Shown: positions 1 to 64,000 of the stretch, piece by piece
Layout: each line of letters begins with the position of its first letter
Position numbering within the stretch: the stretch's first letter is position 1
DNA from: Dactylorhiza incarnata
Taxonomy: Eukaryota > Streptophyta > Magnoliopsida > Asparagales > Orchidaceae
Assembly (NCBI GenBank): GCA_033032865.1
Contig: JAWHQI010000306.1
Location: 2,046,001-2,110,000, forward strand
Direction of reading: 5' to 3'
Length of the DNA stretch: 64,000 bases
Position numbers and translations under genes: made by a program
The notes under the pieces: model-generated
What the model was told of the DNA's origin: nothing
What the model saw: only the letters and a program-made list of their open reading frames with translations
Databases searched by the model: none

Positions 1-631
1 GGAAGCGGAGAGCGGTGAAGAATATGCATCCGCACCATATCAGATTCCATGTTCAAGCCCATCAAGAAAACATGAAGACGAAAATGGTCCTCATTTTGCT
101 TTATTTGAACAACATCAGCAATACACGCAGGAGTGAAGTGAGCAAAGTAGTCCAACTCTTGGTGAAGACGCTCAAACTCAGAGAAGAAAGACGAAACGGT
201 CATCGGACCTTGCCGCAATTCCAAAATACGACGAGTGAGCTCATACACCTGAGTGGAACTACTGATCTGTGAGTATGTTTCCCGAGCACGGGTCCAGATC
301 TCAGATGCAGAATCCATCAACATATAGCTCCGGTAGACCTTGGGAGACATCGAATGTAGGAACCATGAGACCATAAGTGAGTTGTCAAAATCCCAACGCT
401 TCCAGGAGGGATCGGTCTTCGGAGGCTCCTTGATCGTCCATCGATATACCCAAACATCTGTTGACTGCGAATGACATGTTGGGCTGCGCGAGACCATTCC
501 AGGTAATTCGTGTCATCCAAGGGAACCGTGGTAATCTTTAAAGAACTAGAGTGGCCATGAGGACGCTGAGAGTCACTCATTTGAGGCTGGATCACACCCG
601 GAGAAGATGCAGAAGAATCAGGGTCACCCAT
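1..631 (-). pseudogene. Copia gag remnant (element A, runs off the left edge)
   Basis: On the minus strand an ATG near 631 opens a gag reading frame (start MGDPDSSA) containing LKITTVPL, TNYLEWSRAAQHVIRSQQ and MFGYIDG. After about 70 codons the frame is lost, but homologous coding continues to the window edge, where HVFLMGLNMESD and HILHRSPLP can be read. The same motifs occur in order in copia Z at 53234-54862, so this is the N-terminal half of a Ty1/copia gag (structural nucleocapsid precursor). Zinc knuckle, protease and pol would lie left of position 1. At least one frameshift makes it non-functional. Confidence 0.8.
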
Positions 632-1224
632 ATCGACAAAGAGGGATCTGAACGAGAGATCGAGCAGCACGAGGAAACCGCATCAGCATATCAGCGACAG
701 TAGAGAAGGTCAGCATCATGAAACTTGCATGATTTGGACATGGGATGCACGACCTGGACAGGGATCTGAGCTTGGAGAAGACCTGACAGGGATCAGCAAC
801 AAGCAGGCAGGCAGGCACACGGGATCTGAGAGTAGACAGAGAAGAGCTGACGGGATGCTCGACCTGGACAAAAGCTGACGGGATCAGCAGCAGGCAGGCA
901 CACGTGATCTGGCGCAAGCAGGCAGACGGAATCTGAACGAGGGCTGACGGGAGACGGTCGAGCCCTATCGATCAATCGCCGGAGGCGGAGGCTTCATCAA
1001 TCGGCGGCGGAGAACAACGGCTTCATCAGAAGGCGGCGACGACGACTTCTTCAACAACTGTCCGACGGGAGACACCCGTCTAGGAGCCGCTCGTTGTCAT
1101 ATGGGATCGACAACAACGGAGGCCGGTGGAGGCCGGCGATCGAACGATGGAAAAGGTCGAGCGGCGGAAGCGGAACAGGCGAGCGGCGGAAAAAAGGCGA
1201 GCAGAACAGGCGAGCGGCGGACTT
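632..1224 (-). other. 5' leader of copia element A
   Basis: This non-coding stretch lies between the primer-binding site and the gag start of element A. It is purine-rich and holds short degenerate repeats of the type gctgacgggatc and caggcaggcacac. No intact gene was seen; minus-strand open frames here look compositional. Confidence 0.55.
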
Positions 1225-1236
1225 GCTCAGATACCA
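1225..1236 (-). other. Degenerate tRNA-iMet primer-binding site
   Basis: The sequence gctcagatacca reads TGGTATCTGAGC on the minus strand, one mismatch from the TGGTATCAGAGC site present at eight other places in the window. It separates the element A leader from its LTR remnant. Confidence 0.6.
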
Positions 1237-1358
1237 AGTAGAATAGGAGAAATACTTTCATAATAATCTCAAAGAACCCTTACTCATACATATACATGAG
1301 TGAGGGGAAACCCTAAATACACATAAATGTGAAACGACTTGAAATAATATGAATTACA
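1237..1358 (-). repeat. LTR remnant of copia element A
   Basis: Immediately outside the primer site. Its layout (aggagaaatac..., caaagaaccc..., tacatatacatgag, aaaccctaaat, ending near attaca) resembles the about 120 bp LTRs of copia Y and W. The canonical TG terminus is lost and no partner LTR is in the window, so the outer boundary is an estimate. Confidence 0.4.
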
Positions 1359-3200
1359 ACTTAACCTTCCGTTGCTTGCATCTGCTTAAAATGAAGCAGT
1401 TTTCTGTTGTTTGGAAAACAGAGGGGAGAAGCCCAATTGTAAGAAAGCTGAAAAGCAACTTTCATGGAATGGTAGTTAGGTATCTTTCTGAAACCATTTT
1501 TATGGATTTCAGCTATCTAATATACATAGTTAATTAACTAATTACTTTAATTAATTTATTGAAGAATTAATATTATGATATTTATTTAAATTGTATGAAA
1601 TCTTCAAAATAGTTATTTTGTTAATTCGTTCATTTCATATCAATCCCACAAGTTTTTTTTGAACTAAACTTGCACCCCTGTCACAACATTTTAGACCACG
1701 ATCTCAACATGATTTTATGTTGACAACACAGGATTATACACCACAACAGAGCACAGTATGTTGCAATGTCAACTGGAATTTATGGTGAGAACAGGTAGAC
1801 CTGTGATTAAAACTCAGGTTTTGTGGTAACATGTTATAACACTTAATAAAGAGATTTCTAAAACGGATTTCATTTCATCTAAAGATTTTACTATTCTCAA
1901 GCATTGGCACAGCATAGGTTACATACAATCCATGATTAAGGTCTATTGCACTACAACAAGATTAGGAAAGATTGGGTCCGTATTAGAGAGACTAGGTCCA
2001 TTAAGGTCTATTAAGAATAAGTGGTAGAAATTGTGAACAATTGCGATTTGAGGAGTGACTTGGGGCATTAGTTTACTTTTGCCTGTAGACCTTGTTGGCT
2101 CATGGGTGACCTTAGAAAGAAGAGGAAGAAGGAAAAAATGTTAAGGTGAAAGCTGACATGTTAGAAATTTTCAGTTGATTAAACCAAAAGTAATACCGAA
2201 GATAGGCCAATGAATGAGTAGCTGAGAAGGGTTAATAAACTTGACCTAAATAACTGGATTGAAGTGGCACGTCACAATCGTAAATCCTTCATCAGTGTGA
2301 TGCAATACAATAGGCGGTTAGACCAAGCAAGTCTAGTTTCGCATAGGACAAACCGAAGGGATCGAACTAGGCCAGGGATCTGAACCGGACCCATTTTCAA
2401 GCAATTCTGAGCCATTTTATTGTTTTGGGCTGAATTTTTTAATATAGGATAAATTGTTTGAATAAAATAAAGATTGTTTATCCTTATTTACGTTTTAATT
2501 TAAATTTCGAAATAGGTAGAATAAAGTTACAATAAAGCTTGTTTATCCTTGTTTAGATTTTCTTTATTGTGTAAATTGGGAGTAGTCATAGCTTACAACT
2601 AAATCAATTGACTATGAATAAGAGTTTGAGTTTTCTAGTATGAGATTCTCCTCTTCTCCACGGTTGCTTTTTTTGGTATCTTTACTTTTCAGGTAATTAC
2701 CTTTTTGTTTTGCTATTTTTCTGTGTACCCCTATATCATCATGCATAGTTTGCTGACTGCTAATATGCAACTAGTTCAAGAACAGAAATTGTGCTCCTGC
2801 TCCTTTTCCATTAATTGCACTATATGAAGGCCTCTCTTTGTTTCTTATCCAGCCTGTTATACCAACAATATTGTTATACACAATAGACAGATGGTCTATG
2901 AGGGCTTCTTTCCTTGTGAATATTTTAAAATTCTCTGAAATCTCTTTCGTCGAATGTTTATTTGAGTTATTCAGTAGATGTGTTAAAGCCTACTTATGAT
3001 CATGTGCTTGCTTTATTCTATGCCATATGCTAATACTGTTTTATCATATTATCATTCAAATGTAGAACAAATATGCTTGCAGTTTGGGCATCATCCTGAT
3101 ACCTGTCTTTGTGGTTATATTTCCTCTAATAAGTGTATTACTTTACAAGAATTGTTATTTCTTAAGAATTCTCTAATTGAATTCAATATTGTGTTTACAG
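1359..3200. other. AT-rich intron or upstream sequence, no gene recognised
   Basis: This 1.8 kb of AT-rich DNA has no homology I recognise and no long open frame. It ends in a pyrimidine-rich stretch and TTTACAG directly before the first SEC14-like exon, so it is probably host intron. The first exon or exons of that gene, expected to encode an N-terminal region, were not found here. Confidence 0.4.
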
Positions 3201-3353
3201 CTTGTGTTGGAAGTTAGAGATAAGCTCGAGAAAGAATATTCAAATCTTCCTGTTGGAAAAAATGGAAGAGATGATGAAGAGATGATATTCTGGTTTTTGA
3301 AGGACAGAAAATTTGCTGTTGAAGATGCTGTTACAAAACTAACAAAAGCTCTC
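3201..3353 (+). CDS. SEC14-like (CRAL-TRIO) protein, internal exon A
   Basis: The exon is bounded by TTTACAG| and |GTATCC, is 153 nt long and phase 0 at both ends. It encodes 51 residues starting [13 protein letters not shown], with [20 protein letters not shown] and [12 protein letters not shown]. This is the CRAL-TRIO N-terminal helical region (LRFLRAR-type segment, here FWFLKDRKF) of a small plant SEC14-like family. Family members bind and exchange lipids between membranes; several plant members carry an N-terminal organelle-targeting region, which is not seen here. The next exon in phase is at 28148, where KWRE continues the helix. Identification is from remembered family conservation; the exact orthologue is not claimed. 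Confidence 0.75.
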
Positions 3354-3736
3354 GTATCCTATGAACTAAAATTCCTAGAACCCTTTTGGATAATCTTTTA
3401 CTGATAAGATACTTGCAGGTTTTTTACATGCATTTCTTTGTTACAGTTTGCATATTAATGAGTACTTTTTTTAGAGTTTGACTTTCTGGTTCTTACACTT
3501 AAACATATAATTTCTTATGTCTACTTTCAAATCATAGGGATCGTACAATAGTTAGATTACTTTTATTATGATCTTGAATCATGAGTTTGAATTATGGTTA
3601 GAGACACAAAACTAGCAAAATATATGTAATTTAAGTATGTTCTTTCTTAAACCGTGTGTTATGTAAACGCCCTAAGCGGAATTCCCTGCAACGTCAAGAG
3701 AAAAACGTGGAGCCGCCACATCGGCATAGTGGGGAA

Positions 3737-4144
3737 TGTTACACAAAATTCTGTGTTTACTTGAGATTTTGTATTAATCGATTAATATTTATTAATTAGT
3801 ATTGATCAATAATAGTTAATATTAATTATATTTGTTTAATCAGTTGTCTTATTAGGCGTACCATCCCCATCTTATAAATATAAGGGGAGGCTTTGGAGTG
3901 TGTTGGGGCATCTTTGGAAATCTTGTGTCTTTTATTTGGAGAACTCTTAGAGGGAACCCGCTTGCTCGGTTGGTTAAGGTATATCCCCTCCATCCCTAGG
4001 TGTCGGGAGGTCTTCTGTTTGAACCTAGGCGGCCCCTTGGACCTCCCAAAAAAAAACCTCCCTCAAGAGTGATAGTGTGAACTTTGCCAAAATTGTATCC
4101 TATTTTAGTAAGATCTTGTATTTTCTCCTTCATAATAATCGTCA
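3737..4144 (+). repeat. Old LTR-like sequence (family of 22666)
   Basis: Starts TGTTACACAAAATTCTG and carries a TATA-like run (cttataaatataagg at about 3871). It resembles the sequence starting at 22666 (TGTTACACAAAATTATT) over about 110 bp, including a shared ttaattagtattgat core and a gtcttatt block. The right boundary near tcgtca is estimated. It may be a solo or 5' LTR; no primer site was recognised downstream. Confidence 0.45.
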
Positions 4145-4825
4145 AATTTGTCACCTCGTCCGCCGCTATCACCAGCCCCTTTCCATGCCACTTGATTGGA
4201 TCGAAGCCTACCTACCTCACTGAAAGAAAATGATTTCATGTTCGACTCTGTCCACCCATAACTCTTTTACTTCCAGTCCCACTCAACGGTACAATAGCTA
4301 CCAGAGCTACTATGTGTGGTTCTGCAAAACGCTTTTTGCCAACGAATCCTCCTTCACTCCTAACTACCACACATTCTATTCCAAAAGTCCATGCTAACAA
4401 CTACTCCTATGCCTCTCAATGTTTCCCTCCAGCTCCCATGCTGCTCCAAACTCAGTTTGTCACTGGAACTATTCTAGCAGCAGCACGTCCATCCCACTCC
4501 ACACCTCCCATGACATAGACGACCACCTCTGTCCCAAATCCTATAAAACCACAGTAGTCCCTTGTTGGCCCACTTGCCTTTGTTCCCATTTCCTTCAACC
4601 CCTTATCGTGCAAATACGCACACTCTATTGCCATTCACGCCCCGTTTTCTTTAGCCTCGAGGCATCCATCCTCGCATTTCTTCCATGCATTGCCACTCGA
4701 GCAAATCTTCCATATCGACCAACAATTTAAATGCACAATTCAATTTCTTCACTCGACCTCGGGGACAAGGTCAATTTTTAATGGTAGTATATTGTTATGT
4801 ATACACCCTGAGTGGAATAGTGTAT
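4145..4825 (+). other. Decayed LTR-retroelement tail
   Basis: No intact frame. Near 4755-4795 the + strand reads ctcgacctcggggacaaggt, a short LGDKV-type coding tail, followed by a TGTTATGTATACACC stretch like an LTR start. This suggests a fragment of the 3' end of an old gypsy element. The rest (4145-4750) is C-rich sequence I do not recognise. Confidence 0.3.
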
Positions 4826-4830
4826 GAATC

Positions 4831-5145
4831 TGTTGTGTGTTCGCCAGAGTAGTGGTCAGAGGCGGAGGGGATACTTTGGAGACAGAACCGCGACTGCCTA
4901 CGCGGGGCGTGCTCGGGAGGAGAGAGCTACCAAAATCTCTTTCACAAGGCAAGGAAATGAGAAATACTTCTTTGATAACATTGCAATACCCAAGAGATCC
5001 TTTAAATATATGATACAATGACATAAGTATTTAAATGCACATCATAGTAAAACCTAATGAAACTCAAGACACTGACTACGACATAAAGACAATACAACAA
5101 AATAACTCAAGTCACATCAAAATAACTGGGCACGTAGCTCACAAC
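4831..5145 (-). repeat. 3' LTR of element X
   Basis: Starts TGTTGTGTGTTCGCC and ends near gtagctcaca. It aligns along its length with 16843-17160, with scattered substitutions (roughly a tenth of positions by eye), so X is fairly old. Confidence 0.8.
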
Positions 5146-5239
5146 TTCTCTCCCGCCGTGCAAAAAGTGCTTGACCTCAAGCTCAATGGAGATCAACGAT
5201 GATGCCCACTTCACTCAACCCCTTTGTCATCAGAGTCCT

Positions 5240-5576
5240 CCGAGTCCTCCACGCGCAGATAAAAAGTCTTTTGCACCGATGACAGCTAGTAAACTGCTCG
5301 TTGCAGTTAAAATATAGCCCCTGCGTGCGTCGGTAAGACATTTCTGTATGATACAGATGACAGATCTACGGGGTTTGGGTGTTTTCGGCACGTCCCTCCG
5401 GAGTCCCTGTGTTGGTGGGGATGTAGACCTCCTGCGCCAACTGAAGTCGACAGTCGCACAATCGTGCTAAGCTCATAGCAGTCACCAAGTCCCGGGGGTC
5501 TTGAATTTGATGTCCAAACGTAGTCAATCGCGTAGCCCAACGGTAATGATGGCGACCTGCATCTCAGGGGGGATCG
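5240..5576 (-). pseudogene. Element X gag, C-terminal part with zinc knuckle
   Basis: Reading the minus strand, decayed coding with PPEMQV..TVGLRD and then YFNCNEQFTSCHRCKRLF can be recognised. The latter is the Cys/His nucleic-acid-binding region of a gypsy gag (typically C-N-C-x-E..GH-x-C). Stops and frame changes are present. It continues the gag of 15687-16636 across the FB1 insertion and ends just before the polypurine tract, which shows that X never carried pol downstream of gag in this copy. Confidence 0.55.
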
Positions 5577-5581
5577 TCACG

Positions 5582-5996
5582 TGTAATGCCCCGGTCTACT
5601 ATGGGTGCGCTACAGGTCTGTAGACCAGTGACACCAACCCCTCTCCACGGATCTAATTGGCCGCAACCACTAATTCCAATGGCGGGTTGTTGAGGCTGGG
5701 GCTTGAACCCCAGACCTCGATAAGGGAGCTCTAAACTGGTCCTTATCACCAATTGAACTGCACTTTTTATACAACGCCTCGGTCTACTGTGGGTGTGCTA
5801 TAGGTCTGCAGACCAGTGACCCCAACCCCTCTCCACGGATCTAATTGTCCGCAACCGCTAATTGCAATTGGTGATGTGGACCAGTTTAGAGCTCCCTTAT
5901 CTAGGAGGTCTGGGGTTCAAGCCCCAGCCTCAACAACCCGCCATTGGAATTAGCGGCTGCGACCAATTAGATCAGTGGAAAGAGGTTGGGGTCAGA
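5582..5996. repeat. Fold-back element FB1, left part (SINE-like inverted copies)
   Basis: Starts TGTAATGCCCCGGTCTAC right after the 5 bp flank tcacg (5577-5581). It contains a minus-oriented tRNA-like unit (B-box-like ggttcaagc as the complement at 5701-5709; A-box-like gttcaattgg as the complement near 5752-5761). A second partial minus copy follows from about 5772, then a plus-oriented copy with B box ggttcaagcc at 5914-5923. The gypsy element inserted at 5997 splits it. The pieces form a long inverted repeat around about 5868. Confidence 0.75.
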
Positions 5997-7549
5997 TGTA
6001 ACGACCCCATTATTCGGCTACCGCTACAATTTTCATATTCATTTTCTTTGTCATTTAATCATCAGAGGCGCCAGGTAGAAACATTCAGTGATTAAAATTC
6101 CATGTTAGAGTACAAAAGGAAATTGCAGGATAATTAAAACAAACATTTCATTTCATTAAAACTGATGAAGTACAAAGCTAGCCCAACATTATACATACAA
6201 AAGAAGGGATTATCACAAAAGTGTAGCATATATACAAGGCTGACTCAGCCCAAAACTCATCAGAGTACACCACTATATACATACATCTAAACTACTGACT
6301 ACATAAAATAAAACTGGAACTCCTCATGAGGGCACTCGGGGTCTCTGCATCTCTCCCGATGAGCATCCAGAACTTCGAAGACTGCGGTAGAAACTTCTAC
6401 CCAGAGATGATACTTCTTTTGCTGTCGAGGAGAACATAGTGGACGAGGAGTACTGGTCGCTGGGATGGCTTCTTCCTTGACCTGTTTAGTTGCATTTTCT
6501 AATTAGTCAAAAGACTAAGCGAATTCTTATTTCCCCCCTTATATTCTTATGATAAATTCTTAGTGCATCGTTGGATCTTAAATCATTTTCTTTAGTGTGC
6601 ACTTTACTTTTTATCCTATCATTTATCGTTCACTTTACTATTTTACATTTCCCTTTTTGGCTACATACGATTGTATTCATGTATTTAACATGTTGAATAT
6701 TTTATCCCATTTCATTTTCTTTATTGGGCACTGTTAAAGATACATTGGTTTTTCATTTCATGTATTTATATAGCGCGCTTTATTTATCTGCGTGCCTTTT
6801 CATATTTGCACACATATAAATCCTTTACGTGCCTTGTCATATTCACACGTTTATTTTTCATTTCATGTTGGGAGGACATTCACCCCACCTCCACTAGTTG
6901 GGTACATCCTTAACATAGCCCATTACAATTTGCATCGATGCATTATTCATTTCACTTTTCGTATTATTTGCTTGTAACTTTAATTCATGTTCATTTCCGA
7001 GTGCATAACTGTAATAGAACAATAATAATATAGGACTTAAGCAACTGAAATTAGGGAAATAAGAACTCACCGCGGCTTTCCCTTTTCTTGGATCCCTCCC
7101 GGAATCGTCGTTGCGTTTCCCTCCTCCTTGGGATGCCATCACCTATAAGAGGAGTCATCTACATTATTTTCCATTCTAGGTGGCTTTCACTTGACCTATT
7201 TAGAGGTCAATTAAGATGCTTATGTTGGCTGCCCTAAATTTAACATAAGGGTGTTTCATCAAATTAGTGAGAGAACAACACCCTCAAGCCTCATCTTAAA
7301 TTAGAAGGAGAAAAAGACATCAAATCACAGTTACAAATTGCTGCCCTAATTTCTATGGAAGGGGGTTTTGCTCCAAATGAGGGAGCGAATACACTAGGAG
7401 TCGATTTCCAACATGAGAAACACTAGGAATTTCGGAAATCCGCATTACCTCAATTAGGGTTTCACTAAAAGTGCTTGAAATCATGGATTAACGTCAAGAA
7501 ATGCGTAATAATCCCTTTCAGAAACTTTTGACATGAAAAGGATGTCGGC
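5997..7549 (-). repeat. Truncated 3' LTR of the chromodomain gypsy
   Basis: Near-identical to 13561-15111 of the right LTR. Homology stops at acatgaaaagga. The missing portion corresponds to 15112-15641, the U3 start, together with the polypurine tract that should adjoin it. Confidence 0.85.
6299..7139 (-). CDS. LTR-encoded small Cys/His protein, two exons (3' LTR copy)
   Basis: Exon 1 (7139-7071) encodes MASQGGGKRNDD.. and 23 residues in all. A GTGAGT donor follows. The intron ends in CTAAACAG, and exon 2 (6481-6299) adds 60 residues with LWVEV, DAHRERCRDPECPH and a terminal FYFM before TAG. Both exons are phase 0, giving 83 residues that match the copy at 13863-14709 with few substitutions. 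A divergent homologue in another gypsy LTR (35742-43886) keeps the same structure. The HRExCxDPxCPH cluster could bind a metal. Function unknown; splicing is predicted from sequence only. Confidence 0.5.
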
Positions 7550-8263
7550 GACATATCGGATTGAGTTTTTAAATGTCGGATGTCGGATGTCGGAAGTCGG
7601 AGACATGTCGGGGATATTTTAAAATATCGGATTTCCGTGTCTTATAATAAAATTTTTATTTTTATGTATACTAACTATAATTATACGTTATAAAAATACA
7701 AAAATAATATAACAAATAGATAAAAAATGAGTCATTTATATTACGAAATAAAATTGAATAGTATCTGAGATAAAATATTATTAACAAATACAAAATGATA
7801 CATTGTAAAGTATATTTAATAGTATACAATAATTTTATTTTGTTAATAATAAGTTTATTGCAAACAAAGATTTAAATATTTTCGTATTTTTTGTAATAAT
7901 GTATTAAATATTTGCATATTTTTTGTAATATGAAATTAAAAAATTGTGAAACAATTATACAAAATTGGTTGTAAGAATAAAATGTTAAAAAAATCGAAAC
8001 AATAAGTTTAATCATTTTAAACATACATAATATAATATTCATATGTGATTTAAACATATGTTGTTAGTCTGCTAATATAACTTAAAATAAAATAGCGGAC
8101 GATATATTTAAAAGTCGTGTCGGCCGATATATCGAAAAAAATCGAACATGTCGGCCTATATTTTACAAAAGAACATAATCTATTTTTTTAAGAAAAACAT
8201 ATCGTTTTGCCCTAAAAAATGACATGTCGGGAGACATGTCGGACATGTCAGAGGACATTTAAA
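7550..8263. repeat. AT-rich insert with terminal TGTCGG repeats
   Basis: Both ends are rich in tgtcgg/acatgtcgg units. The left end has gagtttttaaatgtcgg, and the right end reads on the other strand as attgttttaaatgtcc, so the ends are imperfect inverted repeats. The middle (7640-8090) is very AT-rich with no gene. It lies between the cut LTR and the inverted protease fragment. It could be a non-autonomous DNA transposon, but I could not find a clear target duplication. Confidence 0.45.
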
Positions 8264-8850
8264 ACAATGGTCCTAGCCAAACACCGACATTGCATTATAT
8301 GAACACTTACAAAGGTATAGAATCAGTGACATCTGGGTCTGGAATAGAACCCAGGGAAGAAAGACAAATACATCCTCGGGTCTTTAATTTAAATCAACAA
8401 GGAGCAAAGGCTGATGATACTGTCATCACAGGTATGATCTATACTCAGAATCACTTTATGAAAGTATTATTCGATACGGGGGCTAGTCATTCCTTTATAG
8501 CGACAACAACAATTAAACATCTAATGCTGGAACCGTATCAATCGTTTAATGAATTGAGGGTCAAAATACCAAATAATACCGAAATGACTACACTGCTTAG
8601 ATGTACGTTAACAATGGATAACAAGCAAGTAGAGGCAGATGTCGCAGTCCTACCTTTATTGGAATTTGATATTATTTTGGGAATGGATTGACTATCGCAA
8701 TATGAAGCGATTATCAATTGTAAAAAGAAAGAAATTGCACTTAAATTACAGATCAGACACCGTGTATATTTAAAGGCATGAGTGAAGTCTCAAAAATTAT
8801 GATCTCCTCGATGAAGGCAATGAAGAAAATAAAAAAAGGTTGTGAAGCGT
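8264..8850 (+). pseudogene. Inverted duplicate of the gypsy protease region
   Basis: The + strand encodes [26 protein letters not shown] and FDIILGMD, then a stop replaces the next Trp. These match the minus-strand gag-protease of the same element (about 11885-12465). The DTGA active-site motif of the aspartic protease is retained, but the piece has no start, and frameshifts follow the stop. It is thus a reversed copy of about 585 bp placed 3 kb from its source. Confidence 0.8.
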
Positions 8851-8938
8851 GTGTCAATTAAGTGGGTCTGTTACAATTAAGTGGTATCAGAGCCAGGTTT
8901 TTCAATTACTGAATATGAAAATGAATATGAATAAATAT
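8851..8938 (+). other. Rearrangement junction carrying a forward primer-binding site
   Basis: Contains tctgttaca, a short spacer and tggtatcagagccagg (8881-8896) on the + strand. That is the LTR-end plus primer-site signature of this gypsy family, but in the orientation opposite to the surrounding pol. It joins directly to the C-terminal end of pol at 8939. Most simply this is the product of aberrant reverse transcription or recombination. Confidence 0.6.
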
Positions 8939-9548
8939 TCATTTGTCCCAAAAGTCACGCATTACTTCTTCTTTTTCCCAAGTTGCCTCATGTTCAGTAT
9001 GCCCTTTCCACCAAACTTTAACCAAACGAACTTCTCGGTTTCGGAGTTGCTTATTTTGCCAATCGACAATCTTGTATGGTTCGGTTGGGCTTGATAGATT
9101 AGATTCAATTTGGATTTGCTCAGAAGGGACTATTGTATCAGGATGTACTATATATTTTCTCAGAGAAGATACGTGAAATACGTCATGAAGGTTCTGAAGA
9201 TCACCAGATAATGCTAAGCTATAGACCACCTCTCCAATTCTTTCAGTGACTGAATGGCCCCACATACCTTGGATTAAGCTTTCCAATTCGACGAATTCGT
9301 GAAACTCCCTTGAAAGGTTTTATTTTCAGACAGACCATGTCACCCACATTAAACTCTACTCTTGGATGGCTGGCGTTGTAATACTTTTGTTGTCTGTCTT
9401 GAGCTATTTTCAACCTTTCTCGAACAATTGAAATTTTATCATACGTCTTAGCCACTTTTTCCTTTTTAAACAACTTTTGCTCACCATCTTCGACCCAGCT
9501 TAGAGGAGTTCGACACCTCCGCCCATACAAAGCTTCAAATGGTGCCAT
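8939..9548 (-). pseudogene. Gypsy integrase C-terminus and chromodomain
   Basis: Two overlapping frames (9548-9243 and 9286-8939) read as one protein end with a frameshift near 9280. The first has PFEALYGRRCRTPL and FNVGDMVCLK, the GPY/F-type integrase tail. The second has DLQNLHDVFHVSSLRKY and then the chromodomain-like WQNKQLRNREVRLVKVWW..HEATWE. In the family the chromodomain targets integration to marked chromatin. The normal stop, polypurine tract and LTR boundary are missing. Confidence 0.8.
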
Positions 9549-9641
9549 CCGGATACTTGATTGATAACTATTATTATTACGAGAATTCCACTAAGGATAG
9601 GTATTTTTCCCATGATCCTTTTAGATCGAGTACGACCATTC

Positions 9642-10547
9642 TCAAAAGTCTTCTAACATCTGAATGGTTCTTTCTGATTGACCATCCGTTTGCGGGTGAA
9701 AAGCAGTGCTATACAATAATTTGGTTCCCAACTTTTTCTGTACTAACTTCCATGTATCAGAAGTAAAACGCCCATCTCGATCAGAGATTATAGATCGGGG
9801 AATACCATGGTATTTCACAATAACATCAATGTACTGGTCGACTAACCTTTGAACTGGCCCATCTTTCTTCATGGGAATAAAATGTGCAACTTTTGTTAGT
9901 CGATCAATAATCACCCAGATATCGTTGTTTCCCTGTTTACTCCTCGGTAATCCCATAACAAAGTCCATTGATATATCATCCCAATTCCACTCAGGAATGG
10001 GTAAGGTTTGTAAGTATCTGTCGGGCTTTTGATGTTCCGCTTTTACAAGTTGACATGTGTGACATTTGGCAGTATATTTATTTACATCTGTTTTCATTCC
10101 TGGCCACCAGAATTCTTGCTTTAGGTCTTGATACATTTTTGTTCTTCCAGGATGAATCGAGTAAGTCGCGTTGTGTGCTTCATAAAGTATCTCTGCTCGA
10201 AGCGTATTAACATTCGGAATACACAACCTTTCATTCATAAATAATAATCCATTTTCCTCCACAAATGTCGTTGACTTGCCACTTTTATTTTTTTCCCGAA
10301 TTTCCACAAATATAGGATCTTGATTCATAACTTTTCGTACCCTTTCTTTAATTGGATGTTCCGCCATCACCTGATAGAGTTGACCTCGAGTCTGGAAGGT
10401 AGTTATACACGTCAGCAATTCTAGTTTTTGCAATTCATGCAATAACTCCTTCTGCTCAGTTAACGATACGATCATGGATGGCAAACTTTTCCTGCTTAAC
10501 GCATCGGCTACGACATTAGCTTTTCCCGGATGATACTTAATGTCCAC
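9642..10547 (-). pseudogene. Gypsy RNase H end and integrase core
   Basis: Begins after a single in-frame TAA with [20 protein letters not shown], the end of RNase H. It continues through the integrase zinc-binding HCHTCQLVKAEHQKP-type segment and the catalytic core (SMDFVMGLPRS, DRLTKVAHFIPM, ISDRDGRFTSDTWK, STAFHPQTDGQSERT). The DDE residues are in the expected order: D in the MDF motif, D in SDRD and E in QSERT. The frame breaks at about 9640. Confidence 0.85.
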
Positions 10548-10550
10548 ATT

Positions 10551-11480
10551 TTAGTCTTTAATTAACTCCAACCATCGCCTCTGTCGTAAGTTTATTTCCT
10601 TCTGAGAGAAGATGTAATTGAGGCTTTTGTGATCCGTGAAAATCTCACACTGAGCACCATATAAATAATGTCGCCAGATTTTTAGCGCAAGCACGACCGC
10701 TGCTAATTCCAAATCATGAGTTGGATAATTTCGTTCGGGTTTCTTCAGCTGTCTAGAAGCACATGCTATGACTTTCCCTCTTTGCATTAATACGCATCCA
10801 AGACCTTTCAGAGATGCGTCACTATAGATTTGAAAATCGTCAATTCCATATGGCATTACTAACACTGGTGCTGTCGTCAATCTTTCCTTTAATTCACTAA
10901 ATGCATTTTGACATTCATCAGTCCAGCAGAAATGAACATTCTTTCGAGTTAATGTAGTCAGTGGTAGCGCAATTTTTGAGAAGTCTTTTACGAATTTCCG
11001 ATAGTAACCTGTCAACCCCAGAAAACTTCGAATTTCTGTAACAGTAGTCGGTCTTGGCCAATTCAGAATTGCTTCTACCTTGGCTGGGTCTACAGATAAC
11101 CCATGCTCCGTCACCACATGACCCAAGAAAGAGACTTCATTCCAAAAATCACATTTGGAGAACTTTGCATATAAGGTGTGATGTTTTAATGTTTGCAACA
11201 CACTCCTTAAGTGTTCTGCATGTTCACCCTTAGCCTTTGAATATATCAGAATATCATCGATAAATACAATAACAAACTTATCGAGGAATTCTTTGAACAC
11301 CCTATTCATTAAATCCATGAAAACAGCTGGCGCATTTGTCAATACAAAAGACATTACTACGAACTCAAAATGTCCGTATCTGCTACTAAAAGCGGTTTTG
11401 TAAATATCTTCTTCCTTGATTCTCACTTGGTGATAACCTGATCTGAGGTCAATTTTTGAGAATACTTTTGCATTTACCAA
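10551..11480 (-). pseudogene. Gypsy reverse transcriptase and RNase H
   Basis: Encodes [20 protein letters not shown], the RT palm [10 protein letters not shown] (two catalytic Asp), [15 protein letters not shown], and RNase H with [16 protein letters not shown] and [12 protein letters not shown]. Upstream RT residues lie in the other frame (the tail of 11474-12598, [18 protein letters not shown]), so a frameshift splits the RT near 11480. A single nonsense codon at about 10548 separates it from the integrase segment. Confidence 0.88.
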
Positions 11481-12598
11481 TTGATCAAATAAATCGTCGA
11501 TGCGAGGTAGGGGTACTGATTTCGAATTGTCAGCTTATTCAATTCTCGATAGTCGACACATAATCGTAATGAACCGTCTTTCTTTTGAACAAAAAGCACC
11601 GGGGCTCCCCATGGCGACGTACTTGGACGTATACAATTTTTATCCAATAATTCTTGTAATTGACTTTTCAATTCAGCCAATTCCTTAGGAGCCATACGAT
11701 ATAGTGCTTTCGCTACAGGTGCAGCTCCTTCCACTAGACTGATGGTGAACTCAACCTCTCTTATAGGAGGTACTCCTGGTAATTCCTCCGGGAATACTTC
11801 GAGGAATTCACGCACCACAGGAACTGTACTCGGTTCATACGTCACTGCACTATTCCCTTTAATCATCACTAACATCGCTTCACAACCTTTCCTTATTTTC
11901 TTCATTGCCTTCATCAAGGAGATCATAATTTTTGAGACTTCACTCATGCCTTTAAATATACACGGTGTCTGATATGGTAATTTAAGTGCAATTTCTTTCT
12001 TTTTACAATTGATAACCGCTTCATATTGCGATAGCCAATCCATTCCCAAAATAATATCAAATTCCGATAAAGGTAGGGCTGCGACATCCGCCTCTACTTG
12101 CTTGTTATCGATTGTTAACCATACGGTACATCTAAGCCTTGTAGTCATTTCGGTATTATTTGGTATTTTGACCCTCAATTCATTAAACGATTGATATGGT
12201 TCCAGCATTAGATGTTTAATTGTTGTTGTCGCTATAAAGGAATGACTAGCCCCCGTATCGAATAATACTTTCATAAGGTGATTCTGAGTATAGATCATAC
12301 CTGTGATGATAGTATCATCAGCCTTTGCTCCTTGTTGATTTAAATTAAAGACCCGAGGCTTTACTTGTCTTTCTTCCCTGGGTTCTATTCCAGACCCAGA
12401 TGCCACTGATTCTACACCTTTGTAAGTGTCCATATAATGCAATGTCGGTGTTTGGCTAGGACCTCCTCTGGTATTCCTTTCAGATACCGTCTTCCATAAC
12501 GGGCAATCTTGCTTGCGATGCCCAAGCCGTTGACATTTAAAACAAACTCCTGTTCCCTTCAAGCATTCGCCAAAATGATTTTCCCACATTTTGGACAT
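11474..12598 (-). pseudogene. Gypsy gag zinc knuckle, protease and N-terminal RT
   Basis: Carries the zinc knuckle [14 protein letters not shown], the aspartic protease [13 protein letters not shown] with [10 protein letters not shown], and the start of RT through [18 protein letters not shown]. The start codon is arbitrary: the true frame continues from 12984-12559, where CPKCGK is the first half of an upstream knuckle, interrupted by a frameshift near 12590. Confidence 0.87.
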
Positions 12599-13282
12599 TG
12601 GGGCTTACTAGGAGTACTGCTAGCCCCACTTTCTGTTCGGTTTTGAGTTGGGGGACCTCCTTCCTTCTTCTTCCAATTCGGACTTCCACTCTTTCGTGCG
12701 AAGTCTACGCTCTGCCCTTCAGGAAGCCTTTTCTTCTGAAACTCCATTCGTCTTTGCGAGTTCTCCACATCGAGTTCGATTAATTTTGCGGTTTCCACCA
12801 GTTCATTGTAATTCTTGATCCTTTGAGATATGAGATGTACACGTACATCCTCCCGTAAACCTAATTGGAATCGAAAGCAACGATCTCGTTCTTTCGCAAC
12901 CATATCCCCATCATAATATGCTAATTGTGCGAACTCAGCTTCATATTGCAGGACTGTATGGTTTCCTTGCAGCAAGCCACTCAATAAATTCTTCTAAAAA
13001 TTCCTCCCAGAGAATGCTAGCATTTGCACGACCAACAAGTCTTCCTTGTCTCAAACTATCCCACCACCTATCTGCCTTTCCTTCTAGAAGAAAGACCACC
13101 AAATCGATTTTCCGATCATTTGGACATTTCATCGCATTGAAAATTAATTCGATTCGCTTAATCCAGCCTTCTGTTTCCATTGGTGTCAAACCTCCCTGAA
13201 AGACTGGCAGTCGCATGTCTAAGAACTGTTTCAGGTACATATCGACTGTTGACATTGGTTGAGATATAACAGTATTACTCAT
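12559..13282 (-). pseudogene. Gypsy gag (Retrotrans_gag)
   Basis: Two frames, 13282-12941 and 12984-12559, make one gag broken near 12980. The first has MYLKQFLDMRLPVFQGG, WIKRIELIFNAM, KADRWWDSLR and WEEFLEEFIEW. The second has VLQYEAEFAQLAYYDGD and FRFQLGLREDVR, typical of plant chromovirus gag. The protein forms the virus-like particle core. The start at 13282 lies about 280 bp inside the LTR, fitting the family layout. Confidence 0.85.
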
Positions 13283-13547
13283 TCGAATAGCTTCAGCTAA
13301 TGCTTGCAGAACACTTCAGTTAATGGGGGGTTTGACCTCCCAGGAATTTGTCTTTCTTCTGCCATACTATATTGTTCCCCTTCAAGTTCGTCTCTTTGTC
13401 TTCTACATACGTAAGTTCGGAAAGGTTCCTGCGACAGGAAGGTTCAATTTAGCCTTTAAACAATTACGTTTCAAATGTTAAAACTTGTTCTACTTACCCT
13501 CACATATTCTCCTTAAGTACTCATGACACACCGAAAGTTCAAACCTG

Positions 13548-13559
13548 GCTCTGATACCA
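13548..13559 (-). other. Primer-binding site of the chromodomain gypsy
   Basis: The complement reads TGGTATCAGAGC, pairing with the 3' end of initiator tRNA-Met, one base from the LTR that starts at 13561. It fixes the element orientation as minus. Confidence 0.85.
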
Positions 13560-13862
13560 CTGTAACGGCCCCATTATTCGGCTACCGCTACAATTTTCAT
13601 ATTCATTTTTTTTGTCATTTAATCATCAGAGGCGTCAGGTAGAAACATTCTGTGATTAAAATACCATGCTAGGGTACAAAAGGAAATTGCAGGATAATTA
13701 AAGCAAACATTTCATTTCATTAAAACTGATGAAGTACAAAGATAGCCCAACATTATACATACAAAAGAAGGGCTTATCACAAAAGTGTAGCATATATACA
13801 AGGCTGACTCAACCCAAAACTCATCAGGGTACACCAATATATACATACATCTAAACTACTGA

Positions 13863-14709
13863 TTACATAAAATAAAACTGGAACTCCTCATGAGGGCACT
13901 CGGGGTCTCTGCATCTCTCCCGATGAGCATCCAGAACTTCGAAGACTGCGGTAGAAACTTCTACCCAAAGATGATACTTCTTTTGCTGTCGAGGAGAACA
14001 TAGTGGACGGGGATTACTGGTTGCTGGGATGACTTCTTCCTTGACCTGTTTAGTTGCATTTTCTAATTAGTCAAAAGACTAAGCGAAATCTTATTTTCCC
14101 CCCTTATATTCTTATGATAAATTCTTAGTGCATCGTTGGATCTTAAATCATTTTCTTTAGTGTGCACTTTACTTTTTATCCTATCATTTATCGTTCACTT
14201 TACTATTTTACATTTCCCTTTTTGGCTACATACGATTGTATTCATGTATTTAACATGTTGAATATTTTATCCCATTTCATTTTCTTTATTGGGCACTGTT
14301 AAAGATACATTGGTTTTTCATTTCTTGTATTTATATAGCGCGCTTTATTTATCTGCGTGCCTTTTCATATTCGCACACATATAAATCCTTTACGTGCCTT
14401 GTCATATTCACACGTTTATTTTTCATTTCATGTCATGTTGGGAGGACATTCACCCCACCTCCACTAGTTGGGTACATCCTTAACATAGCCCATTACAATT
14501 TGCATCGATGCATTATTCATTTCACTTTTCATATTATTTGCTTTCAACTTTAATTTATGTTCATTTCTGAGTGCATAACTGTAATAGAACAATAATAATA
14601 TAGGACTTAAGCAACTGAAATTAGGGAAATAAGAACTCACCGCGGCTTTCCCTTTCCTTGGATCCCTCCCGGAATCGTCATTACGTTTCCCGCCTCCTTG
14701 AGATGCCAT
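13863..14709 (-). CDS. LTR-encoded small Cys/His protein, two exons (5' LTR copy)
   Basis: Exon 1 is 14709-14641 (23 residues, Gly/Lys/Arg/Asp-rich, start MASQGGG). The donor GTGAGT follows, then a 595 nt intron ending CTAAACAG, and exon 2 is 14045-13863 (60 residues). Joined, the frame is open for 83 residues and ends FYFM-stop. Exon 2 has KYHLWVEV, FEVLDAHRERC and RDPECPHEEF; the spaced H..C..C..H looks like a small metal site. It sits between the presumed U3 and the gag start, so it would be a leader protein of the genomic transcript. The donor and acceptor also fit the independent copy at 35742-43886. No known family recognised. Confidence 0.5.
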
Positions 14710-15360
14710 CACCTATAAGAGGAGTCATCTACATTATTTTCCATTCTAGGTGGCTTTCACTTGACCTATTTAGGTCGATTAAGATGCTTATGTTGGCTGC
14801 CCTAAATTTAACATAAGGGTGTTTCTTCAAATTAGTGAGGGAACAACACCCTCAAGCCTCATCTTAAATTAGAAGGAGAAAAAGACATCAAATCACAGCT
14901 ACAAATTGCTGCCCTAATTTCTATGGAAGGGGGTTTTGCTCCAAATGAGGGAGCGAATACACTAGGAGTCGATTTCCAACATAAGAAACACTAGGAATTT
15001 CGGAAATCCGCATTACCTCAATTAGGGTTTTACTAAAAGTGTTTGAAATCATGTACTAACGTCAAGAAATGCGTAATAATCACTTTCAGAAATTTTTGAC
15101 ATGAAAAGGAACTAAAGAACTTCAAGAAAAGCAAACCCTAGATTTACTGCCCCACTTAATCCCTGCAAAATTTCCACATAAGAGCGAAGAGGAGTGAAGA
15201 GGAAGGGATTACCTCTCTATAGAAGGAGAAATCGGAGGAGATTTGGGCTCTCGGTAGCGTGCTGTGTCGATCGCTCCCGTCCGCCTGTCGTCGGTCTCGC
15301 AGAAGGCTGGGAGAGGAAATACAAGTATCGGGATGGCTTTCTCCCCTTAAGAGAGACTCT

Positions 15361-15364
<4 letters not shown>

Positions 15365-15392
<28 letters not shown>
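15365..15392 (+). repeat. 28 bp poly-C homopolymer
   Basis: An uninterrupted run of C within the gypsy LTR. It is likely to vary in length through polymerase slippage, and it produces spurious poly-Pro and poly-Gly frames. Confidence 0.95.
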
Positions 15393-15393
<1 letters not shown>

Positions 15394-15646
15394 TATGACA
15401 CACACGCGTCTAATGAGCGTGAGTCACGCTTATGCCGATCAACCCTTGCCTATTCACTCCTATTTTTGCTAATTGCAGCCCTTGCCTATTTTTTTCTCTT
15501 AATATACTTATGTAATAAATTCAACAGAATATTTATGTCGCATATTTATTCTCTATTCTCGTCGCTTCGATGCACGCATTTCGTTCGTACATAATAGAAT
15601 ATTATTATTAAAAATATTCGTACCTCGTCGCCGACGTCACATCAGA

Positions 15647-15681
15647 CCTGTAGCGCACCCACAGTAGACCGGGGCGTTACA
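15647..15681. repeat. Fold-back element FB1, right terminus
   Basis: Reads cctgtagcgcaccc..gtagaccggggcgttaca, the inverted complement of the FB1 left end at 5582-5618. It is followed by the duplication tcacg (15682-15686). It was separated from the left part by the gypsy insertion. Confidence 0.8.
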
Positions 15682-15686
15682 TCACG

Positions 15687-16636
15687 TGCGCAAGAAGAAT
15701 CTGAATTGTTCTAGATAGACATCAATTATCCTTGTCTGACGTAACGTCGTGACGGGCTTCAAGGGGTTGCTGCAAATCTTGGGGGCCAAAGCGCATGTTG
15801 CAGGCCCACTTGAAATCGCGCCAGATCAGTCCAGGATTGTCCGTCTGCAAACGAGTGAACTATAACTGCGCGGTATCGAGCATGTGGAAGGAGTCCAAAG
15901 TGATCCATTCCGTCACCGGTGTCTGCTGATGACAAAAAATGATCGCATATGGTGAGCCTGTCTAAGGGATCATCCTTGCCATCATAAGTCAAAAATGCCA
16001 ACTTGGTGTAATAGGGCATGATGTGGCCCTCATGTGGTATCCTGGACAGGGCATCAGGTCGAAGAATCAACGGTGGAGGTACCTGGCTGTTGTAAATGTG
16101 ATCAGTAGGCGGAGTATTAATGACCGGACTGCGGCGGTCAACTCATTAAGCTTGTTGGTGAGGGTGGCCATGTCGTCCCGATAACGCGCTTCGATCTCTC
16201 GAAATCGTCCCTCTATGGATGTCATGAATGTTTGCATGAGGTCCCACGTAGTATCCGTTAGCGCGGTCGAGTCCTCTATAGTGCGGAGTACAGTTAGCAA
16301 TAAATCGGAAGTAGCATGGGCTAGAGAGCAGGTGATTGGACGGTTGGATTCCTCGGGGACGACTGAGTTTGAGTTGCCACGAGAGCCGTGACGCTTCCCT
16401 ATGATAAGACACAAAAAGAAGAGCCTGTCGATCGATGCAAGCGAAGAGGCGGCTGCAGTTTCTGTGTACTGCTCAAGGGGGACGGTTGCTAGAGCGTCGA
16501 AATGCTTACGGATAAGCAGAGGGGTCGCCGGTTTTCTAGACACCAGCGGTTGGGAGGTCGTGATCGGCCGGCTAGAGCGGCCTGTTCGTCTCTTGATGGG
16601 AACAGGCCTGCTGGAGGAGTTGATCGCTTGAAGCAT
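15687..16636 (-). pseudogene. Element X gag, N-terminal and central part
   Basis: Frames 16636-16067 and 16070-15759 read as one gag. It has an N-terminal Ser/Arg-rich region, a helical segment (FREIEARYRDDMATLTNKLNE) and then the capsid-like YYTKLAFLTYDGKDDPLD with DHF, the usual gypsy gag start of the form KL.FP.YDGK.DPL..L..C..FF. The second part is frame-shifted and ends at the FB1 insertion; the C-terminus is at 5240-5576. Confidence 0.65.
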
Positions 16637-16842
16637 CGTCGATCGTCAGTGCAGAGACGAGCAATGATGGGCCCCAATCGCTAAAAACCGCAGACAGGGA
16701 TCTAAGGCTCGACGAAGACGGCGCAGGGATCGTCTGGCGGGATCTAGATGCGGTTGTACGCTTGTTGGAACCGATGGAAGGAGGATCGAAATGGCAGCGG
16801 CTTCAGTGTAAGAGAAGGATCAAAATGACTCTGATACCAATT

Positions 16843-17160
16843 TGTTGTGTGCTCGTCGGAGTAGTGGTCAGATGCGGAGGGGATACTTCAAAGCCGGAAC
16901 CTCGACTATCTAGGCTGGGCGTGCTCGGGAGGAGACAGCTACAAAAATCTCTTTCACAAGACAAAAAAATGAGAAATATTTCTTTGATAACATTACAAGG
17001 TCCAATGGATCCTTTAAATATAGGATACAATTGCATAAAAGTAATTAAGGACATATCATAGTAAGACCTAATGAAACTTAAGACACTGACTACGACATAA
17101 AGACAATACAACAAAATAACTCAAGAAGCATCAAAATAACTGGGCACGTAGCCCATAACA
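16843..17160 (-). repeat. 5' LTR of element X, with adjoining primer site
   Basis: 318 bp, TGTTGTGTGCTCG..CCCATAACA. The complement of 16828-16839 (actctgatacca) is the iMet primer site, three bases inside the LTR. The TSD gaatc follows at 17161. Confidence 0.85.
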
Positions 17161-17165
17161 GAATC

Positions 17166-17352
17166 TCAGAAACACTATTTTGATTTTAGACTTCTTACCA
17201 TGATTAGCACAATACCTAAGAATGAGAATACCATCAAATCGGTCAAAAGTCTGGAAAGAAACAGTTTAAAGACGGAGACTAGGATTCTTTTTCATAGATA
17301 CTTCAAATTAGATAAAAAATCACGTCACATTATTTCACTATTTTCTTCAAAG
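17166..17352 (-). pseudogene. Plasmid-type family B DNA polymerase fragment, Exo II region
   Basis: On the minus strand a frame reads TFDRFDGILIL followed by a basic stretch (HGKKSKIKI). The FxRFDG core (coded at about 17222-17245) matches the Exo II proofreading motif of organellar and linear-plasmid type-B DNA polymerases (usually HNFSRFDG). At the 17357/22420 junction, once the copia Y insertion is removed, an upstream frame with KPFNHTFEENSEIM follows on from the 22425-22640 fragment. Stops are scattered, so it is dead. In plants such genes sit on linear mitochondrial plasmids; presence in a nuclear intron implies transfer. The left extent past 4825, before X inserted, is unclear. Confidence 0.65.
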
Positions 17353-17357
17353 GTATG

Positions 17358-17478
17358 TGTTGCAAATGATATTTCTCTTATACATCAAACAAAGAGAGGC
17401 CTCCTTTATATATAGGAGAGAACCCTAAGGGTACAAACGGAAAAAGACACAAAAGGATAAAAACACACAAATCTAACA
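17358..17478 (-). repeat. 3' LTR of copia Y (121 bp)
   Basis: TGTTGCAAATG..AAATCTAACA, base-for-base equal to 22299-22419. The adjoining ctccccctcaagtt is the complement of the polypurine tract. Confidence 0.95.
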
Positions 17479-17485
17479 CTCCCCC

Positions 17486-18271
17486 TCAAGTTGGGCGTGT
17501 GATGTCTTTCATGCCCAACTTGCATATAAGACCATCAAAGGCTCGAGAGCTTAATCCTTTTGTGAGAACATCCGCAAGCTGTTGTCCAGACGAGACAAAC
17601 GGAGTGGTCACAACACCCCTCTCAATGTTCTCTTTGATGAAGTGATGGTCAACCTCGGCATGTTTCGTGCGATCGTGTTGGACAGGGTTGTGAGCAATAC
17701 TGATAGCAGCTTTACTGTCACAGTAGAGTTTCATAGGATCATTATGTTTCATTCCAAGATCATTTAGGAGAGATCGGATCCAGAGGCCTTCGCAGATTCC
17801 ATGTGCCATCGAACGAAATTCCGCCTCAGCACTCGATCTGGCCACCACGTGTTGTTTCTTACTTCGCCAGGTGCCCAAGTTTCCTCCAACAAACGAGCAA
17901 TATCCAGATGTAGACCTTCGATCATCAGCAGATCCTGCCCAGTCGGCATCGGTGTATACTTCCACATTTAATTCTTTGTTCGGAGAGAACAGGATACCTT
18001 TCCCTGGAGAGGATTTGAGATAGCGAAGAATCCTGTGGGCAGCTTCCAAGTGCCTGGCTTTGGGAGAATTCATAAACCGGCTTATGACGCCAACAACATA
18101 TGTGATATCAGGACGAGTATGGGCTAAATAAATGAGACGCCCAACCAATCGTTGAAAACCAGCAATATCCACCAGCGGAGAGCCATCATCTCTTCCTAGC
18201 CCATGGTTGGCTTCAATAGGGGTGTCAGCAGGGCGACATCCACTCATTCCATATGACTGAAGCAAATCCAA
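17486..18271 (-). CDS. Copia Y RNase H (C-terminal pol)
   Basis: A 261-codon frame with MSGCRPADTPIEANH, VGRLIYLAHTRPDITYVVG, the RNase H core (EVYTDADWAGSADDRRST, SGYCSFVGGN, VARSSAEAEFRS, LYCDSKAAISIAHNP) and the terminal LADVLTKGLS..LGM. RNase H degrades the RNA of the RNA-DNA hybrid. It continues the 18284-19696 frame after a single stop where the family has Gln (ISQRKYIL). Confidence 0.9.
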   Translation of the reverse strand: MDLLQSYGMSGCRPADTPIEANHGLGRDDGSPLVDIAGFQRLVGRLIYLAHTRPDITYVVGVISRFMNSPKARHLEAAHRILRYLKSSPGKGILFSPNKELNVEVYTDADWAGSADDRRSTSGYCSFVGGNLGTWRSKKQHVVARSSAEAEFRSMAHGICEGLWIRSLLNDLGMKHNDPMKLYCDSKAAISIAHNPVQHDRTKHAEVDHHFIKENIERGVVTTPFVSSGQQLADVLTKGLSSRAFDGLICKLGMKDITRPT

Positions 18272-18283
18272 GATGTACTTCCT

Positions 18284-19696
18284 TTAGGAGATGAATATTC
18301 CATGCTTAGAACGAGCAACTTCAATCCCCAAGAAGTATCGGAGATCACCAAGGTCCTTCACATCGAACTCCTTTGTCAGCCTTTGTTTGAGCTTTGCAAT
18401 TTCTATGATGTCATCACCTGTTATAACAATATCATCAACATAGACGATGAGGGCAGTGACTCTACCCTGTATGTGCTTTATGAACAGAGTGTGGTCAGCA
18501 TGGCTTTGGGAGTATCCAAAACTCACCATAGCCTTATGGAATCGACCAAACCAGGCCCGGGGAGACTGTTTCAAGCCATACAACGCCTTTTTTAGCCTGC
18601 ACACTTTACCTTCAGAATCTCTTGGGGTAAACCCCGGTGGTAAGGACATGTACACCTCTTCCTTTAACTCTCCATGCAGAAAGGCATTCTTTACATCCAA
18701 CTGGGACAGTGTCCACCCTCTGCAGGCGGCACATGAGAGGAGCACACGTATGGAGTTTATCTTTGCTACGGGCGCAAAAGTTTCTTGGTAATCAATGCCC
18801 ATAGTTTGAGTATAACCTCTGGCAACTAACCGAGCCTTATACCGTTCAACTATCCCTTGGGGGTTTTGCTTGGCCGAAAACACCCACTTACATCCCACCA
18901 CAGTCTTTCCTGGAGGGAGAGTCGATAGGTCCCAAGTGTGGTTCTTCTCAAGGGCTAACATCTCCTCATGCATGACACCTCTCCACTTAGGATGCTCAAT
19001 GGCTTCCTGCCAGGTGGAGGGAATCGAGATGGCGGATAGGGATGCAACAAAGCTTCTGTGTAGGGGGGTTAGCAAGGCATATGAAACAAAATTGGACATC
19101 GGATGTTGGGTGGAAGAAAGATTACCTTGAGTCCCTGTCAACGTATCAGGTGATGGAGCTGGTAAGCTAAGCACGGGAGCTGGTCTCCTGTTTCGACGAG
19201 TGTACACCTGGAGAGGAAGAGAAGGAGGCAGAGTCGAGGAGGTAGCAGTAATGGTGGGTGGTGAAGGTTGAGGTAACGGTGGGATACTGATATTTCCAAC
19301 GATAGATGGTGAAGGTATAGGTGAGGGAGGAGGAATAGGTAATGGAATAGTAGAAATGCGTGAAGGTATAGGTGAGGGAGGAGGAATAGGTAATGGAATA
19401 GTAGAAATGCGTGAACTCTCTTCCATTGAAGACTCCCCCTGAAGAGAGGACCCGTAGTATGACTCGGACTCCCGAAAGATGACATCCATAGTGACGAATG
19501 TCCGTTTGGAAGGTGGGTGAAAACATTTATACCCTTTCTGGGTAGGCGAGTACCCAATAAAGACACTTGAGAGAACGAGAGTCAAGCTTGGATTTCGGAT
19601 GCACGTAGACAAAACAGGCACATCCAAAAATCCGAGGAAACAGATGAGAAGGGGAAAGATGGAGGGCATTGAGAGGGGATTTGTCCCCGAGGACAC
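18284..19696 (-). CDS. Copia Y integrase C-terminus and reverse transcriptase
   Basis: The true coding joins the upstream frame at SVFIGYSPTQKGYKCFHP. It has a Pro/Ser-rich linker containing a 16-residue perfect tandem duplication (ISTIPLPIPPPSPIPS twice). RT follows with WVFSAKQNPQGIVERYKARL, QLDVKNAFLHGELKEEVYM, YGLKQSPRAWF and the YVDDIVITGDD catalytic motif. It stops one codon before QRKYIL-type sequence (nonsense, CAA to TAA by inference). Residues before about 19560 in this frame are a shadow. Confidence 0.9.
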   Translation of the reverse strand: MSSGTNPLSMPSIFPLLICFLGFLDVPVLSTCIRNPSLTLVLSSVFIGYSPTQKGYKCFHPPSKRTFVTMDVIFRESESYYGSSLQGESSMEESSRISTIPLPIPPPSPIPSRISTIPLPIPPPSPIPSPSIVGNISIPPLPQPSPPTITATSSTLPPSLPLQVYTRRNRRPAPVLSLPAPSPDTLTGTQGNLSSTQHPMSNFVSYALLTPLHRSFVASLSAISIPSTWQEAIEHPKWRGVMHEEMLALEKNHTWDLSTLPPGKTVVGCKWVFSAKQNPQGIVERYKARLVARGYTQTMGIDYQETFAPVAKINSIRVLLSCAACRGWTLSQLDVKNAFLHGELKEEVYMSLPPGFTPRDSEGKVCRLKKALYGLKQSPRAWFGRFHKAMVSFGYSQSHADHTLFIKHIQGRVTALIVYVDDIVITGDDIIEIAKLKQRLTKEFDVKDLGDLRYFLGIEVARSKHGIFIS

Positions 19697-21884
19697 GAGT
19701 AGGTAGGCGGTTAATAAGATAGGCTGCAGTCATAACAGCATCACCCCAGTAAAACTTGGGAAGGTGTCGCTGGAGAAGAAGGCACCGAGCGACCTCAAGA
19801 AGGTGGCGATTCTTGCGTTCAGCAACCCCATTTTGAGAGGGAGTGTAAGCACACGAAGTCTGATGTATAATCCCCCGATCACTGAGGAAGCGTTCAAATT
19901 CGGAATCGATGTATTCACGGCCATTGTCGCTACGCAAGATCTTAATAGTCGCATTAAATTGAGTGGTGATCATATTATGAAAACGTTGAAAGAGAGGAAA
20001 CACTTCATTTTTCCGTTTCATCAAGTAGAACCAAGTGCATCGGGAGAAGCAATCAATAAATGTGACAAACCAGTGTGAGCCAGATAGCGAGGCAACAGAA
20101 CAGGGGCCCCAAACATCAGTATGAATCACAGAAAAATGAGTATCACTAGAAGGGGAAAAACGGTTAAAAGAAGCACGGTGTTGTTTACTAAGAGTGCAGA
20201 CATCACAGGTAAACAAATTTAAAGCTACAACAGACATAGTAGGGAATAAAACACGCATATTAGATGGAGAGGGATGTCCTAGGCGACAGTGCCAGGAGTC
20301 CAAGCTAGAGGGCCGAGCAGCATGGAGAGCACGAGTTGGAGGAGGGGGGCTGGAGGGATCGAACAGGTAGAGGTCATCGCGCAGCTTACCAGATCCAATC
20401 ACCGTCCCCGTCTTCAGGTCCTGAAAGATGCAAAAGGAGGGGGAAAAGGTCACAGAACAGTTTAAGGAGTTAGTAATGTGACTGATGGAAAGTAAATTGC
20501 GAGTAAGAGTAGGAACGTGAAGAACAGAAGAGAGGGTGAGACTGGAGCACGCCACAGATCCTTTCCCAGCAATAGGGGTGAAGGACCCATCTGCAATGCA
20601 CACTTTGTCACAACCCGACAAGGGAGAGTAGGACATGAAACCAGTAGCAGAACCTGTCATATGATCAGTGGCTCCAGAATCAATAATCCACTGAGTGGGA
20701 GTACGAGCAACAGCTGAGTGGGCCTCAGGAGGTCCCTGTTGAGCATATGCGGAGGAAGCAGAGCTAGAAGACTCAGACGAATGTCCCAGCATAAAGCGAC
20801 GGAAGGCCAGAACCTCATCAGATGAAAGAGAGGGCGCGGAGTCAACCACAGCAGGTCCACTGAGAGGGGCAAGGTCATCCACAGTATCTGATAGGTAAGC
20901 AGTGCGGGAGGGAGGTGGTCGAGACGGAGGGCGACCAAAGCCCTTACCACCACGCGGGCTCGGGCCGCCGCGAGGTGCGGGGAATCCATGAAGCTTGAAG
21001 CAGGTGTCCCGAGTATGGCGGCCCTTCCCGCAGTAATCACAGATCAGATGATCCTTGTCGACGGGCCTGGGCTTGGAATCACGAGAGGAACGACCTCCAG
21101 AACTGAATCGAGCAGCTAGAGCAGATCCCTCAATAAGAGTGTCGGGAAGAAGCGTCTGTCGGCGATCATACTCGTGTTGAACAAGACTGTACACCTCAGG
21201 CAGACTTGGAAGAGGAGAGCGGCCAAGCAGCTGAACACTAATCTGATCAAAGTCACAATGAAGGCCATGAAGGAACTCAAAGATCCTGTTTCGCTCTTCC
21301 CTGGCACGAACCATAGCCTCATCCACCGGAGATTCAAATGTGAGAGGATTGAAGTGATCATATTCTTGATACAGTTGGGTGAACTCCAAGTAGTAAGTGG
21401 CAGGAGGACTGTCGCCTTGCCGCAAGAGAAATATCCGACGACGTAACTGGAAGACCTGGGCAGCATTCCCTCGACAAGAGTAAGTAACCTCAGCCCGTTT
21501 CCAGATGTCGACAGCGGTGTCCAAGAACAGGTAATTGCGAGAAATCGACTCCAGCATAGAGTTGAGGAGCCAGGACATTACCAAGGAGTTCTCCGACTCC
21601 CATTGAGGCCACTCAGGAGAGGAAGATGCAGGAGCCGTAACGGCACCACTAACATAGCCAAACAAGCGGCGACTCTTAAGAGCCAAAGTAATAGATCGAG
21701 CCCACGGAAGATAGTTCGTGCCGTCCAACTTAATGGTAGTGATCTGGGGAGTCCCATGATCATGGGTGGCCCGAAAAAGACCAGTAGTAGGCACAGGATT
21801 GGAGGCGGCACTTCCATCGGAGGAAGGATTCGGAGAGCCCATACTATCCGGCATAGAAGGAGGGAGAACGCTGCAGATCAGCAA
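19527..21884 (-). CDS. Copia Y gag, protease and integrase
   Basis: 785 codons. Likely start is the Met near 21842 (MGSPNPSSDG) rather than the first ATG. The order is gag with DGTNYLPWARSITLALKSRR, WLLNSML and LEFTQLYQEYDHF; zinc knuckle CDYCGKGRHTRDTC; protease WIIDSGATDHMTG; integrase zinc finger WHCRLGHPS..CDVC; and core (HTDVWGP, LRSDNGREYIDSEF, SQNGVAERKNRHLLEVAR). It ends by frameshift near 19540 (LKCLYWVLAYPERV) through loss of one base. Confidence 0.92.
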   Translation of the reverse strand: MLICSVLPPSMPDSMGSPNPSSDGSAASNPVPTTGLFRATHDHGTPQITTIKLDGTNYLPWARSITLALKSRRLFGYVSGAVTAPASSSPEWPQWESENSLVMSWLLNSMLESISRNYLFLDTAVDIWKRAEVTYSCRGNAAQVFQLRRRIFLLRQGDSPPATYYLEFTQLYQEYDHFNPLTFESPVDEAMVRAREERNRIFEFLHGLHCDFDQISVQLLGRSPLPSLPEVYSLVQHEYDRRQTLLPDTLIEGSALAARFSSGGRSSRDSKPRPVDKDHLICDYCGKGRHTRDTCFKLHGFPAPRGGPSPRGGKGFGRPPSRPPPSRTAYLSDTVDDLAPLSGPAVVDSAPSLSSDEVLAFRRFMLGHSSESSSSASSAYAQQGPPEAHSAVARTPTQWIIDSGATDHMTGSATGFMSYSPLSGCDKVCIADGSFTPIAGKGSVACSSLTLSSVLHVPTLTRNLLSISHITNSLNCSVTFSPSFCIFQDLKTGTVIGSGKLRDDLYLFDPSSPPPPTRALHAARPSSLDSWHCRLGHPSPSNMRVLFPTMSVVALNLFTCDVCTLSKQHRASFNRFSPSSDTHFSVIHTDVWGPCSVASLSGSHWFVTFIDCFSRCTWFYLMKRKNEVFPLFQRFHNMITTQFNATIKILRSDNGREYIDSEFERFLSDRGIIHQTSCAYTPSQNGVAERKNRHLLEVARCLLLQRHLPKFYWGDAVMTAAYLINRLPTRVLGDKSPLNALHLSPSHLFPRIFGCACFVYVHPKSKLDSRSLKCLYWVLAYPERV

Positions 21885-22298
21885 AAAAGGGAGATCTCAC
21901 TCATATAAAGAGGAGAGAAGAGCAATAGCCCACTAAAGAAGGAGGGGAAACGCCGGATACGTCATACAGGAGATCCGGCGTCACAGGAAACTGAAAAACG
22001 TCAGGAAGTAGAGGCCGACGGCCGCTGCCGGGCCGGGCGGAGAGAAGAAGTGAGGCGGAGAGAAGAAGAGAGGGAGTCGCTCTGCGGGATCCGACGCGGG
22101 CTGGAGACGAGGAGCGGGCTTAGGTCACGCCGTGCGAGACTGGAGACGATCGGCTGGAGACGATCAGGCCTCGCGGGAGAAGAGGCGGGATCTGCTGTCG
22201 AGGAGACGATCGGCTGGAGACGAGCGGAGCGGGAGAAGAGGCGGGATCCGACGCGCGGGCTGAGCGGGATTAGGTCACGCCGTCCGGCTCTGATACCA

Positions 22299-22419
22299 TG
22301 TTGCAAATGATATTTCTCTTATACATCAAACAAAGAGAGGCCTCCTTTATATATAGGAGAGAACCCTAAGGGTACAAACGGAAAAAGACACAAAAGGATA
22401 AAAACACACAAATCTAACA
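22299..22419 (-). repeat. 5' LTR of copia Y with primer site and TATA-like run
   Basis: Identical to the 3' copy. The complement of 22287-22298 is TGGTATCAGAGC. The run tttatatata (about 22347-22355) is the likely promoter TATA box, reading leftward. Leader sequence is at 21885-22286. Confidence 0.93.
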
Positions 22420-22424
22420 GTATG

Positions 22425-22640
22425 ATTGAAAGGTTTGTGATTTTCACTAAAATAGGTTTGTATCGAAGGTATGGAAGTCAGATCATCACCTGGCTTCACG
22501 ACTGCTAAGTAACCTGTAGCATCAGGAACATGAGCATTATTCACTAGCACTGTTTCTATATCGGCTACAATGAAAGGGCACTTTTCTTAAATAATCCCAA
22601 AATGAAAAGAATGAAAAGAAACAAAGAGAACATGGAGCAC
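22425..22640 (-). pseudogene. Plasmid-type family B DNA polymerase fragment, Exo I region
   Basis: The minus strand reads EKCPFIVADIETVLVNN, then DATGYLAVVKPGDDLTSIPS and QTYFSENHKPFNH, up to the copia Y target site. ADIET is the Exo I motif (D-x-E metal ligands) of the 3'-5' exonuclease in plant mitochondrial plasmid polymerases, where FIVAD(I/T)ET, YA.G.L.VKPG.. and YFSE are familiar. A stop lies just upstream (about 22590). Together with 17166-17352 it gives Exo I then Exo II in proper order, so the identification is fairly firm. Confidence 0.75.
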
Positions 22641-22665
22641 CAGCTCTACACAATGGGAGCGTTAC

Positions 22666-22780
22666 TGTTACACAAAATTATTAGGTTGAATTTTTCCTTA
22701 ATGAATTAACATTAATTAATTAGTATTGATTAATATTAGTTAATACTAATTTAATAAATTGTCTTATTTGGCATGTGACG
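22666..22780 (+). repeat. LTR fragment related to 3737-4144
   Basis: TGTTACACAAAATTATT through ttaattagtattgatt to gtcttatttggc, with the same succession of blocks as the LTR at 3737. It is truncated before the TATA region. Confidence 0.5.
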
Positions 22781-23760
22781 CAGGACAAATCTACATGTGA
22801 CGGACGCGCGATGCCCTTATGCAATGAAAACAAACACGAACAAATGCAATTGATCTACGATAAACCCTAAAATGAAAATGTGAGTACAAGCATGCAATCA
22901 AATACACAATCAAATGAGCAGGATGCTCATGCCATGAACTAATGAGATGCAAATGCAAGTGATTCAATCATGCAATTATTTGTGACGCGTAATTAATTAA
23001 ACAATATTAATTTTAAAATGCAGCGCAAACGTCAAAGTTGATCACAAATATTGCAATTTAAGCAAACAAATAATAAGTGCAAATTATTTGAATGTGCTAA
23101 GATTAAATACAAGGACGAATAAGGCGTATCCCTGCAATGTAGATGAATTTGAAAATAAATGTGGAACTCCCTAAGTAAAAGGGGGCGCCTGTGTAGGGGC
23201 GGAGCTCCGGATATCATAGGAGCGGCGATGACAAGAATGGCTCACAGAGGCTGTATGGTTGCTGCTGAGGCTAATATGAGTAATTTGTGGGTTGGAGGGG
23301 GTTGCTTGGTGGGTAGAAATGGAAGAGGATACTGGATGGAGGTTTGGTTAGGGTGATTTTGTAGGGTAAATAGATTGGGTATGGTCTAGGATGGCTGGGG
23401 AATAGGAATAGGGTGGCTGGAGGCTTAAGCGGTTGTAGGGAGGGGTCGCGGGGAGGCAGGGAAGGGATGCGGTGGCTCGATTTAGGCCGGGAAGGAGGAA
23501 GTTGGATATGACTGAGTGGGGGGAGGGAGGAGAGGTTGTTGGAGGGTAGTGGAGGGTTGGAAACGTGGCCGAAGGTCGGGGAAGACAATTTTTTTGCCGT
23601 CAAAGGGTTGTGGGTCCGCAAGAAGGTGCAGATCTGCCAATCGGAGGCTGATTGGGGGTGGACTGGGTGAGGCTGGCGGTGACGGGAGTGCTGGAGGCTA
23701 GGGAGGTGGAGGTCGTCGACTGCTGAAAGGAACGAATGCCCTCTGGTGGGCACAGAGCCA
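22781..23760 (-). repeat. Probable LTR remnant with G-rich tract
   Basis: Begins near tgtgacgcagg, runs through AT-rich sequence and then a gggggcgcc-containing, G-rich stretch (23180-23720). The layout mirrors the chromovirus LTR at 36505 (tgacgcagagg start, gggggcgcc, G-rich end). The Pro-rich frame on the minus strand (23753-23271, 160 codons) is probably compositional. Confidence 0.35.
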
Positions 23761-23802
23761 TCACTCTAGAAGCAAGGACCTGTGGTTTCTTGTAGTCATC
23801 AG

Positions 23803-24158
23803 CATTCTGTTTCCATCTACATAAGAGAAGTTTAGGAGTGTTTTCAGGCATTTTTGGAAGTCTTATGTAGTCTCTTGTTTGAAATGGAATTCTTAGAAAA
23901 ATATAAAAAATCATTTACCATAATTTTCAAAATATAGGTCAGAAAAATACAAAAAAAACATAGAGATATGAAAAACCGCGACGAACGCGATGGAGGTCTC
24001 CGATCGTCAATACAATGATCCAAAAATCATAGATCTCGTAAATCACTCAAATGAGGCACCATCAACATTCCATTCCCATCTACATAAGCAGAGCTTAAGA
24101 GTGTTTTTGGGCATTGGAAGTCTTATGTAGCCTCTCATTTGGAGTGGAATTCTTAGAA
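23803..24158. repeat. Pair of about 95 bp direct repeats
   Basis: 23803-23897 and 24066-24158 share ccatctacataag, gagtgtttt, ggaagtcttatgtag and tggaattcttagaa in order. This could be a very small LTR-like unit or a segmental duplication. Confidence 0.55.
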
Positions 24159-24188
24159 GTCTGTACTTAAAGTGATGGTGTGAGCTTA

Positions 24189-24630
24189 TGTTACGGTCGT
24201 CACCCCACCCCTGGGTGGGCAATACCAGGTGGGCAATACGGCTGGTTCCGCCCCCAATCCTGGCCCCCAATCCCAGAGCATGGGCCCCCGTAACAGGGCC
24301 GCGGCCCACACACCCCAACCAAATATCCGCCCCCATTTAATCAGGCGGTGGGTTATTGAGGCCAGAGATCGAACCCCCGACCACTTGATAAGGAGAACTT
24401 CCATGATCTCCCATCACCAACTGAGCCATGGAATGTCTCCTTATCAAGGGGGTCGGGGGTTCGATCCCTGGCCTCAACAACCTACCGCCTGATTAAATGG
24501 GGGCGGGGATTTGGTTGGGGTGTGTGGGCCGCGGCCCTGTTACGGTGCCCATGCTCTGGGATTGGGGGCGGAACCAGCCGTATTGCCCACCTGGTATTGC
24601 CCACCCAGGGGTGGGGTTACGACCGTAACA
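24189..24630. repeat. Fold-back element FB2, tRNA-like head-to-head palindrome
   Basis: 442 bp with ends TGTTACGGTCGT and the inverted complement ACGACCGTAACA, flanked by gctta on both sides (24184-24188 and 24631-24635). The two arms are about 95% complementary by eye, with one about 13 bp indel. A minus-strand tRNA-like pol III promoter lies in the centre: A box TGGCTCAGTTGG as the complement of 24417-24428, and B box GGTTCGATC as the complement of 24367-24375. A mirrored B box ggttcgatcc lies at 24458-24467. No protein. Confidence 0.85.
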
Positions 24631-24660
24631 GCTTATCTTGTAATTATATCCTTTTTTTAT

Positions 24661-24840
24661 TGTTGAAGTAAAGAGGGAAATAGAAAGTGCCAGTTTATTC
24701 TTCCCTTAAAGGTGGGTATTTAAAGGATTACAAAGACTCACAAAACATGAATAACCCATGTGGAGCTAAACCCATACACATCCCTAAAGACACTAATACA
24801 TAGACTGAAATACAAAATTAATTTAAATGCGATAACTCCA
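24661..24840 (-). repeat. 3' LTR of the 2.0 kb element
   Basis: TGTTGAAGTAAAG..GATAACTCCA. Close match to 26506-26686 with a few substitutions and small indels. Confidence 0.88.
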
Positions 24841-25979
24841 ATACTCCTCAAGCTGGAGGGTAAAACCCACAACTTAAAAATGTCTTATGTTAATAAAGAT
24901 AATGGATGTAGAGATGGGAAACGATGAATATCGGTGGTGGCTCGGGGTGCGACGACATGAGTGCATAAAACACACGAGTAGTACACACGATTTCATCAGT
25001 TAATACCACAAACGCGTTGTGGTATGGCAATAACATCTACACTCGAAAAATATGTGGACATGGTAACGAAAGATGCGGGGTCAAGTGTGTACATTTAAAC
25101 GCACAATGAGACATCTATATAGAAAGTCCATACCGGAGCACACACACCTATCAAAATGAGGAAATAAGGGATATGCAACGAGCTACATCTAACAACATAT
25201 TCATGGTGAGCTGTGTGGGATTAAGACGAGAGTCGGGAAATACCACCGCGGTGACGAATATCCAACATGTGGGGGGTTCACTCGGATGACTTCCACATGC
25301 GGGGTCAACCATAGTAGGGGTCCGTGTCGCCTTCATCTCTATCACTCCCCCGCACGTGGGACACACATGCATATAAGCATAAAGAAACATAAAGAACAAA
25401 CATCTGGACGACACATACACCGACAATATTAAAGGCTGTTAAAAAACATAAGACGAATAAATTATAAAGAAGCTTCATCGTCCCGATTCATCAGAAGCGA
25501 CATGTCGCAGGATGGAGCAAGTCTACAGGAGCTACTTCGATTGTAGCAAGTCGTCGGGGTCGACATTGATTTGGAGAAGCCCATCGATTGAGTGCAACAA
25601 GCTGGAGTAGCAAAGATCACTGGAGATGAGGCATCATCAGAGAATGTAGCACAAGGAGATCGACGGGTAGTAGGGAGATCGACGTCCAACACACGCTGGA
25701 AGATTGGCAGGTAAGGAGCAGGATTACTGATAGTCGAGGAAGAGACCATTCGAGCATCAACGACGACACCTCTCCACGCCCTCCAACTGCAGCCGCATCA
25801 ATACAAATACGCACGTGAAGATTTCTCGTGGATCTGGATGATACGTGGTGGAGGAGAAACTCATACTAGGGTTCTGCTGGTGTCCTTCAGGGATCTTACT
25901 TGCCATTAGGGAGCCACCAAAGAGGACAATGAAGCAGCCGCCGCCATCGATGACATAACGTTGAGATCTTGAGCAACTA

Positions 25980-26125
25980 GCAATGAGATCTGCATCTGGA
26001 ACTGCAAACGGGATCAGCCACTGGAGCTGCAGACGAGATCTGCCACCGGAACTGCAGACGGGATCTGCCACCGAAACTGCAGACGGGATCTGCCACTGGA
26101 ACTGCAGACAGGATCTGCGACTGGA
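25980..26125. repeat. 25 bp minisatellite in the element leader
   Basis: About five to six copies of a 25 bp unit (consensus tctgccaccggaactgcaga plus cggga) lie near the primer-site end. Unit spacing can be counted at 26040-26115. Not a multiple of three, so unlikely to be coding. Confidence 0.8.
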
Positions 26126-26505
26126 AAAGAAGAAGTATGCGGGATCTGAAGGGAGCAGACTGTTGGAGGCGAGATATGCAACTAGACAAGATACCCGGAA
26201 GCACAACAAGCTTGGAGCTGGGAGATCGCTGTCAATCCGGAAGAAGATCGCACGGAGGGGAAGAAATCGACTGGAGCGTTGACGATGAGCAACAGAGAGC
26301 GGAAGAAGAGCCGCTCGATTTGGAGCCGGGAGATTGTCGACAAGGCGTGGATCACATCAGAAGCGGAAGCCTTCTTCGATGTTGTAGATCTGCGGGAGCT
26401 GCGAAATAATGAGAACAAGGAATTGGGCTCGTGGGAGAAGTGGGCTAAGTGGCGAGAGTTTCTAACGAGAGAAATTAGGTAGAAATTAATTCTTGCTCTG
26501 ATACC

Positions 26506-26686
26506 ATGCTAAAGTAAAGAGGGGAAATAAAAAGTGCCAGTTTATTCTTCTCTTGAAGGGTATTTAAAGGATTACAAAGACTCACAAAACATGAATAACC
26601 CATGTGAGACTAAACTTATACACACATACCTAAAGACACTAATACATAGACTGAAATACAAAATTAACTTAAATGCGATAAATCCA
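26506..26686 (-). repeat. 5' LTR of the 2.0 kb element, with primer site
   Basis: TGCTAAAGTAAAG..GATAAATCCA, directly after ctctgatacca. The second base pair of the terminus differs from the 3' copy. Confidence 0.88.
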
Positions 26687-27099
26687 TTTATATTTTACTC
26701 TGATCTTGTATTTTCGCATTCGTAATGAAGACTAATAGATCTCTTTTATTATGTTGTGGCTTGGCTTAGGATTTTCTTTTATTCTAACTACTTTGGAGCC
26801 AAATATTTTTAATATTGCCTATTTATATGATGATTGTCGATGTCTCTGACCTATTTTTTATTTCTATTGCATTTGCAGATTAATGAGTCTTCTTAAAAAG
26901 TAGGCTATTCATACTGTTTTTTGTCTTATTCATTTATGTTGGGTTGAAAAGTCATTGAATCTTGGAAATAACCTATTTAATATAGACGATTGTTATCAGC
27001 ACTACTAAATTGTCTATCCGCAAAGTTTTGATATCCGCAAAGCAGTTTTTGATATAATTATATTCGCAAATTAAATTGTTACAAGCAAAGCAAAATTAA

Positions 27100-27620
27100 A
27101 CCTGTACCGCTGCCTTCATCCTCTCACCCTCCTGCCGCCTGCGCTTCAACTCTTCCAGCCTTCTCATGTAAATGGCGACGTTGCTCTCTGCAACCAGAAT
27201 CATGTGTCTCCGCGGCAACCCTTCGCGCCTTAGACCTCTCAAACCTAAACTACAACGGTAACTTCATTCTCTCGTGAAGAAGGAAAACTAGCAAGATCGA
27301 GAGTGATTAAAGTAAAACAGAGTCATACATGGTTTTGTAGAGGGATTTAGAAAGCAACGCCGACGATTGTGGCGGCGGGAGGTTATGGAGAGGGAGCAGA
27401 GATCGAGGACGGTGACGCCTGAGATGGAGTTGTTGAAGAGATCGAGGACGGTGAGATTAGTAAGGCCGCAGATGGAAGGGGCAGCAGACCGGTGATGTTC
27501 TGGTCGGAAAGAGTGATGTTGACGACGAAGCCATGGGCGTCGCACCAGATTCCGGGCAAGTTGCAGAAGTTAACCGAAGAGGAGTTGTTTCAGGCGTCGA
27601 GTGACTGGGATTTAGAGCTG
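27100..27620. pseudogene. Leucine-rich-repeat receptor gene fragments
   Basis: On the minus strand (about 27600-27330) the sequence reads IWCDAHGFVVNITLSDQNIT (in part out of frame), then PSICGLTNLTVLDLFNNSIS, the N-terminal cap and first LRRs of a plant receptor-like kinase. On the + strand at about 27215-27265 it reads ATLRALDLSNLNYNGNF, another LRR-like segment. There is no kinase, no full frame, and fragments face both ways. Most likely captured or decayed gene pieces within the intron. Confidence 0.5.
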
Positions 27621-28147
27621 AAGTCGTGATTTATTTGGAGGAGAGGAGTTTCTCTGATTTGTTCTCTTACACTTGGGATTCAGAGCTGGGAAGGAGGGTG
27701 GAAGAGAGCAGGAGAGTTGTCGCCATCACTAGTGCTGCCCATGAGGGCTTTTCTACTTACGGTTTTTGCCGGATTTCCTCTGTTTTTGAAAGTCGGAGGC
27801 GGCCAAACGAAGATCGAGCACCAACCTGCAGTGCGAGTATCTACTTGCCGAGGAAGAAAAAAGACTTAAAATCAAGTGCTAATAGCCAAATCTGTAGTGC
27901 TAATAACAATCGCCTTAATATAAGGGCTAAAGCTGCGTACTTTAACCCCTGCCACATCTCACACTGGAGTGCACTTCCTGCCCTTAACAACTTATTATCA
28001 TATTCAAATCAAATTTAAGGTGTTCTGAAAAAAATGATCTCAATGTTTTTTAATATTAGTATGGATAAGGCTGCCTTCTACTTCTGTTGTTTCTAGTTTT
28101 CCCTCAATTATGCAGGCTTTAGAGTCTATTCCTTTCATCTGTACCAG

Positions 28148-28294
28148 AAATGGCGGGAAGACTTTGGGGTTTCAAGTTTGTCAGAAGATTCTTTAAAAAA
28201 CATATATGAAACGGGCAAAGCTTATGTGCATGACTTCGCAGATGTCTATTGTAGACCAGTGCTAGTGGTAGTGGCATCCAAGCATTTCCCTGAG
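28148..28294 (+). CDS. SEC14-like (CRAL-TRIO) protein, internal exon B
   Basis: 147 nt, phase 0 at both ends, bounded by TGTACCAG| and |GTAGGT. It encodes 49 residues: [39 protein letters not shown] and [10 protein letters not shown]. This is the linker and first strand of the lipid-binding CRAL-TRIO fold (the RPV-V..A.KH region) and continues exon A directly. The remaining lobe, with the family FDLRG and FVDAP motifs, was searched for by eye in the rest of the window and not found. Either the later exons lie beyond the window or the gene is broken by the downstream insertions. Confidence 0.8.
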
Positions 28295-28767
28295 GTAGGT
28301 GGTGGCATTCCTAGGATATTATTTAATTTTTCACCAAGATTTTTGCAGAATAACTTTACTCTTGGACAATCTTCAGCAAAGAGTAGAATAACTTAATTTT
28401 TAATACTGCAAGAAGATTTGTTTAGAATAACTTTAACACCTCAAAACTCTCTGTGAATGAGTAGAAAATAAGGATTCAAGCCGGCATTGGGATAACAATG
28501 ATGTTGTTTTACTTATTTTAGCTTTTTTGAATGAGGCTCACTGAGTTCTAGTGATGTATATAAAAACTTTGTACAGTATATTCCTATATATAGCAACATT
28601 TAAAACTGTTTGGAGAATTGGACTATTTTGGGGAAGAGATATGGCCGCAAACAAGAGAAACAGGAGTGGAATATTAGGAAGAATAATAGAAATACCATTA
28701 GCTCAGCAGGGGATGACCACACTCTTAGGTATGTTTATACATCTTTTCATTATTGTGATTAGGGTTG
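28295..28767 (+). other. Presumed intron sequence after exon B
   Basis: AT-rich, with no motif recognised. A short + frame near 28638-28728 ends at a GTATGT donor-like site, but no protein family is evident. Confidence 0.4.
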
Positions 28768-29756
28768 AGTGATTATTTTGAGATCGTGCCTCCATTGTTG
28801 AGATCGTGGTGCCTTTTCTAGCCTTCAAGATATCTCAATCTTCTCCATCCCTTGGTATATCAAAACAAGGCTTGTTCGTCGCTTTTCTCCATGTGCGCTT
28901 TGTTAGGAAAAACTTCTTTTATTTGATAAAACAGGTTTGTCTTTAATAATTCTATAAAAAGATTTTGTATTCTTTGTATTGTAATAATAGCTACAGGTAG
29001 AAATTCAAGGCTGAAGATTTATCAAGTTTTGAAGAATTCATCGAATATAGTCTATGATTGCCGAATAAGATTTGACTATAGAAATCTCTCCCATAAGATA
29101 TTGGTCGAATACAAGTCAGAGCTTGGAAAAACACCGAAGACAAGATATTAGAAGTTTTTTGTCGAATAAAAATCAAATCTTGAAGAAATACAGAAGACAA
29201 GTTATTAAAAGTCTCTTGTCGAATACAAGTCAAAGCTTGAATATATTCAGAGGTTATTAGAAGCTGATAGTCGAATAGCTATCAGAGTTAAAAGTATTAT
29301 TTTGAGTGCTGAAGTTCTTTAAAAGGCGGAAGTCAAATACAATTCGACTAACGAAGAAGAGTTGTGCTAATAACATTTTCAGAAGCTGATAGTCGGATGG
29401 ATCTCGACGTTTGAATAATTTTCTAATAAAACAACTATTAGAAGTCATTGGTCGAAATCCTTTTGACTAATGAGTAAGTTATTTGAATAAAGTCTCATTT
29501 TAAGTATGTTGTAGAAGCTGATAGTCGAATGCAGTTCAATTATTATGTGAAACTTGGAGAAATTATTTATGGAAGAATATAGCCGCCGAAGAATTCATTA
29601 TAGTCGTTTGAAAAACTTAGAGAAGTTTAAGGAAAAAGATTTTTTGACGTGATATCATTGTTTGTGATTTTGTGAATTCTATGGGTGAATTTTTTATATA
29701 CTCTATTCACCGCCATTCTAGAGTGCACTCATTTAATATTTTCTCGTATTCCACAT
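28768..29756 (+). repeat. LTR-like region with 57 bp tandem repeats
   Basis: Lies directly upstream of a primer-like site (tagtatcagagc, 29764-29775) and of a copia gag, so it is probably the 5' LTR. Units beginning gtcgaata occur at 29104, 29161, 29218 and 29269 (spacing 57, 57, 51 bp), with more degenerate units to about 29610. The left boundary is not certain. Confidence 0.45.
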
Positions 29757-29856
29757 TTTTAATTAGTATCAGAGCCAAGTTTATCTTTAAAGGCTAACAC
29801 CTTGATGAACCAAGATCCAATGTCTTTGAGAATATTAAGTTAAATGTTATTCAATC

Positions 29857-31506
29857 ATGAACACTTCTCAGATCAGAGGTTATGCGTCAACATCCAGACC
29901 ATAAATGTGCAATTCAGACAAGTTTGCACTTTGGATGTCTAGTATAATACTATATATGAATTCTATTGATGAAAATATCTTTAATTCATTGTTACAGGTT
30001 CTTACATTCCCGCAAAGATTGACAACACTACAATAAGGGAAATCCCAAGCTAAAGTCAGATTGAATTGAAGGTGACAAAATGGCTAGATCATGTGATGTC
30101 AAAGCCATGAATTTCTTTATGCCCACCATGTCTGATGATATCTACCAAAGGGTGGTAGAATGCAAATCTGTCAAGGAGTTTTAATCACTTCTGAGAACAG
30201 TGGAAGAGCGTGCTGATGATATCTACCAAAGGGTGGTAGAATGCAAATCTGTCAAGGAGTTCTAGTCACTTATGAGAACAGTGGAAGAGTGTGTTGATGA
30301 GAGAAAAGATAAGAGATCTCTTCTCATTACCCCTTAAAATTTAAGGGTGCTGATGAAAGTGGTCTCTGAGATTCACCCTAGACTCGGACTACTTGTGAGT
30401 GAACTTAGAGGGTTGGATAAAGAAATCTCTACCACTGAGATAAATGACAAACTTTTTCCAATGCTTCCTTAGGTCATGGGACTCTAGGTTGTGGGCCATC
30501 AATGAGTCGAGGCACTACAAGGCAATAACAATTGATACCCTTCTTGGAAAGTTATTATCCTACGAACTCCTCCTCAAGACAGGAGGAAAGACTAAACAGA
30601 AGGAGAAAGTCATAGTCACTCCTAAAGAGAAATCAGTTGCATTAAATCTAATTGATAAATTTGTACCCATCATTGATGATGAGATTGTGAGCCTTGGTGC
30701 AAAAAAGTTTAAGAAGTAAATCATATCAGTTGATTTCAGAAAATGAGAAGGTAGAACCCGACACAATTTAAGGTACGATAAATCACATTCTAATTAAACT
30801 AAAGTTGAAATTATTTGTTACACATACAGGAAATCAGACCACACCTCCCTTAAGTGTGTACTATTACCAAAAAGGAAAAGCACAAAAAATCTGATGAAGA
30901 CAAGGAGTCAAGAAAAAATTTGACAATAAGGGAAGTGGAAGGAAAAATAGTGAAAGAAACTTAGTTGATACATGGAGTGAGACTGAATGAGACAGCTTCT
31001 CCTGCTCTGATAGTGAAGAAAAAGCTCCAGAGAGCAAGTGTCAGATGGCATTGGAAATGTGAACAGAACTAAATGAGATAATAGATCTTGACACTTTAGA
31101 TCCTTCTTCTCCTGATTTTAATGAAACTTTTATAGGCTTCTGCCAAGATCAACTATCTGCTGAGGGAGGAATCAAGGTTCTATTGTAGGAAAATTCTACT
31201 CTTACAACTGCAAATTTAGAGCAAGAGAGAAAACCGGAAATAATTAACTCCTCTAATAACAATGTTCTGAAGCAACAATAAGAGAAAATTGTTATGCAAG
31301 AGAAACTTGATACTGCACTCAATCAGATCAGTAAGTTCACTGATGAGCTAACAAAGACAAGAATTTGAAGATGCTCTCATTGGAAGAAGCAAGCAAATAA
31401 AGTCCATCAAGGAAAATCTATCTAGTAGATTAAGGAGATTGAGACTTGGTGTTGATCCATCCATGGAAGGGGATCCATGCATTGCACTTATCTGGAAGAA
31501 GCCTGC
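29857..31506 (+). pseudogene. Copia gag (UBN2-type) remnant
   Basis: ATG at 29857 gives MNTSQIRGYASTSRP and then stops. Further on, FALWMSSIILYMNSID, DIYQRVVECKSVKEF, WDSRLWAINESRHYKAIT and IDTLLGKLLSYELLLK are readable in several frames, as in UBN2-type copia gag. A zinc-knuckle relic (CYTYRKSDHTSLKC, second Cys changed to Tyr) follows at about 30815. An 82 bp direct tandem duplication (about 30130-30294) repeats the IYQRVVECK segment. The frame is shattered. It continues after the LINE at 32217-32520. Confidence 0.7.
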
Positions 31507-31519
31507 CATCTTCATCAAT

Positions 31520-32203
31520 ACAACAACAAACAACAACACTCAAGCCTTTATCCCACTATAGTGGGGTCGGCTATATGGATCCTTTGTCGCCATTGTGTCC
31601 TATCTTTCGTCATAATTTCACTAATGCCCAAGTACATCATGTCTTTCCTTATAGTTTCATTCCAAGTCTTTATTGGTCTACCCCTCCCCCGTTTAACATG
31701 CCTAGTGACTAAACTCTCACAACGCTTAACAGATACCTCTAATGGTCTCCTTTGTACTTGTCCAAACCATCTTAGTCGAGCTTCTCACATCTTCTCTGCA
31801 ATTGGTGTCACTCCTGTCTTATCCCTGATACATTCATTCCTAATTTTATCTAGTCTCGTGTGTCCACACATCCACCTAAGCATTCTCATCTCCGCAACTC
31901 CCATTTTTTGCTCATGTACACAATTCACTACCCAACACTCAGAACCATAGAGCATCGTTGGTCTAATTGCAGTACGGTCATGCCTTTAAGTTTTATTGGT
32001 ACTTTACGATCACATAAAATCCCTGATGCGCCTCCCCACTTCAACCAACCTGCTTGGATTTTATGTATCACATCTTTATCAACACGTCCATCTTTTTGAA
32101 CTATCAATCCAAGATATTTAAAGCACTCATTGCGGGAAATATCTCGATCACCTAACTTAATAACGAAGTCATCTGTCCTTCTTGCACTGCTAAATTTAAG
32201 CGT
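31520..32203 (-). mobile_element. 5'-truncated RTE-type LINE, 3' end
   Basis: The minus strand codes for the C-terminal end of a plant LINE ORF2: FKYLGLIVQKDGRVDKDV, IQAGWLKWGGASGILCDRKV, then RPTMLYGSECW, MRMLRWMCGH, RLRWFGQVQRRP and a HIADPTIVG-like end, with frame breaks. There is a CAA-rich 3' tail at the left edge. A 13 bp target duplication catcttcatcaat (31507-31519 and 32204-32216) brackets it exactly. Inserted into the decayed copia. Confidence 0.88.
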
Positions 32204-32216
32204 CATCTTCATCAAT

Positions 32217-32521
32217 GACAAAGGAAAATACATTCTCGAGAAATTTCAAGATTCCTAAGCATGTGATGAAGGATATAAGCTTTAATGTTAGGAACATTAG
32301 AACGAATGTTCTTAAGCCTACAATCATGCAAGTCACAGATACCAGAGATGGAATCTTTGGAGAACCTCCTATGCAAAGAAGGAACTCCAAGAATCATCTT
32401 ACAAAGAATATTTCTCGATGATAGTCGAATAATATTCGAAAATCAACTACATATTCTTCAAATATTTATCGACGATTTCATCTTAAATCGTCGGATAACT
32501 TCTGATGAATCTCTGTCATGT
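32217..32521 (+). pseudogene. Continuation of the decayed copia after the LINE
   Basis: Joins the pre-LINE sequence across the 13 bp duplication (reads FINDKGKYILEKF). No conserved domain remains. It ends at the gypsy junction near 32522. Confidence 0.35.
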
Positions 32522-34641
32522 CTATTATCGACGATTTTTCTAAACTGACTCTACCGCTAACGAAGTTTACATGAAAGAATGTTGCTTTTACTTGAGATGA
32601 TGAATGCCAGACTGCATTTGAAAACTTAAAAGAAAGGCTAACGGCAACGCCGGTATTGGTAATGTCGCAAGGTACCGAAGGGTTTCAAATTTATAGTGAT
32701 GCATCCCTTAAGGGCCTCAGTTGTGTGTTAATGCAGAATTGTAAAGTAATAGCGTATGCTTCGAGCTAGACAACTGAAAGATGCTGAAAGAAATTATCCA
32801 ACGCATGACTTGGAACTCACATTCGTTGCTTTTGCATAGAAAATTTGGCGACACTATTTATACGGTGTTCAGTGTGAAATTTATACGGATCACAGAAGTT
32901 TAAAATACATTTTCTCGCAAAAGGAAATTAATTTACGACAAGGGAGATAGTTAGAATTCATTAAAGATTATGAACTAGAAATCAAATTCCATCCAGGAAA
33001 AGCAAATGTTGTAGCAGATGCGCTAAGTAGAAAAGGCATTGACGTCAATGATAGTGAAGTTAACTTATTAGAAACCGTTAATACATGAGCTGCAAAAGTT
33101 AGAAATTCTCACGATTACCACGACTCACCAAACTCGCGGTCAACTGTACCAAATGGGGATCGAGTACCCAATTAAAGAGAAACTAAAAGACACGGTGGAC
33201 AAAGACCCAATTTTATGCAAACTACTTAAAAATGTACGATAAAGCCAAACAATTGCATTTATAGAAGATGATGGCTTGTTGTTTATTAATGACCGATTAT
33301 GTGTACCAGATGTTAATAATATCCGATTAGAGATACTTTATAAAGTGCATAACATGGTGTATTCAATCCATCCTTGTAGAACATAAATGTATCATGATTT
33401 GAAGCAAGAGTTTTGGTGACCGGGGATGAAAAATGATGTAATTAAATACATCGCCAAATGTCATACATGCCAAGTTGTGAAGGCAGAACATCATAAACCT
33501 GGTGGATACTTACAATCGTTGCCTATTTCTGAATAGAAGTGAGATCACTTAGCAATGGATTTTGTCATGGACCTAGGAGTAAAGAAGGGAATGGTGGTAT
33601 ATGAGTAATAATTGATAGATTAACAAAAGTTGCACAGTTCATTCCCATGCGAAAAAGGCGGACCAGTTGAAAGATTAGTTGATAAGTATATACAAGTTAT
33701 TGTGAAACTGCATGGGATTCCCCTAACGATCATATCTGATAGAGATGGACCGTTTATGTCCGATACGTGGAAACTAGTACGCAAAAGACTAGGGACGAAA
33801 TTGTCATACAGTACTGCGTTCCACCCGCAAATAGATGGCCAAACAGAACGAACAATTCAAATGCTTGAAGACCTCTTTAGAATGGTAGTGCTTGATCTAA
33901 ATGGATCGTGGGAAAATATTTGTCTTTGGTGGATTTTTTTTATAATAATAGTTATCAAACTAGTATGCAAATGACACCATTCAAAGCATTGTATAGGCGG
34001 AGATGTCGAACCCGTATGAGTTGGGCTGAAGATGGCGAGCAAACATTATTTCCAAAGAATAAAGTGGATAAGATGCATGGGAAAATCACAACTGTGCGAG
34101 AAAGATTAAAGATTACGCAAGATAGACAACAAAATACTATAATGCCCGTCATCGCAAAGTAGTGTTTGTCGTTGGAGATCGGGTTTGTGTAAAGATAAAG
34201 CCTTTTAAAGGAACTGCTCGAATTTGAAGACTTTGGAAACTTAGCCCGAGGTATGTCGGACTATTCATGATCACCTAACGAATTGGAGAAGTAGCTTATC
34301 GATTGGCATTGTCAGATAATCTTCAAAACCTTCACGATGTATTCCATATTTCTTCACTAAGAAAATATATTGCTGATCTAGAAAAAATAGTTCCTTCTGA
34401 GCAGATCCAAATTGAATCTGATCTATCAAGCTCAACCGAGTCATACAAAATTGTAGATTGGCAGAATAAGCAACTTCGTAACCGAGAGGTTTGATTTGTT
34501 AAAGTCTGGTGGAAAGGACACTGTATACATGAAGCAACTTGGGAAAAAGAAGAAGTAATGAGGGACATGTTTCCCCATCAGTTCGATGCTGATACAGATT
34601 GATGATTTTCACGGACCAAAATTCTATAAGGAGGGGAGAAT
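32522..34641 (+). pseudogene. Gypsy RNase H, integrase and chromodomain remnant
   Basis: Starts abruptly inside the RT-RNase H connection (DDFSKLTLPLT). It contains [36 protein letters not shown] and ADALSRK. Integrase follows with CHTCQVVKAEH and, open at 33630-33974, SDRDGPFMSDTWKLVRKRLG and FHPQIDGQTERTIQMLED. The end is a chromodomain tail (34303-34494 and beyond) with DLQNLHDVFHISSLRKY-like sequence. Many stops. Motifs match the 5997-15641 element, so it is the same family in opposite orientation. The tract aaggaggggagaat (34628-34641) is the polypurine tract. The 5' half is missing. Confidence 0.85.
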
Positions 34642-36504
34642 TGTGACTCCGTCACGACGTTAGGTAATAACTAACGAATTTTATGTTCATAAATGTGCTC
34701 GCCAACGACGTCGTAAATTGAATTCTACGATAAAAGGAACAAAATAAAATTAATTAAAATACGTACTCTTTTGCTCGGATGGATTAGGGACGAAAACCTA
34801 GGGTTACTTTTTGTTGGATTTTCTCAATACTTTTATTCTTAAGGTTAAATAGAGTTTCTGAAATGAAAATCGATGCCAAAACCACCTCCCTTTCGTGATT
34901 TCGTGTAAAGGACAACAAACCCTAGGTTGGATTCTTGGATTTTTTCCATTTCTTTTGCATTCAAAAGGTTAAGAGAGTTTCTGAAAACATGTGTAATGTT
35001 GATACTCCTCCCATTTCACAAGTTTGCCCAAAAACAGTGAACCCTAATGATATAATGTCAAAATTTTCTCTGTTACGTAGTTTGGAGGAGGAAGAAGGGC
35101 TAGAATGCGTCAAATATACATATTTCATGCAAAAATTGAGGACCTTGTGGGAGGGGAAGCCAACTTTTAGTTGGATTGGGGCTCATTTTGAGAAACTAGG
35201 TTAAGTAAAACCTATATGAAGGGTTGTTAGGACGCTCCCCCTCACAATTACAGCAAAACCCCTATCCAAAATTTTAGGGCAGTCAACTTATACTTGACAT
35301 AAGACTGAAAATTTACGGAATTAGGTCATTTGAAACCTATGTGGAGACTTTACGAGGCGGTGGACAGCCGACTCGTGGCTTAAATTGAAGGAATTAAATT
35401 ATTTGACGGCTTAGGTGAACATGAAAGCAAAAATTGGGAATGTTCGGTGCAAGTAATCAGAAGCTTAAGTGTATTCCCTTGCGTCAAATAAATTGTAGGG
35501 GGTTGATTTAGGGCAGTTGACGTATTGGAGAAGGGAGAATGTGTGGACAAATTTTGTAACATAAAGAATGTCATAAATACTTCAACATACGCACATTAGT
35601 ATGCAAGCGTAGTGCATCCACCTTCTAAAGATATTCAGGATTTAAAACCCACGCAATATAACTCGTACGTAAGCGGAAAGGAATTGATAAACTACATGTA
35701 GGATGTTTCAAATTCTGATACACAATAAACTGTCGTAGGACATGGCGTCCCGCAGAGGAAGGGATAATGACAATCGCAAGGACAAAGGAAAAGTAAAGAT
35801 CTGGGTGAGTTCTTACTACTGCATTTTATTAATACTGCTTATGATATTTTAATGCTTATTTGTTTAATTGTTATAAGAACAAACACCGAAACTTTAAAGA
35901 GAACACAAATATACATTGTAATACCCTTAAATGACTAAAATGCAAAACTTGAAATAAAAGAATGACAAAAGGGAAATGATATGAATAATACAATGGGCTA
36001 TGTTAAGGGTTGACCCAACTCGTGGAGGTGAGTTGTGAATGACCTCCCATTATGAATGTTTAGATTGAGGAGTACTGATTGGACACCAATGTTAGATGAT
36101 AGCCCTGAATTTGAAAAATGTGAGTGTGTTAAACAAAAGACACGTAATAAATGAATGAATGATGAAATTTATTCTTAACATTGTCCAAATAAAAGAAACT
36201 GAAAAAGACAACGGATAATGAAATGCACACAATATGATGATTCAGTAAGGATGAAATTTAAATATGAATGCATATAATGAATAATGAAATGCTTATATGA
36301 ATGCATATATGAATGTATATAATGAATGATGATATGAATATAAGAATTGATGTACTTCCTTATTATAAACTGCTGCTGATATTTTTGTAGGGAAGATAAG
36401 AATTCGCTTAGTCTTTTGACTAATTATTTAGATATCTAAATTAATATAGGAGGACACAGTGGTCTCCGATGAGAGGAAGAAATTGCAAGTGGACGAAAGG
36501 TATC
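34642..36504 (+). repeat. 3' LTR of the plus-strand gypsy, first part
   Basis: Starts TGTGACTCCGTCACGACG right after the polypurine tract. It continues at 43777-44110 once the chromovirus is removed, giving about 2.2 kb, comparable with the 2081 bp LTR at 13561. Contains exon 1 and the start of exon 2 of the small LTR protein. Confidence 0.85.
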
Positions 36505-39500
36505 TGACGCAGAGGCAGGCTAGGGTTGGGGAGCTAGACACACTACTTGGCGAATAAAGGTGCAGAAAACCAACACGATGCAAGCTTCACAAATCCAGGC
36601 GGTTTTAAAATTAATTTTCTTGTATGATGAGTTAATTTAAGCTTTTGCGGATTCCACAAGAATGATTATCGTAATAGAAAAGGCACACAAGAGTGGCTCC
36701 AAATCGGAGAGCGCAAATAACAAATGATAAGCGGATACACCCTGCAGGTTAGCACAAACTCAAGCAACCCAAATGATATGACATGATAAACAAAGCAAAT
36801 AGCAAACTAGCAAAATAAACAATGTTCAGATCTGAAATCCAAGTGCAACTTACAATCAAAATGAGGAGCCAATCGGACGGGGGCGCCAAATGCGGAGAGG
36901 AATGGATCCGGGTATTTGGTGGCCAATGGCGGTGGGTATGGTGGCTGCGCGGAGGGAGGAAGGAGTGGTGGAGGGCTGGAAGTAGGGCTAGCGGGAAGGA
37001 GGAGGGATCTGGGATGGCCGACGGGGTAGAGGGAAGGATGGAGGGTGGTCGACGGGGTAGGGTGAAGGCTGGAGGGTGGTCGACGGGGTAGGGGGAAGGC
37101 TGGAGGGTGGTCGACGGGGTAGGGGGGGAGTTGGAGGGAGGTCGACTGGTTGTGGGGAGGCTGGGGAGTGGTCGACCGGCTGCTGGGAGGCCGGGAGAAG
37201 CTTGGTGGGGGAGGAAGAAAGGCTGGCGGTGGGCGTCGGGATGGAAGGAAAGGAAAGGGGGCTCGCCGGTGCTGTGAGGGGCAGGGGACAGGCCGACGGG
37301 GTGGAGATAGGGGCGGTAGAAGCCTAACCGGGGGAAGGCGGGATGTCGGAAGTGAGGAAGGGGCGAACGGCAGAGATCGGGAACCCTAGGCGTCGCACTT
37401 GGGGGATGTTGGCGTCGCACCAACGGACCGGCTGCAGAATCTCTCAAACATACGGTTCCTAAACCCTCCTCTTGGCTCCATATAAATAGAAAATAAAAGT
37501 TAGGGCATCCGGAATCAAGGGCTCAGATCGCCCGATCTTTCGGGTGCCAAAATAACGCCAAAACTTGTCCGAATAAGATAAAACAAAATACAAAATATAC
37601 TCTCGTCGACCTTCCGGACGCATCCACGGGCTCGGATCGTCCGGAAGGGCTCTCAAAGTACAGGATCAGAAAATCACGCCCGCTTGCGGCGGGAATATAC
37701 GTGTGTGGGCCATCGTCGCTGTCGATCTCCAATCAACTCCCCCCGACTTAGAAGCATTCATCTCCGAGGAATGGAGGTGATCATACTCTTGGCGTAGCTC
37801 GGGGGCAATCCTCGCAAGTTCTCCCGGGGCGATCCAAGTGTCGTCAAAGCTGGGACGGCCCCTCCAGTGGACCAAGTATCGCAAAGTGCTCGGATCTGCT
37901 GCTGTCATGTAGTCATGGGCTAAGATGCCCTCAATGGTCTCCAGATCGGTATCCGCCTCCGCAGGTGGTGGCTCACTCTCTAATGAACTCTCCGGTGGTG
38001 GCGCAGCCGGTGGTGCTGCCAGGTCCCCAGGCGGTATCGCTGTGGGCTGGGACTGAGAGGGGAACGGTGACAACTGGGGAAGTGGTGGCTCCAATGGCGG
38101 CTCTGAGGGAAGGGGTGTGAAAGGATCCTCATAAGCTTGCTCATCGTAGTATGGAGTCAAGTCTTCCACATTGAATACTCTGCTGATCCCCATGTGCCTT
38201 GGAATATCAATCTCATAAGCATTTGACCCTATCCTTTGCACCACCGTATAAGGGCCCATCCGTCTAGCATTTAGTTTCTTTGCAGTTCCTGAGGGGAACC
38301 TCTCAGCACGAAGACGAACCAACACCTGTGTGCCAATCTCAAAACTCCTCTCCTTCCTGTGTACATCCGCATAGGCTTTATAATTATCATTACTTGTTGC
38401 GATTTTCTTTCGGATGGACTCGTGAAGCTCATGCATGTGCTGGATAAAGGATTCGGCCGACTCACTAGGACGGGTCTCAAGTGGGAGGGGAACTAGGTCG
38501 ATCGGCTTCCTGGGTTCATACCCTAACAGGATGTGGAAGGGGCTAAGACCAGTAGTCCTATTCACCGAGCTATTGTACGCGAACTCTGCTAAGGGCAACA
38601 CTGAATCCCAAGTACACACATGCTCACCAACAAGACAACGTAGGAGGGAGCCTAAACTCCTGTTGACCACCTCAGTTTGTCCATCCGTCTGTGGGTGGTA
38701 GGCGGTGGAAAACTTGAGAGTGGTGCCAGTCTTCATCCATAGTGTCTTCCAGAAATAGCTCATGAATCGGACATCACGATCAGACACTATGGAGGATGGT
38801 AACCCGTGATATTTAAAAACTTCCCTAAAGAATAGGGCGGCAACCAGGGAGGCATCGGCCGTCTTGCGACATGGAATGAAGTGGGCCATCTTCGAGAAAC
38901 GGTCCACGACAACATAAATGGAGTCATGTTTCTTGGGTGTACGGGGTAGCCCAAGAACAAAGTCCATGCTAATGTCAACCCAAGGCCTGTGAGGAATGGG
39001 TAACGGGGAGTACAGGCCGCTGGGTTGGCGTGAACCTTTTGCCACTTGGCATGTCCTACAGTGCCTCGTCACACGCGCCACGTCCCTCTTCAGTGAGGGC
39101 CAATAAAAACGATCCTCCACTAAGGCAGTAGTCTTGTCACGCCCAAAGTGTCCAGCGGCACCTCCTGCGTGCATCTCCCAAATCAGAAAGTCGTGAAGGG
39201 AAGTGGAGGGGATGCAGAGTCGGGTGCCGAAGAACAGGTATCCCTCAGAAACAGTAAATCCCTCGATCGTATCAGGTGGGTCTCTAGTGAGGGACCTATA
39301 GATATCCCCAAAATCAGAACACTCAGCGTACTCTACGACAAGGCGCTCAAACCCAGTGACACGCGTGCTCATCGTCTGCAAGAGACTAATCCGGCGACTC
39401 AAGGCGTCGGCGGGCTTGTTATCAACACCTGCGCGGTGTTTGATAACGTAGTGATAGCTCTGCAGGAACTCTACCCACTTAGCGCGCCTATGGCTAAGCT

Positions 39501-42500
39501 TCGACTGGGACTCTAGATAACGTAAAGCCTGATGGTCAGAATACAGCACAAACTCCTTGTGTAGGAGATAGTGTCGCCAGTACCGCAGGGTCTGGACTAT
39601 CGCGTAAAACTCCCGATCATATGTAGAATATCGCTGGCGGGCCTCGTTCAGCTTTTCGCTGAAATAAGCAATGGGGTGGCCCTCCTGACTAAGTACTCCT
39701 CCAATCCCCAGTCCTGAAGCGTCACACGCGACCTCAAAGGCGAGGCTGAAATCTGGTAATCTAAGGACAGGGGCAGACGCTAGCCGATTCTTGATCTCTT
39801 CGAATGCTCTAGTGGCGGCCGGGGTCCACACGAAATCTCCTTTACGTAGACAGCTCGTAAAGGGGGCCATAAGAGCACTAAACCCGCGGACGAACCTCCT
39901 GTAGAAAGTGGCTAGTCCATGGAAACTCCTGGCCTCATGGATGGTGGTGGGAACGGGCCACTCGCGGATAGCTCTCACCTTGTCGGGATCTACGGAGATG
40001 CCCGACGCCGAAATAATGTACCCAAGGAAGTGCACAAACTCAGCTAGAAAATCGCACTTCTTCATGTTGATAAAGAGGTGCTCCCTCCTGAGGACGTCGA
40101 ACATCAAACAGACGTGATGTAGGTGGTTAGTACGCTCCTGGCTGTAAATAAAAATGTCGTCGAAGTACCCAACTAGGAACTTGCCCATGTAGGGCCGCAG
40201 GACCTGGGTCATCACCCGCATGAACGTACTGGGGGCGTTCGACAATCCGAAGGGCATCACTAGCCACTCGAATAGGCCATCCTTCGTCTTGAAGGCCGTC
40301 TTCCATTCATCTCCCTCACGGACTCTAATCTGGTGATACCCTCTCCTAAGGTCGATCTTCGTGAAAATACGGGCACCAGCCATAGCGTCAAGTAAGTCGT
40401 CGAGGCGGGGAATCGGGAAACGGTATTTCACTGTGATCTTATTGATGGCTCTACTGTCAACGCACATGCGCCAACTCCCGTCCTTCTTCGGGGTGAGAAG
40501 GGCTGGGACTGCGCATGGGCTCAAGCTCTCGCGCACAAAACCCTTCCTAAGTAACTCATCGACCTGCCGCTTCAGCTCGGCATGCTCGGTCGGACTCATA
40601 CGATAGTGTGGGAGGTTGGGCAAAGATGCCCCAGGCACGAGGTCGATCGCGTGCTGGATATCTCTCAGGGGAGGAAGTTCATCGGGAAGCTCCTCGGGCG
40701 TGATATCCGTATAATCTCTCAACAGTCGCTGTGCATCAGGGTCAGTGGGGACGACACCTCCACTAGGAGTGTCGGGAGCCAAGGTGGCCGCTACAATGAA
40801 TACAATCCCCGAGTCTAGGCCCTCTCTCATAAAATCATGCATCCTCAGTATGTGCAGGGGCCTGGGGGCCCGGCACTGGCGGGGGAATCGGTCTTGCCCT
40901 TGGATGAGTCCTTGGGCTGGGTCGGGGACAAGGTGATCTTTCGGCCCCGGTTGTAGAATACGCATGTGTTCGATCGCCCAAAACACGTAACGTCTCGATC
41001 ATACAACCAGGGTCGACCTAGGAGTACATGGGCCACGTCCATCGGTATGACATCACACCAAACCTTGTCCTCGAAGGACGCTAACCGCAATGGCACTAAG
41101 CATCGCTGGGAGACCTGGATAGCAGATTTGTCCACCCATAGGACACGATAGGGATGAGGGTGTGGCTCAGGGTGAGCTGTATCCGCTCAAGCGCCTTCTT
41201 AGCAACGATATTAACGCAACTCCCACCATCAATAGCAAGTTTGCAGGGGCCGCCTGCACTCTGAAAATAAGTGTAAAAGATGGTGGACCGACGCCAGTCA
41301 TCCTCCGCACGCGGGGTATGCAGAAGGCGGCGTATAACCCCACACTCTAGCAACCTCTCTGCATCGCTCTCCCAATCCTCATCCACGGTGGCTACAACAT
41401 CGCCCTCAATCCCCACTATAGGGTCCATACCCTCGTCCTCCTCATCCTCAATCAACAAGTTCCGCATAGGGCACTGTGCCGCATAATGACCTCGTCTAGA
41501 ACATCTGTAACACTGAGGCCCGCTGGGCTTGGAGGGTCCAGTCATAGCAACCTTCCCTTTCGCATCCTCAGAAGCCTGAGAGTGGGGAGGAGTGGGCCTC
41601 CTGAATGTGGGGCCATCAGTCCTCGGAGGCTGCTGGCGGGAGCCAGTGGTCCGAAGGTAGAGTTCATACTCTAGGGCCAACTCATAAATCTGCTCGACTG
41701 TCTCTCGGCGGTGGGGAATCAGTTCCCTCTTAATTTCGGGTCTCAGGCCGTTCCGGAACCTGGACGCTGCGGCGCTGCCCTCCTCTCGCAGGTCACTCCG
41801 CACTAATAGGTCATCGAATTTGGTCATATATTTGGCTACCGACAACGTGCCCTGTCGTAGCGCATAGACCTGATCTAGCAGTCGATCACGATAAGAATCG
41901 TGGAGATATTTCTCCTTCAGGCGTCTCTTCATATCTTCCCACCTAATGATGGGTCGATGGCCATCACGCTCAAGGGCTCGCTCGACACTAGTCCAATAAT
42001 TCATAGCAGATCCCACTAATTTTATCCGTGCGAGTCTAACCTTACGCTCATCACTCATATCATACCAATCAAAGTAATGCTCCATCTCTCGAAGCCAATC
42101 ACTAAACGCTCTGGGGTCCTGCTGACCATCAAAAGAAGAAACCTCTAAGCGAACTCGGCGAGTGATGTCATCGTGGTAACCGTCGTAGCGGTCGTGACGG
42201 CCGTGGTCGTGTCGATCTGGCACGGGATCTCCTGGGGCTTCATAACCATAATCAGGGGGCCCTGGTTGTCGTCGGGGGCGACGGCCAGGATTGGGGTGAT
42301 CCCCTTGACCTTCATAATTATCTTGACGTACCCGAAGTTCATTAATTTGGGTACCCATTTGGTCGAATCGCTCTAGCATCAAGCGCTGGAGGTCTGCGAG
42401 GGACACCTCCGCGTTGGTGCCATTGGACCGCTCACCGGTAACGTTTGGGTCAGACATATCTCGTCGAAAATGCCTACCACTACGTCACATACGAAGTGCG

Positions 42501-43886
42501 ACAACCTCGCTTTGATACCAATCTGACGCAGAGGCAGGCTAGGGTTGGGGAGCTAGACACACTACTTGGCGAATAAAGGTGCAGAAAACCAACACGATGC
42601 AAGCTTCACAAATCCAGGCGGTTTTAAAATTAATTTTCTTTTATGATGAGTTAATTTAAGCTTTTGCGGATTCCACAAGAATGATTATCGTAATAGAAAA
42701 GGCACACAAGAGTGGCTCCAAATCGGAGAGCGCAAATAACAAACGATAAGCGGATACACCCTGCAGGTTAGCACAAACTCAAGCAACCCAAATGATATGA
42801 CATGATAAACAAAGCAAATAGCAAACTAGCAAAATAAACAATGTTTAGATCTGAAATCCAAGTGCAACTTACAATCAAAATGAGGAGCCAATCGGACGGG
42901 GGCGCCAAATGCGGAGAGGAATGGATCCGGGTCTTTGGTGGCCAATGGCGGTGGGTATGGTGGCTGCGCGGAGGGAGGAAGGAGTGGTGGAGGGCTGGAA
43001 GTAGGGCTAGCGGGAAGGAGGGATTTGGGATGGCCGACGGGGTAGAGGGAAGGCTGGAGGGTGGTCGACGGGGTAGGGGGAAGGCTGGAGGGTGGTCGAC
43101 GGGGTAGGGGGAAGGCTGGAGGGTGGTCGACGGGGTAGGGGGGAGCTGGAGGGAGGTCGACTGGTTGTGGGGAGGCTGGGGAGTGGTCGACCGGCTGCTG
43201 GGAGGCCGGGAGAAGCTTGGTGTTGGAGGAAGAAAGGCTGGCGGTGGGCGTCGGGATGGAAGGAAGGGAAAGGGGGCTCGCCGGTGCTGTGAGGGGCAGG
43301 GGACAGGCCGACGGGGTGGAGATAGGGGCGGTAGAAGCCTAACCGGGGGAAGGCGGGATGTCGGAAGTGAGGAAGGGGCGAACGGCAGAGATCGGGAACC
43401 CTAGGCGTCGCACCTGGGGGATGTTGACGTCGCACCTGAGGGATGTTGGCGTCGCACCAACGGACTGGCTGCAGAATCTCTCAAACATACGGTGCCTAAA
43501 ACCTCCTCTTGGCTCCATATAAATAGAAAATAAAAGTTAGGGCATCCGGAATCAAGGGCTCAGATCGCCCGATATTTCGGGTGCCAAAATAACGCCAAAA
43601 CTTGTCCGAATAAGATAAAACAAAATACAAAATATACTCTCGTCGACCTTCCGGACGCATCCACGGGCTCGGATCGTCCGGAAGGGCTCTCAAAGTACAG
43701 GATCAGAAAATCACGCCCGCTTGCGGCGGGAATATACGTGTGTGGGCCATCGTCGCTGTCGATCTCCATCAGTATCGCTTGTGGGTGGAAGTGACTATGT
43801 CTATGCTCAGGATGCTGGAGACTCACCGGGAGTGCTGCAAGGATCCAGACTGCCCACATGAGAGTTTAAAGTTTTATTTTATGTAG
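35742..43886 (+). CDS. LTR-encoded small Cys/His protein, divergent copy split by a chromovirus
   Basis: Exon 1, 35742-35804, encodes MASRRGRDNDNRKDKGKVKI plus W, then GTGAGT. Exon 2 starts after ATATAG at 36450 and runs to 36504; the chromovirus (with its gtatc duplication) intervenes, and coding resumes at 43777 to the stop at 43884-43886. Skipping the insertion keeps the frame: 21 + 54 residues. Exon 2 has RYRLWVEV, LETHRECC, KDPDCPHE and FYFM-stop, paralleling KYHLWVEV.., HRERCRDPECPH and FYFM of the other family member. The frame was open until the insertion although pol of the same element is full of stops. Function unknown. Confidence 0.5.
36505..37735 (-). repeat. 3' LTR of the chromovirus, with 31 bp G-rich tandem repeats
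   Basis: Starts TGACGCAGAGG and ends CTCCAATCA. Around 37020-37130 a 31 bp unit containing ggagggtggtcgacggggta repeats three to four times (gtcgac sites 31 bp apart). The Pro-rich minus frame 37447-36749 is probably compositional. Confidence 0.92.
37666..40986 (-). CDS. Chromovirus pol: RT, RNase H, integrase, chromodomain
   Basis: Up to 1106 codons, with true coding starting around residue 40 (PRPLHILRMHDFMREG). The end of the protease region is followed by RT (FVRESLSPCAVPALLTPKKD, FTKIDLRRGYHQI, WLVMPFGLSNAPSTF, and YFDDIFIYS as the catalytic box), RNase H (EVACDASGLGIGGVLSQ, YSDHQALRYL, NKPADALSRR), integrase (HCRTCQVAKGS, SMDFVLGLPRT, VSDRDVRFMSYFWKTL, YHPQTDGQTEVVNR, GPYTVVQRIG) and the chromodomain (EGILAHDY, YLVHWRGRPSFDDTW). 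The last residues run through the polypurine tract (KSGGV) about 70 bp into the LTR. SDRDVRF has Val where Gly is usual. The enzyme copies the RNA genome and integrates it. Confidence 0.92.
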   Translation of the reverse strand: MFWAIEHMRILQPGPKDHLVPDPAQGLIQGQDRFPRQCRAPRPLHILRMHDFMREGLDSGIVFIVAATLAPDTPSGGVVPTDPDAQRLLRDYTDITPEELPDELPPLRDIQHAIDLVPGASLPNLPHYRMSPTEHAELKRQVDELLRKGFVRESLSPCAVPALLTPKKDGSWRMCVDSRAINKITVKYRFPIPRLDDLLDAMAGARIFTKIDLRRGYHQIRVREGDEWKTAFKTKDGLFEWLVMPFGLSNAPSTFMRVMTQVLRPYMGKFLVGYFDDIFIYSQERTNHLHHVCLMFDVLRREHLFINMKKCDFLAEFVHFLGYIISASGISVDPDKVRAIREWPVPTTIHEARSFHGLATFYRRFVRGFSALMAPFTSCLRKGDFVWTPAATRAFEEIKNRLASAPVLRLPDFSLAFEVACDASGLGIGGVLSQEGHPIAYFSEKLNEARQRYSTYDREFYAIVQTLRYWRHYLLHKEFVLYSDHQALRYLESQSKLSHRRAKWVEFLQSYHYVIKHRAGVDNKPADALSRRISLLQTMSTRVTGFERLVVEYAECSDFGDIYRSLTRDPPDTIEGFTVSEGYLFFGTRLCIPSTSLHDFLIWEMHAGGAAGHFGRDKTTALVEDRFYWPSLKRDVARVTRHCRTCQVAKGSRQPSGLYSPLPIPHRPWVDISMDFVLGLPRTPKKHDSIYVVVDRFSKMAHFIPCRKTADASLVAALFFREVFKYHGLPSSIVSDRDVRFMSYFWKTLWMKTGTTLKFSTAYHPQTDGQTEVVNRSLGSLLRCLVGEHVCTWDSVLPLAEFAYNSSVNRTTGLSPFHILLGYEPRKPIDLVPLPLETRPSESAESFIQHMHELHESIRKKIATSNDNYKAYADVHRKERSFEIGTQVLVRLRAERFPSGTAKKLNARRMGPYTVVQRIGSNAYEIDIPRHMGISRVFNVEDLTPYYDEQAYEDPFTPLPSEPPLEPPLPQLSPFPSQSQPTAIPPGDLAAPPAAPPPESSLESEPPPAEADTDLETIEGILAHDYMTAADPSTLRYLVHWRGRPSFDDTWIAPGELARIAPELRQEYDHLHSSEMNASKSGGVDWRSTATMAHTRIFPPQAGVIF
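40845..41135 (-). pseudogene. Chromovirus protease, C-terminal part, out of frame
   Basis: A 96-codon frame, DKSAIQVSQRCLVPLRLASF, then DVIPMDVAHVLLGRPWLYDR and KITLSP. This is the second half of the gypsy aspartic protease (LLGRPW flap-end motif), between the gag frame and pol frame. A frameshift at about 41110-41150 cuts it from gag and another near 40870 from pol. The two shifts may be mutations in this copy; adjacent homopolymers were not conspicuous. Confidence 0.8.
41096..42457 (-). CDS. Chromovirus gag and start of protease
   Basis: 453 codons from MSDPNVTGERSNG. Contains a coiled-coil-like LADLQRLMLERFDQMGTQIN, the gag core VSSFDGQQDPRAFSDWLREM, WEDMKRRLKEKYL, the zinc knuckle CYRCSRRGHYAAQC, and a protease start KLAIDGGSCVNIVAKKAL (D-G-G in place of D-T/S-G, as in a subset of plant gypsy elements). 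It ends in about 15 off-frame residues. The start lies some 50 bp from the primer site. Confidence 0.92.
   Translation of the reverse strand: MSDPNVTGERSNGTNAEVSLADLQRLMLERFDQMGTQINELRVRQDNYEGQGDHPNPGRRPRRQPGPPDYGYEAPGDPVPDRHDHGRHDRYDGYHDDITRRVRLEVSSFDGQQDPRAFSDWLREMEHYFDWYDMSDERKVRLARIKLVGSAMNYWTSVERALERDGHRPIIRWEDMKRRLKEKYLHDSYRDRLLDQVYALRQGTLSVAKYMTKFDDLLVRSDLREEGSAAASRFRNGLRPEIKRELIPHRRETVEQIYELALEYELYLRTTGSRQQPPRTDGPTFRRPTPPHSQASEDAKGKVAMTGPSKPSGPQCYRCSRRGHYAAQCPMRNLLIEDEEDEGMDPIVGIEGDVVATVDEDWESDAERLLECGVIRRLLHTPRAEDDWRRSTIFYTYFQSAGGPCKLAIDGGSCVNIVAKKALERIQLTLSHTLIPIVSYGWTNLLSRSPSDA
42524..43771 (-). repeat. 5' LTR of the chromovirus
   Basis: 1248 bp. Compared with 36505-37735 it has an extra 22 bp tandem copy near 43415-43445 (cgtcgcac..gggatgttg unit) and the same 31 bp G-rich repeats at about 43040-43140. 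Confidence 0.92.
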
Positions 43887-44110
43887 ATTAGTTTTACCTA
43901 CTTATGATGTATATATCTAGTGTCCTGTAGTTGTATTTCCTTTTTGAAGCCCTAACTTTTGTGTATTATATGTAGGGCTTGTAATGTACATTGTAAAATA
44001 TTTTTATTGAAATGAAAAGTTTTAAATTGTGGCCGTTTTCAATAAGTAGGGTGTTGTTATATATATACTATATTACTATTAATTACCCAAACTTTCTCAG
44101 GGTGTTAACA
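43777..44110 (+). repeat. 3' LTR of the plus-strand gypsy, second part
   Basis: Continues 36504 without the chromovirus. It carries the end of the small protein exon 2 and ends ggtgttaaca at 44110. Confidence 0.8.
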
Positions 44111-44290
44111 TACTTACAGGTTGCATCCTTATCTTTTGAAATTACAAAAATCTTCCTGTAAGTTTACATTTCATAAGATGCATTTTGTGGTGCATGTATG
44201 AAATATAAATGCATATGATGAAATGTAAACATACAAGGGAGGTTTTTGCAATTTCAAAAAATAGAGGGGTGCAACTTATATTTTTGCAAA
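44111..44290. repeat. MITE-like inverted repeat
   Basis: The left arm (about 44117-44180: ggttgcatcc.., ttttgaaatta.aaaaa, gtttacatttcat) is mirrored on the right (about 44215-44280: atgaaatgtaaac.., tttttgcaatttcaaaa, gggtgcaac). The arms span about 65 bp around an AT-rich loop of about 35 bp. No coding capacity; target duplication not resolved. Confidence 0.6.
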
Positions 44291-44316
44291 CTTAAAGGAG
44301 AACTCCCGGTAAACAA

Positions 44317-44318
<2 letters not shown>

Positions 44319-44351
<33 letters not shown>

Positions 44352-44352
44352 C
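44319..44352 (+). repeat. (AC)n(AT)n microsatellite
   Basis: A run of ac dinucleotides merging into a run of at dinucleotides. Confidence 0.9.
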
Positions 44353-44395
44353 ACATAAATATGTGTGTCGTCGACAAAAATCAAAATCAAACATT

Positions 44396-44562
44396 CAGCT
44401 TGCTCACTTCCTTCTTGGAAAAAGGGTGGTTGGGTCTAGATGGATCTTCTTTGTTAAGCAAAATCAAGAAAGGGTTGTGGTGCGATACAAAGCTCCATTA
44501 GTGGCTCAAAGATACACCAAGACCCGTGACATTGATTATCAGGAAACTTCTGCACATGTTAC
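44396..44562 (+). pseudogene. Old copia pol (element V), RT part 1
   Basis: Reads HFLLGKRVVGSRWIFFVKQN, VRYKAPLVAQRYTKTRDIDY and QETSAHVT, the N-terminal RT of a Ty1/copia. It is interrupted at the gttac duplication by the element starting at 44563 and continues at 46996 (KMDSIWVLLS). Confidence 0.8.
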
Positions 44563-44929
44563 TGTTATGGTCCTCACGCCGTTGGTTATCTATTATTAGG
44601 CTATTTTTGTATTAAGTCGAATTGTATCGAGTCAAGTACATTAGGTGTTTTATTATTGTAGTGAGTCTAGTCTTATTATATTAGTTATTATGTATTTTAA
44701 TTTTCTGTGTCTATGCAATTACGTGGTTTCCACCCAGGGGTTCTATATAATAGACCCTTGTCATGTATTTGAATTTAATCAATGAATGAAACTTTTCCTT
44801 CCCTCTCTAATTCCCTTTTCTCTCTCTCTAAGCCCTTCCTCCAACCTCTAGGGTTTCATCTCCTCCATTTCTAGGGCTTGCCCCGTGTATCCCGACCTCC
44901 AATGATCTCAACGAAACAAGCACATAACA
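44563..44929 (+). repeat. 5' LTR of element Q
   Basis: TGTTATGGTCC..CACATAACA, with TATA-like ttctatataatag and a CT-rich U5. Confidence 0.9.
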
Positions 44930-45677
44930 TCTTGGTATCAGAGTCATCCTTCCTCGGATCTCTACTTTCGTTGTTCTCACGCCACTGCAACCCCATTCCA
45001 GCACACTACCTCTTCCAAACACTCATCCAGCCTCAATCAACCACCCTATACATCCTCATCGAACCCCTCCAGTCGACTCCTTCCTCCGGTCGTTCATTCC
45101 AATCGCTGTCGTCGAGCCATTCTCGAGCCCAACTGTCTGACTCACTAAGAAGTCAGCTCGCCATCGCCTTCCTCATCAGCTGGAAGCACCGTTGTCTCCC
45201 ACGATCATCCGACCAGAACTGTGTCTCTCCCAACGATCCAGCAGCCGACGCGCCTCTCCCGCCTCATCCAGAGCATCGTCATCGACGACATCCTCGAGCC
45301 CCATTCTTTCCGCAGTTTTCCCGCACTCTGAGTCCAACACCGCAGGTTTTCGCGCTTCCGCAGATCTCCTGCTACCACACGCTCCCTTTTCTCCTCGAAA
45401 ATAGGGAGTCTCTACGCCCCTTCTCCATCCAACTGCTACACACGCATGTCACTTTCTGCACGCTTATCTTTGAACCCACCAGCAACCCCACACATTTTTA
45501 AATTTTTCTGAAGTCCATCCCAATCCCCCTCACGCACGCCACATCTGTCCCTCCACGTCAACTTCTTTTTAATTGCACCTTGAGCCCTTCAACCCCAGCC
45601 CGGTCTTTTCCTATTTTCTTTTTAATTGTTTAATAAATTAATTCGTCTTGCATTAATTAATTAATCAATTAATTTGT

Positions 45678-46532
45678 ATGGATATTAAGCTTAGTACCGC
45701 AGACGAAGCCGCCCTTTGTTCAATGTTGTGGAAAATGCTGAAGTCCTTTCAGGCTTTCACATCTCTCCTCGACACCACATTCGACAAATTGGCGACTTCG
45801 GGACACTTCGGAGTCCCGCCTCTCCCTGTGTCGGCGCCCTCCCGGCTCGTACATACTACCGTCATTTCCTCCCCAGCTTGCCCGCCGACGAGACCACCGC
45901 TTACGTCAGTTGTCTCTCCACCGCTTGTCGATGTTCTTCCCGCTCCACCATTACCTCCAGTGACTTCTGCTCTGTTGTTGTTCCCAGCCACGCCAACCAC
46001 CTCCCCGACATTTTCAGGCCGCCTCCTGATGCAGCTTTTATCGCCGGCCATTCTGCTGCCGGCCCCTGCCTTGCCGGTCCCTCCAGCCACGTCGCCACTC
46101 GCCTTGTCGGCCCCCGCTTTGCTGGCTTCCGGTCTGCCGCCTCCGACCACCTCACTGCCTATCTGCCGGCCCTTCCTCAGCCGGCCACTACTCTGTCGGT
46201 CCCTTCAGCCGCCTTGCCGTTGCTACCTCGCGCCGCCCTGTCGACCCCGACTGACTCGTTCCGTTCACCGGCCCCACCAACCCCGTTCATCCTGCCGGCC
46301 TTGGTTTCCTCGACTGACTTACCACATCTTTTTGTCGCCGCTCCGCCAATTCCGCCGAACCCCTTCCTTCTGCCGACCATTGTTCCTTCAGTTGCCCTGC
46401 TACTCCGGCCTCCGCCGCTCCGCCGGACCAGCCGACACCATTCCTTCCGCCGCTCGTCTTCCCGAAGGCGCCACCGCTGCTCATCGTCGCCAATGCCGCC
46501 GCGACGGACTACCAGGCCTTATTTTGGCGTGA
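45678..46532 (+). CDS. Pro/Ala/Ser-rich hypothetical protein of element Q
   Basis: 284 codons starting MDIKLSTADEAALCSMLWKM, a plausible folded N-terminus (about 50 residues), then a long Pro/Ser/Ala/Leu-rich low-complexity region. A second + frame (45716-46663, 315 codons) overlaps most of it, and C/T-rich base composition keeps several frames open. The downstream frame ends near the LTR in an EFELEGKLDVKDGW-like tail. It may be a decayed gag-like protein, or chance. No family recognised. Confidence 0.3.
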   Translation: MDIKLSTADEAALCSMLWKMLKSFQAFTSLLDTTFDKLATSGHFGVPPLPVSAPSRLVHTTVISSPACPPTRPPLTSVVSPPLVDVLPAPPLPPVTSALLLFPATPTTSPTFSGRLLMQLLSPAILLPAPALPVPPATSPLALSAPALLASGLPPPTTSLPICRPFLSRPLLCRSLQPPCRCYLAPPCRPRLTRSVHRPHQPRSSCRPWFPRLTYHIFLSPLRQFRRTPSFCRPLFLQLPCYSGLRRSAGPADTIPSAARLPEGATAAHRRQCRRDGLPGLILA

Positions 46533-46610
46533 AATCAAGGAACCAGAGGAACCGATCATCCTACTGGAGTTCGAGCTTGAGGGCAAGCTCGATGTCAAGG
46601 ACGGGTGGAG

Positions 46611-46995
46611 TGTTATGGTCCTCACGCCGTTGGTTATCTATTATTATTCTATTTTTATATTAAGTCGAATTGTATTGAGTCGGGTGCATTAGATGTTTTA
46701 TTATTGTAGTGAGTCTAGTCTTATTATATTAGTATTTATGTATTTTAATTTTGTGTCTTGATGTAATTATGGGTTTGCCACCCGGGGGTTCTATATAATA
46801 GACCTTTGTCATGTATTTGAATTTAATCAATGAATGAAACTTTTCCTTCCCCATCTAATTCCCCTCTCTCTCTCTAAGCTCTTCTCTCCTTCCTCCACCC
46901 TCTAGGGTTTCATCTTCTCTCATCTCCTGTCATTTCTAGGGCTTGCCCCGTGTATCCCAACCTCCAATGATCTCAACGAAACAAAGCCCATAACA
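46611..46995 (+). repeat. 3' LTR of element Q
   Basis: Begins TGTTATGGTCCTCACGCCG and ends CCCATAACA before the duplication gttac. Confidence 0.9.
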
Positions 46996-47211
46996 GTTAC
47001 CAAGATGGACTCCATTTGGGTGTTACTATCGTGTGTGGCATGTCTTTGGTGGGACCTACTAGAGTTAGACGTTAAAAACATTTTTCATCATATGGAGTTA
47101 GAAGAGGTCTACATGAAGCTTCCACCTAGTTTTTCCTAAGAAGGGAATGTTTTTCATATCAAGCAATCCATATAAGTTTGAAGCAATCCCCCGGAGCTTG
47201 GTTTTGACGTT
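46996..47211 (+). pseudogene. Old copia pol (element V), RT part 2
   Basis: Continues 44562: KMDSIWVLLSCVACLWWDLL, ELDVKNIFHHMELEEVYMKL and then SPGAW. It is cut within the AWF motif by the Athila/Tat-like insertion and resumes at 58295. Confidence 0.8.
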
Positions 47212-48820
47212 TGATGCGCAAAACTATATCCCCAAACGATAACGACAAGTGTACCGTATCGAATGTAGTATAGGTTCGTAGAAAACCAAGGTCGTATTAG
47301 ACTTGGGGCGGTTGAGTACTCTTACTTCAAGAAAATCTCTATTATTTTATCAATTAGAAGTTTAGGATTTGGTTTTTGCACTAAAGAGAGAAGAATTAAA
47401 ATAAAGAATAAAAAGGACGATTAACACTCGATCTTTGAATCACCTTGGAGATAAAAATAAGAAGAAAGAATAAAATCACATTCTCTTAATAAAACAGCTT
47501 TGACCGTGGAGATTCCCGAATTGTGAACGTACCTTGGGTCGAGGTTACGCCCAACTAAGATTAGGAAATATCAACCGAATTCTCATTCTATAGTCGATAA
47601 CCTAATACTCGCTTTACGAGGTGAATCCCGCTATTGGCTTTTACTCCAATCCGGAAGGGTAACGTCGTCCTCTCTCGAGGATTGCATTCTACTCTTCTTT
47701 ATTCTTGAGTGATCGATTCGTTTTACGAGCCTCTCGGCTAACTAAAGAACGAAAACAAGAACGAGAATTATATATCGAAAATATAATCTCGTAATCTTAA
47801 AATCAAGGATAAATTTTAAGCTTTTTAGAAAAGAGAAAAAGCAATTCTAAATTATTTCAAAACTTTTATTATTCCTTGGATCATCTCGATCGAGTACTAA
47901 TAATATTTTAGTTACTCATGGAGATGGAGGAATCAAAAGAAATAAAAGAATACATGAAGAAGGAAGAAGAGAATGAGAGAATTAAGAACTATTTTATTAA
48001 TTGATGCAAAGAGAATTACAAACTAAGAATTGAAACTTATAACTATTAAATTGAAAATTACGAATGCTAATAAGAATAAGACATACAAGAGCTCCTAAAA
48101 ACATGAAAATAATACAAGAAATGAAATGTCTAATCCTAAAATTCGTCCCAAAAATTCGTCTCTAAACATCTGCTGGAGCTGGCTTTATATAGCTGCAAAT
48201 TTGAGGTTACACGCCCTTGGTTACGCCCGTGACCAAGGGGCGTGTAAGGTGCGTGATCGAAGCAGCAGCGGAGAGGGCGCCTTCTGGAGTAATTGCTGGC
48301 ATTACGTGTGTGTCACGCCCTGGGGGCGTGTAATCTTTAAATCTGCTGCTGGCGGGAAAACTTCGGCGGGAAGGAGCGCGGGGCGAGTCACGCCCGTGAA
48401 CTGATGTCACGCCCCATGGTCACGCCCGTGACTTGGGGCGTGTAACTTTAACTGACGTGGCAGGCGTGTTCTGGGAGCAGGAGGCGGGTCATGGCCGTGA
48501 CCATTGGTCACGCCCCCAGGTCACGCCCGTGACCTAGGGCGTGTAACTGTCGAATCTTCACGGAATGCTCCCGGGTAACGGAAACAGGTCTGGAACACCT
48601 CTAGGCTGTCACGCCCCTTGGTCACGCCCGTGACCTTGGACGTGTACTTGTAAATTTCGTCCAAAATGTCCAGAAAACCTAAAAATATAAGATAAGCCTA
48701 AGTTAGACTATAGAATTGAAAAGATTATTAATTAAATGAGAAAAACATAGAAACTATATAATTTCATATTAAAAATACATTAAACTTATACTAAAAGATG
48801 AGTATATAAATCACTCATCA
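47212..48820 (-). repeat. 3' LTR of the Athila/Tat-like element, with hairpin modules
   Basis: 1609 bp, TGATGCGCAAAAC..AATCACTCATCA. Five palindromic modules lie at 48207-48247, 48313-48333 (short form), 48407-48445, 48508-48546 and 48609-48647, each built on tcacgccc, a core ggtcacgcccgtgacc, and gggcgtgtaa. Confidence 0.88.
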
Positions 48821-48841
48821 AATACCCCCATTCTTGAGCTT

Positions 48842-50204
48842 TTGCTATTCCAGAGCAAAAGAATGAGAAAAGAATTATAAGAAATCGATATTATTTTTAA
48901 TTAACCAAAATTTGATTAAACCAAAAGTAAGTTAAAAGTAAATTCCAGGAATTCAAGAATTAAGTCATAAGTTATGGTGATAATTTAAAAAGAGAAAAAT
49001 ATTTAGCTAAGTACTTCGCAAGATAACTATTTAGCAAACAAAATTATAGAAAATTTCAAACAAAAATAGATTGAAATTATAAACACTTTAACATAAAAGA
49101 AACTTAAGGAAAAGACACCTACCAAAATATTGATCTCTTAATAATTTAGTTTAGGTCTAGAAACATTGAAATTGGCTAGGGATGGGTTTAACGAAATGGC
49201 AAACTGAAGAGATACACTTAAAGGTGATGAATTTTATCGTCTCACCTACGAATTTATATATGTTTAGGAAAATAATGAATTTTATTCTCTTATTTTCCAT
49301 GATATATAATCTTTTTTAAAATCTCTTCGATCAAAAACCCAAAATGTATATGTTTAGATGTAATGAATTTTATTCTCTTACATCGTGACATAATCTTTTA
49401 AATGATTTTGGGTGCATATGTTTAGGAAATAATGAATTTTATCCTCTTATTCCCATGACATATGATCTTTTTCTACATTTTTTTTTATTTGCCAACAAAG
49501 GGTGAGGGTAAAGAAATACTTCTAGTTTATAAATTAAACTATTTTGAGAGCAAACTTTTTAGTGGAATGAAATTTTCCAAGATCTTAAAGTTAAAAGAGA
49601 ATATAATAGAAATCTAGAGATGTTTAGCCAATTTACCACAAAGTGAAGTTATTTAAAATTAGACGGAGAAGTAGTGCTAAATGAATTCTCTAATTGAATT
49701 AAAAACATAAAGTGTTTCTTAAAACTAAATTACATCAAATTTAAATTTAACAAATTCTGATAACACAAAAAAATTAGCTAAATTAAAAATGTAAGAATAC
49801 TTATAATCAAACCTCAAACTAAATTTCTAGAAACTAAAAACAGCAAGGCTAGGCGTATTTATTATTATTATTTTCATAAATATTATTTCTTGGACTTCCC
49901 GAGGGCTACCCGGTGAAGGGTTCGCAAGGTACTAGGAGCTGTGATGGGAGTTCAAGCCCAAAGCGCCCTTTCCAAGAAATTAAATTTTTATTAAATTATA
50001 AAAAAAAAATTCAAATAAAAATACAGTGAACGCAAAGCTACACCCCCATACTTAAAATTAAACATTGTCCCCAATGTTTAAAACTAAGTATGAAGAACAC
50101 TTGAAAAATAAACTTTAAAAGAAAAATACATAAAATTAAAGATAAGCAAGGGATGCCTCTCAAGAGCGCTTTTTTTTTCCGTCTTTAAGCTAGACGATTA
50201 GGGG
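48842..50204. other. Non-coding interior of the Athila/Tat-like element
   Basis: Very AT-rich with no recognised domain. Around 49200-49470 a unit (gcatatgtttagg..aatgaattttat..ctcttat) recurs about three times. The block agggctacccggtgaagggttcgcaagg.. at 49910 recurs at about 51495. Confidence 0.5.
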
Positions 50205-51360
50205 TTAGCTAAAAGGAAATTTAAATTGGAAATGGACAGGTAACTCCCTTAATTCACGCGTAGGTGAATGTGCCGACATCAGTCGCCCGGCTATTCCTCC
50301 GCTTAATGTGTGATTCTCCGTTTGTCGTTGTACTTGAATATGCAAATCCAAATCACTTATACATACCTGAGGTGATTTGAAAATATAAAGATGAGCGACA
50401 TATGGATCATCAATTAATTGGGGTAGCAACGACTCATCTTCAACATGAAAATTATTAGTATATAGATAATCACAATTAAACGTGCCAGAAAATTTTTCGC
50501 AAGGAGGAGGTGCTTGCGAAAATATATGATTAAGCTCCGGTTGTTCCTTTTCTAAAATAAAATTTTCTTTTGAAAAATTTAGTGCATTACCAAGTGGAAT
50601 AAAATTTTCGGACACTAAATTTTCATGAATTTTTGGTTGAATAGAAGAGATTTGCGAAAATTCATGACAAAGAAAAGAAGATCCGGGTGAAGTAGGGGAA
50701 GAAACTTGTTCTTCTTCTAGTTCATCCGGGGTACCCACAACATGAAAATCTTGGCAAGAAAATTTTTCTTCATCTTTGGTAAAAGAAGTTATGAGATTAC
50801 ATGAAAGCACATGTTCCTCCATAACTAAATTATCAAAGGATGGAGAAAAAACACTAGAAGAAGTAAAATTCTCCTCTACATTTTTGGGGAAAGTATTAAA
50901 TTGAATCGGTGGAAATTCCCCAAAATTAGTGAAAAAATTGCGGCGCATAAGAAGAAGAATAAAAATTTGGATCTAAAGATTTTTTTTCACCGCTCTGAGA
51001 ACTATCCGGGTGAGCTTGCCACCAAGAATAATCTACTTCGGAGCTAGAAGAACAATTATTAAACGCTGAAAAATTATTCTCATGAAAATTAGAAAAAACA
51101 TTTTCATCAAAGTTTGAAAAATTATTTTCATTAAAAGAGGAAATATTATGATCGTAACTATAATCAAGATTATTTGCATAATATTGAGGAAAATTATTTT
51201 TATAATAATTATTTTGAGAATATGAATGTAAATAACATTCCTCACTTTGATGAGGTGCACCACAATAATAACAACTAATTTGGCGTTTTCGTGTGGCTTC
51301 CAAAAGATTAACTTGGTTTTGAAGCTCAGCAACTTTTACGGCAAATTCAGATAACTTCAT
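50205..51360 (-). pseudogene. Gag-like protein of the Athila/Tat-like element, one frameshift
   Basis: Frames 51360-50926 (144 codons) and 50948-50205 (247 codons) join in a TTTTTT run at about 50935. One T too many separates QFFH-stop from the continuing frame (RNFFTNFGEF). The N-terminus has a short coiled-coil-like segment (EFAVKVAELQNQVNLLEATR), then CYYCGAPHQSEEC, a knuckle of the C-x2-C-x3-H-x4-C form common in Athila/Tat gag. An Asn/Phe/Ser-rich region with repeated ENNFSNF-type units follows, then an acidic Glu/Ser-rich C-terminal part. No protease or RT follows. Confidence 0.6.
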
Positions 51361-51676
51361 TTAATAAAATAAAAAGAGAACAACCTTCACTTAAATGAAT
51401 GGAATTTTAGAGAATAATTATAATATATAAAAAAATATTTATATAATAATTTTTTTTCAAAAAACGGGTTAAGTTTGTCCCAAACTTCCCAAGGTCAACC
51501 CGGTGAAGGGCTCGCAAGGCACTAGAGGCTGTGATGGGAATTCAAGCCCAAAGCGTCCTTTCCGAGAATTTAAATTACGTCTTTTAATTTATTTTTTAAA
51601 AATTTTTAAGAGAAGGGGGAGAAGAAAGAGAACGATAAAATTAATAGATATTTCTTTTTTCGAAATATCAACCGTG

Positions 51677-51699
51677 TTCCCCGGCAACGACGCCAAAAA
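51677..51699 (-). other. tRNA-Asp-type primer-binding site
   Basis: The complement reads TTTTTGGCGTCGTTGCCGGG, next to the LTR that begins at 51702. Other elements in the window use TGGTATCAGAG. Confidence 0.75.
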
Positions 51700-51701
51700 C
51701 T

Positions 51702-52708
51702 TGATGCGCAAAACTATATCCCCAAACGATAACGGCAAGTGTACCGTATCGAATGTAGTATAGGTTTGTAGAAAACTAAGGTCGTATTAGACTCGGGGCG
51801 GTTGAGTACTCTTACTTCAAGAAAATCTCTATTATTTTATCAATTAGAAGTTTAGGATTTTGTTTTTGCACTAAAGAGAGAAGAATTAAAATAAAGAATA
51901 AAAAGGACGATTAGCACTCGATCTTTGAATCACCTTGGAGATAAAAATAAGATAAAATCGCATTCTCTTAATAAAACAGCTTTGACTGTGGAGATTCCCG
52001 AATTGTGAACGTACCTTGGGTCGAGGTTACGCCCAACTAAGATTAGGAAATATCAACCGAATTCTTATTCTATAGTCGATAACCTAATACTCGCTTTACG
52101 AGGTGAATCCCGATATTGGCTTTTACTCCAATCCAAAGGGTAACGTCGTCCTCTCTCGAGGATTGCATTCTACTCTTCTTTATCCTTGAGTGATCGATTC
52201 GTCTTACGAGCCTCTCGGCTAACTAAAGAACGAAAACAAGAACGAGAATTATATATCGAAAATATAATCTCGTAATCTTAAAATCAAGGATAAATTTTAA
52301 GCTTTTTAGAAAAGAGAAAAAACAATTCTAAATTACTTCCAAACTTTTATTATTCTTTGGATCATCTCGATCGAGTACTAATAATATTTTAGTTACTCGT
52401 GGAGATGGAGGAATCAAAAGAAATAAAAGAATACATGAAGAAGGAAGAAGAGAATGAGAGAATTAAGAACTATTTTATTAATTGATGCAAAGGGAATTAC
52501 AAATTAAGAATTGAAAGTTACAACTATTGAATTGAGAATTACGATTGCTAAGAAGAAAAAGACATACAAGAGCTCCTAAAAACATGAAAATAATACAAGA
52601 AATGAAATGTCTAATCCTAAAATTCGTCTCTAAACATCTGCTGGAGCTGGCTTTATATAGCTGCAAATTTGAGGTTACACGCCCTTGGTCACGCCCGTGA
52701 CCAAGGGG
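51702..52708 (-). repeat. 5' LTR of the Athila/Tat-like element, first part
   Basis: Matches 47212-48240 with small differences (including a 12 bp deletion near 51950). It is cut inside the first hairpin module by copia Z. Confidence 0.88.
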
Positions 52709-52830
52709 AGTTGAATTATATTATTCAAGTCGGTGTATTGCTAATATTATTTAAGTCCCTTTTGTAACGCTATATATATCCCCTTTAGAGGATGAATACA
52801 ATGCTTGATATCATTCCTCCTATTCTAACT
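52709..52830 (+). repeat. 5' LTR of copia Z
   Basis: 122 bp, AGTTGAATTATAT..CTATTCTAACT. The TATA-like run tatatatat at 52771-52779 is the likely promoter. Same sequence as 57568-57689. Confidence 0.95.
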
Positions 52831-53233
52831 TGGTATCAGAGCTATCTCGCGTGCCCTAGCCGTCTCGCTCTCGCTCTCGCTTCCGCCGCACGCATCGCTC
52901 CTCGCTCTCGCTTCCGCACCCCGAGCGCAGCCCGTCGGTCTTCCTCTCCGTCCGTTTGAGAGTCGACCGGCCCTCTTCCTTCTTCTCCGTCCGTCTCATG
53001 CCGCCCTAGGCTTCGGCCGACGACGCCAGGGTCGGCACAGATGTGTCTTGCCGCAGCCGCTGCTGCTGCTATGTCCCCGTGTGGCGTTGTCTAGCCACAG
53101 CCGCAGCCGCAGCCGCTGTCTTGCAGCAGCCGCCTTCTCCTGCCGCTGTCCTAGCGCCTTGCCTCCGTCTTGCTGCTGTCTTGACTCCTTCGTGGCGTTT
53201 CTCTGTTGATTGGTAGCCCTCTTTTTTGCTCTT

Positions 53234-54862
53234 ATGGGGGATTCTACGGGTTCTTCGCCACCTGTGAGTGAGATTATGCCAGCGATGGGTGACCCGCAGC
53301 GGACCCATGGCCACTCGGGCTCTTTGAAGATCACCACCGTTCCCTTGGACGGAACGAACTATCTGGAATGGTCTCGTGCTGCGCAACATGTGATCCGCAG
53401 CCATCAGATGTTTGGCTATATTGATGGCTCTATTCGGGAGCCCGCCAAGACTGACCCTACGTGGCGACGCTGGGACTCTGAAAATTCCCTTGTTGTTTCA
53501 TGGCTCCTTCATTCCATGTCCCCCAAGGTATATCGGAGTTACATGCTTCTGGACTCGGCCTATGATATCTGGACCCGGGCAAAAGACACGTACTCGCAGA
53601 TTGGGAGTTCCACTCAGATCTATGAACTTACCCGTCGCATTCTGGAGCTTAGACAGGGATCTCTGACTGTGTCTGCTTACTTCTCGGAGTTTGAACGCCT
53701 CTACCAGGAGCTGGACTTTTTTGAGCATTTCACAGCTTCCTGCACGGCCGATGCTGTGAAGCTTCAGGAGAAGGAAAACCGTTACCGCTTGCATGTCTTT
53801 CTGATGGGGCTTAACATGGAATCTGATACTGTCCGGACGCACGTCTTGCATCGTTCACCCCTTCCGTCCCTACGGGAAGCGTTCAGCATGGTCCTTGGTG
53901 ATGACGATCGCCGCCGATCCCTCAGCACGCCTGCTCCTGCAGTGGATCGGTCTGCCTTTACTAGTGTTGGTGGTGTTAGTCGAGGAGGTTCCACCAATAC
54001 CAGCACAATTCCCACGTGTGATTACTGTGGTCGTCGGGGACATGCTCGGGATACATGCTTCAAGCTGCACCCTCATCTTGCTCCTTCTGGTCGTGGTCGT
54101 GGTCGTGGCCGTGGTCACGGACGTGGAGGCTACCGTCAGACCGGGACTCGTCCTCAGGATGCTGCTTTCTCTACGGATGTGTATGATGAGGGACTCTCTA
54201 CTGCTTCCGGCCAGCTTACTTCTCAGGAGTTGGATGCCTTCCGCCGCCTGCTTCATTCTCAGTCTGATCCGTCCCAGGCGGCCTCTGCTTCTATTGCCTC
54301 TATTGCCATGCCGAGTGCTCCTACTGCTACTGCTTCCTCGTCCGAGTGGGTACTGGATTCCGGTGCCACCCATCACATGACCGGCTCTTCCTCAGGTTTT
54401 CACTCTTACTCTCCTTTGTCTGGTAAGGACAAAGTTATGTCTGCAAATGGCCTGCTGACCCCTATTGCTGGCAAAGGCCAGATCCTTTGTTCTCCTACTA
54501 TTTCTTTACCTTCTGTTCTTCATGTTCCTTCATTTCCTCGCAATTTACTCTCCATTAGTAATATTACCCGCTCTCTCAATTGTTCTGTAACCTTTTTTCC
54601 TGACTCCTGTGTTTTTCAGGAACTGGGTACGAAGCGGAGCATTGGCAGTGGTAGGGAACGCGGTGGTCTGTATTACTTGGATGTGACCTCCTCCCAGGCC
54701 CTCTCGAGTTCTGCTGTTACTTCTGAGGATGTTCGTCGCTGGCACCTCCGGCTTGGACATCCCTCACCTCTTTATCTTCAGAAACTATTTCCCGCTTTCT
54801 CTCCTGTTTTAGATACTTTTGTTTGTAATGTTTGTGATGAGTCTAAAGCATGTGCGCCATAG
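53234..54862 (+). CDS. Copia Z gag, protease and integrase N-terminus
   Basis: The start at 53234 (MGDSTGSSPPVSE) is preferred over the upstream ATG at 53210. Gag has LKITTVPLDGTNYLEWSRAA, WLLHSMSPKVYRSYM, SEFERLYQELDFF and a zinc knuckle CDYCGRRGHARDTC with a Gly/Arg-rich stretch. Protease is WVLDSGATHHMTGSSS. The integrase zinc finger is RRWHLRLGHPSPL..CNVC. A one-base excess near 54840 (tctaaagcat) throws the frame into KACAP-stop. Capsid and maturation functions of the element. Confidence 0.93.
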   Translation: MGDSTGSSPPVSEIMPAMGDPQRTHGHSGSLKITTVPLDGTNYLEWSRAAQHVIRSHQMFGYIDGSIREPAKTDPTWRRWDSENSLVVSWLLHSMSPKVYRSYMLLDSAYDIWTRAKDTYSQIGSSTQIYELTRRILELRQGSLTVSAYFSEFERLYQELDFFEHFTASCTADAVKLQEKENRYRLHVFLMGLNMESDTVRTHVLHRSPLPSLREAFSMVLGDDDRRRSLSTPAPAVDRSAFTSVGGVSRGGSTNTSTIPTCDYCGRRGHARDTCFKLHPHLAPSGRGRGRGRGHGRGGYRQTGTRPQDAAFSTDVYDEGLSTASGQLTSQELDAFRRLLHSQSDPSQAASASIASIAMPSAPTATASSSEWVLDSGATHHMTGSSSGFHSYSPLSGKDKVMSANGLLTPIAGKGQILCSPTISLPSVLHVPSFPRNLLSISNITRSLNCSVTFFPDSCVFQELGTKRSIGSGRERGGLYYLDVTSSQALSSSAVTSEDVRRWHLRLGHPSPLYLQKLFPAFSPVLDTFVCNVCDESKACAP

Positions 54863-57560
54863 TTCATCACATTTATCTTCTCCTTGTACTACTCCGTTTG
54901 ATGTTATTCATTCTGACGTTTGGGGTCCGTCCCCAGTTTCATCTATTTTTGGTTTTCGATGGTTTGTCACCTTTATTGATGGTTTTTCCCGCACATGTTG
55001 GGTTTATCTATTGAAAAAAAAAAGTGAAGTTTTTTCCTGTTTTCAACTCTTCCATAAAATGATTCAGACCCAATTTCACGGGGTTGTCCGTGTTTTGCGT
55101 AGTGATAATGGGGGTGAATATGATGATCGCGGTGCGTTTGGCACATATCTCAAAGCTCACGGTATTATCCACCAAACGACGTGTGTTCACACCTCAACTC
55201 AAAATGGTGTTGCCGAAAGAAAAAACCGGCACCTCCTAGATATGGCCCGTTGCCTCCTGGGTACTATGCATCTCCCCAAATTTTTTTGGGCTGATGCAAT
55301 TCTTACCGCTACTCACCTTATCAATCGGCTTCCTTCACGTATCTTAGATTATGCTACCCCCCTCGCTCGTCTGTCCACCATGGCTACGGTCTATACTTCG
55401 CATCTGTCCCCCCGAGTTTTTGGTTGTGTGTGCTTCGTCCACGTTCATGTTCCCCACCGTGACAAACTGGATCCTCGTGCCATTCGTTGTGTGTTCGTCG
55501 GATACTCCTCCACTACGAAGGGGTATCGATGCTTCCACCCGCCTTCCGGTCGTCTCTACTGCACTATGGATGTGACCTTTCGCGAAGGGGAATCCTATTT
55601 TCCGTCCTCGACTCACTCTGTTCGTCAGGGGGAGAGTTTTGTAGATCTTCCCCTTCCTTATTTTCCTGTTCACTCGGTTCCCTCTCTACCTCAGCTTCCA
55701 CCATCGCTTCCTCTACCTGAGCAAGGTACCCCTATTCCTATTCCTATTCCTATTCCTATTCCTATTCCCTCTCCGGATGTTCCCCTATCTCCTTTCCCTC
55801 ATGTGTATCACCGGCGCTCCTCACGTATACAGGCTCCTACGTCCCTGCTTCCACCCGTGCCTGCTTCGGCCTCAGATTCTGATGATGCGGATTTGGATGT
55901 TCCGCTGGCTCAGTTACGAGATAAGTTTGCTTCTACTAAACACCCTATTTCTAACCATGTGACATATCATCATCTTTCTCCTGGCCACCAGTTTTTTATC
56001 GCTTCCCTTTCATCTATCGTTATTCCTAAGACTTGGCAGGAAGCTCTGGGCATTCCGGTTTGGGCTCAGGCTATGAAAGAAGAGATGGCTGCCTTGGACA
56101 AGAATCACACTTGGGATGTCACCCCTCTTCCACATGGTAAGAAAGCCGTTGGCTCCAGATGGGTCTTTTCCGTCAAGCAAAATGAAGACGGGAAAGTTGA
56201 ACGGTATAAGGCTCGGTTGGTCGCCCGTGGGTACACTCAGACTCAGGGAGTTGATTACCAGGAGACTTTTGCTCCAGTGGCTAAGATGGATTCTATTCGG
56301 GTCCTTCTGTCTGTCGCTGCTATCTTGGGATGGGACCTCCACCAGTTAGATGTCAAGAACGCTTTTCTCCATGGCGATCTTGAAGAAGAGGTGTATATGA
56401 CATTTCCTCCTGGTTTTGTGAGAGATGGAGGGCAGCCCCTTGTTTGTAAGTTACTGAAATCCTTATATGGATTAAAGCAGTCACCCAGAGCGTGGTTTGG
56501 CAGATTTCTCAAGGCTATGCTCAAGTTTGGGTATAAACAGGCGCAGTCAGACCACACCATGTTCATTCAGAGACGTGATCAGAGTCTTGTGGTTCTCATT
56601 GTCTATGTGGACGATATTGTTATCACCGGTAATAATGCGAGTGAGATTGTCAATCTCAAGTCCCTCTTGGCCAAGGAATTTGAGGTGAAAGACTTGGGAA
56701 AGTTACGATACTTTCTGGGAATAGAGGTTACTAGATCTGATCAGGGCATCTTCATATCTCAGCGGAAGTATGTCCTGGACTTGCTTCAAGAGACTGGGAT
56801 GCTTGGGTGTGTTCCTGCGAACACCCCTATGGAGGAGAATCATGGGATCTGTGACGACAGTGACAGTGACAGCGTTGAGGCCGCCCGCTATCAGAGATTA
56901 GTTGGGAAACTGATTTACTTATCTCATACCCGTCCTGATATCACATATGCTGTGGGTATTTTGAGTAGGTATATGCACGCTCCTCGGGTCAGACATCAGC
57001 AGGCAGTGTACCGCGTCCTACGATACCTTAAGAAGGCCCCAGGACGGGGACTTCTGTTCTCAAAAAATGACCACTTGAAAATAGAGGTTTACACGGATGC
57101 CGATTGGGCCGGCTGCCGTGACGATCGAAAATCCACTACTGGTTATTGTTCGTTCGTTGGGGGAAATCTTGTGACATGGAGGAGCAAGAAGCAGCACGTT
57201 GTGGCCAGATCTAGTGCCGAAGCTGAGTACCGTGCAATGTCACTTGGAATGTGTGAGGGACTTTGGCTATGTACTGTCCTTCAAGACTTGGGTCTCCCCA
57301 GAACTTCTCCTTTCTCCTTGTTCTGCGACAACAAGGCTGCTATCAGTATAGCCCATAATCCGGTTCAACATGACAGGACCAAGCATGTTGAGGTGGACCG
57401 TCACTTCATCAAGGATCACTTGAACAAAAGAAACGTGGTTACTCCATTCATCAGTTCAAGAGATCAACTGGCCGATGTGTTCACTAAAAGCTTGGGAAGT
57501 GACATTTTCACGGATGACATCAGAAAACTGGGAATGACGGATATCTACCATCCGACTTGA
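54819..57560 (+). CDS. Copia Z integrase, reverse transcriptase and RNase H
   Basis: 913 codons, with homologous coding from about 54840 (KHVRHSSSH). Integrase core: VIHSDVWGPSP, VLRSDNGGEYDD, TQNGVAERKNRHLLDMARC. A Pro/Ile-rich linker with (PI)n repeats. RT: WVFSVKQNEDGKVERYKARL, QLDVKNAFLHGDLEEEVYM, LKQSPRAWF, YVDDIVITGNN. RNase H: YTDADWAGCRDDRKSTTGYC, VARSSAEAEYRAM, LFCDNKAAISIAHNP, and the ending LADVFTKSLG. Apart from the frameshift at its start, it has no visible lesion. Confidence 0.94.
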   Translation: MFVMFVMSLKHVRHSSSHLSSPCTTPFDVIHSDVWGPSPVSSIFGFRWFVTFIDGFSRTCWVYLLKKKSEVFSCFQLFHKMIQTQFHGVVRVLRSDNGGEYDDRGAFGTYLKAHGIIHQTTCVHTSTQNGVAERKNRHLLDMARCLLGTMHLPKFFWADAILTATHLINRLPSRILDYATPLARLSTMATVYTSHLSPRVFGCVCFVHVHVPHRDKLDPRAIRCVFVGYSSTTKGYRCFHPPSGRLYCTMDVTFREGESYFPSSTHSVRQGESFVDLPLPYFPVHSVPSLPQLPPSLPLPEQGTPIPIPIPIPIPIPSPDVPLSPFPHVYHRRSSRIQAPTSLLPPVPASASDSDDADLDVPLAQLRDKFASTKHPISNHVTYHHLSPGHQFFIASLSSIVIPKTWQEALGIPVWAQAMKEEMAALDKNHTWDVTPLPHGKKAVGSRWVFSVKQNEDGKVERYKARLVARGYTQTQGVDYQETFAPVAKMDSIRVLLSVAAILGWDLHQLDVKNAFLHGDLEEEVYMTFPPGFVRDGGQPLVCKLLKSLYGLKQSPRAWFGRFLKAMLKFGYKQAQSDHTMFIQRRDQSLVVLIVYVDDIVITGNNASEIVNLKSLLAKEFEVKDLGKLRYFLGIEVTRSDQGIFISQRKYVLDLLQETGMLGCVPANTPMEENHGICDDSDSDSVEAARYQRLVGKLIYLSHTRPDITYAVGILSRYMHAPRVRHQQAVYRVLRYLKKAPGRGLLFSKNDHLKIEVYTDADWAGCRDDRKSTTGYCSFVGGNLVTWRSKKQHVVARSSAEAEYRAMSLGMCEGLWLCTVLQDLGLPRTSPFSLFCDNKAAISIAHNPVQHDRTKHVEVDRHFIKDHLNKRNVVTPFISSRDQLADVFTKSLGSDIFTDDIRKLGMTDIYHPT

Positions 57561-57567
57561 GGGGGAG

Positions 57568-57689
57568 AGTTGAATTATATTATTCAAGTCGGTGTATTGC
57601 TAATATTATTTAAGTCCCTTTTGTAACGCTATATATATCCCCTTTAGAGGATGAATACAATGCTTGATATCATTCCTCCTATTCTAACT
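57568..57689 (+). repeat. 3' LTR of copia Z
   Basis: Identical to the 5' LTR, followed by agggg and the rest of the disrupted hairpin module. Confidence 0.95.
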
Positions 57690-57694
57690 AGGGG

Positions 57695-58294
57695 CGTGTA
57701 AGGGTCGTGATCGAAGCAGCAGCGAAGAGGGCGTCTTCTGGAGTAATTGCTGGCATTACGTGTGTGTCACGCCACTAGGTCACGCCCGTGACCTGGGGGC
57801 GTGTAATCTTTAAATCTGCTGCTGGCGGGAAAACTTCGGCGGGAAGGAGCGCGGGGCGAGTCACGCCCGTGAACTGATGTCACGCCCCATGGTCACGCCT
57901 GTGACCTGGGGCGTGTAACTTTAAATGACGTGGCAGGCGTGTTCTGGGAGCAGGAGGCGGGTCATGGCCGTGACCATTGGTCACGCCCCCAGGTCACGCC
58001 CGTGACCTAGGGCGTGTAACTGTCGAATCTTCACGGAATGCTCCCGGGGTGGCGAAAACAGGTCTGGAACACCTCTAGGCTGTCACGCCCCTTGGTCACG
58101 CCCGTGACCTTGGGCATGTACTTGTAAATTTCGTCCAAAATGTCCAGAAAACCTGAAAATATAAGATAAGCCTAAGTTAGACTATAGAATTGAAAAGATT
58201 ATTAATTAAATGAGAAAAACATAGAAACTATATAATTTCATATTAAAAATACATTAAACTTATACTAAAAGATGAGTATATAAATCACTCATCA
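57695..58294 (-). repeat. 5' LTR of the Athila/Tat-like element, second part
   Basis: Resumes the LTR after copia Z. Full-length module 2 is present here (tcacgccactaggtcacgcc from about 57767), whereas the other LTR has a shortened form. Ends aatcactcatca. Confidence 0.87.
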
Positions 58295-59290
58295 ATGTTT
58301 TCACTAAGCTGTGACTTTGTTAGGTTATAAGCATGATCACGTTGATCACATTCTCTTTGTTAAATGGGAAGAAACATAGTATCAGTGCACATTGTTTACA
58401 TGGATGATATAATAATTACATGGGATGACATTGAAGAAATTGCTTACCTGAAAGCTCGACTGTGCACATAATTTGAAGCTAATGATTTGGGAGAATTGAA
58501 GTATTTCTTAGAGATCGAAGTGACAAGATCTAAATTAGGGATCTTTATATCTTAAAGGAAATACAGTCCAAATATCAAGGAAGAAACTAGTATGCTTGGA
58601 TGTTCTCCTATGGATACTTGTATCGAAGCCATTCACAAAGTTGATGACAACAAAGATGGAGATAAAGTTGACTCGTTTAGCTATCAGAGATTGATTAGAA
58701 GACTCATATACTTGTCTCATATCCGTCCTGACATCACTTATTCCGTAGGGATGCTTAGTAGATATATGCATGCCCCCAAGATTTGCATCAAGAGGCAGCT
58801 TACATGGTCTTGAGGTACCTTAAAAATTTTCTAGGGCTTGGGATTTTGTTCTCAACAAATACATACTTGAAAATTGAAGTTCTCACAAATGCTAATTGGG
58901 CTGGTTGTCCAGATGATAGGAAATCCACACATGATATTAGTCTTTTATAGGCGGGTGATCATGTAACATGGAGCAAGAAACAGAATGTAGTGTTAAGATC
59001 TAATTCTGAAGCAGAATATAAAGCTATGTCACAGGGTGTATGTGAGGTCTTATGGTTGAAATCGATCCTCCAAGACTTGGGTCCTCAAGTATACAAGCTC
59101 ATTCTACTCTATTGTGATAACAAAACTGACATTAATATTGCTTCAAAATGTGTTGAAGTGGATAGCCATTTTATTAAATATCATCTTAATAAAGGAAGTA
59201 TCTTCACACCCTTTTTTCACTCCCAAGATCTTCACCGATGGCATATCCAAGTTGGGAATGATTGACATCTACTCCTGACTTGAGAGGGAG
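58295..59290 (+). pseudogene. Old copia pol (element V), RT end and RNase H
   Basis: Picks up the RT after the AWF motif: HDHVDHILFVKW-like sequence in pieces, HIVYMDDIIIT (catalytic box with Met for Val), FEANDLGELKYFLEIEV, then MLGCSPMDTCIEA, RLIYLSHIRPDITYSVGMLS, and RNase H remains (NSEAEYKAMSQGVCEVLWL, LLYCDNKTDINIA, SHFIKYHLNKG). Many stops and a purine tract gagagggagagttg at its end. This is the oldest layer of the right half. Confidence 0.83.
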
Positions 59291-59455
59291 AGTTGAATAT
59301 TATTATATTATTGTATTTGTATTCCGTGTTATGCTATTCGTATGTTTTCCTTTTACCATATTGCCCTCGTCCAAGTATATAATCGGACTAGCATGATGTA
59401 TCTTTGACCTAATTTTTGAATAGATATTTTTCACTTGCTCTCAGCTCTCAATTAC
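59285..59455 (+). repeat. 3' LTR of old copia V
   Basis: Begins agttgaatattattat after the purine tract, matching the AGTTGAAT start of copia Z. TATA-like tatataatcgg is present at about 59378. The right end is uncertain. Confidence 0.5.
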
Positions 59456-59567
59456 TGGTTTCTTTTTAGTTTCCATGAATTATTTATGTTAGCATATTTT
59501 TTAGTAATCCTTGCTTTCTTGTAAATGTTTATAAAAGTAGGGATTCATAGTCAGTGTTACTAAACAG

Positions 59568-59691
59568 ATACTATCCAGTATTTTTGGGCACATATGAGGA
59601 GGTTACTAGTAGGGTGTCCGATAAAGGAAGGAGCTTCGGGAGAGAGGTATATGTTGTAGATAAAGATATTACCCGCCATCTTAGAAGTTAG
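59568..59691 (+). CDS. Possible terminal exon of a host gene (weak)
   Basis: After an acceptor-like CTAAACAG (to 59567) the frame reads YYPVFLGTYEEVTSRVSDKG and RSFGREVYVVDKDITRHLRS before TAG. It is followed by about 290 bp of T-rich, 3'UTR-like sequence up to copia W. No family is recognised and the frame is short, so it may be chance. If real, it could belong to the SEC14-like gene or to another gene. Confidence 0.2.
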
Positions 59692-59979
59692 AAGTGGTCG
59701 AAGAATGTAAGAAGCACTGTAAAGAGAAGCATTGCACCTATGGAAAATTTCACTTGTTTTTAGGTTAGAGTGTATGTAGTCGTTAGCCGCCTTTGGTTTT
59801 TGGATTTTGTGGAGTTATGTATATATGTATATGCCGGGTCTAGTGTTTTTAGGTTGTGTACAATTAAGATGTCAAAGTTGTATATGCACGATGTAAATTT
59901 TGAACTCTCAGGTTATGATATACAGGCATATCTATCTGTGGTATTTACATTTCAAAATGTTGTTGAATGTTTTGCACAT
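59692..59979 (+). other. Single-copy-looking sequence, possible 3'UTR
   Basis: AT-rich, not similar to any LTR in the window. Ends at the copia W LTR. Confidence 0.3.
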
Positions 59980-60085
59980 TGTTGGATGGGAGAAAAGACT
60001 ATTATTTAGAATAAGGGGCCTCTCCTTTATATATAGGGGAGAGTAAAATACAAGCTTGACCTAAATATTAAACCAACATCTAACA
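59980..60085 (-). repeat. 3' LTR of copia W
   Basis: About 106 bp, TGTTGGATGGG..CATCTAACA, with cctttatatataggg as in copia Y. The left boundary was chosen by alignment to the Y LTR. Confidence 0.7.
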
Positions 60086-60092
60086 CTCCCCC

Positions 60093-61802
60093 TCAAGTTG
60101 TGTTTGTAATATCTGTCAAGCCCAACTTGGACATAATGTTCCAGAACACCCTATGAGACAAAGCCTTTGTCAGCACATCTGCCAGTTGTTGATCGGAGGG
60201 AACAAATGGAGTGCTAACAACTCCCCTTACAATGTTTTCCTTGATGAAATGTCTATCGACTTCAACATGTTTAGTGCAATCATGCTGGACGGGATTGTGA
60301 GCGATGCTAATGGCCGCCTTGTTATCACAGTATAGGCGGATGGGTCCTTTGCCGTGAATCCCAAGTTCAGATCCACATTCCTTCACATATACCTTGGGTC
60401 ATAGCCTTAAACTCCGCTTTGGTACTGGATCTAGCCACGACATGTTTTTTGCTTCTCCACATTACTAGATTGCCTCCAACTAAAGTGCAATACCCAGATG
60501 TGGATCTCCGGTCATCGACAGATCCTGCCCAATCTGCATCTGTGAAGACTTCAATGGTTAGATCTTTGTTTGGAGATAATAGAATTCCACGTCCAGGGGA
60601 GGTCTTAAGATATCTGAGAATCCGATTGGCAGCATCCAAGTGATGAGTTTTAGGAGCATGCATGAACTGGCTAATGACTCCAACAACGTACAAAATATCT
60701 GGGCGAGTATGTGATAGGTATATAAGTCTCCCCACTAGCCGTTGAAAAGCATTGATATCAGCCACCGGTTCTTCTCCGTCTCTTCCCAATCTATGGTTTG
60801 CTTCTATGGGTGTGTCAGCAGGGTGACACCCACTCATCCCCGTATTTTCCAGAAGGTCAAGAATGTACTTTCTCTGGGAGATGAAGATACCATGTCTGGA
60901 TCTGGCAACTTCAATGCCAAGGAAGTACTTAAGGTTCCCCAGATCCTTAACCTCAAATTCACTAGCCAGTCTGACCTTCAAGTGTTTTATTTCCTCAATG
61001 TCATCGCCAATTATTACAATATCATCCACATACACAATCAATGCCGTCACTTTTCCATGTCTGTGCTTTACAAATAGAGTATGATCCACGTTACTCTGTT
61101 TGAATCCAAAGGTCACCATTGCCCGTTGGAATCTTCCAAACCAAGCCCTCGGGGATTGCTTAAGGCCATATAGAGCCTTCTTCAGCCTGCAGACTTTCCT
61201 TCAGATCCCTCAACAGTAAGGCCAGGGGAAAGGACATGTATACTTCCTCTTCCAGGTCTCCATGGAGGAAGGCATTTTCACATCAAACTGACTCAGAGTC
61301 CAATTTTTACAGGCGGCACACGAGAGCAGAATACGGATTGAATTCATCTTTGCAACAAGAGCAAAGGTCTCCTGATAATCAATCCCTGCCGTTTGGGTAT
61401 ATCCCCTGGCCACCAGTCTGGCCTTGTAGCGGTCCGCCAACCCTTGGGAGTTTTGTTTAACAGAAAAAATCCACTTACATCCAACCACTGTCTTGCCTTG
61501 AGGAAGGGAGACAAGGTCCCAGGTGCAATTCTTCTCAAGGGCACCCATCTCTTCCTTCATAGCCGTTCTCCACTCCTGATGCCTCAGAGCTTCCTGCCAC
61601 AAGGAAGGGATGGAAATGGAAGACAGAGAGGTGACAAAGGCTCTATGTCGAGGAGACAAGGAGTCATAAGTCACATACAGAGATAAGGGGTGGTGAGTAG
61701 AAGCACGGTTACCTTGAGGACCAGTTAACGGGTCAGGCGTGGATTCTGGTATATTGTGCTTGGGCTGACCATTTGTGTCCCCTCGTCGACGACGAGTATA
61801 TA
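60093..61802 (-). pseudogene. Copia W reverse transcriptase and RNase H
   Basis: Pieces 61674-61210, 61119-60367 and 60386-60093 form one region. RT has CKWIFSVKQNSQGLADRYKA, QTAGIDYQETFALVAKMNSI, then a frameshift at DVK-MPSSMETW, and the YVDDIVIIGDDIEE box. RNase H has FTDADWAGSVDDRRSTSGYC, VARSSTKAEFKAM and LYCDNKAAISIAHNP, and it ends LADVLTKALS. At least three frame breaks; no function expected. Confidence 0.88.
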
Positions 61803-61803
61803 C

Positions 61804-62607
61804 TGTTATATTTGATTCGGATCCTAATCCTAATTAGTTTATATATATTATGATTATATATAAATATAGAAAGAGATATATAATATATATATAGAGAGAG
61901 AGAATGATTCTAAATTTAGGTTTAGGTTTTATTAAACCTCACCATCCGTGAGATATAAAATGAATAGGGCTGCATGCCTTGGATTCTACGCTAGGGAGAA
62001 AAAGCATCCAGCCGCCTGTAGCTATTCGAACCCTCAGCCCTCCTCTCTCTCTCTCTCCCGTTCTCTCTCTCTCTCTTGTGCGACAGGGAGGCCGCCGGCC
62101 TTGGTGTTTCGCCGTTGGAGAGAGTGGTGTCGCCGGTCTTGGAGGTGAGCCGCCGGCGTTGGAGACGGAGTCGTCGTCGGGCTTGATGGAGATCGCCGTT
62201 GACGTTGAAGGCTTGCGTGTGTGCAGTTAGCCTTGACGACGTTTGATCTCGGTGGTGGCGTTTGTCTCCGGTGGCGGCGTTGGTCTCCGATGATGGTTGC
62301 GGTTGAACGTAGGACTTTGACGTTGAAGGTTCCGACGAACCTTGTGCGTCCGCTAGGCGGATTGCAGTCCAGATCTTTTACTTTTCTGCGGATCGCGCGC
62401 GTCCAGCGCATCTGCGGTGTTTCACCGGACTGTCTTTTCTTCTCCTGTTATTTTCTTGTAATCTCTTTTATATATTGATTGTTTAATATATAATTGTGTT
62501 TGTGCGCCGGCGGAATTTGCCGGGCGTAGTTTTGGCAATTTATTTGTGTTCTTGTTTCCCTGGAATTTTATAGCGGTGTCCTGCGATTTGCACATGATTT
62601 TACAACA
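61804..62607 (+). repeat. Solo LTR inserted in copia W
   Basis: 804 bp, TGTTATATTTGATTCGG..GATTTTACAACA. It splits the W linker exactly in the PPLQVY region. Flanks tatac (61799-61803) and taaac (62608-62612) look like a 5 bp duplication with one change. TATA-rich start, CT-rich middle (about 62040-62075) and AT-rich end suggest + orientation. No internal sequence or partner LTR is present. Confidence 0.75.
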
Positions 62608-62612
62608 TAAAC

Positions 62613-63966
62613 CTGCAAGGGAGGATTAACAGACGGCAGAACAACAGGGATGGATGGCTGATGAGGAGTGGATGGCTGATAAGGAGGAGAGATTGGTAAA
62701 GGGGTAGTAGGGAAGCTCTCTTCCACGGTTGCATTCTCCCCCTGAAGAGGGCTTCCGTAATAGGGTTCGAACTCATGAAAGGTAACATCCATGGAGATGA
62801 GGGTTTTGCGAGTCTGCGGATGAAAACACTTATACCCTTTTTGAGTGCTTGAGTAGCCAATAAAGACACATCGAAACACACGAGGATCAAGTTTGGATGT
62901 GTGGGCACATGGACAAAACACACACAACCAAAGATACGAGGAGGAAGCTCAGTAGGAGAATTACTGAGAGCTTCAAGCGGAGTTTTATGGTGAAGGATAC
63001 GAGTGGGAAGGCGGTTAATAAGATAACGTAGCCATGAGGACATCACCCCAGTAGTATTTGGGAAGATGCATTTTGAGTAACAGACAATGAGCAACCTCAA
63101 GAAGGTGCCGATTTTTTCGCTCTGCAACCCCATTTTGGGCAGGGGCGTAGGCACAGGATGTTTGGTGGAGGATACCCAAGTCACACAGGTACCGCTGAAA
63201 TTGAGAGTCAATGTACTCTCGACCATTGTCACATCGCAAAATTTTTACAGTAGCATTGAATTGAGTGCTAATCATTTTATAAAAACGTTGAAATAAAGGA
63301 AAAACCTCAGATTTACTCTTCATAAGGTAGACCCAGGTGCAGCGAGAAGAACAGTCTATAAAAGTAACGAACCATTTGAACCCAGAAATAGAAGCAATAG
63401 GGCTAGGACCCCAAAGTGAATAATCTCAAAAGGAGTAGTACACGTGGGGGGGGGGGGGGGATATTTGTGGTAGAGAAGCCCGTTTGTGCTTACCCAGTTC
63501 ACATACATCACAGGTAAATGTTTTAAGCGTAGAAATAGACATAATAGGTAACGGTAATTTCATAACAGGGATAGAGGGATGTCCATGCCGACAGTGCTAG
63601 GAATACAGAGCGGACAGAGAAGCGACATGAAGGGCACACGGAGGAGGAGATGCCGCACTGGAGGGGTCAAATAGGTACAAGCCATCGCGCAATCTACCAG
63701 ATACAATCACCTTCCCCGACGTCAGATCCTGAAAAACACAAGAGGAAGGGAAAAGTCACAGAGCAATGCATGGAGTTAGTCAACTGACTAATAGAAAGAA
63801 GGTTTCGAGCAAATTTAGGAACATGAAGGACGGAGGAGAGCGTGAGGGACGAGCAGGGTATGGTTCCTTTGCCAGCAATGGAGGAAAAAGAACCATCGGC
63901 AATACTCACTTTGTCACGTCCAGACAGAGGGGAGTAGGAGTCAAAACCTGAAGCAGTTCCGGTCAT
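62613..63966 (-). pseudogene. Copia W protease, integrase and linker
   Basis: Minus frames in order. 63966-63694 has TGTASGFDSYSPLSGRDKVS and VLHVPKFARNLLSIS, which follows the protease active site. The GAG-pre-integrase segment is decayed, with a poly-G run near 63450. 63323-63015 has MKSKSEVFPLFQRFYKMIST, RCDNGREYIDSQF and QNGVAERKNRHLLEVA (integrase core). 62927-62568 has DPRVFRCVFIGYSSTQKGYK and the Pro-rich linker up to PPLQVY. Frames are broken between pieces. Confidence 0.85.
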
Positions 63967-64000
63967 ATGATCGGTGGCGCCGCTGTCGATGATCCACTGG
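63967..64000 (-). pseudogene. Copia W protease active-site edge
   Basis: Minus strand reads WIIDSGATDHMTG into the 63966 frame. The DSGA aspartic protease motif is at the window edge; gag would lie beyond. Confidence 0.75.

Follow-up and report, generated by a model that had tools for sequence, protein, structure and literature searches.

A small, probably spliced gene under selection within the LTRs of an orchid gypsy retrotransposon family

The long LTRs of plants are generally interpreted as promoter and terminator sequence. The locus described here raises the question of whether such an LTR can also hold a gene of its own: in the window (the whole 64-kb stretch of Dactylorhiza incarnata DNA that was analysed), the LTRs of two related retrotransposons, termed E1 and E2, contain a short open reading frame that continues, in phase, beyond a putative intron. 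The first-pass annotation had proposed that this frame encodes a leader protein made from a spliced RNA upstream of gag. Our reading, to which we assign a probability of about 0.6, is that the LTRs of an abundant, chromovirus-like gypsy family hold a complete small spliced gene, kept by selection, for an accessory and probably regulatory protein.

E1 is a Ty3/gypsy LTR retrotransposon with an LTR pair, a TSD, a primer site and, by Pfam, the domain order PR-RT-RH-INT. The full 5′ LTR (13561..15641, minus strand; 2081 nt) starts with TGTGACG and ends with GTTACA, and directly inside it lies a primer-site-like TGGTATCAGAGCCAGG, which we take to be of the initiator-Met type. The 3′ LTR (5997..7532, minus strand) lacks its 5′ part, follows foreign and inverted sequence and exhibits 96.7% identity with the 5′ LTR over 1552 aligned columns. 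The TSD, TCTGA, is located outside both LTRs. Placement of the exons inside the LTRs by the first-pass annotation was correct, while its LTR boundaries were not: the 5′ LTR is longer, running from 15641 to 13561, and the 3′ LTR is truncated (at about 7532). The integrase region matched Pfam SH3_Tf2-1, with no Chromo match at 1e-3; we take its C terminus, by eye, to resemble a group II chromodomain and presume the family to belong to the Tekay/Del chromovirus clade. An inverted copy of the protease region (8269-8849, compared with 11876-12463) was detected between pol and the 3′ LTR, adjoined by a reverse-complement primer site near 8880-8905; as the TSD is nevertheless intact, a chimeric cDNA may have inserted. 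An AT-rich foreign piece ahead of the 3′ LTR (7543-8290), with CCGACATG-type repeats at both ends, is possibly a small transposon, and a run of 28 G residues occupies 15365-15392 in the upstream part of the E1 LTR.

E2, located on the plus strand, is related to E1; over 2049 columns, their pol sequences are 73.6% identical at the nucleotide level. Its 3′ LTR begins near 34642, after a purine-rich tract, and no second E2 LTR was found within the 64-kb window. This LTR is split by a third LTR element, flanked by a 5-bp duplication, GTATC. The insert is a gypsy element (36505-43771) with long open gag and pol frames, 31-bp tandem repeats in its LTRs and a weak Chromo match (E = 2e-4) that falls below the cut-off. 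Elsewhere in the window, a pair of repeats (47211-52711) that are 95% identical over ∼1 kb and lie 4.5 kb apart are probably LTRs.

Both exons are present within both E1 LTRs. In the 5′ LTR, exon 1 (14709-14641, minus strand) consists of 69 nt, or 23 codons starting MAS, and is followed from position 14640 by GTGAGT; the GT-AG intron (14046..14640, minus strand) comprises 595 nt; and exon 2 (14045-13863, minus strand), in phase after CAG, has 183 nt, encoding 60 codons and a stop, with the sequence KYHLWVEV...HRERCRDPECPHEEFQFYFM. The corresponding exons of the 3′ LTR are located at 7071..7139 and 6299..6481 (minus strand) and are separated by an intron of 589 nt. The layout in E2 is the same: exon 1 (35742..35804, plus strand) has 21 codons, and exon 2 is divided by the inserted element into a first part (36450..36504, plus strand), which extends through the GTATC duplication, and a second part (43772..43886, plus strand), which begins in the other copy, such that the two parts, each with its own GTATC, keep the same phase across the insert. 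On re-reading, these exon coordinates were as first annotated in E1 and E2. The G+C content in E1 is 0.57 and 0.47 in the exons compared to 0.31 in the intron; exons richer in G+C than introns are usual in plants. Downstream of exon 2, a putative 3′ untranslated tail (13700..13862, minus strand) contains AATGAAATGAAA, a poly(A)-like signal that is also found in E2 (19 of 21 bases in common).

Most of the LTR can no longer be aligned between E1 and E2. The alignable parts were an island within the intron, the branch-point region, exon 2, the poly(A)-like stretch and some weaker upstream pieces. Comparison of all 103 stop-to-stop frames of the E2 LTR with the E1 LTR ranked exon 2 as the best match (E = 7e-17, 58 bits; next frame, 29) and exon 1 as the fourth. 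The exon 2 score was reached by none of 20,000 column shuffles and the exon 1 score by 5 of 20,000, the latter in a protein-level alignment that favours exon 1. A dN/dS ratio of 0.30 was obtained for exon 2 (Nei-Gojobori, 37 codons; bootstrap range, 0 to 0.77, with 11 of 2000 replicates at or above 1), compared with 0.12 for pol (620 codons, stop codons skipped), in which synonymous change was near saturation. The stops that the first-pass annotation had reported in E2 pol were indeed present; its argument that the LTR frame had stayed open despite them proves little by itself, because the LTR gene is a small target.

Searches of the plant's own genome (3.27 Gb) with the exon 2 protein yielded 1191 first-look candidates. 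Among the best 150, which were scored, 12 contained one stop, and 20 same-strand pairs of matches were spaced 6.1 to 7.8 kb apart, as expected of LTR pairs. Thirty loci were read, ranked by protein similarity, a choice that lowers the pN/pS of exon 2. Exon 1 was found in 25 of these, with the ATG retained in 24 and GTGAGT in 24 of 25, and was in phase in 23 of the 24 loci retaining GTGAGT; the acceptor AG was present in 26 of 30 (in L038 with a 3-nt offset). Statistics for exon 1 refer to 24 of the 30 loci, as five had no detected exon 1 and one, L015, of odd length, was left out. With the second part of E2 exon 2 as the query, 1036 candidates were obtained, and the best 150, with identities down to 54%, included four with a stop; many were the same E1-type copies. 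In 30 loci read from this search (E2 included), the branch motif (≤4 substitutions) was found in 20, the intron island (≤2 substitutions) in 14 and exon 1, by a strict pattern, in only 3. As ranking by protein favours conserved copies, a further set was chosen with the part of the LTR that follows the gene, its tail, as the query. This query gave 517 candidates, and in the best 40, two of which were the LTRs of E1 itself, exon 2 was uninterrupted in 30, had one stop in 5 and carried a frameshift or deletion in 5. Thus, the frame was not broken in most copies.

Within 35 of the 40 tail-selected copies, which were chosen regardless of the exon (of the other five, four were uninterrupted and one had a stop), the pN/pS of exon 2 was 0.16. 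Simulated neutral change gave 0.71, and the 28-copy comparison made in the same analysis as this simulation omitted L012, L034, L036, L038 and L039. The first-pass annotation had predicted a coding frame, and the observed ratio was not near the value of 1 that would speak against one. Mean pairwise differences at codon positions 1, 2 and 3 were 2.67, 2.59 and 9.63 for the 35 copies. An exon 2 tree of these copies was constructed with FastTree and no outgroup, and changes were placed by parsimony. Internal branches carried 8/6/45 changes at positions 1/2/3 (P = 2e-11 versus uniform) and terminal branches 30/29/31 (P = 0.97), a significant difference (Fisher P = 8e-7). Similar counts were obtained when identical rows were merged and the copies from the window removed (29 rows; internal, 5/5/38; terminal, 32/28/35). 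An earlier count (internal, 16/7/52; terminal, 29/29/32) came from a tree rooted with E2, in which E1/E2 divergence could partly count as internal change; hence, the recount without an outgroup is the one relied on. Internal branches represent transposing generations, and terminal branches mostly represent decay after insertion. As the excess at third positions is restricted to internal branches, selection acts in the life cycle of the element and not on each host locus. The reading frame is therefore under purifying selection in transposing copies and decays neutrally after insertion.

Exon 1, which played no role in the choice of copies, had a pN/pS of 0.30 in 24 copies, and E2-type copies had a pN/pS of 0.35 (27 of 30 kept, being stop-free and matching E2 at 18 or more of 37 residues). 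Ten LTR pairs exhibited 15 synonymous and 26 nonsynonymous changes (pN/pS, 0.45). Without the doubtful pair L059/L060, the value was 0.29 on 26 changes, below neutral, perhaps because both members of each pair had ranked high in the protein search. In the E1 pair, 9 of 11 changes are synonymous, and this was at first taken as selection; given the 15 synonymous and 26 nonsynonymous changes of the ten other pairs, and as LTR pairs are expected to diverge neutrally after insertion, the case was not rested on E1, whose LTR pair may be recombinant. In L059 and L060 (C2089), probably the LTRs of one element, codon 4 of exon 2 is a stop, and the exon 1 sequences differ. The shared stop suggests that a broken copy may have moved, so that elements may be able to do without the gene or obtain its product in trans.

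Do the sequences between the exons behave as an intron? In the ten LTR pairs, GTGAGT was conserved in 20 of 20 LTRs and the acceptor AG in 19 of 20. Splice-site scores ranked the E1 donor 4th of 114 and the acceptor 3rd of 137 within the LTR; those of E2 were not the best in their LTR, at 7th of 93 and 9th of 101. The mean p-distance among 24 introns was 0.0975, falling to 0.025 to 0.036 beside the acceptor, and a branch-point-like motif, CTTAGTCTTTTGACTAATTA (14064..14083, minus strand), is common to E1 and E2. A 21-nt form of this motif with one free base matched the genome 355 times at one mismatch or fewer, and its reversed control not once. The intron island (14433..14494, minus strand; AATGGGCTATGTTAAGG...) has 84% identity between E1 and E2 over 64 columns and a p-distance of 0.033 in 24 copies; it is thus retained both between divergent elements and among copies, with neither coding nor folding evident. 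RNA hairpins were considered for the island and for a TTAGTC-TTTT-GACTAA motif and rejected, as folding z-scores were only −0.5 to −1.7; for these elements, sequence conservation alone is claimed.

No intron-less E1-type copy was detected in the genome within 3 mismatches of the exon-exon junction, using a probe that fitted 42 of 50 loci in a local control. The genome-wide E1-type junction search thus gave no genomic trace of splicing, and spliced RNA, if made, is not the template for new LTRs. A close exon 1/exon 2 pair in a second, oppositely oriented copy at L018:510-980 was rejected as a spliced copy: an internal deletion has removed most of its intron but left the donor, and its exon 2 is open.

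A third, 5′ untranslated exon (15213..15350, minus strand; its start is a guess) is likely to precede exon 1. Its donor GT at 15212 was retained in 26 of 30 copies with letters at this position, whereas the 96 GT/AG sites of the leader were on average retained at a frequency of 0.45. An acceptor-like TATAG lies 3 nt before the exon 1 ATG, and its AG (14714-14713) was present in 31 of 31 aligned copies. Together, the conserved donor and this TAG suggest such an exon; of the two, the donor carries more weight, since the sequence around the ATG is conserved in any case. If the exon is real, its intron would contain upstream ATGs.

The predicted protein, of ∼83 residues, would begin with a basic stretch and end in helices that bear a His-Cys-Cys-His cluster. 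Structure prediction for exon 2 (three sequences; mean pLDDT, 80) gave helices at residues 18-44 and 52-58 joined by a loop, around which H41, C45, C50 and H52 are situated. In tail-selected E1-type copies, H41 and C45 were conserved in 35 of 35, C50 in 34 of 34 with letters and H52 in 34 of 35; each of the four was kept in 24 to 27 of 27 E2-type copies. Zinc binding by these residues, also suggested in the first-pass annotation, is a reasonable guess. No solved fold matched the exon 2 prediction at E ≤ 0.001, and the weak hits, to a protein of the large ribosomal subunit, had E values of 2.6 or worse.

Could this conservation arise without a spliced gene? If it resided mainly in a DNA or RNA element (a promoter or a signal for packaging or dimerisation) that can be read as protein by coincidence, conservation of the noncoding intron islands would be accounted for; however, these have no significant fold, the sense frame of exon 2 scored 139 between E1 and E2 versus 32 to 70 for the other five frames, and the codon-position pattern on internal branches (8/6/45) leaves this explanation close to refuted and, in our judgement, scarcely credible. 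A selected product might alternatively be made without splicing, for instance from short leader ORFs controlling gag translation. The leader is full of ATGs: there are 66 from the guessed start at 15350 to gag, in which case the gene would lie in R, and 17 after 13820, which would form the leader if genomic RNA started, again as a guess, at a TATA-like site after exon 2, with the gene in U3. Nevertheless, no in-frame ATG occurs near the start of exon 2, and the E2 frame opens only after the acceptor, being closed just upstream by the acceptor's own TAG, so that it is enterable by splicing alone. Furthermore, constraint on the amino acid sequence is seen in both exons, 23 of 24 loci with GTGAGT keep exon 1 in phase, and amino acid selection over ∼80 residues exceeds the needs of a regulatory uORF. 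We consider an unspliced product improbable.

The plant-like intron would be explained if the element had captured, and spread, a host gene that still serves the host. The protein-database search found no relative of the LTR protein, while the pol control in the same database gave 7995 (many plant ones among the 120 listed), a negative result that is tempered because spliced LTR genes are seldom annotated. Pfam, NCBIfam and PDB contained no relative above cut-offs, and the evenness of codon positions on terminal branches indicates that single loci are not maintained; with the genome search bearing on this point confined to its best-scoring matches, we regard host capture as very unlikely. There is more to be said for a spliced, selected gene whose protein is structural, as part of the virus-like particle: the basic exon 1 and Cys/His cluster give a composition seen in small nucleic acid binding proteins. 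Against this, the gene forms no part of the polyprotein but sits in the LTR, and we judge a structural role to be rather unlikely.

The spliced accessory gene is the explanation that we prefer. As reconstructed from sequence features, it would comprise an upstream promoter, a probable 5′ untranslated exon, exon 1, the intron, exon 2 and a plant-type 3′ end. Host splicing would join the exons on a short transcript polyadenylated within the same LTR, and unspliced RNA would serve as the genome. The message may be a separate short LTR transcript and not, as first annotated, the same RNA upstream of gag. The protein would act as an accessory, probably regulatory, factor that binds nucleic acid, exports or packages RNA, or helps to evade host silencing; that it acts on nucleic acid or on silencing is a guess. 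If the LTR is a self-contained gene, full elements carry two copies and a solo LTR would keep one. A doubtful but possible extension is that hundreds of such intron-bearing genes could supply a trans-acting regulator or shield independently of gag-pol, with intron retention marking replication-competent RNA and the conserved intron elements linking splicing to packaging. Were a selected, probably spliced gene present in hundreds of LTR copies, the length and conservation of plant LTRs would partly reflect hidden coding. Annotation in which LTRs are masked and ORFs are called as single exons would overlook such genes, and they raise the question of how a retroelement retains an intron in a region that is copied via RNA.

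How does this gene compare with known systems? Weak Pfam matches fell below cut-offs and were dismissed, and Rfam gave no match to positions 13500-15200. No relative of the LTR protein was found in viral contigs, prokaryote contigs, plasmids or phages; as the viral contigs held no pol relative either, these negative results carry little weight, and ten 17-mer matches in prokaryote contigs were taken as chance. Retroviruses have accessory genes in or overlapping the LTR, namely, MMTV sag and lentiviral nef. These genes are from animal retroviruses; the LTR gene, both exons of which lie inside the LTRs, would resemble them in location if a protein is made from it, and we know of no intron confined to the LTR in either sag or nef. 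The first-pass annotation knew of no described family, and this holds for the open-access literature and the libraries that were searched: no gene inside a plant LTR was recognised in the accessible text of that literature, in which such wording, where met, was used otherwise. The accessible parts of a Del survey (PMC4029996), a reference survey (PMC6317226) and an LTR classification (PMC11656987) mention no gene within the LTR. Additional, conserved non-gag-pol ORFs are common in plant LTR retrotransposons, mostly without known domains (PMC7264820); in the accessible text they occupy the internal region, with none in an LTR, and the gene described here differs in location.

The LTR gene differs in position and length from the additional 5′ ORF of Tekay elements, which in sunflower has ∼400 aa and reportedly lies outside the LTR, between the 5′ LTR and gag. 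Such ORFs occur in sunflower Tekay 13-2, maize Tekay, Sorghum Sb7 and rice Retrosat-2, and the sunflower ORF, present in 500 of 523 group-2-like copies, encodes 402 aa, is largely disordered, has a nuclear signal and is described as 5′ of gag-pol (PMC11728184). They give chromoviruses an extra protein 5′ of gag-pol to which no function is assigned, as the LTR gene would in its chromovirus-like family; compared by description only, the LTR gene differs from the sunflower ORF in its size (∼83 versus 402 aa), its intron and its position inside the LTR. Coding within a chromovirus LTR is shared with CRM and some Reina elements, in which the gag-pol ORF runs into the 3′ LTR (PMC3605345); theirs is the end of gag-pol, whereas the LTR gene is separate, with its own intron. 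Ogre, a plant gypsy element, has a spliced intron, which is outside the LTR, between the gag-protease and RT-RH-integrase frames (PMC6317226). The nearest parallel for splicing is the barley copia element BARE, in which one LTR has two promoters and a spliced RNA with alternative splicing is produced (PMC3735527), but that RNA encodes Gag, and its intron is drawn in gag-pol and not in the LTR. For an added function, the nearest parallel is an orchid gypsy element carrying an RNA demethylase (PMC9289625).
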